The notes under the pieces: model-generated | What the model saw: the letters and a program-made list of their open reading frames with translations, nothing else | Told to the model about the DNA's origin: nothing | Databases searched by the model: none | Translations under genes and position numbers: made by a program | Shown: positions 1-43,453 of the stretch, one piece after another | Position numbering within the stretch: the stretch's first letter is position 1 | Layout: every line of letters begins with the position of its first letter | NCBI GenBank assembly: GCA_902786275.1 | Contig: CADACC010000007.1 | Span: 1-43,453, forward strand | From: an uncultured Erysipelotrichaceae bacterium | GTDB lineage: Bacteria > Bacillota_I > Bacilli_A > RF39 > UBA660 | Direction: 5' to 3' | Length of the DNA: 43,453 nt

Positions 1-1338
1 GATTATTATCATTTTAGTGATAAATATATTAAATCTGATAATAGACCTTTAATTATGTCAAGAAACCCAGGAGTAGCTGCTCATAGATATCCAGTTCATT
101 ATTCTGGTGAAACTATAGTTTCTTGGGATACACTAAACTACTTACCAAGCTTTAATTCTTCAGCTTCAAATATAGGACTTTCTTGGTGGAGTCATGATGT
201 TGGTGGATTTAAAGAAGGTGTTGAAGATAGTGAACTATATATGAGATATGTTCAGTTTAGCTGTTATTCTCCTATATTTAGATTTGCTGCAAAAAGAGGA
301 CCATACTATAAAAGAGAACCATGGCTTTGGGATGTTAAAACATTTAATGTTGTTAAGGACTACTGCTCTTTAAGACAAAGATTAATACCATACTTATATG
401 CTGAAGGTTATAAATACTATAATACTGGTATGCCACTAATTCAGCCACTATATTACACATACCCTGAAATATATGATGAACCATATTATAAAAATGAATA
501 TAACTTCGGAACAGAACTTTTAGTTTCTCCTATAACAAAGAAGAAAGATGAAGTCATGAACCGTGTTGTTCAGAGAATATATTTACCAAAAGGAATGTGG
601 TATGACTTTAAAACTGGTAAAAAATTCCCTGGTAATAAAAGATATATAGCTTTCTATAAAGATGAAGATTTCCCTGTATTTGCTAAAGCAGGATCTATTG
701 TACCTCTTTCAATCTTTGATGAAAATATAAATGTTGCTAATATACCATCCAAAATGGAAATACATATTTTCCCTGGTGAAAGTAATACTTATAAGCTTTA
801 TGAAGATGATGGTGTAACTAAACTTTATGAAAAAGGTTATTATACTATAACAAGTATTGATTATAATTACATGCAAAATAACTATACTTTAATAATTAGA
901 CCTGATGAAGGTAAAAATGGTATTCTACCTGCTAAAAGAGATTATAAGATAAGATTTAGAAATACTAGACAAGCTGATAATGTTGATATTTATATTGATC
1001 AAGACAAAGCTGATTTAGAGTTTACATCTTATGTTGAGGATGCTGACTTTATTGTTGATATAAAAGGAGTTCCAACAACAAGACAACTTACTATTAACTG
1101 TAAGGGTAAAGATATTGAAATTGATGCAGTTCGTATCATTAATGAAGATATTAACTCAATCATTAATGACTTAATGATAAGAACATCTCTAAAAGAAAGA
1201 ATTGCAGCAATTATCTTTAGTAAAGATTTATCAATACGTAAAAAACGTATTATGATAAGAAAACTAAGAAAAGAAGGATTATCAAGTTTATTTATGAGAA
1301 TGTTCTTAAATCTTCTTGAATATATTTCTCAGTTATAG
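1..1338 (+). CDS. Glycoside hydrolase family 31 (alpha-glucosidase type), C-terminal part
   Basis: The frame is open from base 1, so the 5' part of the gene lies outside the window; the Met at 55 is internal. The protein matches the second half of a GH31 (beta/alpha)8 barrel plus the C-terminal beta domains: HRYPVHYSGET, then SWWSHDVGGF, then RGPYYKREPW. GH31 enzymes hydrolyse alpha-glucosides or alpha-xylosides with a retaining mechanism. The nucleophile Asp region should lie upstream and cannot be seen. The family's usual acid/base Asp in the G-D-(T/N) motif reads Glu here (codon 109-111). A helical basic tail of about 60 residues follows the beta domains. There is no signal peptide in the visible part. 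Substrate cannot be told from this fragment. Confidence 0.9.
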   Translation, partial: DYYHFSDKYIKSDNRPLIMSRNPGVAAHRYPVHYSGETIVSWDTLNYLPSFNSSASNIGLSWWSHDVGGFKEGVEDSELYMRYVQFSCYSPIFRFAAKRGPYYKREPWLWDVKTFNVVKDYCSLRQRLIPYLYAEGYKYYNTGMPLIQPLYYTYPEIYDEPYYKNEYNFGTELLVSPITKKKDEVMNRVVQRIYLPKGMWYDFKTGKKFPGNKRYIAFYKDEDFPVFAKAGSIVPLSIFDENINVANIPSKMEIHIFPGESNTYKLYEDDGVTKLYEKGYYTITSIDYNYMQNNYTLIIRPDEGKNGILPAKRDYKIRFRNTRQADNVDIYIDQDKADLEFTSYVEDADFIVDIKGVPTTRQLTINCKGKDIEIDAVRIINEDINSIINDLMIRTSLKERIAAIIFSKDLSIRKKRIMIRKLRKEGLSSLFMRMFLNLLEYISQL

Positions 1339-1347
1339 TTTTTTATC

Positions 1348-1376
1348 TTGATAAAATCTATTTAATTTTATATAAT
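1348..1376 (+). promoter_or_regulatory. Sigma-A-type promoter for the leuS T-box operon
   Basis: TTGATA at 1348-1353, a 17-base spacer, and TATAAT at 1371-1376. It sits just after the stop of the GH31 gene and just before the T-box leader, so transcription should start near 1383. Confidence 0.8.
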
Positions 1377-1382
1377 ACGTTT

Positions 1383-1578
1383 AAGCAGTTGATGAAAGAG
1401 TAGTAGTAAGATTTATTCTTTTTAAAGAGAGTTAATGTTTGGTGAAAATTAACAAAAGAATGCTTATGAACTTGCTTTTGGATGTGATGGGTTTATTTCC
1501 CTTATAAAATATAATAAGAAGCAAATAAGGTGGTACCACGTTATTTAATATAACGTCCTTTGGTATCATCTTTTTTTA
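1383..1578 (+). promoter_or_regulatory. T-box riboswitch leader (leucine)
   Basis: The leader has the family's landmarks in order: an AGUAGUA element of the specifier loop near 1400, the AGAGAG and GGUGAAAAUU elements of the upper Stem I near 1426-1450, GAACUUG at 1468-1474, and the T-box core AAGGTGGTACCACG at 1527-1540. After GAA the specifier can be read CUU or UUG; both are leucine codons. A terminator forms from 1527-1537 pairing with 1562-1572, with an inner hairpin at 1538-1556, followed by a T-run. The competing antiterminator pairs AGG with CCU at 1557-1559. Uncharged tRNA-Leu should allow read-through into the membrane protein and leuS. Confidence 0.92.
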
Positions 1579-1597
1579 TTGAAAGGATTTGGTTTTA

Positions 1598-1981
1598 ATG
1601 ACTAGAGCGATTATTGTTAACTTATCATTTTTTGTAATATTGTGGATATTGATATTCTTATTTGAATACCTCTTTGTTATGAAAAAAAGAATTAAAGGTA
1701 AAAGTAAGAAAAAAAGTGTTGATCAAGTTATGGAGTTTATTTATTTAATTGGTAGATTTAAACTTGATAAAAATAAAGTAGTTTATAATAAAATGGCTAA
1801 ATGGTGCAGCATTATAAATGGATTTATAATCTCTGCTGTAGTTACGGTTATTTCTAATATTGATTTATATATTGTATGGCAATTATTAATTGGTTTTGTT
1901 TTATTATTTGCCCTTATTTATTCTTTATATGAAATATATGGAAGACATTTAGCTAAGAAATGGGGATTAAAAAATGAATAA
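1598..1981 (+). CDS. Small three-helix membrane protein, function unknown
   Basis: This 127-residue protein is the first gene of the leucine T-box operon. The ATG at 1598 is preferred over a TTG at 1589 because AAGGA at 1583-1587 then has normal spacing. It has an N-terminal hydrophobic helix (about residues 5-27), a basic lysine-rich loop (28-42), and two further hydrophobic stretches near 72-90 and 92-112, with a basic C-terminus. The last codons overlap the start of leuS by 8 bases, so the two are translationally coupled. I do not recognise the family. Its link to leucyl-tRNA synthetase expression may be no more than operon position. Confidence 0.8.
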
Positions 1982-4388
1982 TTATAGTGAAATAGAAAAG
2001 AAATGGCAAAAATATTGGGAAGAAAATAAGACATTTAAAACTGATGCTTGGGATTTTTCCAAACCTAAGTTTTATGCTCTTGATATGTTTCCATATCCAT
2101 CTGGTGTAGGACTACATGCAGGTCACCCAGAAGGATATACTGCAACAGATGTTGTATGTCGTATGAAAAGAATGCAAGGATTTAACGTTTTACATCCTAT
2201 GGGATATGACTCATTTGGACTTCCAGCTGAACAATATGCAATTCAAACTGGAAATCATCCTGCAATCTTTACAAATGAAAATATAAAAACATTTGGTGCT
2301 CAACTTAGAAGTTTAGGATTTAGTTATGACTGGGATAGAGAAATATCAACAAGTGATCCTAATTACTACAAATGGACACAATGGATATTTAAAAGATTAT
2401 TTGAAGATGGCTATGCTAAATATATTGATATGCCAGTTAACTGGTGTGAAGAGTTAGGTACAGTTTTATCAAACGATGAAGTAATAGATGGTAAATCAGA
2501 ACGTGGTGGATATCCTGTTATAAGAAAAAATATGAAACAATGGGTTATAGATATACCTAAATATGCTGAAAAATTACTTTCTGGTTTAGATGAACTTGAC
2601 TGGCCTGAATCTACAAAAGAAATACAAAGAAACTGGATTGGTAAATCAACTGGTGTTGAAGTTAAATTTGATATTGTTGGTGGAGGATCATTTAAGATTT
2701 ATACAACATGTATTGAAACAATATATGGTATTACATTTATGGTACTTGCTCCAGAAAATCCATTAGTTGATGAACTTAAGGATAGAATTGAAAACTGGGA
2801 TGAAGTAGTTAAATATAGAGAAGAAACTGCTAAAAAATCTGATATTGATAGAACTGAATTAAATAAAGATAAAAATGGTGTATGTTTAAAAGGTATTATG
2901 GCTATTAATCCAGTTAATGGAAAAGAAGTGCCTGTATACTTAGGAGACTTTGTTTTAGCAAGTTATGGTACAGGAGCTGTAATGGCTGTTCCATCACATG
3001 ATCAAAGAGACTTTGAATATGCTATTAAATATAATATTCCTATGATTCAAGTAATTGAAGGCAAAGATGTATCTGAAGCTGCATTTGAAAAACAAGATTA
3101 TCTTGGTAAAGGATGTAAATTAATCAATAGTGAAGAGTTTACTGGACTTACTGTTGAAGAAGCTAAAAAAGCTATAACTAAAAAATTAGTTGATATGGGT
3201 TATGGTGAAGAAAAAACTAATTATAGATTAAGAGAGTGGATATTTGCTCGTCAAAGATATTGGGGTGAACCTGTTCCAATTATTCACTTAGAAGATGGAA
3301 GAAGTATTGCTTTAGCTGATGAAGATTTACCTTTAGTTCTTCCAACTCTTGAAGACTATAAAGGTCATGGAGGAAATGCTCCTCTTGAAAATGATCCATC
3401 TTGGGTAAATGTAGAAGTAGATGGAGTAAAGGGCAAAAGAGAAACATCTACAATGCCTGGTTCTGCTGGATCAAGTTGGTATTTCTTAAGATATATTGAT
3501 CCACATAACGATAAAGCTATAGCTGATCCAGAGTTATTAAAACACTGGATGCCTGTTGACTTATACGTTGGTGGACCAGAACATGCTGTTGGTCACTTAC
3601 TATATTCAAGAATGTGGAATGAATACTTATATGATAAAGGAATAGTTCCTGTTAAAGAACCTTTTAAGAAATTAGTTCATCAAGGAATGATTTTGGGATC
3701 TAATGGTTTAAAAATGGGTAAAAGACATCCTGAATATTGTATTAATCCATCTGATATCGTTAGAGATTTTGGTGCTGATACATTAAGACTTTATGAAATG
3801 TTTATGGGACCACTTGATGCAGATAAACCATGGAATGATGATGCAGTAGTTGGTGCTAAGAAATTCATTGATAGAGTATTTAGACTTTATACTGAAGATA
3901 ACAAAGTATCCGATGAAGAAAATAAAAACTTAGAGAAAGTTTATCATCAAACTGTTAAAAAAGTTACAAATGACTACGAAACACTTTGCATAAATACTGC
4001 TATTTCTCAAATGATGATCTTTATTAATGCTGTACAAAAGGAAAGTGTATTCCCAAGAGAATATGCTGAAGGATTTGTAAAACTTCTAAATCCTCTTTGT
4101 CCACATATTACTGAAGAAATTTGGGAAAGACTTGGTCATAATAATACAATTGCTTATGAACCATGGCCTACATACGATGAAGAAAAAACTATTGATGATA
4201 CAATCACAATAGGTGTACAAGTTAATGGTAAATTAAGAGGAACAATTGATATAGCTAAAGATGCTTCTAAAGAAGAAGTAGAGGAGTTAGCTAAAGCTAA
4301 TGAAAATGTTAAGAAATTTACTGAAGGTTTAGAAATAGTTAAAGTTATTGTTGTTCCAAATAAGATTGTTAACATTGTTGTTAAATAA
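1974..4388 (+). CDS. leuS: Leucyl-tRNA synthetase
   Basis: Class I synthetase of 804 residues, the usual bacterial length, charging tRNA-Leu in the cytoplasm. The HIGH motif is HAGH at residues 48-51. The CP1 editing domain shows a variant Thr-rich motif, TTCIET (244-249) instead of the common TTRPDT, followed by [15 protein letters not shown] with the conserved aspartates at 343 and 346. The KMSKS loop is K-M-G-K-R at 580-584, then the expected [21 protein letters not shown] segment, the anticodon-binding helices and the C-terminal domain. The start overlaps the previous gene, with a GGGGA ribosome binding site inside it. Expression is set by the T-box leader. The identity is certain; the KMSKS and editing changes are real in the sequence, and their effect is unknown. 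Confidence 0.98.
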
Positions 4389-4391
4389 TAT

Positions 4392-4432
4392 AAAAAAAGA
4401 ATCTAGAGATTAAATATCTAGATTCTTTTTTT
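4392..4432 (+). terminator. Rho-independent terminator after leuS
   Basis: Inverted repeat AGAATCTAGA / TCTAGATTCT with a 9-base loop, flanked by A-run and T-run. It could work on both strands. Confidence 0.85.
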
Positions 4433-4452
4433 GACTTCTTTTGTCGAATGTA

Positions 4453-4480
4453 TTGAATATAAACTTTATATTTATATAAT
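4453..4480 (+). promoter_or_regulatory. Promoter of the toxin-like peptide transcript
   Basis: TTGAAT at 4453-4458, 16-base spacer, TATAAT at 4475-4480. It drives a transcript starting near 4487 with a leader of about 90 bases before the small ORF at 4579. Confidence 0.65.
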
Positions 4481-4578
4481 AACTTTTTGTTACCTATGTC
4501 TGTGGGTCTACTTATCACATCACGACTGAATCTTGCATTACTGAATAACCAGGGGGTTTATTAGGAGTGTGATGAGTA

Positions 4579-4647
4579 ATGACTAAAGTTTCATTATTAT
4601 ACGTTATCATAATTATGTTAATTATAGTTATCTTAAAATTAATATAA
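4579..4647 (+). CDS. 22-residue hydrophobic peptide, candidate type I toxin
   Basis: A very short ORF with an AGGAG ribosome binding site at 4563-4567. The peptide starts MTKVSLLYVII and is almost wholly Leu/Ile/Val, with Lys near each end: one membrane helix and nothing else. The stretch CTTATCAC (4511-4518) in the leader can pair with GTGATGAG (4569-4576), between ribosome binding site and start, which would restrict translation as in fst-like mRNAs. A short RNA is encoded convergently over its 3' UTR. Small size, helix, structured leader and convergent RNA are the hallmarks of type I toxins. No family match can be claimed by eye, and the ORF could be part of another small RNA. Confidence 0.55.
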   Translation: MTKVSLLYVIIIMLIIVILKLI

Positions 4648-4716
4648 AAAAAGAACGCCAGCACTTAGTGTGTGGCGCAAACAGTAGTAGGCGCCACCCG
4701 ACTAGGTAACACTTAC
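4646..4716 (-). ncRNA. Candidate antisense antitoxin RNA
   Basis: A minus-strand RNA of about 70 bases is predicted from the promoter at 4723-4752 and a terminator: hairpin CGCCA/TGGCG (4656-4660 with 4673-4677, enclosing a second CAC/GTG stem) that on the minus strand is followed by a run of U. A second perfect stem (GTGGCGC/GCGCCAC, 4672-4678 with 4691-4697) forms the body of the RNA. It is fully complementary to the 3' UTR of the peptide transcript. Its 5' GUUACCUA also occurs in the peptide mRNA leader (4489-4496), so the mRNA itself can pair end to end. Existence of the RNA is inferred. Confidence 0.5.
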
Positions 4717-4722
4717 ATAATT

Positions 4723-4752
4723 ATTATATAAAATAATTATGTTTATAGTCAA
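4723..4752 (-). promoter_or_regulatory. Promoter of the convergent RNA
   Basis: On the minus strand, TTGACT (plus 4747-4752), 18-base spacer, TATAAT (plus 4723-4728). A perfect 11-bp inverted repeat with loop ATATAA (4715-4742) overlaps it and may act as the end of the opposing transcript. Confidence 0.6.
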
Positions 4753-4781
4753 TAAATAGTAGCTTAATAAAAAAGTTTTTG

Positions 4782-5609
4782 TTAAGATAATTCGGCGAAT
4801 ATACCAAGTATAAAAGGTATTGTTTGTGAGGCTCCAAGGACTGTTTCATAAGTGTATGTATCATAACATAATCCATAGAATGTGATTACATCATCTTCAA
4901 TTATTCTTCCTTTAAATGATGATTTTGGAAGTAGAATCATTACAGTGTCATCATAGTATCCCCATTTGTCTTTAGTCATATCAACTCTTAAAACCCAGTA
5001 TTCAATACCATCTTCCGTTTCTTCCATTACTTGAACTACTTTACCAGTAAGTTTGATTTTTTTCTCGATATATTCGGAAGGATTTCTGAAAATTTCCTTA
5101 TATGAATACGCAGTAGCTGCATTTTTGAATGCATTTTCAAATGACGTTTCTATTTTGTTTCCATCATTATCGAAGTACTCTGCATGTGATTCAAAATTAA
5201 GACTATTTATACTTTCAATATTTGAATATTTAACTTTAGTTTCACTATTATTTGAACGACATATAAAAGTTATGCTTTTAATCCCATCAAGCTCATTACT
5301 GTTTTTATTGGAAATATTTATTATGTGATTCTTAGTATGGTACGTACACATCATCCAGTCACTAATAGAGTTATAAATGATTGATACTTCACCATTTTTA
5401 TCAATATTTACTTTCTCTTTTTCAAATTGCCAATTCTCTGGAGCTGTTTCTTTAATTAAGTCAAGAACTTTAGTGTCGGATTTTATTGATGTTTTTGATG
5501 AAAGATCGTCATTTTCTTTATTGTTTATAATAATTATAGTGGTTATTACACCTGCAATAATTAGCGCTACTACAACTGATAATATTATAAAAAGTTTTTT
5601 CTTATTCAT
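4782..5609 (-). CDS. Membrane-anchored protein with C-terminal OB-fold-like domain
   Basis: This 275-residue protein has an N-terminal signal anchor (MNKKK then about 22 hydrophobic residues), an Asp/Ser/Lys linker, a beta-rich middle region and a C-terminal module of about 100 residues. That module begins at SYKEIFRNPSEYIEKKIKL and contains GKVVQVMEE and EDDVITFYG. It resembles the OB-fold domain of many Firmicutes membrane proteins, including the C-terminal part of TcdC-like proteins; this is family recall, not a search result. The active part should lie outside the membrane. The ATG at 5609 follows an AAAGGAG site. It is divergent from the XRE regulator at 5717. No enzymatic motif is visible and the function is unknown. 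Confidence 0.8.
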   Translation of the reverse strand: MNKKKLFIILSVVVALIIAGVITTIIIINNKENDDLSSKTSIKSDTKVLDLIKETAPENWQFEKEKVNIDKNGEVSIIYNSISDWMMCTYHTKNHIINISNKNSNELDGIKSITFICRSNNSETKVKYSNIESINSLNFESHAEYFDNDGNKIETSFENAFKNAATAYSYKEIFRNPSEYIEKKIKLTGKVVQVMEETEDGIEYWVLRVDMTKDKWGYYDDTVMILLPKSSFKGRIIEDDVITFYGLCYDTYTYETVLGASQTIPFILGIFAELS

Positions 5610-5716
5610 TATTATACTCCTTTCTATAATCTATATATCACAAAAATATCTTGCAGTAAATAGTTCGTGTGAATATTTTGGCAAAATCGGTATCATACTT
5701 GTAATAGGTGGTATTA

Positions 5717-5998
5717 ATGAAAATGCAGTTTTATTCATTAAAAGACTTACTTATTTTTAATATTAAATACTATAGATTTAAAAATAATATGTCTCAGGAG
5801 AAGTTGGCTGAGCTTTGTTTATTTACACCAAGATACATGACAGACATAGAAAGAGGTAAGCACTGTCCAACTATTGATAAAATAGAAGTAATAGCTAAAA
5901 ATTTAAAGATAGAACCTTATGAATTATTTCAACATCATAAATATGATGAAGATATAGTTGTAAAGATTGTTAAGAATAGACAATATAATCAAAAATAA
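5717..5998 (+). CDS. XRE-family helix-turn-helix regulator
   Basis: A 93-residue DNA-binding protein with one Cro/CI-type HTH: MSQEKLAELCLFTPRYMTDI, then ERGKHCPTIDKIEVIAK, matching the usual helix 2/helix 3 pattern and the E-x-G-x-x-x-P turn. Nothing follows the HTH except a short basic tail, so there is no ligand or protease domain. The ATG at 5717 lies 5 bases after AGGTGG; ATG 5723 is an alternative and GTG 5708 is too close to the site. It is divergent from the OB-fold membrane protein gene, with about 107 bases between, so it may regulate that gene or itself; that is inference. A TTTTGGCAAAA palindrome near 5676 could be an operator. Confidence 0.88.
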   Translation: MKMQFYSLKDLLIFNIKYYRFKNNMSQEKLAELCLFTPRYMTDIERGKHCPTIDKIEVIAKNLKIEPYELFQHHKYDEDIVVKIVKNRQYNQK

Positions 5999-6002
5999 AA
6001 AT

Positions 6003-6031
6003 GAATCTATATTTTCTAGATTCTTTTTTTT
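6003..6031 (+). terminator. Terminator after the XRE gene
   Basis: GAATCTA / TAGATTC with a 7-base loop, followed by eight T. Confidence 0.8.
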
Positions 6032-6086
6032 ATGTTTCGACATAATTTTATTTGTAATTGTTTTATAACTATATTTGGTGATATAA

Positions 6087-6257
6087 ATGAAAGTAAAAAT
6101 ATTTGATGAATCTCATGAAAAAGATTTAGAAGAACAGGTTAATAATTATCTATATGAACATGATGTAGATGTAGTTGATATTAAGTATCAAGTATCTGTA
6201 TCAATTGCAGGAGAAGATCAAATATATTGCTTTTCTGCAATGATTATATATAAATAA
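6087..6257 (+). CDS. Cse60-like sporulation protein
   Basis: A 56-residue ORF between two terminators. The start MKVKIFDESHEKDLEEQVN and the end with DIKYQVSVSIAGEDQIYCF then SAMIIYK match the Cse60 family of small sporulation-associated proteins, known in Bacillus as sigma-E controlled. Length fits the family (about 60). A GGTGAT site precedes the ATG. The biochemical role of the family is unclear. As a stand-alone monocistronic gene it supports a sporulating ancestry or lifestyle; I see no sigma-E promoter I would defend. Confidence 0.8.
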   Translation: MKVKIFDESHEKDLEEQVNNYLYEHDVDVVDIKYQVSVSIAGEDQIYCFSAMIIYK

Positions 6258-6262
6258 AAAAT

Positions 6263-6292
6263 AACTATGACTTTAAAAGTCATAGTTTTTTT
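6263..6292 (+). terminator. Terminator after the cse60-like gene
   Basis: AACTATGAC / GTCATAGTT, 9 bp, loop TTTAAAA, then a T-run. Confidence 0.88.
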
Positions 6293-6328
6293 GATAAAAT
6301 ATATCTAGTTATTTAAGGAATGATTAAT

Positions 6329-7975
6329 TTGAAAAAAAGTTCATTTATTGAAGGAACATTTATTGCAACACTTGCAATTGTATTTACTAAAATTTTAGGA
6401 ATGCTTTATGTCATTCCTTTTTATGCAACCGTTGGAATAAAAGGTGGAGCTCTTTATGCTTATGCATATAATATTTATGTTTTATTTATAGATATATCAA
6501 CAGCAGGGCTTCCAAATGCTATAAGTAAAGTTATAAATGAATATCATACTTTAGGTAAAGAAGAAGCTAAAGTAAGAGCTTATAATTTAGGTAAAACTTT
6601 AGTTAGATTTATTGCAATTATTTCATTTATAGTTTTATTTGTATTTGCTAAACAAATAGCTTTGCTTATTATAGGAGAGCTTAAAGGTGGAAACACAATT
6701 GAAGATGTAGCATTTGTTATTAGATGTATTTCATTTGCAATACTTGTAATTCCATTTTTATCTGTTGCTAGAGGATATTTACAAGGTCACAGAGTCATAA
6801 ATATTTCATCTATTTCTCAAGTAATAGAACAAGTTGCTAGAGTATTAATTATTATTTTAGGTTCTTATTTAGCATTAAAAGTATTCCATTTATCACTTAG
6901 AAATGCAGTTGGTATTGCAGTATTCGGTGCTTTTGTTGGTGGTCTTCTTGCATACTTTTATGTTAGATATAAGATATATAAAAACAGAAAAGAATTAGGA
7001 CTTGCTACAAAATTTAAAGAAAAAGATGAAGTAACAAATAAAGAAATTATTAAGAAGATTATTTCTTATGCTATTCCGGTTGTAATTATAAGTGTATCTA
7101 TTTCTATATATAACTTTATCGATATGGTTTTAATACTTAGAACAATGGATTATTTAAAATTTAGTGCTCTTAAAACTGAGTTTGTAACATCTGCTATTTC
7201 AACTTGGTGTAGTAAAATTAATGTTATTATTACAGCTATTGGTGCTGGAATGACAACAAGTTTAATTCCAACAATTGTTAACTCATACACATTAGGTAAA
7301 TGGGATGATGTTGCTAAAACATTTAATAAAGCTTTACAAATTATATTTGTTATAAGCTTACCAATGGTTGTTGGAATATGTCTTTTAGCAAGACCTGTTT
7401 GGACTATATTTTATGCATATAATCATATTGGTGTAATAATTCTATCACTTAATATATTTGTTGCTTTATTCTTAAATTTATTTATGATTACTAATTTCAC
7501 ACTACAAAGTGTTAATAAATTTAAAATGGTATACATAAGTGTATTAGGTGGATTTATTACTAATGGACTTTTAGATATTCCACTTATGCTTTTATTTAGT
7601 AAGATTGGAATTCCTCCATACTTTGGTGCAATAGTTGCAACCATGCTTGGATATAGTTTATCAATTTTAACTACAATGATTTATTTTAAAGTTAAATATA
7701 ATTTCCATTATCGTAAAACTATTATGGTATGTTTAAAAACTATAATTCCACTTTTACTTATGGTTTTAGTTGTACTTGGTTTAAGACAAATTATGCCTGT
7801 TCCAAATAGAAAAGCTATATCAATAATGGTATGTGGAGTTTGTGGTGTAGTTGGTGGTATTGTTTATTTATTTACATCATATAAGATGGGTATATTAACT
7901 GATGTATTTGGTAAAGAATACTTAAATAAAATCATTAAAAAACTTACTTTTGGTAAAGTAAGTATTAAAGAATAA
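6329..7975 (+). CDS. MurJ/SpoVB-type (YtgP-like) lipid-linked oligosaccharide flippase
   Basis: A polytopic protein of about 548 residues of the MOP superfamily, made up of some 14 hydrophobic helices. The N-terminus (FIEGTFIATLAIVFTKILG, then IPFYATVGIKGGALYAYAYN and STAGLPNAISKVI) is typical of the YtgP/SpoVB polysaccharide-biosynthesis branch, which flips lipid II or related precursors across the membrane. The TTG at 6329 has AAGGA at a normal distance; an ATG at 6320 is only one base from that site and less likely. The gene ends one base before the convergent gene at 7976, without a visible terminator between them. Whether it serves vegetative wall, cortex or another polymer cannot be told. 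Confidence 0.9.
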   Translation: MKKSSFIEGTFIATLAIVFTKILGMLYVIPFYATVGIKGGALYAYAYNIYVLFIDISTAGLPNAISKVINEYHTLGKEEAKVRAYNLGKTLVRFIAIISFIVLFVFAKQIALLIIGELKGGNTIEDVAFVIRCISFAILVIPFLSVARGYLQGHRVINISSISQVIEQVARVLIIILGSYLALKVFHLSLRNAVGIAVFGAFVGGLLAYFYVRYKIYKNRKELGLATKFKEKDEVTNKEIIKKIISYAIPVVIISVSISIYNFIDMVLILRTMDYLKFSALKTEFVTSAISTWCSKINVIITAIGAGMTTSLIPTIVNSYTLGKWDDVAKTFNKALQIIFVISLPMVVGICLLARPVWTIFYAYNHIGVIILSLNIFVALFLNLFMITNFTLQSVNKFKMVYISVLGGFITNGLLDIPLMLLFSKIGIPPYFGAIVATMLGYSLSILTTMIYFKVKYNFHYRKTIMVCLKTIIPLLLMVLVVLGLRQIMPVPNRKAISIMVCGVCGVVGGIVYLFTSYKMGILTDVFGKEYLNKIIKKLTFGKVSIKE

Positions 7976-8266
7976 TTAAATCATATACATATTTGAATTT
8001 GAATCAATATTTGTTGTTTCATTAATGTTATTAACTGGACTGTTTTCGAGTTTTGTTACTCTAGATTCAAGTCTATTTACTTGTCTTTCAAGTCTTGCAA
8101 GTCTTGTTTGATAATCATTATATGAACTTGGATCTTGATTTAAATTTTGATTCATATAAAATGAAGAAGATGCTTCCATACTAGGCATTGGTGGCATCAT
8201 ATTATTATAGTAATACCCTTGGTTGTAACTTGATTCTTGGAAAAAGTTGTTTCTTTCTTTTCTCAT
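7976..8266 (-). CDS. Small Tyr/Asn/Met-rich coiled-coil protein, unknown
   Basis: A 96-residue protein starting MRKERNNFFQESS, with an AAAGGAAG ribosome binding site; the frame stays open upstream but has no site there. Residues about 14-50 are rich in Tyr, Asn, Met, Pro and Ser. Residues about 58-80 (YQTRLARLERQVNRLESRV) form a clear heptad-repeat coiled coil, followed by an Asn-rich tail. No membrane segment or signal. Composition resembles small coat-associated proteins of spore formers, but I know no family. It is divergent from trmB, with 55 bases between the two starts. Confidence 0.7.
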   Translation of the reverse strand: MRKERNNFFQESSYNQGYYYNNMMPPMPSMEASSSFYMNQNLNQDPSSYNDYQTRLARLERQVNRLESRVTKLENSPVNNINETTNIDSNSNMYMI

Positions 8267-8321
8267 GATAAAACTTCCTTTCGTATTATTATATGTAAGA
8301 ATATATATAGAGGTGTTTATC

Positions 8322-8951
8322 ATGAGATTAAGAAACCTAAAGAATAAAGAAGATCTTATTAGAGATTGTATGTATTTAGTTTATGAACCTGAAAAGTATA
8401 AGGGTAACTGGAATAAAGTATTTAAAAATGATCATCCGATACATATTGAAATAGGAATGGGTAAAGGGACTTTTATTAAAGAAATGGCTCATGCATTTCC
8501 TGATATAAACTTTATTGGTATAGAAAAGTTTGATGGAGTAGTTGCAAGAGCGATTAATAATATCAATGAAGATGTTCCAAGTAATTTGAGAATTATAAAA
8601 ACGGATGCTATAAATGTAAAAGATATTTTTGATAAAGAAATAGATACAATATATTTAAATTTTTCAGATCCATGGCCTAAAAAAAGGCAAGTAAAGAGAA
8701 GACTTACTAGTCCAGTATTTTTAGATGCTTATGAAAATATATTTAAACATAATAAAGTAATTATTATGAAAACAGATAATATAGATTTATATGCATATTC
8801 AATTTGTTCATTAAGTGAGCATGGATATACAATAAAAGATGCATCACTAGATTTACATAAAAGAGAAGAATTTAATATAATGACTGAATATGAGAAAAAG
8901 TTCTCAGAAGAAGGAGTTAAAATTAACTATTTAAAAGCTATAAAAAAATAA
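8322..8951 (+). CDS. trmB: tRNA (guanine-N7-)-methyltransferase
   Basis: A 209-residue class I SAM-dependent methyltransferase that makes m7G46 in tRNA. The glycine-rich SAM motif is IEIGMGKGTF, and the family signature NFSDPWPKKRQVKRRLT is intact with the catalytic Asp. The start MRLRNLKNKEDL matches the family N-terminus and has an AGAGGTG site; the frame is open further upstream to 8247 but that part overlaps the promoter region of the divergent gene. Full family length. Confidence 0.97.
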   Translation: MRLRNLKNKEDLIRDCMYLVYEPEKYKGNWNKVFKNDHPIHIEIGMGKGTFIKEMAHAFPDINFIGIEKFDGVVARAINNINEDVPSNLRIIKTDAINVKDIFDKEIDTIYLNFSDPWPKKRQVKRRLTSPVFLDAYENIFKHNKVIIMKTDNIDLYAYSICSLSEHGYTIKDASLDLHKREEFNIMTEYEKKFSEEGVKINYLKAIKK

Positions 8952-9005
8952 TTTTTATTTTATTTTATATAGCAATTTGATATAATTTTTATTAGGAGGC
9001 TACAA

Positions 9006-9644
9006 ATGAAAAAGATATTTATTTTAATATTATTTATGTTGCTTCTTACTGGATGTAAGAGTGTTAATAAAATGAATATTGATGAAATTAAAAATAATTC
9101 ATTAAATGGAAAAGCCGCACATCCTAACACTATTAGAGTAGGTTATAAATATTATAAACCTGGACTTATGAGTATTGTTAGAAGTGAAAACTATAATGAA
9201 ATAATAATGAATAATGATACTAATTATTATTTATATGTTGATTTAGTAAGCTACTATAATAAGACTAATAGTGACTATGAAGAAAACGATATATCTTATT
9301 ATTCAAAGAAAATTGAACATAAAAAGAAGAAGGGTTATATCGAAATTAATGAGATTAAAGACAATCAATATTTAATTGAAATTATGTATAATTATGCTAA
9401 AATAGAAGTAATGGTAAACAAGGCTAATATTAAGACTGCGCTTGCTTATTCATTGAGTATTTTAACATCTATTAAGTATAATGATAAAGTAATAGAAAGT
9501 ACTATGGGAAAGAACGTATTAAGTGTTCATGAAGAATCTGTTAATATCTTTAAAACAGTTACTAGTGAAAGAAATACACTTAAGTATGTTGAAGATAGTA
9601 AGTATGATAAAGATGTATTACCAGATATGGATTTGGTAAATTAG
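9006..9644 (+). CDS. Putative lipoprotein, unknown
   Basis: A 212-residue protein with a type II signal: MKKIFILILFMLLLTGCKS, lipobox LLTG-C with Cys at residue 17. The mature part is hydrophilic, rich in Lys, Asn and Tyr, with alternating beta-like stretches. It should sit on the outer face of the membrane. The ATG follows AGGAGG at good spacing. It lies 13 bases before the next ORF and heads the envelope operon 9006-11395. I do not recognise the family. Confidence 0.82.
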   Translation: MKKIFILILFMLLLTGCKSVNKMNIDEIKNNSLNGKAAHPNTIRVGYKYYKPGLMSIVRSENYNEIIMNNDTNYYLYVDLVSYYNKTNSDYEENDISYYSKKIEHKKKKGYIEINEIKDNQYLIEIMYNYAKIEVMVNKANIKTALAYSLSILTSIKYNDKVIESTMGKNVLSVHEESVNIFKTVTSERNTLKYVEDSKYDKDVLPDMDLVN

Positions 9645-9657
9645 AAAGGTGATTCCT

Positions 9658-10701
9658 ATGGGTCTATTTGATAAAGTTAAAAGCATATTATTTGAGGAAG
9701 AAGAAGTAGAAGAAGTAGAAACTCCTAAGAAAAAAGAAGAAGTTATCGAAAATAATAACGATGAAGATATAGATATTAAACCTCTTCCAGATGTAAGTGT
9801 TGAAGTAAAACCTAGAGAAGCTCATTTTGAAAGAGTTATTGCAGAAGAAAAACCTCAACAAGAATTTAGTGAAAGAGATTTATTTAGAAGTGAATCAACA
9901 TTTAAATTTCCAGCATTTGATGAAGAAGAATTTGAAGAATCTATGCCAAGACCAAATGTGGTTGAGGAAAAAAGATCATCAAATGTTTTAGATTATGAAA
10001 GAAGAAATAAACAAGAACAAAGACAACAATATTCTCGTTTTGATTCTTTTAAAGCTAAAGAAGAAGTTAAAGAAGAAAAGAAAAGATTTAAACCAAGCCC
10101 TGTTATATCTCCAGTTTATGGTATTTTAGATAAAGACTATAAAGTTGAAGATATTAAGGAAGCTCCAAAAAATTTTGATAATAATATTTTATCTAATAAA
10201 GATTTAGATGTAGAAATTGTTAGAAAGAAAGCTTTTGGTAAATTAGAAAATACTTTAAAAGAAGCTCCTCATAAAAATGTTGTAACAAGAGAAACTTATG
10301 AGATAAAAAAAGAAACAGTTAAAGAAGAACCTGTTAAAGAAATTAAAGAAGAAGAAAAAGTTGATGATGTTGTTATTACGACAGAACCAATTATGGAAGA
10401 TTCTCATAATTTAATAGAGGAAAGATCAAAAACAATTGATGAACTTTTAAAAGATGCATCTGATGATGTTATTGAAGAAAGTGCTCCAGTTGATGAGATT
10501 AATTATTCTGATTTAGAAACTGAACTAAAAAATGAGTTTACTGATAAAGATGAAACTAAAGATGATATTATAATTGATAATACATTTGAAGAAGAAAAAG
10601 AAAATAAAGATAAAGTTGATGCCTTAGAAAATGATACACTTGAAAATGATTTGTATGATTTAATTGATTCGATGTATGATAATACTGAGGACGGTGAATA
10701 G
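9658..10701 (+). CDS. Acidic disordered protein, unknown
   Basis: A 347-residue, strongly acidic, Glu/Lys-rich protein. It begins MGLFDKVKSILFEEEE, similar in style to the membrane-binding N-terminus of SepF, but there is no SepF domain. Most of it looks intrinsically disordered. One hydrophobic, conserved-looking island, PSPVISPVYGILDKDY (about residues 143-158), stands out; I recall similar islands in hypothetical proteins of Erysipelotrichia-type bacteria. ATG at 9658 is preferred over GTG at 9649 because AAAGG ends at 9648. Its place between a lipoprotein and ytxGH-like genes suggests an envelope or division-related job, by context only. Confidence 0.75.
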   Translation: MGLFDKVKSILFEEEEVEEVETPKKKEEVIENNNDEDIDIKPLPDVSVEVKPREAHFERVIAEEKPQQEFSERDLFRSESTFKFPAFDEEEFEESMPRPNVVEEKRSSNVLDYERRNKQEQRQQYSRFDSFKAKEEVKEEKKRFKPSPVISPVYGILDKDYKVEDIKEAPKNFDNNILSNKDLDVEIVRKKAFGKLENTLKEAPHKNVVTRETYEIKKETVKEEPVKEIKEEEKVDDVVITTEPIMEDSHNLIEERSKTIDELLKDASDDVIEESAPVDEINYSDLETELKNEFTDKDETKDDIIIDNTFEEEKENKDKVDALENDTLENDLYDLIDSMYDNTEDGE

Positions 10702-10704
10702 TAA

Positions 10705-11016
10705 ATGGAATTCTGGTTATCCTTTTTACCAATAATTATTTATGCACTAATTATTATTATTTTAGTAGTTGGTATAATTCTTGGAATAAGATCAATTAAA
10801 ACTATGAAGAAGGTTGAAAAAGTTGTTGATAATGTTAACGACAAAGTAGAATCTTTAAATGAAGTATTTAATGTAATTGATTTTACTACTGATAAAATTG
10901 CATCTTTTACTGATAAAGTTGTAGATGGTGTAAGTGGTCTTTTCGGTAGATTATTATTTTCAAAGAAAAAAGAAAATAAAGATAAAAACGAGGAGGATTC
11001 TGAATCTGATGAGTAA
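10705..11016 (+). CDS. YtxG-like (DUF948-like) membrane protein
   Basis: A 103-residue protein with one N-terminal membrane helix (about residues 7-28), then an amphipathic helical region with repeating Val/Asp/Lys heptads (VEKVVDNVNDKVESLNEVF) and a charged tail. This is the layout of DUF948/YtxG proteins, which in Bacillus pair with YtxH. It starts 3 bases after the previous stop and its last 8 bases overlap the YtxH-like gene, so the operon is tightly coupled. Confidence 0.7.
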   Translation: MEFWLSFLPIIIYALIIIILVVGIILGIRSIKTMKKVEKVVDNVNDKVESLNEVFNVIDFTTDKIASFTDKVVDGVSGLFGRLLFSKKKENKDKNEEDSESDE

Positions 11017-11395
11017 AAGCGGACTAGGTAAGTTTATTATTGGAGCTGGTATTGGCTTTGGAATAGGATTGTTAGTCGCTAATAAACCTGGTAAAGAAAC
11101 TAGACAGGATATAAAAGATAAGTTTAAAGAACTTGAAGAAAAATTTAAAACTCTTGATTATGATGATTTAAAAAAAGGTGCTTTAAATAAACTTGAAGAG
11201 CTTAAACTTAAAATTCAAGATTTAGATCAAGAAAAACTGGAAAATATTGCTAGAGAAAAAATTGATGATATTAAATTCGGTATTGCTAATTTAACACAAT
11301 CAGTTAAAAAGAAATCTGCTCCAATAATAAAGAAGATAGCAGATGAGCTATCTGTTAAAATAGATAGTTTAAATAAAGAAGAAAAAAATATATAG
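11009..11395 (+). CDS. YtxH-domain protein
   Basis: A 128-residue protein starting MSKSGLGKFIIGAGIGFGIG, with a short glycine-rich hydrophobic segment and then KPGKETRQDIKDKFKELEE: the YtxH/gas-vesicle-like signature. The rest is amphipathic helix. GAGGAGG at 10990-10996 precedes the ATG; the open frame extends upstream to 10934 inside the YtxG-like gene, without a ribosome binding site. Together with the preceding gene it forms a ytxGH-like pair, known in Bacillus as general-stress membrane proteins. Confidence 0.82.
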   Translation: MSKSGLGKFIIGAGIGFGIGLLVANKPGKETRQDIKDKFKELEEKFKTLDYDDLKKGALNKLEELKLKIQDLDQEKLENIAREKIDDIKFGIANLTQSVKKKSAPIIKKIADELSVKIDSLNKEEKNI

Positions 11396-11421
11396 ATATT
11401 TATAAATATTTGATTTATAAT
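11393..11421 (+). promoter_or_regulatory. Probable promoter of the tyrS leader
   Basis: TATAAT at 11416-11421 with TAGATA (11393-11398) 17 bases upstream as a weak -35 overlapping the previous stop codon. Transcription would start near 11428, right at the first base-paired element of the leader. Confidence 0.5.
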
Positions 11422-11427
11422 AAGAGC

Positions 11428-11566
11428 AATCAACGAAGACTGGCCTTACAACCCACGAGTTGAAACGATTTAATCGCGTTAAGATTATAAAGAGTATGAT
11501 TAAGTTCATAAATTAAGGTGGTACCGCGGATTATCAAGTTCGTCCTTTAATTTATGAATTTTTTTG
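11428..11566 (+). promoter_or_regulatory. T-box riboswitch leader (tyrosine) with very short Stem I
   Basis: The T-box core AAGGTGGTACCGCGG (11515-11529) and the alternative terminator are clear: 11505-11518 pairs with 11544-11558 and a T-run follows. Only about 85 bases lie upstream of the terminator. UCAAC (11430-11434) pairs with GUUGA (11459-11463) and encloses a weak UGG/CCA stem (11441-11443, 11453-11455) whose loop carries UAC at 11447-11449, a tyrosine codon followed by A. A second stem, AACGAUU/AAUCGCGUU, spans 11464-11480. The long Stem I with apical platform seen in the leuS leader is absent. Regulation by uncharged tRNA-Tyr is inferred from the downstream gene and the specifier. 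Confidence 0.82.
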
Positions 11567-11588
11567 TTTATTAGAAAGGAAAATATAT

Positions 11589-12824
11589 ATGACACTATAT
11601 GAAGATTTAATGTACAGAGGTTTAATTAAAGATGTAGCATCATCAGATCTTAAAAAAGTATTAGATGGAGAACCTATTAGTTTTTACTGGGGAACTGACC
11701 CAACTGCTGATAGCTTACATATTGGACATTATTCATCTTTAATTACTGCTAAAAGACTTGCTAATGCAGGACATCATCCTGTGCTTTTAGTTGGTGGAGC
11801 AACTGGTTTAATTGGAGATCCAAGACCAACTGCAGAAAGAGAAATCATATCTAAAGAAACTGTACAAAATAATATTGAAGGTATTAAAAAACAAGTAGAA
11901 AAATTATTTGATGGTAAAGCTGAAGTTGTTAATAACTACGATTGGTTTAAAGATATTTCTTTAATTGATTTTTTAAGAGATACTGGTAAATACATTAATA
12001 TTAATTATATGCTTGATAAAGATATTATTAGAAGAAGACTTGAAACAGGAATTACATTTGCTGAGTTTACTTATACTTTAATGCAAGGATATGACTTTCT
12101 TCATTTATATGAAACTAAAAATGTTGTAATGCAAGTTGAAGGATCTGATCAATGGGGAAATATTACAACTGGTGTTGATTTAATTGGTAAAAAATTAGGT
12201 AAAGAAGTTCATGCATTTACTATGCCTTTAATTTTAGATGCTAATGGTAATAAATTTGGAAAAAGTGAAGGTAATGCTTTATGGCTTGATAAAAATAAAA
12301 CATCAAGTTATAAGTTATATCAATACTTAATTAATGCTGATGATAGTAAGGTAGAAGAATACTTAAAAGTATTTACTTTCCTTTCTAAAGAAGAAATTGA
12401 AGATGTTATGAAAAAACATAACGAAAAACCAGAAGATAGAATTGCTCAAAGAACTTTAGCTAAAGAATTTATTACAGATCTTCATGGAAAAGAAGAATAT
12501 GAAAAAGCTGAAAGAATATCTAGAGCTTTATTTACTGATGAAATATATACTTTAAGTAAAGATGATATTTTAGGTGCTTTAGAAGGCGTTCCAACATTTA
12601 ATTTAAATGATGGAGAAACAATATTAGATTTACTTATTAACAATAATATTTGTTCATCAAGAAGAGAAGCTAGAGAGTTCTTAACAGCAGGTGCTATTAA
12701 GGTTAATAATAAAGCTATTAATGATGAAAATGAAATTATTTCACTTGATAAGTTGATTGATAACTCTATATTAATTCTTAAAAAAGGTAAAAAGAACTAT
12801 TTTATAGGCATCTATAATAAATAA
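11589..12824 (+). CDS. tyrS: Tyrosyl-tRNA synthetase
   Basis: A 411-residue class I synthetase. HIGH motif as LHIGHYSS, substrate-pocket segments YINYMLDKD and QVEGSDQWGNI, and the KMSKS-type loop KFGKSEGNALWLD, the usual form in bacterial TyrRS. The C-terminal S4 RNA-binding domain begins near residue 345 (SRREAREFLTAGAIKVNNK). Start ATG follows AGAAAGGA. Length is normal. Controlled by the tyrosine T-box. Confidence 0.98.
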   Translation: MTLYEDLMYRGLIKDVASSDLKKVLDGEPISFYWGTDPTADSLHIGHYSSLITAKRLANAGHHPVLLVGGATGLIGDPRPTAEREIISKETVQNNIEGIKKQVEKLFDGKAEVVNNYDWFKDISLIDFLRDTGKYININYMLDKDIIRRRLETGITFAEFTYTLMQGYDFLHLYETKNVVMQVEGSDQWGNITTGVDLIGKKLGKEVHAFTMPLILDANGNKFGKSEGNALWLDKNKTSSYKLYQYLINADDSKVEEYLKVFTFLSKEEIEDVMKKHNEKPEDRIAQRTLAKEFITDLHGKEEYEKAERISRALFTDEIYTLSKDDILGALEGVPTFNLNDGETILDLLINNNICSSRREAREFLTAGAIKVNNKAINDENEIISLDKLIDNSILILKKGKKNYFIGIYNK

Positions 12825-12832
12825 AAATAAGG

Positions 12833-12865
12833 CCTCCTACTATTTTATAGTAGGAGGTATTTTTT
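12833..12865 (+). terminator. Terminator hairpin that contains the next gene's ribosome binding site
   Basis: A perfect 10-bp stem, CCTCCTACTA / TAGTAGGAGG, loop TTTTA, then TATTTTTT. The 3' arm AGGAGG (12852-12857) is also the Shine-Dalgarno for the ATG at 12866, 8 bases on. In any transcript that reads through, the site is fully paired. Confidence 0.8.
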
Positions 12866-13054
12866 ATGAATTATTATCAATATAATGATCGTTTTTTAGT
12901 TCCTTTTTTACTTGGTGGACTTGCTGGAGGAGCGATAGGGGCTTATTCAAGACCAAGACCTGTATTTGTAACAACTCCATATCCTAGTTATTCTTATCCA
13001 TCTGGACCATATGGTAATTATTCTTATAGTTATTATTACCCATATCCTCGTTAG
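12866..13054 (+). CDS. Small Tyr/Pro-rich protein, possibly spore coat related
   Basis: A 62-residue protein: MNYYQYNDRFLVPFLLGGL, a Gly/Ala hydrophobic segment, then a Pro/Tyr/Ser-rich tail ending YYYPYPR. Such short proteins (aromatic start, FLLGGLAGG-like segment, Tyr-Pro tail) are common in spore-forming Firmicutes, often next to coat genes; that is recall, not a match I can verify. A good AGGAGG precedes it but lies inside the tyrS terminator stem. Its last 71 bases overlap the 3' end of the opposite-strand SEDS gene, and its stop codon sits in its own terminator. Confidence 0.62.
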   Translation: MNYYQYNDRFLVPFLLGGLAGGAIGAYSRPRPVFVTTPYPSYSYPSGPYGNYSYSYYYPYPR

Positions 13055-14141
13055 AGGATATTTTTTTATTTACAATTGATAGAAATATGAAATAAGTAAT
13101 TATATTAGATCCACCATAACTTAAAAAAGGAAGAGGTATACCCATAATTGGTACAAAACCTATATTCATCAATATGTTATATATAGTTTGCACGCTAAAT
13201 AAAATAGTAAATGAACCAATTAATTTCTTAGAAAAAAAGAACCTTTTTGTTTGGTATTTTTTTATATAACATTTTATAAATAACATATACGAAATTAATA
13301 GAAATAATAATAATATTAATCCTATGTTAGGAGCTGTAAAATCAAATATAAAATCAGTTATACCTTCTGGTATATATATAATAGTTTTATTCATGTTAAT
13401 GGGTAAAAGTTTAGTTGAAGCTAAACTTATTAATCCATTTGTTATTTGAATATTATCAAAGTTTAAAAGTCTTTTATATCTATAATATAGTTTTCCATTT
13501 AAAAAATTAATAAAGAACTTTGACTTATATTTAAAAACTATTATTGATGATGCTGTGCTTATAAGTATAGTTATAAATATTATTTTAAATATTTTTTTAT
13601 TTTTCTTATTATAAGCAATATATAAATATAAGATTAATAGTAATATAAAATTTCCGGTGTCAGGTTCAAGTAATATAAGAATTGATGGAATTATAAATAG
13701 TATTAGATTTAATATATATTTTTTTCTTTTTACTAAATCAATTGATATTAAAGGGAAAGTAATTTTGATTAATTCACTTGGTTGAAAACTTAATGAACCG
13801 ATTTTTATCCAAGCTTTAATTCCATTAATATTTGGTGAAAATATAAGTACATATATTAAAAGTAAAATATTTGCTACGTATAAAAAGTATCTTATTTTAA
13901 AAATATACTTAAATTTTATTTTGTATATAAAAATATAAAGAATAATTCCTATAACTATCCATATTAATTGTTTAATAAAATAACTGTTATATTTACTAGA
14001 AAGTAGTGGAGCTTTTTTCATGTTATATAAACTTACTAGCAATATAAATAATAAAAGAAGTATTTCTTTTATATTCTTTTTTATATATTTTTTCATAGTA
14101 ATATTATGTCTATTTTTCATATATTTATCATATTTATACAT
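12984..14141 (-). CDS. SEDS-family (RodA/FtsW/SpoVE-like) glycan polymerase
   Basis: A polytopic protein of about 370-385 residues. The SEDS hallmarks are present: GIKAWIKIGSLSFQPSELIKI, LLEPDTGNFILLL (with the E/D loop) and GFVPIMGIPLPFLSYGGSNI near the C-terminus. SEDS proteins polymerise lipid II in the membrane with a partner class B PBP, which is not in the window. The start is uncertain: ATG 14141, 14120 and 14096 are in frame and none has a good Shine-Dalgarno; the last gives the most family-like N-terminus. The final 23 or so residues (after IVNKK) are Asn-rich and encoded across the opposing gene and its terminator, so they are probably a recent extension. The gene is notably Ile/Lys/Asn-rich. 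Role (elongation, division or cortex) cannot be decided. Confidence 0.88.
   Translation of the reverse strand: MYKYDKYMKNRHNITMKKYIKKNIKEILLLLFILLVSLYNMKKAPLLSSKYNSYFIKQLIWIVIGIILYIFIYKIKFKYIFKIRYFLYVANILLLIYVLIFSPNINGIKAWIKIGSLSFQPSELIKITFPLISIDLVKRKKYILNLILFIIPSILILLEPDTGNFILLLILYLYIAYNKKNKKIFKIIFITILISTASSIIVFKYKSKFFINFLNGKLYYRYKRLLNFDNIQITNGLISLASTKLLPINMNKTIIYIPEGITDFIFDFTAPNIGLILLLFLLISYMLFIKCYIKKYQTKRFFFSKKLIGSFTILFSVQTIYNILMNIGFVPIMGIPLPFLSYGGSNIITYFIFLSIVNKKISSNEDMGNNNYKNNYHMVQMDKNN
13042..13067 (+). terminator. Terminator overlapping the end of the Tyr/Pro-rich gene
   Basis: ATATCCTC / GAGGATAT with loop GTTA and seven T. The stop codon TAG (13052-13054) is in the hairpin. The same bases encode part of the C-terminal tail of the SEDS protein on the other strand. 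Confidence 0.8.
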
Positions 14142-14157
14142 ATAAGGAGAGTTAAAT

Positions 14158-14442
14158 ATGGATAAACTTCCAAGAGTATATCAAAATAAAATAGACCATG
14201 ATATTAATTGTGGACAAGATTCATTTTATTCACAAAATAGTTTTAGTTCTAATCATAGATCAATAAAGGTTAATGATATATTTAAAGGTATAGATTTTAT
14301 ATATAAGAAGAGAGTGGAAATTACCCTAAATAATAATATGGTTTTAGTTAAAGATATTGTTTCTAAAAATGATAAATACTTAATAACGATAGATAACGAA
14401 AAGATATTAATTAATGATATAAAAGACATAAAGGTAAAATAA
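14158..14442 (+). CDS. Hypothetical 94-residue protein
   Basis: Starts MDKLPRVYQNKIDHDINCGQ after an AAGGAGAG site. The N-terminal half is polar and probably disordered. The C-terminal half (about residues 42-94) looks like a small beta domain: IYKKRVEITLNNNMVLVKDI, then DKYLITIDNEKILINDIKDI. I recall similar proteins in related uncultured Bacilli but no named family. It is divergent from the SEDS gene (16 bases between starts) and followed by a terminator, so it is probably monocistronic. Confidence 0.75.
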   Translation: MDKLPRVYQNKIDHDINCGQDSFYSQNSFSSNHRSIKVNDIFKGIDFIYKKRVEITLNNNMVLVKDIVSKNDKYLITIDNEKILINDIKDIKVK

Positions 14443-14444
14443 AA

Positions 14445-14468
14445 AACATCACGTTAGTGATGTTTTAT
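14445..14468. terminator. Terminator between convergent genes
   Basis: AACATCAC / GTGATGTT, loop GTTA, with A-run before and T-rich sequence after. It can serve the plus-strand gene ending at 14442 and the minus-strand gene ending at 14474. Confidence 0.8.
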
Positions 14469-14473
14469 TATTA

Positions 14474-14791
14474 CTAAATTATATCATCAATATATTTTTT
14501 TAATTGATGGGCATCTTTACCAAAAATTATTTTAAGTTGATTATCAATTTCAACAATTCCTTTGGCACCAAGTTTTTGTATTGCATCTTTGTTTACTAAG
14601 GATACATCTTTTAAAATAACTTTAAATCTAGACATATTACATTCAGCATTAATTATATTATCTTTACCACCAAGGTAAGTAATTAGTTTGTTAGCTTCGA
14701 TAGAAAAATCTTTTCTTGTTAACTTTATAACGATTCCAGAAATAATAATAATTATGAATAATATAATAGCGTATTGTAAATAAACTGACAT
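14474..14791 (-). CDS. Membrane-anchored PTS EIIB-like protein lacking the active Cys
   Basis: A 105-residue protein: one N-terminal membrane helix (about 5-22), then a domain matching the glucose-type PTS EIIB fold: YLGGKDNIINAECNMSRFK, VILKDVSLVNKDAIQKLGA and KGIVEIDNQLKIIFGK. In true EIIB the phosphorylated Cys lies two residues before the (T/S)R; here that place is Asn (C-N-M-S-R: the Cys is shifted one residue N-terminal). There is no EIIC part. It is therefore unlikely to be a normal sugar phosphotransferase; I would call it a repurposed EIIB-like domain. The ATG at 14791 has an AAGGTG site. Confidence 0.78.
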   Translation of the reverse strand: MSVYLQYAIILFIIIIISGIVIKLTRKDFSIEANKLITYLGGKDNIINAECNMSRFKVILKDVSLVNKDAIQKLGAKGIVEIDNQLKIIFGKDAHQLKKYIDDII

Positions 14792-14913
14792 ATATATCAC
14801 CTTGATTAATTATACTATATTCTTTATAAAAAGTAAAAATGTTTTATCTTGAGCACTATTTTTTACATTTAGCATAAAGTATTAATGAGAATACATGAAA
14901 GGGTGAAAAAATA

Positions 14914-15342
14914 ATGTGTAATAACGAAAATGAAAATGGAAATTGCATTTGCGAAATATTAAAAGTTATTTTAGTTTTACAAGAAAATGCATGTCCTGAT
15001 AATTGTTTAGATTCTTGTGATAGACCAATGCTTGGTGGTGGAGCTAACTGTTTAATTTGTAACACAAGACCTGTAATGCTTTATACTTGTGGATCAAATA
15101 GTGAGGCTTTATCTATGCCTGTATCTAAAGACATAACAACATGTACAGAAGCAACAGATTGCTCTAATATCTTTAGAGTTGAAAAGCTTGATGGATGCTG
15201 CTGCACACTTAGGGTTCTTCAACCAAATCCCGATACTACAAGCTTAAATCCATATGTTGGAACAAATTCATTCTTTACGATTAATACAAATTGTTTATGT
15301 TGTATAAGATGTTTAAATGATACTTATATTGATTGTGTTTAA
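14914..15342 (+). CDS. CotY/CotZ-like spore coat protein
   Basis: A 142-residue Cys-rich protein without signal peptide. It follows the CotY/CotZ pattern: CICEILKVILVLQENACPDN near the start, then FRVEKLDGCCCTLRVL in the second half, where Bacillus CotZ has FRVEKLCDCCATLSIL, and a Cys-rich end (CLCCIRCLND). In Bacillus these form the cross-linked crust/outer coat of spores. Length fits the family (about 150). AAAGGGTG precedes the ATG and a terminator follows, so it is transcribed alone. It is the strongest evidence for sporulation in this window. Confidence 0.9.
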   Translation: MCNNENENGNCICEILKVILVLQENACPDNCLDSCDRPMLGGGANCLICNTRPVMLYTCGSNSEALSMPVSKDITTCTEATDCSNIFRVEKLDGCCCTLRVLQPNPDTTSLNPYVGTNSFFTINTNCLCCIRCLNDTYIDCV

Positions 15343-15365
15343 AAAGCCTTGATGAGGCTTTTTAA
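15342..15365 (+). terminator. Terminator after the CotZ-like gene
   Basis: AAAAGCCT / AGGCTTTT, loop TGATG, followed by T. Confidence 0.85.
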
Positions 15366-15392
15366 TTTTGGAGTAATATGTGTCAATTTTGT

Positions 15393-15421
15393 TTGTAATA
15401 TTTATTATGAGTTGATATAAT
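15393..15421 (+). promoter_or_regulatory. Promoter at the left edge of the pilus locus
   Basis: TTGTAA (15393-15398), 17-base spacer, TATAAT (15416-15421), upstream of the gene at 15481. Confidence 0.65.
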
Positions 15422-15480
15422 GATAATAGTAATAATAGGAATAGTTAGTGTAGAAATAATTATGTATGAGGTGATTATTT

Positions 15481-17361
15481 ATGAAAGAATCCTACTGGGG
15501 TTATTGGTTAGTAGTTTTAGGTATTTTTGTAATAACTGTTCTACTTTTAATTCAAAATGTAACTAGTCAAAACACTCATGACTACTATGCTGTAAAAGAA
15601 ATAACTCAAGCAGCTATGATAGATGCAATTGATTATGAATATATGGATACTTATGGAGAAGTAAGAATTAATAAAGAAGTATTTATTGAAAGTTTCTTAG
15701 AGAGATTTTCACAAACTGCTTCTCTTAATAATACTTATAAAATATCTTTTTATGATATTTACGAAGTGCCACCTAAAGTATCACTTAAAGTATCAAGTGG
15801 ATCTAACTCATTTAAAGTATTTGGTGATGCAGAAGACTTTGATATTGTAAATAAAATAGATGCAGTATTAGAAGTTCCAACTACTTATGTTCCGGGAAAA
15901 GAAGCTAAAGCTCCATGTAAACTTTGTATAACTGTTGAAAAAGGAACTAAGGTAATTAAAAGAGTTATAGATGGATATAAAATTCCTGGTGCAACAAATG
16001 AAGGCTTTGGTGTAGGTGGAAAATACTATGATATTGTTGTTGAAGAAGATGAAGATCCTAAATGTAAATCTATATATGCAGTATTTAATAATGAAAGCGA
16101 CAATGGTGTTAAACTAGATGGTTTAGCTTATGATATATATACATGCAGACTTTATAATAAAGATGGTTCACCTAAGAAAGGTTGTGAAGTAGTACTTCCA
16201 ATTATAGCTAAAGGTGATGTAAATGTTTATGGATGGAAAAAGAAAGGTGAAAGTACTATTTATACAGTTGGTAGTACAGTAACTATTTCATCAAATACTG
16301 TGTTTGTTCCTGTATTTGATACTAATCCTTTAAAAGGAGTTTCTAAACCTGTTGTTGTAAATCCTGGAACTCCAGTTGTTGATAATAAACCAAAAGAAGA
16401 ACCAAAAGTTGATAATACATCTTGTTTAAAAGAATCAATTACTGTTGATTTTGATAAATTAAAAGATGGTGATGTAACAAATGCAACTGCATGGCCACAA
16501 TATGCAAGTGTACAGTTATACAAAAAAGACAAGTCAAAGGCAAAAACTGTATCTGCTGGAACACCAATGAGAGTGTTTAGCTGTGATGGCTCTTACTGTG
16601 AAGTTTGGGTTAAAGGAGATAACTGTACTGATCATTATCTAATTAAAGAATCTCAAATGCTTATCAATTTACCTGATTATATCCCAAGTATTGTTTATGG
16701 AAATAAAGCAGTAAAAGCTAGTGATTCTCAAAAGCGTCGTGGAATAATCTATAATAGAAAGATAGATGGAGATGCTCCAATTGTTCCAACAAGATATTCT
16801 ATGGCTAAAAGATTATTAAAGGTAGAGCAATCTATTCAAGCTGCAGGTGCTAAGAATAACGCTAAATGGACACTATATGTTGATGATTTATATAGACCTG
16901 TTAGTGCTCAAGGAAATCCAAATTATGCAAGTAATGTAAATTGTTTATATGAAGCTTGTGGTATTTCATATCATGCCTTTGCTGGTGCAATTGATGCATC
17001 TATTCATTACTATGATGAAGAAAATGATTCATGGAAATCAATTGACATGCCAGCTTGGAAAGGTAAAGCTCAAGAAAGTGCTAATGGTGCTAAAAAAACT
17101 AACTATAATACTCTAAAAAATGCAATGACAAATGCGGGATTAAAGGTTTATAGTCCTGAGTGGTGGCATTATAATGATCCATCAGCTATATCTGATAGAT
17201 CTGCATTAAGTAAAAGTGATGCTGAAAAGAAAAAATGGGCTACTTATAAGAAAATGGCATGGGGAAGTTATGCTTGGGTATTTGATTTAGATAAAATCAA
17301 TAAATCTGGTGCTCAGTACTCATACTTAGACTTCTTACCAAAAATGTATTATGAGGATTAA
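15481..17361 (+). CDS. Pilin-like N-terminus fused to an M15 (VanX/VanY-type) peptidoglycan peptidase
   Basis: 626 residues in three parts. Residues 1-137: short leader MKESYWGYW, one membrane helix, and a domain clearly paralogous to the whole 134-residue protein at 29434 (I recall the family as DUF5411). Residues about 138-410: beta-rich, Cys-containing linker and possible SH3-like segment. Residues about 430-626: an M15 metallopeptidase with H498 and D505 in SYHAFAGAIDAS, then E560 and H563 in EWWHYND; spacing equals VanX (H-x6-D; E-x2-H). M15 enzymes cut D-Ala-D-Ala or D-Ala-D-Asp/L-Ala-D-Glu bonds in wall peptides. Because the helix is N-terminal, the peptidase faces outside. Likely role: opening wall for pilus assembly, or a pilus-borne hydrolase; this is inference. 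The ATG follows GAGGTGATT. Confidence 0.85.
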   Translation: MKESYWGYWLVVLGIFVITVLLLIQNVTSQNTHDYYAVKEITQAAMIDAIDYEYMDTYGEVRINKEVFIESFLERFSQTASLNNTYKISFYDIYEVPPKVSLKVSSGSNSFKVFGDAEDFDIVNKIDAVLEVPTTYVPGKEAKAPCKLCITVEKGTKVIKRVIDGYKIPGATNEGFGVGGKYYDIVVEEDEDPKCKSIYAVFNNESDNGVKLDGLAYDIYTCRLYNKDGSPKKGCEVVLPIIAKGDVNVYGWKKKGESTIYTVGSTVTISSNTVFVPVFDTNPLKGVSKPVVVNPGTPVVDNKPKEEPKVDNTSCLKESITVDFDKLKDGDVTNATAWPQYASVQLYKKDKSKAKTVSAGTPMRVFSCDGSYCEVWVKGDNCTDHYLIKESQMLINLPDYIPSIVYGNKAVKASDSQKRRGIIYNRKIDGDAPIVPTRYSMAKRLLKVEQSIQAAGAKNNAKWTLYVDDLYRPVSAQGNPNYASNVNCLYEACGISYHAFAGAIDASIHYYDEENDSWKSIDMPAWKGKAQESANGAKKTNYNTLKNAMTNAGLKVYSPEWWHYNDPSAISDRSALSKSDAEKKKWATYKKMAWGSYAWVFDLDKINKSGAQYSYLDFLPKMYYED

Positions 17362-17366
17362 TAATT

Positions 17367-17762
17367 ATGAATAATAAGAAATATATTATTGCTGGTTTAA
17401 TAATTACTGTGATTATAGTATTTATTATAGTATTTGTTCTAAATGTTGGAAAAAATAAAGTAACTTGTAAAATTAGTCCATACATGGATCCAGGTGATCC
17501 TGAAAAAATAGAAGTTACGGGAGTATTTAAAAATAACAAATTAGAATATGTTAATGTTATAAATACATATAAAACTGAGGATGATTCCAAGGTTTATTGT
17601 GAATACTATAAAGATATTAAATCAGATGTTAAATGTAGCAAAAAAACTATAAAAGTAAATAAGTTAAAAGATCTTTCGATATTTGGTGATGCCGAGTTAA
17701 TTGGAAAGAGTGAAAGTACTTTTACAAATACGTTTAAAGACTATGGATATACTTGCAAATAA
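17367..17762 (+). CDS. Single-helix membrane-anchored extracellular protein, unknown
   Basis: A 131-residue protein with MNNKK, a membrane helix (about 6-27), then a beta-rich outer domain with four Cys (VTCKISP, VYCEYYK, VKCSKK, YTCK). It starts 5 bases after the M15 fusion gene stop, so the two are co-transcribed, and a terminator follows. No family recognised. The paired Cys suggest disulphides, as in the other secreted proteins of the locus. Confidence 0.78.
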   Translation: MNNKKYIIAGLIITVIIVFIIVFVLNVGKNKVTCKISPYMDPGDPEKIEVTGVFKNNKLEYVNVINTYKTEDDSKVYCEYYKDIKSDVKCSKKTIKVNKLKDLSIFGDAELIGKSESTFTNTFKDYGYTCK

Positions 17763-17771
17763 TCAAAAAAT

Positions 17772-17799
17772 AAAAAAGCCTTAAATTAAGGCTTTTTTT
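17772..17799. terminator. Bidirectional terminator
   Basis: AAAAAAGCCTT / AAGGCTTTTTTT hairpin between the plus gene ending at 17762 and the minus gene whose stop begins at 17798. Confidence 0.85.
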
Positions 17800-18607
17800 A
17801 TTTTGAATAAATACGGTAGAAATTTATTTTTGGTCTGTTATTAATCCTCATATTAACATTTTGAGAACCAATACCATCATTAACATATAGTTTTGTATTA
17901 TTTACATCGTAATATCCACTTACATAAGTTTTAGCACCTTTAAGTTTAATTAAAGATCCATAAAACGGAATTTTTATTTGTCCACCCATTGAGTGTCCAG
18001 ATAAAACTATATTGTAATTATTTTTAAGTTTTTTAATTTCATCAGGTTTATGTAAAAGTACTATTTTATAAGATGTATCTTCTTTTAAAGACTCATCTTC
18101 TTTTTTAATATCATTAATACCAATAATTTTTATTAATTCTTCAGAACCATTATATAGTTCATATATTTCATTATCTAATATAATAAAGTCATCTTTAAAT
18201 ACAGTATAGAACTTATCTTTAAAGTGTTTATCGTTATCACCAAGAATAGCAAATTTTTCTATTTTTGCATTTATTCTTGATAGCTCATTTTTTATTTTTG
18301 TTATTTCTTTATCACTTACTTTAATATCTTTAGTAAATAAATCACCGGTAAACACAACTATATCTGGATTAAGTTCATTAATCTTTTTAACAGTTTTTTT
18401 AACATCATTTATATTTGTTGATTTACCATATAGGATGTCACTAAAATGAACTATCTTTAAACCATGATAATCATCTGGAAGTTTTTTATCTGTTATACCA
18501 TATTCTATAACTTTTATGTTATGAGCTATAAACCATTTATTAAAGAAAAATGTAATTATAAGTAAGAGTAGGATAATAAGTAAAACTATTATTAATTTCT
18601 TTTTCAT
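17798..18607 (-). CDS. Metallophosphoesterase-like protein with degenerate metal site
   Basis: 269 residues: N-terminal membrane helix, then a calcineurin-like phosphoesterase fold facing outward. Motifs in order: HFSDILYG (family SDxH), FTGDLF (GD), ILGDNDKH (family GNHD/E), LLHKPD (H), and LSGHSMGGQI (family GHxHGGQ). The His of the first motif is Leu, the NH of GNHD is D-N, and the second His of GHxH is Met. Asp, GD, the LLH His and the first GH His remain. Activity is therefore doubtful or needs a different metal set. I recall the same changes in homologues from related uncultured Bacilli, so it may be a stable variant. It lies inside the pilus locus but on the opposite strand. Confidence 0.82.
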   Translation of the reverse strand: MKKKLIIVLLIILLLLIITFFFNKWFIAHNIKVIEYGITDKKLPDDYHGLKIVHFSDILYGKSTNINDVKKTVKKINELNPDIVVFTGDLFTKDIKVSDKEITKIKNELSRINAKIEKFAILGDNDKHFKDKFYTVFKDDFIILDNEIYELYNGSEELIKIIGINDIKKEDESLKEDTSYKIVLLHKPDEIKKLKNNYNIVLSGHSMGGQIKIPFYGSLIKLKGAKTYVSGYYDVNNTKLYVNDGIGSQNVNMRINNRPKINFYRIYSK

Positions 18608-18619
18608 ATGAACCTCTTT

Positions 18620-19273
18620 TTATATTGTTAATATTATTACACATACTAGATTATGAAGTATATGCATTGATATTGTTGAAAATATATTATTAGTTTTCTT
18701 ATATAGACAAGCAAAGGAAATACCAAGTGCTGCATATGGAATAATATATAAATATTCAAGCCCATGTGAACCAATTATATGTGCATAACCAAATACTAAT
18801 CCACTTATGATTGGATAAATATATTTGTTGTTTATAAATTTTCCAATAGCTAGTCTAAATATTATTTCTTCACAAATAGGAGCAACTAAAACCATACTTA
18901 CTATTGCGTAGATATAGTTTTTAGATAAAACTGTTCTGTTTATGGCTTCGTTATCAGCTATAGCGCCAACAGCTATATTTATTACGGCGTTTGTAAAAAT
19001 CATTATAAGTAGACCTACTACCCAGTATTTAAGTGAAGTTTTAATAATAGATTTACCATTTTTATTAAAATCATCTTTATCTTTAATGAAATCTTTATAA
19101 TAAATAAGAATCAATGTAAAAGCGATAAATAATTGACCACCAACTTTTATTAAAGTTGAATATAAATGGTTGCTTAAGTTTAGATTTGATACTAGTAAAC
19201 TAATTTCAATATTCAAAAATAAATATAAAACAAATACTGAAAAGAATATAATTATATGTTTTACTTTTTCCAT
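18620..19273 (-). CDS. CPBP-family intramembrane metalloprotease (CAAX/Abi type)
   Basis: 217 residues with about eight hydrophobic helices. The CPBP motifs are intact: APICEEIIFRLAIGKF (EExxxR), GYAHIIGSH (second motif His) and HILHNLV (third). These membrane proteases occur in bacteriocin immunity, protein maturation and signal-peptide related processing; the substrate is unknown. Start ATG 19273 follows AAAGGAAAG. It is 12 bases upstream of the phosphoesterase-like gene, so the two form a minus-strand operon inside the pilus locus. A role in processing locus proteins is possible but only by position. Confidence 0.88.
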   Translation of the reverse strand: MEKVKHIIIFFSVFVLYLFLNIEISLLVSNLNLSNHLYSTLIKVGGQLFIAFTLILIYYKDFIKDKDDFNKNGKSIIKTSLKYWVVGLLIMIFTNAVINIAVGAIADNEAINRTVLSKNYIYAIVSMVLVAPICEEIIFRLAIGKFINNKYIYPIISGLVFGYAHIIGSHGLEYLYIIPYAALGISFACLYKKTNNIFSTISMHILHNLVCVIILTI

Positions 19274-19336
19274 TTTTATCTTTCCTTTACATAATAAATA
19301 ATATCAAATAAAGCGTTAAAAATAAACAAGTTTTAT

Positions 19337-19364
19337 TTGAACAATTATGACTAAGTGTTATAAT
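19337..19364 (+). promoter_or_regulatory. Promoter of the gene at 19389
   Basis: TTGAAC (19337-19342), 16-base spacer, TATAAT (19359-19364). Confidence 0.6.
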
Positions 19365-19388
19365 TATTTTGATAATATAGGAGGATAT

Positions 19389-20075
19389 ATGAAAAGTATT
19401 TTAAAAATGTTTTTATTTATAACAATTTTTTATTTTATATTATTAACTAATGTTAAAGCTGATGGATGTACTTATGATATTCAAGCAATGATGATGCAAG
19501 ATGCATCAAAGATAGGAATACACTATGAAGAAACTGGTACATACTTAAATGTTATTGTTGAAGGATTAAATGGTTCATATTATATTAAAACAACTACAAC
19601 TAATTTAGATGGAGAAGATGTAAGGTTTCAAGAAACTATATATGGTTCATCAACTACTAATAAGCAAACAATACTTTGGACTAATACAAAGTCTATAAGT
19701 GAAGTAATATTTGATGTATATGGCTCTAACACAACAGCGTGTCCTAATTATAAACTTACGTCAATTAGATTAACTCTTCCTATGTATAATACTTATAGTA
19801 AAGATGATAAATGTAAGGGTAATCAAGATAAATATGTATGTAAGGAATTTGTTACAAATACTATTACTAGGGAAGAGTTTGACCGTGCTTTTCAAAATAA
19901 AATAACTATAGATGTTGAAGATGAAAAAGAAAATACAGTTAAAAAAGTAAAAGAATCTAAAGTTGAAAAGTTCTTTAGAGAAAATAAAACATTTATTATT
20001 GCAGGTTCTTGTTTAATTGTATTTGGCACTATAACAGGGGTTATTTTATACCGTAGAAAAAATAGATTATATTAA
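19389..20075 (+). CDS. Secreted protein with C-terminal membrane anchor (giant-protein companion family), copy 1
   Basis: 228 residues: signal peptide (MKSILKMFLFITIFYF, cut probably after VKA), an outer domain starting with Cys in DGCTYDIQAM, a conserved motif pattern (TTACPNYKLTSIRLTLPMYN; CKGNQDKYVCKEFV), a charged stalk, one C-terminal helix and a basic end (YRRKNRLY). Paralogues are at 20198 and 25423 with the same order: first Cys, N-T-T/S-x-CP, LP-x-x-N-x-Y, C-x6-8-C, anchor. AGGAGG precedes ATG 19389; the frame is open to 19347 but without a site. It has its own promoter and terminator. Confidence 0.82.
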   Translation: MKSILKMFLFITIFYFILLTNVKADGCTYDIQAMMMQDASKIGIHYEETGTYLNVIVEGLNGSYYIKTTTTNLDGEDVRFQETIYGSSTTNKQTILWTNTKSISEVIFDVYGSNTTACPNYKLTSIRLTLPMYNTYSKDDKCKGNQDKYVCKEFVTNTITREEFDRAFQNKITIDVEDEKENTVKKVKESKVEKFFRENKTFIIAGSCLIVFGTITGVILYRRKNRLY

Positions 20076-20090
20076 GATTATTTACAATTT

Positions 20091-20119
20091 AAAACCAACT
20101 AAAAATTAGTTGGTTTTTT
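20091..20119 (+). terminator. Terminator between companion copies 1 and 2
   Basis: AAAACCAACTAA / TTAGTTGGTTTT hairpin with a 3-base loop and a T-run. Confidence 0.85.
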
Positions 20120-20197
20120 ATTAAAAATAAACTTAAAATTATTGTATTTATAACTTGTAATATGTTAAAATGATTATAGTATATGAGGATGGTAATT

Positions 20198-20905
20198 ATG
20201 AAGACTATTAGATTTATATTTTTATCATTAATTTCTTTTATAGCATTTACTTTTTATGTATCTGCGGAATGTACTAATGAAGAAATTTTAAAATTTAGAG
20301 AAGATGCTAAATCAATTAAAACAAATTATAATGTTGAACAAAAAAAGAGTAATGAGTATGATCATGAAACTGGAGATTATATAGAAAAAGATTTTTTTGT
20401 TTTAAAGTTTGTAAATGTACCAAATAATTTTTATATTAAATTAACTGATGATTATGATAATTCAAATAAAGTACTTACTAATATATCAAATAATACTTTA
20501 AGTGCTGATTTTATGGTACAAGATGATGGGGCTCATAATATACACTATGAAATATATACAAATAATACAACATCTTGTCCAAATGAACTTTTAACAGATA
20601 ATTATATTTTACTTCCACAACATAATAGGTATTCACAAATGGATATATGTGTTGATAGTGAAATACCTGAGTGTCAGGAATATGTTAAATCTGAAGTAAC
20701 TTATGATAAGTTTATCAAAGAAACTAGAAAAGAAGCTGACAAAAAGGTTGAGGAAGAAAAAAGAAAACAAAAAGAGAAAGAGAAAAAGGATAAAAACATT
20801 AACACTAAATATATAATTATTGGTGGTGCTGCTATAGTTGTTATTGGCATTATATCAGTAGTTGTTATTAGAAGAGTTCATGAAAGAAAAGTTAGGGGAT
20901 TTTAG
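20198..20905 (+). CDS. Secreted protein with C-terminal membrane anchor, copy 2
   Basis: 235 residues, paralogue of 19389 and 25423. Signal peptide MKTIRFIFLSLISFIAFTFY cut near SAEC; outer domain with NTTSCPNELL and DICVDSEIPECQEYV; a highly charged Lys/Glu stretch (about 175-200) that would act as a helical stalk; one membrane helix; a basic tail. GAGGATGG precedes the ATG. Its stop is 3 bases before the giant protein at 20909, so the two are coupled, as is the pair 25423/26154. That repeated pairing suggests the small protein anchors or chaperones the giant one. Confidence 0.83.
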   Translation: MKTIRFIFLSLISFIAFTFYVSAECTNEEILKFREDAKSIKTNYNVEQKKSNEYDHETGDYIEKDFFVLKFVNVPNNFYIKLTDDYDNSNKVLTNISNNTLSADFMVQDDGAHNIHYEIYTNNTTSCPNELLTDNYILLPQHNRYSQMDICVDSEIPECQEYVKSEVTYDKFIKETRKEADKKVEEEKRKQKEKEKKDKNINTKYIIIGGAAIVVIGIISVVVIRRVHERKVRGF

Positions 20906-20908
20906 GTT

Positions 20909-23900
20909 ATGAAGAAAAAGTTATTAGTGTTATTAATACTTTCTTTATGTTTTATGGGTTTAACAAAAGCTAGTGCATATGCTGTTGGTGATACAGTTAC
21001 AAAGAATATGTATGATGCAGATGACTATAGAATAAGAAGTGATAGAACATTTTATATTCGTAAATATAATGTAAGTGGTTCTGATGATAAAATATATTGT
21101 GCGGATGCATCACTTAAAGGTTATTCGAATTTAAAGGTTGATAGAGTATTAGATCCAGATAGATGTCGTTCTGGAAGTTCAAATCAAACTGGATGTCGTG
21201 ATGGCGCTCATGATGACTACTGGGAAGGTTTATATGATGCAGCGTTATTATTTATTTTAAATGGTAATTATTATGATGATGGTAAAACTATTCAAAATAG
21301 ATCATATACATATGAGCAAAGACTTATGGCACTTCGTGCTTTGGATAATATTAATCCAAGCTTTAGACAAAACAGATATCATACAGGGTTCAGTGTTAAT
21401 AAAGATATTCTGAAGTATATTATTAACTCTGGTATTAACTGGGCTGCTGATGGTGTTGAATCAGATTATGTTAACTGGGTATTTGGTAGATATGATAGAG
21501 CTAATGATCAGTGGATAGATTCTGATTTACCTGCTGGTGATATATCAAGAGAAGAAATGATTAACCATTTATGGTACGGAACATCTCCAAAAGTATGTAA
21601 CCAAAATGGTGGCGGCTGTGAGGGTATTGGAACCGGAGAACTTGATACTGATTATGAAATAATTGCAAGAGCAAAAGAGTTATATCAATCTGCTTTAAGA
21701 TATGCAGGTAAATATAAAAAAGGTGAAGTTCCTGGACAAGCAACTCCTCCAAAAGTTAACGCTAATTTTAAAGTTAAAAGTTTAACATCTGAACTTGAAA
21801 ACTTAGGTAAGAATAATAATCTTACTTATGATGAATATACAAGAGAGTTAAAACTTGAAGTTACATTTAAAGGTTATAATAAATCAAATGATGGACCTGT
21901 TTATATTAAGATTAATCCAGATACTGATGGACGCGTATTTGTAAATGGTTCAAAGATGTATTATAAAAATTTAAATCAAAAAAATAGTAATTGGACTTTA
22001 TTTGATGGTAGTACTGATTTTTCATCAATGCTTAAGGATGATGATACAGTTACATTCCAATTATTAATACCAGTTAAAGCAACTAATATTAATAGATTAG
22101 ATAAATATAAAATTAATTTAGAAATCAATTTCTTATATAGAGAGTATACAATTGGAAAAGGTTATAGATTAGTTCCAAACACTGGTACTATTACTGGTTT
22201 ACAATATTTCTATATCGGTGAACCATTTAGCGGTACAAATGAAGGTGTACCTCATCCTCAATATTTCACATTTGATTGGAATCCATATGATGATGTATTT
22301 TGTAAAAATACTAATCCAACTCCAGACAATGTAGATTTATATAAACTATATTTAAAGACATGTTGTCGTGAAAGAGAAAATGGATCAAGTAGAGATGTTA
22401 TTGTTACAAGAGAATGTGATAATGCAACAAAAGCTTATGAAAGTAATAAAACAAACGATAATCTAGCTAAAATGAAATTATGGTGTGAAACTAAAAAAGC
22501 ATACTGTGATTATTGTAATGATAAAATAACAGTTCCTTATATGTGTTCTGAATTTAGTGATGATAATAAAACTGTTCCAAACTGTGTTGATGGAGCTGAT
22601 GCATCAGTTATGAGCCCAACAGATATTAAAATATGTGTTGTTGACTATTCAGACATTGTTGAAAATCCATATCAATTAACAAAAGAAAATGCAACTAACG
22701 AAAAGAAAAATGGAGAAGTAGAAGGCGATACTAAATCAGTTCATGAATATTGTAATATTTACTGTAAAGAAGATTATAAAATTGGACTTCCTTTAGGTAA
22801 ATGGCTTGAAGCTGGTTCATCATTTACACTTGATGTTCAAGTTGATGGTACTAAGTCTTGTTATACTGATGAGATAAATTATAATTTATTTAGAAAAGAC
22901 TATGATAAAGCTTATGCCAATTTAAGAGCATCTAAGAGTCAAGCTAATATAAATACTTATAACAAAGTATTAAATAACTATAGTTCATGCGCAACTTTAT
23001 ATAATAATAATAAAGACCAACAATCTAAACTTCTTAATATTAAATCAGATGAACAAAAAGTTGAATTTAAGTATCAAGAAGATTATTTAAAAAATCAAAG
23101 TGGAGTTGATCAAAAAGTTCCACTTAAGAAACTTGAAGAAAAAAATGATGATATTGTTTTATGGTTCTGTGATGGCGATGTTGATAATGATTATAATAAG
23201 TGTTTAGGTGGAACACCATGGAGTGTTAAAACTGAAAACTTAGCAGGATTTAATTGTTCTGGCAGTAGTTGTTCTGAGTCAACTGTAACAATTCCAAGAA
23301 CAAGATATGCTAAATCAATTAGCACTAACCATACTTTATTTGCACCTGAAACTGAGTTCTTTACAAACTATACAGGTAATAAATTAAGTTTGAGTCAAAT
23401 GAATAAAAAAGTTATTGATGCAGCAGCATACTATAATAGTATTAAAGATCCAATTGAAAGATTAAATAAAATGAATGCTGCGTATGCAACAATTGGATAT
23501 AAGAAAGTAACTAAGACTGTATACATTAATCAACAAATATATTCTCAAGAGTCATATCCAATTATGTTATCCACTGAAAAAGGCGCTTATAATTTTGATA
23601 TTATATTTAGTGGATTTGGTGAGTACTTCAGTACTGGTAAAACAGGTAGACTAATTGGTAATGCTAATTCTGTAGCTATTAAAAATGATACAAGATTTAA
23701 AGGTGAATACTTCTGTGAGTACGCTGTTAATTGTAAAAATTGTCGTGTAACAACAACTCCAGGTAAGACACCTCCAATAACTACTCCACCAGCTGTTACT
23801 TGGGAAGAAGTTCCATATGAAGCAATTACTACATACTGTAATGGTTGCGGAGTTGTAGTAGAGGGTACTGCACAAGGAGCATTAATATTTAGACAAATTT

Positions 23901-24391
23901 CATTAACAAATGTTAACCCATCAGATAGAAGTTTAGGTTATAACTTAGTTAACTTAAAAGGTGATGCAGCTGTTAAAGAAATTGAAACTAATGGTGAAGA
24001 AGTTTATAACGAAACTAATGGTAAGATAAGTAAATACGAAGTTACACTTACTCCGGAAGTTATAAATTATATCAATGATTATGTTAAGAAAAATAAGGGT
24101 GATAAAGTTGTATCAAATCTAAGTGATATTAAGTGTGATACATACTTTAATACAACACTTAACAAAAAAGATTCTGCTAAACATCAAGTTTCTGAAAGAT
24201 TTGATTACTTGATTTGCCATAGTGGACTTCTTGAGAAATTACAATCTGATCCATCAATTCTTAAAAAAGCAGAAGTTGATAATAACTTAAAGAACCAAAG
24301 CTGGGTTGAAAGTGAATACTGCTTAGGAAATGATTGTATTATCGGTATGGGATTTGGATATGGACAAGTATTTGGTCCAGCATATAAATAG
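20909..24391 (+). CDS. Giant secreted Cys-rich surface protein, copy 1
   Basis: 1160 residues with a signal peptide (MKKKLLVLLILSLCFMGLTK, cleavage near ASA). It shares a run of blocks with the 1086-residue protein at 26154: KIYCADAS versus AFCMDAI near the N-terminus, YCDYCNDKITVP, YCNIYCKEDYKIGLP, CEYAVNCKNC, RQISLTNVNPSDRSLGYNL, and the end GPAYK (GPAWK in the paralogue). Many Cys occur as pairs, implying disulphides. No LPXTG motif and no C-terminal helix, so retention must depend on a partner, probably the anchored proteins next to it or the pilus. A thioester-type N-terminal domain is conceivable (Cys block, then EQRLMALRAL) but unproven. No characterised family recognised. Confidence 0.8.
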   Translation: MKKKLLVLLILSLCFMGLTKASAYAVGDTVTKNMYDADDYRIRSDRTFYIRKYNVSGSDDKIYCADASLKGYSNLKVDRVLDPDRCRSGSSNQTGCRDGAHDDYWEGLYDAALLFILNGNYYDDGKTIQNRSYTYEQRLMALRALDNINPSFRQNRYHTGFSVNKDILKYIINSGINWAADGVESDYVNWVFGRYDRANDQWIDSDLPAGDISREEMINHLWYGTSPKVCNQNGGGCEGIGTGELDTDYEIIARAKELYQSALRYAGKYKKGEVPGQATPPKVNANFKVKSLTSELENLGKNNNLTYDEYTRELKLEVTFKGYNKSNDGPVYIKINPDTDGRVFVNGSKMYYKNLNQKNSNWTLFDGSTDFSSMLKDDDTVTFQLLIPVKATNINRLDKYKINLEINFLYREYTIGKGYRLVPNTGTITGLQYFYIGEPFSGTNEGVPHPQYFTFDWNPYDDVFCKNTNPTPDNVDLYKLYLKTCCRERENGSSRDVIVTRECDNATKAYESNKTNDNLAKMKLWCETKKAYCDYCNDKITVPYMCSEFSDDNKTVPNCVDGADASVMSPTDIKICVVDYSDIVENPYQLTKENATNEKKNGEVEGDTKSVHEYCNIYCKEDYKIGLPLGKWLEAGSSFTLDVQVDGTKSCYTDEINYNLFRKDYDKAYANLRASKSQANINTYNKVLNNYSSCATLYNNNKDQQSKLLNIKSDEQKVEFKYQEDYLKNQSGVDQKVPLKKLEEKNDDIVLWFCDGDVDNDYNKCLGGTPWSVKTENLAGFNCSGSSCSESTVTIPRTRYAKSISTNHTLFAPETEFFTNYTGNKLSLSQMNKKVIDAAAYYNSIKDPIERLNKMNAAYATIGYKKVTKTVYINQQIYSQESYPIMLSTEKGAYNFDIIFSGFGEYFSTGKTGRLIGNANSVAIKNDTRFKGEYFCEYAVNCKNCRVTTTPGKTPPITTPPAVTWEEVPYEAITTYCNGCGVVVEGTAQGALIFRQISLTNVNPSDRSLGYNLVNLKGDAAVKEIETNGEEVYNETNGKISKYEVTLTPEVINYINDYVKKNKGDKVVSNLSDIKCDTYFNTTLNKKDSAKHQVSERFDYLICHSGLLEKLQSDPSILKKAEVDNNLKNQSWVESEYCLGNDCIIGMGFGYGQVFGPAYK

Positions 24392-24405
24392 TTAATTATT
24401 AATTT

Positions 24406-24449
24406 ACAAGCTAATGTCTGATTTAAAAAAATCAGGCATTAGTACTTGT
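24406..24449 (+). terminator. Long hairpin after giant copy 1
   Basis: ACAAG-CTAATG-CTGATTT pairs with AAATCAG-CATTAG-CTTGT with small mismatches. Its 3' arm runs into the -35 of the next promoter, so termination and initiation share bases. Confidence 0.65.
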
Positions 24450-24474
24450 ATTTATTTTAAAAAATTAATATAAT
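24446..24474 (+). promoter_or_regulatory. Promoter of the first cpaB-like gene
   Basis: TTGTAT (24446-24451), 17-base spacer, TATAAT (24469-24474), overlapping the hairpin at 24406-24449. Confidence 0.65.
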
Positions 24475-24502
24475 TAACACAGAATAAGAGGAGGAAATAA
24501 GA

Positions 24503-25276
24503 GTGAAAAATACTTTTAAAAGATTCTTTGGTAATAAAAATACTGTTACAATACTTGGTGTTTTAGCTGGTATTGCAGTTTTATTTTTCTCATATAATAG
24601 TAGGGTTGATAAAGCTATTCAACCTTTAAAAGTTCCATACGCAAAAGAAAAAATAGATTCAGCTGAAAAAATAACTGCTGAAATGGTTGGAACTATTGAT
24701 GTTCCATCATCATTTACATCTAAAGCAACCAATTTAGTTACTAGTGCATCAGATGTAATTAATAAAAGAGTAGCAATCGGAACAAGTATTCCAGCAAATG
24801 GACTTTTTTATCAAGAACAAGTTATAACTGATGAACAACTTCCTGATGCTGCTTTTGCTAATATTCCTGATGGATATACAATATATTATCTTCCAGTTAG
24901 TATGGAAAGTACTGTATATAATAAGATTTTTCCAGGAAATTATATTGATTTATATTTAAATACAGTTAATGAAGATGGAAAACCTATTTTTGGTAAACTT
25001 ATTTCATCAATTGAAGTTATAGATGTTAAAGATGAATCTGGTGAACACGTATTTAGCAAAAATGATGCAACAGGTAATCCTGCAGTGTTCTTATTTGTAG
25101 TACCTGATGAAATGTATTTATTCTTAAAACGTGCTGAACTTCTTCAATATGAAATACTTCCAGTTCCAAGAAATGAAAGTTATTCATCTAATCCTGGTGA
25201 AACTGAGTATAGTTCTGAATATTTAAAAGCAATTATTAATATGAATACAGCAACTATTCCAGAGGAAAATGCATAG
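24503..25276 (+). CDS. CpaB/RcpC-like Tad pilus assembly protein, copy 1
   Basis: 257 residues with a GTG start after GAGGAGG. N-terminal membrane helix (NKNTVTILGVLAGIAVLFF), then a SAF-like domain: VPYAKEKIDSAEKITAEMVG and IPANGLFYQEQV, followed by the RcpC-type beta domain (PGNYIDLYLNTV; AVFLFVVPDEMYLFLKRAEL). It is a clear paralogue of the protein at 29928. CpaB/RcpC proteins sit in the envelope and guide Tad pilus assembly; in Gram-negatives they work with the secretin, which is not expected here. It has its own promoter and terminator, so it is a one-gene unit between the two giant-protein units. Confidence 0.88.
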   Translation: MKNTFKRFFGNKNTVTILGVLAGIAVLFFSYNSRVDKAIQPLKVPYAKEKIDSAEKITAEMVGTIDVPSSFTSKATNLVTSASDVINKRVAIGTSIPANGLFYQEQVITDEQLPDAAFANIPDGYTIYYLPVSMESTVYNKIFPGNYIDLYLNTVNEDGKPIFGKLISSIEVIDVKDESGEHVFSKNDATGNPAVFLFVVPDEMYLFLKRAELLQYEILPVPRNESYSSNPGETEYSSEYLKAIINMNTATIPEENA

Positions 25277-25292
25277 GTAAAAAATGAATATG

Positions 25293-25353
25293 AAAAAGTG
25301 GATATTTTATAGCCAAAATTTGCTTAATATATGCTATAAAAATCCACTTTTTT
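25293..25353 (+). terminator. Terminator after cpaB-like copy 1
   Basis: AAAAAGTGGAT-ATTTTATAGC pairs with GCTATAAAA-ATCCACTTTTT, about 19 bp, ending in six T. Confidence 0.85.
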
Positions 25354-25369
25354 AAATGCCCGAAAATTC

Positions 25370-25398
25370 TTGAATTAATATAGGTTTTGTGTTATTAT
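25370..25398 (+). promoter_or_regulatory. Promoter of the second giant-protein unit
   Basis: TTGAAT (25370-25375), 17-base spacer, TATTAT (25393-25398), upstream of the gene at 25423. Confidence 0.6.
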
Positions 25399-25422
25399 AA
25401 CGGCAGAGGTTGGTGTAATACT

Positions 25423-26157
25423 ATGAGAAAAAGATTGCTAGTTTTATTTATGATACCTGCAATGCTTCTTTTCACTGTAAAAGCAAATGCATCAAATTGT
25501 GATGCAAACAAGCTACGTGAGATAAAACAAGAAGCATCTAAGGTAAAACTTACTTATGAAGAAGTAGAAGAGGTTGTTAATAATCAAACAACTCAAGGTG
25601 GATCTGATGCTGGATATGATTATGATGTTTATGATACTTATTTAAAAGTAACAATATCTAATTTAACTGATGATTTATATGTTAAGGTTATTAATACTTC
25701 AGATAACAGCGTTAAAGAGTTTTATGGAAAAGACGCAACTGATGGAACTATATCATTTAAGTGGACAGATTTAAAAACTATTGCAAAATTAGAACTTAAA
25801 GTATATACTAGTTCGAATACATCTTGCCCTGACGAAGAAATATTAACTGATTATAAAACACTACCAAAGATGAATGAGTACTATACTTGGGATGGATGTG
25901 TCAAAAACCCTGATGAGGCCATCTGTAAAAAGTATGTGGAAAAAGATGTATCATATGAGGCATACAAGAAAGTAGCTGATAAGGAAACTACAAAGAAAAC
26001 TGAAAAAGTAGTTGAAGATAAAAGTGGTAATAAAATTACTAGATTTGTAAAAAAGAATAAAAAAGGATTTATAATAGGTGGCTCTATTATTATCGTTTTA
26101 GGGGTTGTTACTACTGCTGTGGTAATTATTAAACGAAGAGGGAGTCGAATAATATGA
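25423..26157 (+). CDS. Secreted protein with C-terminal membrane anchor, copy 3
   Basis: 244 residues, paralogue of 19389 and 20198. Signal peptide MRKRLLVLFMIPAMLLFTVK with cleavage near ANA, first Cys in SNCDANKL, then NTSCPDEEILTDYKTLPKMN, CVKNPDEAICKKYV, a charged stalk, one C-terminal helix and KRRGSRII. The frame is open to 25387 but those residues lack a site; the ATG at 25423 follows GAGGTTGGTG at slightly long spacing. The stop codon TGA overlaps the ATG of the giant protein at 26154 (ATGA), so translation is coupled. Confidence 0.84.
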   Translation: MRKRLLVLFMIPAMLLFTVKANASNCDANKLREIKQEASKVKLTYEEVEEVVNNQTTQGGSDAGYDYDVYDTYLKVTISNLTDDLYVKVINTSDNSVKEFYGKDATDGTISFKWTDLKTIAKLELKVYTSSNTSCPDEEILTDYKTLPKMNEYYTWDGCVKNPDEAICKKYVEKDVSYEAYKKVADKETTKKTEKVVEDKSGNKITRFVKKNKKGFIIGGSIIIVLGVVTTAVVIIKRRGSRII

Positions 26158-29100
26158 TAAAGAAATTTAGAAGTTTAGTTATCGTTTTAGTAGCATTACT
26201 TGCTGGATTTATATATTCTAGTAATGTTTTTGCTTTTACATCAAGCGATAGCTCAGGAACACAATATTTAGGAAGTGGAAATACTTTAAGTGGTGCTTAC
26301 ACATACGATGGTGTTACACATAACTATAGTATTTTCAACCACACAATGAATATTGGTGGAACTAGTTATGAAGCATTTTGTATGGATGCTATTAGAAAGT
26401 CTGGTTCAGGAAACGGTGCTCACTTAGTTAAAGTACTTAATCCAAATGATCCAATTGATGTTGTGTTATTATCAATTGTAAATTCAGATGCAAGTTATGA
26501 AGCTAAGACATTAGCTGAACGTGCATTCTTACCACTAACAAGCTACGTAAGCTACTGGGATCCAGGAAGAGGAAGTCGTACAGGTGGATTTAACTTTGGT
26601 GAAATCTATACTAACTATAATAGTGGTATTGTTTGGGCAACTGAAGAAAATGAAGCTACTAGAGCCATTATTAAAAAAGTAACTGGTAAAGATTTAGGTG
26701 AAAACTTCACAGCTAAACAATTATATTCTATTACTGGTTTATCTGATGCCCCTAGATATGATGGATTTAATACTAAAGAAGTATTAAAAGAGTCTATTGG
26801 AACTGTTAAAGAAGCTAAAGAAATTTATAAAGAAGCTTTAAGACTTGGTGCTGAAGTTGCTAAAGGAAATAAAATTTCTGATAAAAAAGTAGTTTATTCA
26901 ACACCAGATTATGATACTGATTCTTATGAAACTATCGAAGGAAACGATGGAGTTAAAAGAGGAAGCAGACAAGTACACTTTGAAGTAACTTTTATTGGAT
27001 TTAAAAATGCATCTAATGATCCTGTTAGACTTGAAATAAATCCAGATGACCAAGGAAGACTTAAAGTTGAGTATTCTGAATATCAAATTAAAGGTGATAA
27101 AACAGATACTTGGACAAAATTTGATTCAAACACTGACTTTAGAAGTGTAATAGGTGATAATGACAATATTACAATTAAAGTTAGAACAAGAATTTCTGCA
27201 TTAGTTACTAAAGAAGCTACATTTAATGTAAGCTTTAAGATTAAAGCAGTTTATAAAGATATTCAATTATCTCGTTTATCTGGTGCTATATATGCACTTA
27301 ATAATGGATATCTACAAAGATTCATTGTTGCTGATGGAGATAAAAATACTCCAGTAGATCAAACTGGTACTTTCCCACTTAAGTGGAGAAATACAGAAGG
27401 TTTCTGTAAAGATCAAGTACCTGATAAAAATGATACAACTGCATTCAAAGAATATTTAGATTTATGTTGTCGTGGTAGAAACGATGAAGGATTTAATATT
27501 AAAGATGAATGTGCTAAGAGTCAAAAAGCTAATAATGAAGCTGGAATTAAACTATGGTGTGGATTAAAAGAAGAATACTGTGATTATTGTAACGATAAAG
27601 TAACAGTTCCACAAACATGTTCTGAAATATCTCCAACTGAGTTTGTTAATGAAGAAGATAAAGTTGCAACTATTACTGGACCTGAAGATATTAAGGTTTG
27701 TGTAATGGACGGACTTGATGAAGCAAATCATCCTTACTTATTAACTAAAGATGAATCTGTTAAACCAAAAACAAGTGAAAATGATAATGGTAATAGTTAT
27801 TGTAAAGTATCTTGTAAGGAAGACTATAGAATTCAACTTCCAACTGCTAGATATGTTAATAACGGAACTAAGTTCACTTTAAAAATGGATATTGAAGCTC
27901 AAAAAACATGTTATTCAGATATTATAGATTACAATAAATTTAATGAAGATTATGCTAAATATGTAGCAGAAATTAAGAGTCATATTGATGCTGGTACAGC
28001 AAATAAGAATAATCAAGAATTTGTTAATACATTAAAAGCTTATGAAAAAGCTATTAAAGATATTAATGCATGTAGTGCTGGATGGGCATCTGATTATGAA
28101 TTCGATCCAGAAATTACATTTGATTATCAAGAAGAGTATATCGATCTATTAGGTCAACATGATCTAAAATTCGTATCAGAAGATAAGAAAGTTAAAGAAG
28201 CAGGATCTTGGTTCTGTGATGGATCTGATGTTAATAGAAAATATGATCAATGTATTGGTGGTAAAGGAACTGAAACAAAACCAACAACTACTAAATCTGG
28301 TTATAAATGTACTTTAAATAGTGATGGTAAAACTTATAAGTGTGAAGCAACTGATGTAGTTGTACCAACTTCTAAGTTTGCTAAGAAAACTGTTAAAGGA
28401 TTCGGAACATATGCTCCTGAATCAATATTTGAAACTAAGTTTTCAACTGGTGTTGTTAAATACAATCCAGATGGAACAACATATCAATATACAAGACTTG
28501 AAGAAAAACTTGCAACTACAATTCCTGATTCTGATAAAGAAGAAGTTGTAGCAGGTGATTTACCAATTGCTCTTAAAACTGGTCGTGGTGTATATAACTA
28601 CGGAATCCAATTTAAAGGTGTTGGTGAATACTTTGATAAAGCAGGTAAGGGTCGTTTAATTGGTGATAAAACTGCTGTTGCATTTACAAACGATGATACA
28701 GAGTTTAAAGGTATTTACGTATGTTCTTACGTAGTTAACTGTAAAGAATGTACTGTTAAATGTGAAGAACCTAAGACTGAAGATTTATTAATCTTTAAAC
28801 AATTAGGATTTGATGTTGATTTAACTACTAAGTTCTGTGATTTTGATCCTGAACCTTGTCCTGATTGTCCACTTCAATGTGACGGACCATGTATCTATGA
28901 TCCAGAATATGGACAATTATATACAGTTCATCAAACTTCACTAACTGACTTTAATGCATCTAATAGAGAACTTGGATCTAACTTAACAAATGTTAAAGGT
29001 CAAGCATTTATTAGTGAACTTGAAGAAAAAGGTGAATCAATTTATGGTGAGGAGCCAGAGTATACTTTCGTATTTACTCCAGCTGCTATAGAATTTGTAA

Positions 29101-29414
29101 AACAAATCAATGCTGATTCAAATAGTTATACAGAACTTCCAAAAGAATGGGAAGATAAGTCATTATATGAAAACTATTCTGAATATGTAAAACGTAGATA
29201 TGGTGAAAATTCTAAACAATATAAAGAAGCTTTAGAACATGACTATAAGATCTACAAGAGTTCAGTACTTGATGAACTTGCAAAAACAACAAATGCAATT
29301 AAATATAAAGCTTTATTAGATACTCGTGAAAAAGTAGTATCATGGCTTGATAGTGACTACTGTAAAGTTAATGCTTGTGCTATGGACGGCGCAGTAGGAC
29401 CTGCATGGAAATAG
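26154..29414 (+). CDS. Giant secreted Cys-rich surface protein, copy 2
   Basis: 1086 residues with a signal peptide (MIKKFRSLVIVLVALLAGFI, cleavage near VFA). Blocks shared with the 20909 protein: EAFCMDAIRKSG, CCRGRNDEG, YCDYCNDKVTVPQTCSEIS, YCKVSCKEDYRIQLP, CSYVVNCKECTVKC, HQTSLTDFNASNRELGSNL, and the end AVGPAWK. It has an extra Cys cluster near residue 900 (CDFDPEPCPDCPLQCDGPC). No C-terminal anchor and no sortase motif. It is followed 19 bases later by the pilin-like gene 29434, so giant, anchor protein and pilin-like protein share one transcript. Proposed as a pilus-associated adhesin or shaft-coating protein; inference only. Confidence 0.8.
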   Translation: MIKKFRSLVIVLVALLAGFIYSSNVFAFTSSDSSGTQYLGSGNTLSGAYTYDGVTHNYSIFNHTMNIGGTSYEAFCMDAIRKSGSGNGAHLVKVLNPNDPIDVVLLSIVNSDASYEAKTLAERAFLPLTSYVSYWDPGRGSRTGGFNFGEIYTNYNSGIVWATEENEATRAIIKKVTGKDLGENFTAKQLYSITGLSDAPRYDGFNTKEVLKESIGTVKEAKEIYKEALRLGAEVAKGNKISDKKVVYSTPDYDTDSYETIEGNDGVKRGSRQVHFEVTFIGFKNASNDPVRLEINPDDQGRLKVEYSEYQIKGDKTDTWTKFDSNTDFRSVIGDNDNITIKVRTRISALVTKEATFNVSFKIKAVYKDIQLSRLSGAIYALNNGYLQRFIVADGDKNTPVDQTGTFPLKWRNTEGFCKDQVPDKNDTTAFKEYLDLCCRGRNDEGFNIKDECAKSQKANNEAGIKLWCGLKEEYCDYCNDKVTVPQTCSEISPTEFVNEEDKVATITGPEDIKVCVMDGLDEANHPYLLTKDESVKPKTSENDNGNSYCKVSCKEDYRIQLPTARYVNNGTKFTLKMDIEAQKTCYSDIIDYNKFNEDYAKYVAEIKSHIDAGTANKNNQEFVNTLKAYEKAIKDINACSAGWASDYEFDPEITFDYQEEYIDLLGQHDLKFVSEDKKVKEAGSWFCDGSDVNRKYDQCIGGKGTETKPTTTKSGYKCTLNSDGKTYKCEATDVVVPTSKFAKKTVKGFGTYAPESIFETKFSTGVVKYNPDGTTYQYTRLEEKLATTIPDSDKEEVVAGDLPIALKTGRGVYNYGIQFKGVGEYFDKAGKGRLIGDKTAVAFTNDDTEFKGIYVCSYVVNCKECTVKCEEPKTEDLLIFKQLGFDVDLTTKFCDFDPEPCPDCPLQCDGPCIYDPEYGQLYTVHQTSLTDFNASNRELGSNLTNVKGQAFISELEEKGESIYGEEPEYTFVFTPAAIEFVKQINADSNSYTELPKEWEDKSLYENYSEYVKRRYGENSKQYKEALEHDYKIYKSSVLDELAKTTNAIKYKALLDTREKVVSWLDSDYCKVNACAMDGAVGPAWK

Positions 29415-29433
29415 TAGAAAGGATCAGTAAATA

Positions 29434-29838
29434 ATGAAAGAATCATATTGGGGTTATTGGTTAGTTATTCTTGGTATATTTGTTATTGTAGTTTTGATGC
29501 TTATTCAAAATGTTACATCAACAAATACACAAGATTATTATCTTGTCAAAGAAATTACTGAAGCAGCTATGGTTGATGCTGTTGATTACGGCTATTATCG
29601 TCAATATGGTGAAGTTCGTATTTCAAAAGAGAAATTTATTGAAAGTTTCTTAAGAAGATTTGCTGAGTCAGCAAGTCTAAGTACAACATATAAGATTCAA
29701 TTTTATGATATTTACGAAGTACCTCCTAAGGTATCCGTAAAAGTCTCATCGTCATCTAAGTCATTTAATGTCTTTGGTGATACAGACTCATTTGATATTG
29801 TAAATAGAATAGATTCAGTATTAGAGCTTAACAATTAG
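29434..29838 (+). CDS. Pilin-like protein (DUF5411-like)
   Basis: 134 residues: MKESYWGYW, a membrane helix (LVILGIFVIVVLMLIQNV) and a small outer domain (EVRISKEKFIESFLRRFAES; YKIQFYDIYEVPPKVSVKVS). It is about 60-70% identical by eye to residues 1-137 of the M15 fusion at 15481 and lacks any catalytic part. A helix right after a very short N-terminus followed by a small beta domain is the layout of TadE/TadF-like minor pilins. AAAGGATC precedes the ATG. Its stop codon lies in the terminator loop region. Confidence 0.82.
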   Translation: MKESYWGYWLVILGIFVIVVLMLIQNVTSTNTQDYYLVKEITEAAMVDAVDYGYYRQYGEVRISKEKFIESFLRRFAESASLSTTYKIQFYDIYEVPPKVSVKVSSSSKSFNVFGDTDSFDIVNRIDSVLELNN

Positions 29839-29854
29839 TTAAGCTCTTTTTTTT
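29824..29854 (+). terminator. Terminator at the end of the second giant-protein unit
   Basis: GAGCTTAAC / GTTAAGCTC, loop AATTA, eight T. The 5' arm codes the last residues of the pilin-like gene. Confidence 0.88.
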
Positions 29855-29868
29855 GTTATTTTTACTAA

Positions 29869-29897
29869 TTGATATGCTAGATTTTTTTTGCTATAAT
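29869..29897 (+). promoter_or_regulatory. Promoter of the cpaB-tadABC operon
   Basis: TTGATA (29869-29874), 17-base spacer, TATAAT (29892-29897). Confidence 0.75.
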
Positions 29898-29927
29898 GTA
29901 TTTGTATAATAATATGGAGGAATAAAA

Positions 29928-30710
29928 ATGGGAAATGCTTTAACTAATATTAAAAGAATTTTATCTAACAGAAATACTGTTACAATTTTAGCAGTACTTC
30001 TTGGTGTAGTTGTATTATATTTTGCTTATAATATGAGAGTAAAGGAAGCTATTGAACCTGTGCAAGTTCCATGTGCAAAGGTTGAAATAAATTCTGGTAC
30101 AATAATTACTGAAGATATGATTGATTATGTTCAAATATCTAAAAAGTTAATAAAAAAGAGCCCTGGTATTATAACAAATGAATCTGATTTAATTGGTAAA
30201 AGAATTGATGATAGTTCATCTATTCCTGTTAATGGTTTATTTTATACAGATCAACTTGCAGAAAATTCTGAAGTTTCATCCATTTTTAAAGATATAAAAG
30301 ATGGATTTACTGTATTTACTTTAAAAGTTAATTTTAATACTACTTATGGTAACTCAATTTATCCTGGTAACTATATTGATTTATATGTTGAAGGCGAAGA
30401 TGATAACGGTAAATTAATCTATACTAAATTTATTGAATCTATTAAAGTTCTTGGTGTTGTTGATCAAGAAGGTAATAATGTATTTGGTGGTACTAATTCA
30501 AAAGATAATGAACCAGCAGCTTTATTATTTGCTGTTCCTGATGATATGTTTAAACTTTTAAGAAAAGCTGAGTTAGTTGGATTAACAATTTATCCAATTC
30601 CAAGAAACTTATCTTACACAAAAAATCCTAAAGCAACTGAAGTAGCAAGTACTTATGTACAAAATTTAATTACTGTTAGAACTGCTACAATACCTGATGA
30701 AGATTTATAA
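29928..30710 (+). CDS. CpaB/RcpC-like Tad pilus assembly protein, copy 2
   Basis: 260 residues, paralogue of 24503: RNTVTILAVLLGVVVLYFAY helix, SAF-like VPCAKVEINSGTIITEDMID, IPVNGLFYTDQ, then PGNYIDLYVEGE and ALLFAVPDDMFKLLRKAEL. ATG follows GGAGGAAT. It heads the operon with the ATPase and the two platform proteins, the classical cpaB-tadA-tadB-tadC order, so this is probably the core copy and 24503 the accessory one. Confidence 0.9.
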   Translation: MGNALTNIKRILSNRNTVTILAVLLGVVVLYFAYNMRVKEAIEPVQVPCAKVEINSGTIITEDMIDYVQISKKLIKKSPGIITNESDLIGKRIDDSSSIPVNGLFYTDQLAENSEVSSIFKDIKDGFTVFTLKVNFNTTYGNSIYPGNYIDLYVEGEDDNGKLIYTKFIESIKVLGVVDQEGNNVFGGTNSKDNEPAALLFAVPDDMFKLLRKAELVGLTIYPIPRNLSYTKNPKATEVASTYVQNLITVRTATIPDEDL

Positions 30711-30749
30711 AATTAATTAAATAAAGAATAAAATAAAGAGGTGGCTAGC

Positions 30750-32069
30750 ATGAACGATGCTATATTTTCACAAATCGATTTTGGACCTATTAAAGAGTTT
30801 TTAGACGATGATAATGTAACCGATATTGAATATAACAATAACGGTCAAGTTTATATTAAAACTCTTGATAAGGGTGTATTTCGTGTTGATAGACCTGAAA
30901 TAAATAATACTTTAATTGAAAAGTTAGCTTTCCAATGTTCTAATGTAATGGGTAAGTCCTTCAATATGGCTCACCCTTTTCTTGATGCAGAGAGTGCTGA
31001 ACTTCGTCTTAACTTTATTCATGAATCAATTGCAACTAATGGTATTGCTGTTACTATTCGTAAAACTCCTGCAAAAATAAGACTTAATAGAGATAAATTA
31101 TTAAGTGAAAAATATGTTACTGAGAATTTACTTGATTTCTTAATTACTTGTGTTAAAGGTCACTGTAATATTATTGTAAGTGGTGAAACTGGTTCAGGTA
31201 AAACAGAACTTGTTAAGTTTTTAGCATCACATACACTTGAAAATGAAAAAATTGTTACAATAGAGGATACACTAGAACTTCACTTAGATAGAATTTATCC
31301 TCATAGAAGTATCATTGCAATGAAAACAAATAATATAGCAGATTATGCTGATGTACTTGTTACTTGTATGAGACAGAACCCAAGATGGATTTTACTTTCT
31401 GAGGTTCGTTCCGCTGAAGCTGTTATGAGTGTAAGAAACTCTATTTCATCTGGTCATAGTATTTTATCAACTATTCACTCAGATAGAGCAGTAAATATAC
31501 CAATGCGTATGTATTCACTACTTGAAACAAATCTTGATATTGATCAATTCTTAAAATCAATTCATAGATATGTACAACTAGGTATACATGTAAAGGGATA
31601 TATGTCAGCTGAGCTTGGTAGATTTCAACGTGAAATTGTTGAAGTTTGTGAATTTTACGTAGATGATGATAATGAAGCTAAGACAAATATTTTATATAAA
31701 AAGAACTTAGATGGAACAATTACATTTAACAATCCATCAAAATATATTAGACAAACACTTGGTGCACAAGGTATAATTATAGAGGATAACATATTTACTG
31801 ATCAGGACCAAAATACTGATGAGGAAGTACAAAATGCTGATACAGGAATGCCTGCTGTAAATACTGTTCAAGAACCTATGCAAGAAGAAGTTATGATGCC
31901 TGATCAAAATGTTCAAATTGAACAACAAGTTCAAGCTCAAGCTCCTGTTTATAATGAACAAATTAATCAAGTCCCACCAATGCAAAATGTAAATATGGGA
32001 CCTGTTATGAATCAACAACAACCTGTTAATAATGGTTTTAACTTTGATGAAAATATTCCTCAAGGTTAG
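30750..32069 (+). CDS. tadA: TadA/CpaF-type pilus assembly ATPase
   Basis: 439 residues. The ATG at 30750 follows GAGGTGG; a GTG at 30741 lies inside that site. N-terminal domain 1-130, Walker A GETGSGKT (145-152), Asp box IVTIEDTLEL (168-177), Walker B ILLSEVR with Glu218, His box GHSILSTIHSD (235-245): all catalytic elements of a secretion ATPase are present. It should form a cytoplasmic hexamer driving pilus assembly through TadB/TadC. From about residue 335 the protein continues into roughly 105 residues rich in Gln, Asn, Pro, Glu and Met with no visible fold, which TadA proteins normally lack. Confidence 0.95.
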   Translation: MNDAIFSQIDFGPIKEFLDDDNVTDIEYNNNGQVYIKTLDKGVFRVDRPEINNTLIEKLAFQCSNVMGKSFNMAHPFLDAESAELRLNFIHESIATNGIAVTIRKTPAKIRLNRDKLLSEKYVTENLLDFLITCVKGHCNIIVSGETGSGKTELVKFLASHTLENEKIVTIEDTLELHLDRIYPHRSIIAMKTNNIADYADVLVTCMRQNPRWILLSEVRSAEAVMSVRNSISSGHSILSTIHSDRAVNIPMRMYSLLETNLDIDQFLKSIHRYVQLGIHVKGYMSAELGRFQREIVEVCEFYVDDDNEAKTNILYKKNLDGTITFNNPSKYIRQTLGAQGIIIEDNIFTDQDQNTDEEVQNADTGMPAVNTVQEPMQEEVMMPDQNVQIEQQVQAQAPVYNEQINQVPPMQNVNMGPVMNQQQPVNNGFNFDENIPQG

Positions 32070-32096
32070 TTTAAAATAAAGAGAGAAGGGAAACTT

Positions 32097-32990
32097 ATGG
32101 AGTTAGTCATATTACTTGCTATTGCTATATTTGTTATAGCTTATCGTAAAAATACTGGTGATAATGTATATAAGTTTTTTGCAACTTCAGTTGCAAGTGC
32201 TTACAATAAATATGCTCCTTATAGTTTTAAAGTAGTTAGAGAAAAAACTAAAGAGTTAGGTCAAGAATATACTCTAAGACAATATACTACTCAAGTTATT
32301 ATATTTGCTGGTGTAGCTGGTGGTATAACTTATATGTATTTTTACAGTATCTTATGGTGTATTTTCTACGCTTTAGTTGCAATTATGTTTATTCCATATC
32401 TAGCATATCTTAGATGTCAAAGAGTATATAGTGAATATGTATTTGAACAAATTCAAGTATATACAACAAACGTTATAATGGAGTTTAATACAACTCAATC
32501 TTTTGTTAAATCTTTAGAAGGTGTTAGAGACTCAGGTATCTTAGAAGATCCTGTATTATCTGATGTTAAAACAATGATTGATATGAGTTATGAAAATGGT
32601 TCTATTGATGAATCAATAAATTTCTTTAATCAAAAATACCCATATTATATGGTTAAGAATATGCATCAATTATTCCTTCAAATAACTAAAGAAGGTGCTA
32701 GAGATTCTGGGGAAGCTTTAGAAAACATGTCAATGGATATCGATGCTTTGGTAGAAGGTGTTTATCGTGACCAAATGGATAGAAAGAACTTCCATGGAAG
32801 ATTTATTACATTTGGTTTAGTATTATTCTTCTTAGTAATGGTAATGCAATTCTTACTAGGTACAGATAACTATATTTCATTAATTGAGATATGGTATGTT
32901 AAGATTATTTTACACGCTATAATTATTATAAATAGTGCATTCTTAATGAATGGTGAGAAGTACTATAATGCAGATGTGGGGGTAGAATAA
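32097..32990 (+). CDS. tadB: TadB-like pilus platform membrane protein
   Basis: 297 residues with an N-terminal helix, a pair of helices near residues 62-102, a cytoplasmic T2SF/GspF-type helical domain (about 105-225: YVFEQIQVYTTNVIMEFNTT, ALENMSMDIDALVEGVYRDQ) and two C-terminal helices. It is the inner platform on which the TadA ATPase works. It is preceded by GAGAGAAGGGAA and followed, after one base, by the tadC-like gene. Confidence 0.85.
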   Translation: MELVILLAIAIFVIAYRKNTGDNVYKFFATSVASAYNKYAPYSFKVVREKTKELGQEYTLRQYTTQVIIFAGVAGGITYMYFYSILWCIFYALVAIMFIPYLAYLRCQRVYSEYVFEQIQVYTTNVIMEFNTTQSFVKSLEGVRDSGILEDPVLSDVKTMIDMSYENGSIDESINFFNQKYPYYMVKNMHQLFLQITKEGARDSGEALENMSMDIDALVEGVYRDQMDRKNFHGRFITFGLVLFFLVMVMQFLLGTDNYISLIEIWYVKIILHAIIIINSAFLMNGEKYYNADVGVE

Positions 32991-32991
32991 T

Positions 32992-33780
32992 ATGTATTTT
33001 GAGATTCTTATTGTTGCTGCTATAATCATATTTATTATGGCTTATAATGGAAATATTTCCACATCACAATTCATTGATGATAATGAAATGTTATTCAGAA
33101 AATTAAAAGAAGATGACTGGGACTTTTATGTAAAAATGAAATATGGCGATGGTGTTAATCCTAATGCTTTATTTAATAAAAGAATCAGAAATGGTGTAAT
33201 GGTTGCTGGTATCTTATTATTTTTCTTTATAACTAAACTAAATTATATTAAGATTATCTTTGCAATATTAGTTGGTGTTGCAATATTTAAATATGAATAT
33301 ATTAATATTAAAAGTTATTATAAAAGACATTTAAATGAGATAGATGAAATGTTACCTCACTATTTAAAAGGCCTTGAAATATTAATTCAACACTACACAG
33401 TACCTGTTGCAATGGGTAAATCTATGAATGATGCTCCTCCTATTTTTAGAGAGGGCTTACAACAACTAGTTAATGAGATTAATGCTGGTAATGATACTAT
33501 TAATCCATATATGGAATTTGCTAAAACATATCCTGTTCGTGATTCAATGCGTATGATGAGACTATTATATCGTTTATCTTTAGGTAGACAAGAAAGAAAA
33601 CAAGAACAGTTACTTGCATTTTCAAGATCTATATCTTCACTTCAACAAAAAGCTCGTGATACTAAATATAAGAACAGACTTGAAAAGATGGAAAGTAAGA
33701 CAATGCATATGTTAGTTACAACTGGTATAGGTGTTATGATTCTATTAGTTTTAGCTGTTTTACAAATGATGAGCGTATAA
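32992..33780 (+). CDS. tadC: TadC-like pilus platform membrane protein
   Basis: 262 residues: N-terminal helix, a soluble stretch, two helices near residues 68-100, a T2SF-type helical domain (LNEIDEMLPHYLKGLEILIQ; QQLVNEINAGNDTINPYMEF) and a C-terminal helix (MLVTTGIGVMILLVLAVLQM). Second platform subunit. The start is one base after the tadB stop, and the gene ends the operon at a strong terminator. Confidence 0.83.
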   Translation: MYFEILIVAAIIIFIMAYNGNISTSQFIDDNEMLFRKLKEDDWDFYVKMKYGDGVNPNALFNKRIRNGVMVAGILLFFFITKLNYIKIIFAILVGVAIFKYEYINIKSYYKRHLNEIDEMLPHYLKGLEILIQHYTVPVAMGKSMNDAPPIFREGLQQLVNEINAGNDTINPYMEFAKTYPVRDSMRMMRLLYRLSLGRQERKQEQLLAFSRSISSLQQKARDTKYKNRLEKMESKTMHMLVTTGIGVMILLVLAVLQMMSV

Positions 33781-33811
33781 CTTAAGGTGTAAACCTTAAG
33801 TTATTTTTTTT
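33777..33811 (+). terminator. Terminator after tadC
   Basis: ATAACTTAAGG / CCTTAAGTTAT, loop TGTAAA, eight T; the stop codon is in the 5' arm. Confidence 0.88.
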
Positions 33812-33832
33812 ACATAATTTTTGTTAAAGCAA

Positions 33833-33861
33833 TTGATATTTTATTTTAAACTAGTTATAAT
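33833..33861 (+). promoter_or_regulatory. Strong promoter of the pilin operon
   Basis: TTGATA (33833-33838), 17-base spacer, TATAAT (33856-33861), followed by AAGGAGG before the pilin at 33899. A separate strong start fits the high need for pilin. Confidence 0.78.
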
Positions 33862-33898
33862 AAGTTTATAAATAAGATATAAGGAGGATATATAATAT

Positions 33899-34189
33899 AT
33901 GAAAGAAGCTACTGGAGAATTAAATATGACAGTTATTACTGTAGTTGCTATAGTTGCAGTTGGAGGTTTATTTACATTATTTGTATGGCCTGCAATTAGA
34001 AGAAGTATAAGACTTAATTCAGCTTGTAGTTCAGCAGGTAATACTGAATATAAAACAACTGAAAATGATGGAGCTACTATTGAATGTAACACAGCTTCTC
34101 TAAAGGGTAAATGCCAATTAACTGAGAAGAATGGTTCTAAACACCAAAAACAATGTGATACAAACAATACTGGTAACCAAAATAATTAA
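33899..34189 (+). CDS. Flp-like major pilin candidate
   Basis: 96 residues: MKEATGELN, a membrane helix (about 10-29), then a short hydrophilic domain with several Cys (SACSSAG, IECNTAS, GKCQLT, KQCDTN). Helix at the extreme N-terminus and small size are as in Flp pilins. The usual Flp leader with G-x4-E-Y is not present; instead the chain begins with a 6-residue stretch ending in Gly, followed by Glu. It is the first gene after the strong promoter, with AAGGAGG upstream, so it is the best candidate for the main subunit. Confidence 0.75.
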   Translation: MKEATGELNMTVITVVAIVAVGGLFTLFVWPAIRRSIRLNSACSSAGNTEYKTTENDGATIECNTASLKGKCQLTEKNGSKHQKQCDTNNTGNQNN

Positions 34190-34232
34190 TATTTTGTAAT
34201 ACTTATAGTTTTAAGAATAGAGGGCAAACAAA

Positions 34233-34502
34233 GTGAAAGAGGCGACAGGTGAACTAAATTCTAGTGTTATAATTCTTATAACGATAGGACTCCTATCGAC
34301 TTTTTTCTTTACTATAGTTTGGCCTTTTTTAAATAAGAATTTAAAATCTAGTACAAAGTGTAGTAGTGCATACTGCCCACCTGTTTGTACTAAGTCTAGT
34401 AATGGCAAAAAAACTTGCAAACCTAACTGGGCTGATGATGATCATAAGACAGTTAAATGTAAGTATGAGGGTACAACTATGAAGTGCCCTTATAAGGGAT
34501 AG
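34233..34502 (+). CDS. Pilin-like protein, paralogue of the major pilin
   Basis: 89 residues, GTG start after AGAGGG. The first nine residues, MKEATGELN, are identical to the previous pilin, then a helix (SSVIILITIGLLSTFFFTIV, about 10-29) ending in WP as in the paralogue, and a Cys/Lys-rich tail (SAYCPPVCTKSSNGKKTCKP, VKCKYEG, MKCPYKG). Likely a second or variant subunit of the same fibre. Confidence 0.75.
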   Translation: MKEATGELNSSVIILITIGLLSTFFFTIVWPFLNKNLKSSTKCSSAYCPPVCTKSSNGKKTCKPNWADDDHKTVKCKYEGTTMKCPYKG

Positions 34503-34517
34503 AGTGGTGATTGACTA

Positions 34518-34997
34518 GTGAGAGAATCTTTTGGATCAACTTGGTTATTCCAAATTGTTATAGTTTTTATCCTTATTTTTACAGGATATATATGTCTTTC
34601 AATTAACCATTCTAAAGCTTTTGCAATTAAAAATGATATTATATTGGAACTACAAAGAAATGGTGGATATAATGCAACAGCTGCAGCTAATGTAAAAACA
34701 CTTCTTGAAAGATCTGGTTATAGAACTAGTGGAAAGTGTGATAAAGGCTGGACTGGTTATACAAGAGATGGTAAAGTGGATTCTAATGGTAAGAACTCAG
34801 TATTCTGCTTACAAAAAGTTGATATAGCTCAAGCTTATGCACATCAAAATGCATATGGTAAAACAATAGTTGAATATCCTGAAACTTTTTACTATAAAAT
34901 AAAGGTTTTTTATCAACTAGATTTACCAGTTTTAAACTCTTTTGCAACATTTTATGTAAGAGGAGATACTAAAGTTATTGCACCACTTAAAAGCTAG
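34518..34997 (+). CDS. Minor pilin-like protein (TadE/TadF-type layout), copy 1
   Basis: 159 residues with GTG start after a GGTGAT site. MRESFGSTW, membrane helix (LFQIVIVFILIFTGYICLSI), then an outer domain with two Cys (GKCDKGW, VFCLQK) and a closing beta segment (YYKIKVFYQLDLPVLNSFAT). Same layout as the next gene. TadE/TadF-like pseudopilins prime pilus assembly; the assignment rests on layout and position. Confidence 0.76.
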   Translation: MRESFGSTWLFQIVIVFILIFTGYICLSINHSKAFAIKNDIILELQRNGGYNATAAANVKTLLERSGYRTSGKCDKGWTGYTRDGKVDSNGKNSVFCLQKVDIAQAYAHQNAYGKTIVEYPETFYYKIKVFYQLDLPVLNSFATFYVRGDTKVIAPLKS

Positions 34998-35019
34998 AAT
35001 AAGAAGGGAAATGGTATAG

Positions 35020-35532
35020 ATGAGAGAATCTATTGGTAGTACATGGGTTTTTATGCTTGTAATAGTTTTTATCTTACTATTCGTAAGTTTTTTAACTCTG
35101 GCCTTAACTTATTCTAAAAGTTTTAAAACTAAAAATGAATTAATAAATATAATTGAAAAATATGAAGGTGTATCATCTGATTCAGTAAAGGTAATTAATA
35201 ATTATTTATCTTATACTGGTTATGATATAAAAGGACAGTGTCCATCTGATAATACAGGTAAATGGCTTGCATCAACTAACCTTAAATCTAATACTCTTGT
35301 TAAAGCTCAAAATGGACAAGAATATTTTTACTGTGTTAGACGTGACTATACAACTAAACCTGTTAAAGGTGGAAAGAGTAAGAAAAATTTAAAATCTGTA
35401 TATTATGAAATAGTTATATTTTATAGATTTAATCTTCCTATAATAGATACAGTTACCAAATTTAAAGTAGATGGTTTAACTGGTGATATAGTAAAAACAA
35501 ATGATTACTTTGATAAAGTAAGTTTTAATTAG
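35020..35532 (+). CDS. Minor pilin-like protein (TadE/TadF-type layout), copy 2
   Basis: 170 residues: MRESIGSTW, helix (VFMLVIVFILLFVSFLTLAL), then an outer domain with two Cys (GQCPSDN, FYCVRRD) and YYEIVIFYRFNLPIIDTVTK, which aligns with the previous protein. AGAAGGGAA precedes the ATG. The pair appears to be a tandem duplication. Confidence 0.77.
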   Translation: MRESIGSTWVFMLVIVFILLFVSFLTLALTYSKSFKTKNELINIIEKYEGVSSDSVKVINNYLSYTGYDIKGQCPSDNTGKWLASTNLKSNTLVKAQNGQEYFYCVRRDYTTKPVKGGKSKKNLKSVYYEIVIFYRFNLPIIDTVTKFKVDGLTGDIVKTNDYFDKVSFN

Positions 35533-35546
35533 AAAAGGTGAAGTTT

Positions 35547-36551
35547 ATGAACGTTATAGTTAGTAACAAAAATCAAGATATATTATCTAATCTAGATATT
35601 GATTTAATTAAAAGTATAAATGGTGAGTTTACTCCTGAAGAAATATCAGCTCAATTTCCACCAAACTTTTATTTTAATAAAATGGTTTTAGATATAACTG
35701 CAGTTAAGGGTTATACTGATATTAATATTATTCAAGAATTATCTCTTCTTTTAGATATGTCTAAAGTTGTATTATTCTTAGATGATTCAGAACAAGTTAA
35801 TTCACCGGTTTATTTATCTCAACTTGTTTCAATGGGTATATATAACTTTACTAAGAATGTTGATGCAGTTAAGTTCTTAATAGATAATCCTAACACTTAT
35901 AAAGATGTTGCTAGTTATCATCAACTTAATAATGTATCAAGTAAAGCAACAAGCTCTATGTCAATTGGTGGACTTGATTCAGTTGAAGATTCACGTCTTA
36001 GAGTTATAGGATTTAAAAATATTACATCTGGCGCAGGAGCAACAACATTATGCTATATGCTAAAAAAACAACTTGAAAAATCTTATGGTGTTATTGCTGT
36101 TGAAGTAGGTAAAAATGATTTTATGTACTTAAATGATAAGTCTTTACAAAAGACTGATGATTTATCATCATTTATTAACAATAACCAAAGAAGTGAAGTT
36201 ATTTTAGTTGATTTAAATGATTCAGAGAATGAAGACTTATGTACTGATGTTGTTTATTTAATTGAACCTGGTTTACTTAAACTTAATAAGTTAATTAGAA
36301 GAGATAGTCAAATTTTTGAAAAACTTAAAGGTAAAAAGATTGTTTTAAATAGAAGTGTATTATCTGAAAAAGATGTTCAAGATTTTGAATCTGAAAGTGG
36401 TAGTAAGATATTCTTTAATATACCAAATTTAGATGATAAAAAAGAATATCATAAAGTTTTAGAAGACTTCTTAGTTGAGATGGAATTCTTAAGATTTAAA
36501 AGTGATGGAACTTCTTCTAAAAATAAAGGTTTATTTAGCATATTTAAATAA
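35547..36551 (+). CDS. TadZ/CpaE-like ATPase
   Basis: 334 residues, ATG after AAAAGGTG. N-terminal receiver-like domain without an obvious phosphate-acceptor set (about 1-120: KVVLFLDDSEQVNSPVYLSQ), then a MinD/ParA-like P-loop domain with NITSGAGATTL. The Walker A Lys is missing at the usual GKT place (GAGATT), as in the CpaE/TadZ family with G-x-G-A-T-T. VILVDLND is the Walker B-like strand. TadZ proteins locate the Tad machine at one cell site. The gene is the last of the pilin operon; the stop codon lies in the terminator. Confidence 0.82.
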   Translation: MNVIVSNKNQDILSNLDIDLIKSINGEFTPEEISAQFPPNFYFNKMVLDITAVKGYTDINIIQELSLLLDMSKVVLFLDDSEQVNSPVYLSQLVSMGIYNFTKNVDAVKFLIDNPNTYKDVASYHQLNNVSSKATSSMSIGGLDSVEDSRLRVIGFKNITSGAGATTLCYMLKKQLEKSYGVIAVEVGKNDFMYLNDKSLQKTDDLSSFINNNQRSEVILVDLNDSENEDLCTDVVYLIEPGLLKLNKLIRRDSQIFEKLKGKKIVLNRSVLSEKDVQDFESESGSKIFFNIPNLDDKKEYHKVLEDFLVEMEFLRFKSDGTSSKNKGLFSIFK

Positions 36552-36570
36552 AATTAAATATGCTTTTTTT
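36538..36570 (+). terminator. Terminator at the end of the pilin operon
   Basis: GCATATTTAA / TTAAATATGC, 10 bp, seven T. Confidence 0.85.
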
Positions 36571-36571
36571 A

Positions 36572-36599
36572 TTGACTTTTTTAATATTTTCCTTATAAT
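36572..36599 (+). promoter_or_regulatory. Promoter of the gene at 36634
   Basis: TTGACT (36572-36577), 16-base spacer, TATAAT (36594-36599), directly after the preceding T-run. Confidence 0.7.
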
Positions 36600-36633
36600 A
36601 CTTTACATCATAATTAAGGAGGATATTTCGATA

Positions 36634-36903
36634 ATGAAAGAATTAAGTTCATATTTAATTTCTAGTGGCATAGTTATAGATAATTTGAGTAAGGACGAAT
36701 ATCACACACTGGAATTATTATTTTTTAATTATAGAAAATATAGTAAACTATCATCTTCATCATCTTTAGATTCACGAATTGGAACATCTTTATATGGTAA
36801 TTTAGTTATAAATGCACAAAATTATAAAAGCTTATTAGATAACTATATTACAATGGTAAAGAAAAAGAGTGGATCAAGGGTTAGAATTGATTTACAGAAT
36901 TAA
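36634..36903 (+). CDS. Hypothetical 89-residue protein
   Basis: MKELSSYLISSGIVIDNLSK after a strong AAGGAGG. Predicted mostly helical, with a Ser-rich turn (SKLSSSSSLD) in the middle and a basic end (KKKSGSRVRIDLQN). No signal, no membrane helix. It lacks the W-x-G motif and two-helix length pattern of WXG100 proteins, so I do not call it a type VII substrate. It has its own promoter and a weak AT hairpin (36906-36925) after it. Confidence 0.68.
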   Translation: MKELSSYLISSGIVIDNLSKDEYHTLELLFFNYRKYSKLSSSSSLDSRIGTSLYGNLVINAQNYKSLLDNYITMVKKKSGSRVRIDLQN

Positions 36904-36923
36904 CTATAATTATCAATTATTTT

Positions 36924-36952
36924 TTGACTTTATAGTTTATTATTTATATAAT
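36924..36952 (+). promoter_or_regulatory. Promoter of the gene at 36980
   Basis: TTGACT (36924-36929), 17-base spacer, TATAAT (36947-36952). Confidence 0.75.
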
Positions 36953-36979
36953 TATATTTAGAGTAGAGGTTTGATTTAT

Positions 36980-39472
36980 ATGGCAAATAAAATAGAAAAA
37001 TTAAAAACTAATATTAAAGAAAATTACGAAGTTTTGGATGAAGCTAAACTTGATAAGTTTTTGAAAAGTAATGAGTCAAATTTATCTTCAGTTAAAAGAG
37101 AATTAGCAGCACTTGATAGATATAGTGTAAGCCTTGATAAAAATGTTGTTAAAGTTTTAACAGATTTTTGTAAATCTATTAATTCTTCAAAGTCACATTA
37201 TACTCGTCTTGTAAAAAATGTTACTGCTGCTAAAACTAAAATTAAAGCTAAAATAGACAAATTAGCTAAGAAGGGTAAGACTGATCCTGTATTAGAAAAA
37301 GACTTGAAAAAGATCACAGAGTCAGAGGAAATATTAGCTGCAATTGCAAGAAAAAGAACTGATATTTTAAAACTTATTAATGATATAAAAGGAATTGAAA
37401 ATCTAGCTCCTAACATTAAAAGTGCAAAAGCTGATATTAAACAATTAAATCGTCAGATTAAAACAAGAGAAGCTCTTGCCAAACTTCCATTTAAATCAAA
37501 AAATAATGAATTAGAACAACTTAAAAAACAAAGAGATAGACGTATTCAAGATTTACAAAATCTTCTTGATAGAAGAACTTATTGCCATGAAGCTATTGAA
37601 AAAGCTTTAGGTGGTAATATTAATTCTTACGCTCAAGCTTATAATAAGCAATTGGCTTTAATTGAGAAAAACTTTGTTGCTGATAAAAATGAATCTAAAA
37701 TTAGTGTTATTACTTCTAAAAATGTTGAACTTGAAATTGCTGCTTTAAGATTTTCTGCAAATAGAGCATTTGGAAAAGTAAAAGACACTCAAACCCAAAT
37801 TGGATTAATTACAGGAAATATAGGTGTAGATATTAAAAGTGGTGCAAAAACTGTTGAACCTCAACAAAAGGATGAAGATAAAGAAAAAGGACAACAAGGC
37901 GGAGAAGGAGAAAATAAAGGAAAAGGTGGACCAACTCCTCCAGTATTACCTGGTATGGGAAAACCTCCTGTAACTTCAACACCTTCACAACCACAACCTC
38001 CAAAACCTCAAACAGCGCCTACTCAACCAACTCCACCACAACCTGCTCCAGGCTCTGATAATCCTGGTGAGCCTACTGTTCCGGAGTTAGATGTTGATAA
38101 TGCTCTTAAAGCTGGTTTAATTACAGCAGTAGGCGGACAAATTGTTACTGGTATTAGTGAACAAGAACAAGTTAAATTATTATCTGATAGATTAAGTATT
38201 AGTCAAGATTTAGTTAAATCTTTAAAACAAAATAAACAATTAGATTTATTTGATTATTCAGTAATTGCTGATTTTATAAATAAAAATAATTGTAATGGTA
38301 AAGAAACTGAAATCATAAATTTATTCGGACTATGTAGAACTGGTGGTATTTCACAAGAGACATTAGATAGTCTTTTAAGAACTATGACTCATCCTAAATT
38401 AGAAGTTACTAAGTCTATTGTTAATGTTCCTAAAACTTCTAAAGAGTTTGCAAAAGAATATGGTTTAAGTGAAGAATATGCTTACGAAATATATAGAGTA
38501 AGTAAATCTGATATACCATTTGTTGCTAAAAAAATTATTGATAAGAAAATGACTTTAGAAGAAGCAAGAGAATATATAGATCAATTTAAAGAAATTAGTG
38601 ATCTTAAAGCAAAAGAAGCTCCTGCTAAGAAATCAACAATAAGAAAAACAACTAAAACTTCAACTAAGAAACCTTCTAAATCAAATACTGATAAGGCTAA
38701 GAAAGAGGAACCAGTTGTACAAACTGTTGAACCTGTAAAAGCAGAGGAACCCATTAAGGAAGCTGAACCTGCTATTAAAAATGATCCAATTATTGAGGAT
38801 GCTATAAATAAACTAGGTAGTGAACCTGAAATTAAAACAGAAGTACTTGGAACAGATGTTAATGAAAAAGAAAAAGAAGTTACTAGTCCTGTAGTTGCTC
38901 CTGAGGCACCAGTTGTAACAGAAGAAGAAACTAAGAAGAATGGACAAACACCTGATATATCATCTCTATTAAAACATGTTTATGGTCCTCTAGAAGCTCC
39001 TGAAGTACCTGTTGCTGATAAACCTGAAACTAAGGATGAACATGAAGTACAAGAATCATCAGAACCAGAGAAAACTGAAGAGGCATCTAAACCTGCTGAA
39101 GAACAAAAAGATAATGTTGAACCAGTTAGTGTGCCAACTCTTCCTGAGTTATCTGCACCGGTTCAAAAATCAGAAGATGTTGTTGAACCAACATTCGTTG
39201 AACCTTCAACTCCTGTTCCAGATTCTACTCCTGTTGAGCCTCAACAAACTGCTCCTGAAGCAAAACCTGAAAATGTAACTGTTACTGTAGTTCCTGAACA
39301 ACCTGAAATTCCTGTAAAAGAGGAGAATGTAAGTATGGTTAAAAAAGTTGTTGCAATTGGAAAAGACGTTTATGTAAAAACTATAGGTAGAGTTAAAAAC
39401 TACATTGTTACAAATGCAATTGATTCAAATCTTGAGTCACCTGCACTTGATGATGGAGGTAGAAATAGATAA
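36980..39472 (+). CDS. Large coiled-coil and disordered protein, unknown
   Basis: 830 residues, no signal and no membrane segment. Residues about 1-290: long charged helices, coiled coil (KAKIDKLAKKGKTDPVLEKD; KADIKQLNRQIKTREALAK). About 295-370: Gly/Pro/Gln/Thr-rich linker. About 375-545: a folded helical domain (QEQVKLLSDRLSISQDLVKS; SKEFAKEYGLSEEYAYEIYR). About 550-780: disordered, Pro/Glu/Val/Lys-rich with repeated EP-V-K units. Final 50 residues: basic/hydrophobic helix (VKKVVAIGKDVYVKTIGRVK). ATG at 36980 is preferred; TTG 36971 is 2 bases from the AGAGG site. It overlaps the DUF1292-like gene by one base. It may be a scaffold of the neighbouring pilus or type VII machine; context only. 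Confidence 0.78.
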   Translation: MANKIEKLKTNIKENYEVLDEAKLDKFLKSNESNLSSVKRELAALDRYSVSLDKNVVKVLTDFCKSINSSKSHYTRLVKNVTAAKTKIKAKIDKLAKKGKTDPVLEKDLKKITESEEILAAIARKRTDILKLINDIKGIENLAPNIKSAKADIKQLNRQIKTREALAKLPFKSKNNELEQLKKQRDRRIQDLQNLLDRRTYCHEAIEKALGGNINSYAQAYNKQLALIEKNFVADKNESKISVITSKNVELEIAALRFSANRAFGKVKDTQTQIGLITGNIGVDIKSGAKTVEPQQKDEDKEKGQQGGEGENKGKGGPTPPVLPGMGKPPVTSTPSQPQPPKPQTAPTQPTPPQPAPGSDNPGEPTVPELDVDNALKAGLITAVGGQIVTGISEQEQVKLLSDRLSISQDLVKSLKQNKQLDLFDYSVIADFINKNNCNGKETEIINLFGLCRTGGISQETLDSLLRTMTHPKLEVTKSIVNVPKTSKEFAKEYGLSEEYAYEIYRVSKSDIPFVAKKIIDKKMTLEEAREYIDQFKEISDLKAKEAPAKKSTIRKTTKTSTKKPSKSNTDKAKKEEPVVQTVEPVKAEEPIKEAEPAIKNDPIIEDAINKLGSEPEIKTEVLGTDVNEKEKEVTSPVVAPEAPVVTEEETKKNGQTPDISSLLKHVYGPLEAPEVPVADKPETKDEHEVQESSEPEKTEEASKPAEEQKDNVEPVSVPTLPELSAPVQKSEDVVEPTFVEPSTPVPDSTPVEPQQTAPEAKPENVTVTVVPEQPEIPVKEENVSMVKKVVAIGKDVYVKTIGRVKNYIVTNAIDSNLESPALDDGGRNR

Positions 39473-39717
39473 TGAAAAAGGGAATGTGTGTTACACTTGA
39501 TGATGGAAGAGAACTTATATTAGTTGATTCTGTTAATCATAGAGATACAAAATATTTTGCTGCAGCACCTAAAGATGAAACTATAAATGATTTATCATTC
39601 TTTAGACTTTTGTATGATGAAAATGGAGCTGAATATTTAGAAGAAATTCTAAGTGAAGAATATGCTGATGTAATAGATGCTTTAGTACATCATATAATGC
39701 AAATGAGTGTTGAGTAA
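39472..39717 (+). CDS. DUF1292-like small protein
   Basis: 81 residues: MKKGMCVTLDDGRELILVDS, then KYFAAAPKDETINDLSFFRL and an acidic end. The pattern (short beta strands around a hydrophobic L-V-D start, then F-R-L-x-x-D-E-x-G-x-E-Y-L) matches DUF1292/YrzB-type proteins of Firmicutes, of unknown role. The ATG overlaps the previous stop (TAATG), so it is co-translated with the coiled-coil protein. A strong terminator follows. Confidence 0.7.
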   Translation: MKKGMCVTLDDGRELILVDSVNHRDTKYFAAAPKDETINDLSFFRLLYDENGAEYLEEILSEEYADVIDALVHHIMQMSVE

Positions 39718-39728
39718 GTATATAAATA

Positions 39729-39768
39729 AAAACATATTAATATTTAAATTAATATGTTTTTTTTTGAC
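39729..39768. terminator. Terminator before the essC-like gene
   Basis: AAAACATATTAAT / ATTAATATGTTTT, 13 bp, loop ATTTAA, long T-run. The T-run leads directly into TTGACA (39764-39769), a likely -35 for the next gene. Confidence 0.88.
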
Positions 39769-39814
39769 ATTAATTATGTTATTATATATTTATAAATAAT
39801 AGGGGTTGATTGTT

Positions 39815-42800
39815 ATGCTGATAACACTTTTCTTATCAGATAAAATCTATTATTTTAAATTACCAACTGAAGTATCAGGAAGTTTTTCTTTTTATCCTAA
39901 TAATGCTGAAGAAAAACTTATTAATGTTGAAGCTATAGATGGTACTTGGAAGTTTTATAGTACTTCATATTCTGAAATTATTTCAAATGGTATGACTGTT
40001 GATACAATTGATCTTGTACCAAATTCTTTTTATGTGTTAAAAAAAGATAATGTTTCTTATTTAGTATATGTTAGTGATTATACATTAAAAAATGCTATTG
40101 CCTATTCTTATGATGATAAACTTAGTTTAACTGTTTCAAATAAGGAAGGCTCAGGTATTGTATATAACTGTCCTTGTATTAATGAAACTGAATATAAGTT
40201 TGCGAGAACTGAAAAGGGAATAAGCGTTAATAAAATTGGTAAAGCTTTAATATATATAAATAATATTGGTTATAAAAATGAAAACTGTATGGTTAATTTT
40301 GGTGATACAGTTAACTTATATGGCCTTAAGATAATTTTCATGGAAACAATGATTATTATTTTAAATATTCCAGATAAGGTAAGAATAAATGAATCAAGTT
40401 GTCATATTACTAAGCAAGAGTTTACTACACCTTTAGAACTTGATGATTATGAAATAAAAGAAATGCCTTTATATCAACCACAAGACTATTATTCAAAAAC
40501 TCCAAGACTTAGAAGACAAATAGAGAAAAAAGAATTTAAGCTAAGCCCTCCACCTAAGACAAATACAGGTGGTAAATCTCCAATGCTTTTAGTTATTGGA
40601 CCAATGCTTACTATGGGACTTGTGTCATTTGTTATGGTATATAGTACATTTGCAAGTATTGCTCAAAGGAAAACAACATTATCGCAATCTTGGCTTCAAA
40701 TACTTTCATCTATTGCAATGCTTTGTACTATGCTTGTATGGCCAATGATTTCTCAGTGGTATACAAAAAGAGTAGAAAAAAGAAGTAAACTTAATTTAAT
40801 AACTAAATATAAAAATTATTTACTTTCTAAAGAAAGAGAACTTATAGAAGAAGTAAATTCTCAAAAAGTAATCTTGCAAGAAAACTTAATTACACTTAAT
40901 GATTGTATTAATTTAATTCAACACCGAGGTATTGGTTTCTGGTCAAAAAGAATTGATCAAAATGACTTTTTACAAGTAAGAACTGGTATTGGTGATGAAA
41001 GACTTAATATATATGTATCTTATAATGAAGAAGATTTTACCATTGAAGAAACTGCGTTAAAAAAAGAAGCTGATTTACTTGTTAGTAAATATAGTAAAAT
41101 CAGTGATGTTCCTATTGGATATTCATTTTATGAAAATAAAACGACAGCGTTAATTGGTCAGTATGATGTATCAATTAATTTTCTTAATTTTGTTGTACTA
41201 CAACTATTAACATTCTATAGTTATGAAGATTTAAAATTTGTTGTATTTACATCTAAAGAAAAAGAAAAAAATCTATCATACATGAAATATTTAAATCATA
41301 ATTTCACTAACGATAAAATGTTTAGATTCTTTGCATCAACTCCTGATAGTATAAGAACTGTATGTGAAGTTTTACAACAAGAGCTTGCAGCTCGTATGAA
41401 CTCTGAAGAACAAGTACGTAAACCACATTATTTTATTATTATTGATGGTTATGATTTAGTTAAAAGAGCTGAAGTTATTAAAGAAATAACTGAGCTTGAT
41501 CAAAACTATGGATTTAATGTTGTAATTCTTGAAAGTAAAATGAGTAAACTTCCAAGTAAATGTAATAACTTTATAATATTATCTGAAACTAATTGTGAAA
41601 TTCTTAAAAACTCATATGAAAATCAATCTCAAACTTCATTTATTAATGAATCTAATTTTAAAATCAACATGCTTCATTATGCAAAAATACTATCAAACAT
41701 TCCAATTGAGTTTGAAGATGGTGTTTCTGAAATTCCTGATATGGTAACATTCATGGAAATGGAAAAAATAGGTAAAGTTGAACAACTTAATATTTTAAAC
41801 AGATGGAATACTAATGATTCAACTCAAAGTCTTAGAACTGAAATTGGTGTTGATGAACAAAATGAAATAATGTATTTAGATTTACATGAAAAATATCATG
41901 GACCTCATGGTTTAATAGCAGGTATGACTGGTTCTGGTAAATCTGAGTTTATTATTACTTATATATTATCAATGTGTATTAATTATTCACCTGATGATGT
42001 TTCATTTATTTTAATTGACTACAAAGGTGGAGGATTAACTGGTGCTTTTTCTAATAAAACACTTGGTTTAGAACTTCCACACTTAGTTGGTACAATTACA
42101 AACCTTGATAAAGCAGAACTTGATAGATCTTTAGTAAGTATAAGTAGTGAAATAAAAAGAAGACAAATTGTATTTAATAATGCAAGAGATGCTCTTGGTG
42201 AAAGTACAATGGATATTTATAAATATCAAAGATTCTATAAAGAAGGTTATTTAGATGAACCTGTACCGCATTTATTTATTATATGTGATGAGTTTGCTGA
42301 GTTAAAAGTTCAACAACCAGAATTTATCGATAACTTAATATCTGTTGCGCGTATTGGTCGTAGTTTAGGAGTTCACTTAATTCTAGCTACGCAAAAACCA
42401 ACAGGTGTTGTCAACGATCAAATATGGTCAAACTCTAAATTTAGAGTATCACTTAAAGTACAAGATGAATCTGATAGCCGTGAAATGCTTAAAAGTCCTG
42501 ATGCTGCATATATTACTCAAACTGGTAGATTCTTCCTTCAAGTTGGTAATAATGAATATTTTGCCCTTGGACAATCTGCTTGGTGTGGAGCTAAATATTT
42601 CCCAGCAGATAAGATTCAAAAACAAGTTGATAGAAGCGTTGATGTAATTAATGATTTTGGATATAAAATTAAAAGTATTCAAGCATCTAATGGTCAAATG
42701 GTTGAAGCTGATGGTGATCAAGTTACAGCTATTTTAAAATCTATTATTAGTGTTGCTGATAGTTTAGGTAAAAGAGCTAATAAATTATGGCTTGAAAATA

Positions 42801-43453
42801 TACCTGAAACAATTCTTGTTGATGAGTTATTTGAAAAATATAATTTTGAAATTAAACCTAATGAATATATTGCCTTATTAGGTGAGTATGATGCACCTGA
42901 AGAACAAATGCAAGGTTTAGTTACATATAACTTATTAAAAGATGGTAATACAATTATTATGGGTAATGATGGTTCTGAAAGAGAAAAAGCATTAAATGCT
43001 TTAATATATTCAACATCAAGATGTTATTCACCAGAAGAAGTTGTTTACTACATTATTGATTATGGTTCTGAACAGTTATATCAATTTAAAGATTTACCTC
43101 ATATTGGTGGAATAGTAACATCTGGTAGTGAAGACAAACTTAAAAGTTTATTTAAAATGATTAGATCTGAAACTAATAGAAGAAAGAAACTTTTTGCAAA
43201 TTATGGTGGAAGTTATGAATCATACATAAATTCTAATCCAGAGGAAAAAGTTCCAATTAATATAATAATTGTTAACAACTATAGTTCTTTATTTGATTCT
43301 AATCAGTATGTATATGATGTATTCCCTGATTTAGTTAGAGACTCATACAGATACGGTATATTATTTGTCTTTACATGTGATGCACCAAACTCTGTACCTA
43401 ATAGAGTATCTCAAAACTGTGATAATATCATAGCTTATAACTTAAAAGAAGAT
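39815..43453 (+). CDS. essC: EssC-like type VII secretion FtsK/SpoIIIE ATPase, 3' end outside window
   Basis: 1213 codons are open from the ATG at 39815 to the right edge with no stop. Residues about 1-190: two FHA-like beta domains, as in EssC. Two membrane helices near 255-280 and 295-315. A first ATPase-like domain, then the main motor with Walker A GMTGSGKSEF (Lys709), ILIDYKGGGL, and Walker B IICDEFAEL (Asp825, Glu826), followed by ARIGRSLGVHLILATQKPTG, the FtsK/EssC hallmark. A further domain begins near 1045 with a degenerate P-loop (IIMGNDGSEREKAL, no GKS/T). EssC is the motor of the Firmicutes type VII (T7SSb) system exporting WXG100/LXG proteins. Length and order fit EssC (about 1450-1500 in full). 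GGGG upstream of the ATG is a weak site. Confidence 0.93.
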   Translation, partial: MLITLFLSDKIYYFKLPTEVSGSFSFYPNNAEEKLINVEAIDGTWKFYSTSYSEIISNGMTVDTIDLVPNSFYVLKKDNVSYLVYVSDYTLKNAIAYSYDDKLSLTVSNKEGSGIVYNCPCINETEYKFARTEKGISVNKIGKALIYINNIGYKNENCMVNFGDTVNLYGLKIIFMETMIIILNIPDKVRINESSCHITKQEFTTPLELDDYEIKEMPLYQPQDYYSKTPRLRRQIEKKEFKLSPPPKTNTGGKSPMLLVIGPMLTMGLVSFVMVYSTFASIAQRKTTLSQSWLQILSSIAMLCTMLVWPMISQWYTKRVEKRSKLNLITKYKNYLLSKERELIEEVNSQKVILQENLITLNDCINLIQHRGIGFWSKRIDQNDFLQVRTGIGDERLNIYVSYNEEDFTIEETALKKEADLLVSKYSKISDVPIGYSFYENKTTALIGQYDVSINFLNFVVLQLLTFYSYEDLKFVVFTSKEKEKNLSYMKYLNHNFTNDKMFRFFASTPDSIRTVCEVLQQELAARMNSEEQVRKPHYFIIIDGYDLVKRAEVIKEITELDQNYGFNVVILESKMSKLPSKCNNFIILSETNCEILKNSYENQSQTSFINESNFKINMLHYAKILSNIPIEFEDGVSEIPDMVTFMEMEKIGKVEQLNILNRWNTNDSTQSLRTEIGVDEQNEIMYLDLHEKYHGPHGLIAGMTGSGKSEFIITYILSMCINYSPDDVSFILIDYKGGGLTGAFSNKTLGLELPHLVGTITNLDKAELDRSLVSISSEIKRRQIVFNNARDALGESTMDIYKYQRFYKEGYLDEPVPHLFIICDEFAELKVQQPEFIDNLISVARIGRSLGVHLILATQKPTGVVNDQIWSNSKFRVSLKVQDESDSREMLKSPDAAYITQTGRFFLQVGNNEYFALGQSAWCGAKYFPADKIQKQVDRSVDVINDFGYKIKSIQASNGQMVEADGDQVTAILKSIISVADSLGKRANKLWLENIPETILVDELFEKYNFEIKPNEYIALLGEYDAPEEQMQGLVTYNLLKDGNTIIMGNDGSEREKALNALIYSTSRCYSPEEVVYYIIDYGSEQLYQFKDLPHIGGIVTSGSEDKLKSLFKMIRSETNRRKKLFANYGGSYESYINSNPEEKVPINIIIVNNYSSLFDSNQYVYDVFPDLVRDSYRYGILFVFTCDAPNSVPNRVSQNCDNIIAYNLKED

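Follow-up and report, generated by a model that had tools for sequence, protein, structure and literature searches.

A VanX-like peptidase domain on three carrier proteins of a Tad-type operon suggests a wall-processing tool displayed by the pili of RF39 bacteria

A VanX-like domain recurs on three different carriers of a Tad-type operon in uncultured, small-genome Bacilli of the order RF39, which suggests a wall-processing tool displayed on the pili or at their base. One of these proteins, a fusion of a DUF5411 module with an M15 peptidase, is encoded in the contig analyzed here (C7, 43,453 nucleotides; hereafter, the window), which belongs to the 1.1-Mb genome, in 68 contigs, of an uncultured Erysipelotrichaceae bacterium. 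It is rather likely, in our assessment, that this is a modular pilus-system protein, in which a DUF5411 carrier bears an exchangeable C-terminal cargo, SH3b followed by a VanX-like zinc D,D-peptidase, as an optional specialization. We infer the incorporation of the fusion into a filament, its peptidase activity and its substrate.

Architecture of the fusion protein and the Tad operon

The fusion is real: a single intact open reading frame of 626 amino acids without internal stops (15481-17361, + strand) matches two Pfam families above their curated cut-offs, DUF5411 (PF17424; residues 1-132, E = 3.6e-51) and Peptidase_M15 (PF01427; residues 530-573, E = 1.5e-7). As originally predicted, the N-terminal part is paralogous to the standalone 134-aa protein encoded at 29434, which consists of DUF5411 alone (E = 3.6e-59 in Pfam); 100 of the 132 residues are identical (76%). 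The two-part architecture in the same prediction was borne out, but it missed an SH3b-like domain and the partial conservation of the linker, the full domain order being DUF5411, linker, SH3b-like domain and VanX-like M15 domain. In the predicted structure, the SH3b-like domain (residues ~332-396) matches the SH3b of pneumococcal LytB (VIA-align, Z about 9), and SH3_3 was also matched in two homologues (L029 and L032). An alignable version of the linker (about residues 133-331) follows DUF5411 in a protein of a congener that lacks M15 thereafter. The mean pLDDT of the full-length model is only 59.7, but residues 1-110, the M15 core and the SH3b domain are modeled with good confidence.

The window carries a Tad-type operon that encodes, in this order, a small and a large surface protein, DUF5411, CpaB, the CpaF ATPase, two membrane proteins in the TadB/TadC positions, two pilin-like proteins, the pseudopilin-like proteins PS1 and PS2, and a TadZ-like protein (Table 1). 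No relevant Pfam match was found for TadB, TadC, TadZ or the Flp pilin, and these labels follow from gene order, size and conserved neighborhood. The fusion gene sits 12 kb upstream of the canonical DUF5411 slot, and a terminator-like hairpin (17772-17798) comes after the gene of the 131-aa protein downstream of the fusion. Immediately before the fusion lies a CotZ-like spore coat gene (14914-15342; PF10612, E = 4.2e-14); in another genome, G122, a CotZ-like homologue (L155:137-610) likewise lies a short distance upstream of the Tad genes. Upstream of the Tad core, the genes for the small and large surface proteins and CpaB are tandemly duplicated (19347-29414), and the large surface proteins of this region are Cys-rich, fast-evolving and without Pfam domains. 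The two pilin-like proteins (33899-34502) share the start MKEATGELN, which is near-invariant across the relatives examined and departs from the common class III leader, in which Glu stands at +5. No RNA families or tRNAs were found in the window.

The only A24 prepilin peptidase match in the genome is on another contig (G000:C6:11382-11714; loci L052 and L164), where it adjoins a second CpaF/GspE-like ATPase, so that the Tad operon may borrow this peptidase. Across the order, 138 of 146 genomes have a prepilin peptidase.

Table 1. Features of the fusion gene and the Tad-type operon in the window
Feature	Position	Strand	Remark
DUF5411 (PF17424) module of the fusion, residues 1-132	15481..15876	+	predicted N-terminal helix 2-48
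Linker of the fusion, residues 133-331	15877..16473	+	possibly Ig-like
SH3b-like domain of the fusion, residues 332-396	16474..16668	+	
VanX-like M15 peptidase domain of the fusion, residues 397-575	16669..17205	+	R472, H498, D505, E560, H563
131-aa protein with N-terminal hydrophobic segment	17367..17762	+	directly 3' of the fusion, 5-nt gap; no family assigned
Second RcpC/CpaB-like copy	24503-25276		E 1.7e-4, below curated cut-off
Small surface protein, about 250 aa	25387..26157	+	
Large surface protein, 1086 aa	26154..29414	+	homologue in G607 with N-terminal M15
Standalone DUF5411 paralogue	29434..29838	+	canonical slot; Pfam
RcpC/CpaB-like protein	29928..30710	+	E 1.1e-5, below curated cut-off
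CpaF/TadA-type ATPase	30741..32069	+	T2SSE E 6.3e-28
Two TadB/TadC-position membrane proteins	32097-32990, 32992-33780	+	by position and size; no Pfam match
Two pilin-like proteins starting MKEATGELN	33899..34502	+	
Pseudopilin-like PS1	34518..34997	+	homologues in four genomes with SH3b-M15 module
Pseudopilin-like PS2	35020..35532	+	homologous to PS1 (hhalign)
TadZ-like protein	35538..36551	+	by position; no family match

The VanX-like peptidase domain

Structure prediction, one of the checks originally proposed, yielded the M15/VanX fold for the C-terminal domain. The best VIA-align match of the M15 model is VanX (PDB 1r44; Z = 12.3 over 159 residues, 3.8 Å), with lower scores for hedgehog (about 10-11), the endolysin Ply500 (8.9) and LdcB (8.0-8.2), and VanX is also the sole PDB match (E = 6e-16) of a profile built from nine M15 domains. 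The His/Asp/His zinc ligands correspond to H498, D505 and H563, and the catalytic Glu to E560; the stretch D469-x-Y471-R472-P473 lies upstream of these residues. All four were placed correctly in the original prediction, whereas the VanX spacing that it assigned to them is close but not identical: 7, 55 and 3 in the window protein against 7, 58 and 3 in VanX, as judged from an alignment and from the VanX residues His116, Asp123, Glu181 and His184. None of the 23 inspected Tad-linked modules has lost any of the four residues, and two of these modules show slight differences in the surrounding motif.

With VanX (MEROPS M15D), the domain has in common the fold, the zinc ligands, the catalytic Glu, the Arg of D-x-Y-R-P and the EWWH motif, at about 23% identity. 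It scores 25.9 bits with the NCBIfam VanX equivalog (cut-off 176) and 18.2 bits with the DdpX-type equivalog PRK10178 (cut-off 320); because these cut-offs are far from reached, it is not the same enzyme as VanX or DdpX. Judged by sequence, the window domain is thus VanX-like, related to but distinct from the VanX enzyme. Unlike VanX, it is predicted to be extracellular, accompanied by SH3b and membrane-anchored on a pilus-system protein. Enzymes of the VanX type act on the ends of stem peptides or on dipeptides and are not known to cut cross-links. Given that VanX is a strict dipeptidase, the natural substrate of the M15 head may be a free dipeptide rather than the wall.

The DUF5411 carrier

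The proposal that the N-terminal part of the fusion is of the pilin type holds in one respect and not in others. DUF5411 shares the start M-[KR]-E-[AS] and an N-terminal helix with the pilin-like proteins of the operon, but no solved pilin was matched: the Foldseek and VIA matches listed for the DUF5411 model include no pilin, the best of them (Z = 6.8) being an unrelated enzyme. The model itself is lollipop-like, with a predicted helix at residues 2-48, short helices and three strands. The sequence begins with MKESYWG and continues into the hydrophobic helix, without the Glu at +5 that a canonical class III leader would have; position 7 is Gly, Ala, Thr or Ser in relatives. Homology of DUF5411 to PS1 and PS2 was rejected because the profile similarity does not extend past the first 22-34 residues and has a low probability. 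PS1 and PS2, which are homologous to each other (hhalign 100%, E = 2e-45) and adjoin the pilin-like genes, are therefore better pseudopilin candidates than DUF5411. DUF5411 is a Tad-linked membrane module and probably a minor pilin or pseudopilin, the pilin nature being what we infer rather than observe.

Copies of DUF5411 are mostly 130-165 aa long, and many have C-terminal extensions, which comprise M15 with or without SH3_3, Fn3, Big_2, or parts without a family assignment. Three further loci encode DUF5411 with other long C-terminal heads (L036:4295-7816, L037:4640-6991 and L035:4769-6592), in Cys-rich and partly Big_2 or Ig-like proteins of 600-1170 aa overall. These long heads suggest that DUF5411 serves as a general carrier for exchanged heads.

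Recurrence of the peptidase module on Tad-operon proteins

We analyzed two samples of the order, a first one of 146 genomes and an enlarged one of 385. DUF5411 is present in 119 of the 146 genomes; in a sample drawn from the class, it exceeds the cut-off only in the family of the window. It closely tracks the TadC-position protein, with both present in 115 genomes, neither in 23 and only one in 8 (Fisher p = 7e-19; tally partly deduced for the short unlisted remainders of the genome lists). Nine of the 119 DUF5411 genomes of the first sample encode an M15 fusion, and ten more from the enlarged sample bring the DUF5411-M15 fusions to 19, spread over eight genera, which rules out a chance join or an assembly error. 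Eight of the nine fusion genomes of the first sample have the fusion in the DUF5411 slot, flanked by the genes for the large surface protein and CpaB, and seven of these eight have no other DUF5411 (G131 encodes a standalone copy beside the fusion). Because most fusion genomes have no other DUF5411, the fused protein must do the DUF5411 job of the operon.

The module is not limited to this carrier. In four genomes of genus g13 (L216, L217, L218 and L219), SH3b-M15 is attached to PS1, and in all three of them whose loci cover the DUF5411 slot, a standalone DUF5411 occupies it; no genome among those seen has the module on both DUF5411 and PS1. Since PS1 and PS2 are the better pseudopilin candidates, these grafts are the stronger argument for a link to the pilus. 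In G607 (L220:4389-9008), a large surface protein of the operon type (1539 aa) has SH3b-M15 as its N-terminal part, which makes it a third carrier and apparently an independent recruitment. Altogether, 24 of about 33 modules in the order (E about 1e-20 or better) are on Tad-operon proteins. The search for the same fusion beside tad genes thus showed that M15 is recurrent on membrane proteins of the Tad operon, and the two findings that had been named as fatal to the original prediction, lack of an M15 fold and lack of homologous fusions, are replaced by their opposites.

The window copy is the least typical of the fusions, being located outside the slot and having an M15 domain that is 22-29% identical to those of the others. 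None of its four sampled congeners has a DUF5411-M15 fusion. One of them, G488, encodes a second DUF5411 protein of 284 aa (L193:10213-11067) that ends after a window-like linker, without SH3b-M15, and is located inside the Tad operon, between the small and large surface proteins.

Exchange and origin of the module

In the CpaF/TadB/TadC tree, the fusions are scattered over about seven lineages. In the M15 tree, the AU test rejected the genus clades at moderate values (g13, p = 0.015; g3, p = 0.043). The fusions of G118 and G122, which belong to different genera, are 75% identical in M15 and 58% in DUF5411, whereas G112 and G051 show 47% identity in M15 and 90% in TadBC. Low M15 identities mean little by themselves because the operon surface proteins also evolve fast; the telling value for module exchange is the high M15 identity of G118 and G122. 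A single origin followed by simple vertical descent was rejected given the conflict of the module trees with genus and machinery, with the caveat that the AU values are only moderate. Because the module trees disagree with the machinery, we conclude that the module moves between carriers and lineages.

The PS1-borne modules nest among the DUF5411-borne ones in the module tree, and the module of the large surface protein groups with free-standing modules (99/99), so that carriers have changed; by this tree evidence, the module was probably recruited at least twice. For the PS1 modules as a single clade, the test gave no significant rejection (p = 0.097). The DUF5411-borne modules form one clade when eight fusions are included, and this clade was mildly rejected with more members (p = 0.044). 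The window M15 forms a long branch of unsure placement.

Other origins were also considered. An origin from a phage endolysin was rejected given the lack of a PHROGs family or phage record, and no DUF5411 relatives were found in viral contigs; a plasmid origin was rejected because the only matches, to Enterococcus M15, were weak; and there was no PADLOC match that would indicate a defense system. A tie between the M15 module and loss of Ddl was not seen, the ATP-grasp match of the window genome being a D-Ala-D-Ala ligase beside murF.

Possible functions of the fusion

Under the modular pilus-system model, DUF5411 would be the constant module, with the N-terminus predicted to be inside and the C-terminus outside, free for varied cargo. 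The cargo would be a secreted-type SH3b plus VanX-like zinc D,D-peptidase, a combination found free-standing in many Bacillota too, and the Tad machine would put it at the tip or the base of the filament. By analogy with the respective families, SH3b would grip peptidoglycan, and the M15 site, with its zinc, would trim D-Ala-containing stem peptides, the candidate targets being the own wall, shed fragments, and neighbors. Given that the sole DUF5411 of an operon carries 300-450 extra residues, a low-copy place at the tip or base seems more plausible than a role as a shaft subunit. The patchiness and exchange of the module fit an accessory, ecology-driven role.

A role in foraging or adhesion, in which the SH3b head binds fragments or foreign walls and the enzyme frees D-Ala or trims material for uptake by an organism with a small genome, catalysis perhaps being secondary, is doubtful but deserves consideration. 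The Ig/Big_2- and Fn3-type heads on other DUF5411 proteins are of usually adhesive types, and related orders with reduced genomes have gaps in the synthesis of wall precursors and may depend on muropeptides (PMC10868615). However, the invariable retention of the catalytic residues in the inspected modules would be needless for pure adhesion, and the window genome has both ddl and murF.

We consider it unlikely that the module serves local wall opening, whereby M15 at the assembly site would remove the terminal D-Ala of the pentapeptide and reduce local cross-linking, letting the filament pass through the wall of its own cell. The producer genome encodes ddl beside murF, PBPs and Mur ligases, that is, wall genes of the D-Ala-D-Ala type, and its own wall is therefore a possible M15 substrate; furthermore, SH3b suggests wall binding, and linkers of widely varying length would allow the domain to extend from the membrane as far as the wall. 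Against this, the rarity of the fusion relative to DUF5411 in the first sample (9 and 119 genomes) indicates that the machine works without M15, and cross-link cutting is not a known activity of VanX-type enzymes. Because most genomes with the same Tad system are devoid of the module, a general or compulsory role in wall opening is unlikely, which weakens the original idea of wall opening as a general need of pilus passage.

It is similarly improbable that DUF5411, as an accessory protein anchored in the membrane, has no more than the operon in common with the pilus and that M15 is an ordinary surface wall enzyme. The lack of a pilin fold match for DUF5411 would agree with such an arrangement, as would the free-standing membrane-anchored SH3b-M15 proteins that are common in Bacillota, but the near-perfect co-occurrence of DUF5411 with Tad genes, the grafts of the module on PS1, whose gene stands with the pilin-like ones, as well as on a large surface protein of the operon type, and the predominance of Tad-operon carriers in the order all argue against it.

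A weapon or predation device, in which a contact-dependent Tad-like apparatus would bring a peptidoglycan hydrolase to neighbors, as is suspected for Myxococcus Kil, appears very unlikely: the patchy distribution and the exchange across lineages and carriers are typical of interaction functions, and prey killing by M. xanthus needs a Tad-like apparatus whose lytic enzyme is described as unknown (PMC8460266), but a D,D-peptidase trims and does not lyse, no gene resembling an immunity gene was identified next to the fusion, and PADLOC and PHROGs yielded no match. We regard as quite unlikely, too, the boldest version of the modular pilus-system model, namely, that the Tad pili of these Bacilli end in an exchangeable head, here a peptidoglycan D,D-peptidase, that hops from subunit to subunit and from lineage to lineage and whose targets are the walls of other cells. 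Such a head would be a wall enzyme borne by the pilus and dependent on contact, in a monoderm.

Relation to known systems

Modular pilins have been described chiefly as adhesins in type IVa pili. PilB and PilC of Streptococcus sanguinis are modular type IV pilins, a group in which S74 and M26 peptidase modules have been predicted (PMC8179133). Like these, the fusion has a non-pilus functional module located C-terminally on a small pilus-system module, and the modules on one kind of carrier are varied. The carrier, however, is DUF5411 or a Tad pseudopilin-like protein rather than an IPR012902 pilin, the machine is of the Tad type, the module is SH3b-M15, and the carrier varies within one operon. 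Free-standing SH3b-M15 proteins of Trichococcus, Bacillus, Enterococcus and Lachnospiraceae share the M15 motif set and, often, the domain order, but have lipobox-like or simple signal anchors in place of Tad-operon carriers.

The sole paper found to name DUF5411 (PMC9523054) reports an operon in Roseburia, Ruminococcus and Eubacterium, predicted to be secretion-related, in which DUF5411 likewise accompanies a CpaF-type ATPase and a PilC/GspF-type protein; an M15 fusion is not described there. The Kil system of Myxococcus xanthus also links a Tad-like machine to peptidoglycan damage, but its host is Gram-negative and, in the available text (PMC8460266), the lytic enzyme is unknown and no fusion of a hydrolase to a Kil pilin is reported. 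In a literature that included few subscription papers, neither Tad pili combined with M15 or with peptidoglycan hydrolases nor Tad pili of RF39 yielded a description of the arrangement. The original statement that no Tad component of this kind had been described stands for this literature, although the general modular-pilin idea has been published (PMC8179133). What is new is the application of this idea to a Tad-type machine with a wall peptidase, in a form that is recurrent and more general than originally noted.

With the module on three carriers, nature itself has set up an experiment through which the link from enzyme to machine can be tested. If the proposed explanation is true, the fusion would give DUF5411 its first functional handle, and the presence of a peptidoglycan enzyme on several subunits of one Tad-type machine would extend the repertoire of pili to the display of wall-processing enzymes. 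It may also shed light on the meeting of filaments with thin monoderm walls or on the lytic factor of Tad-like killing systems.
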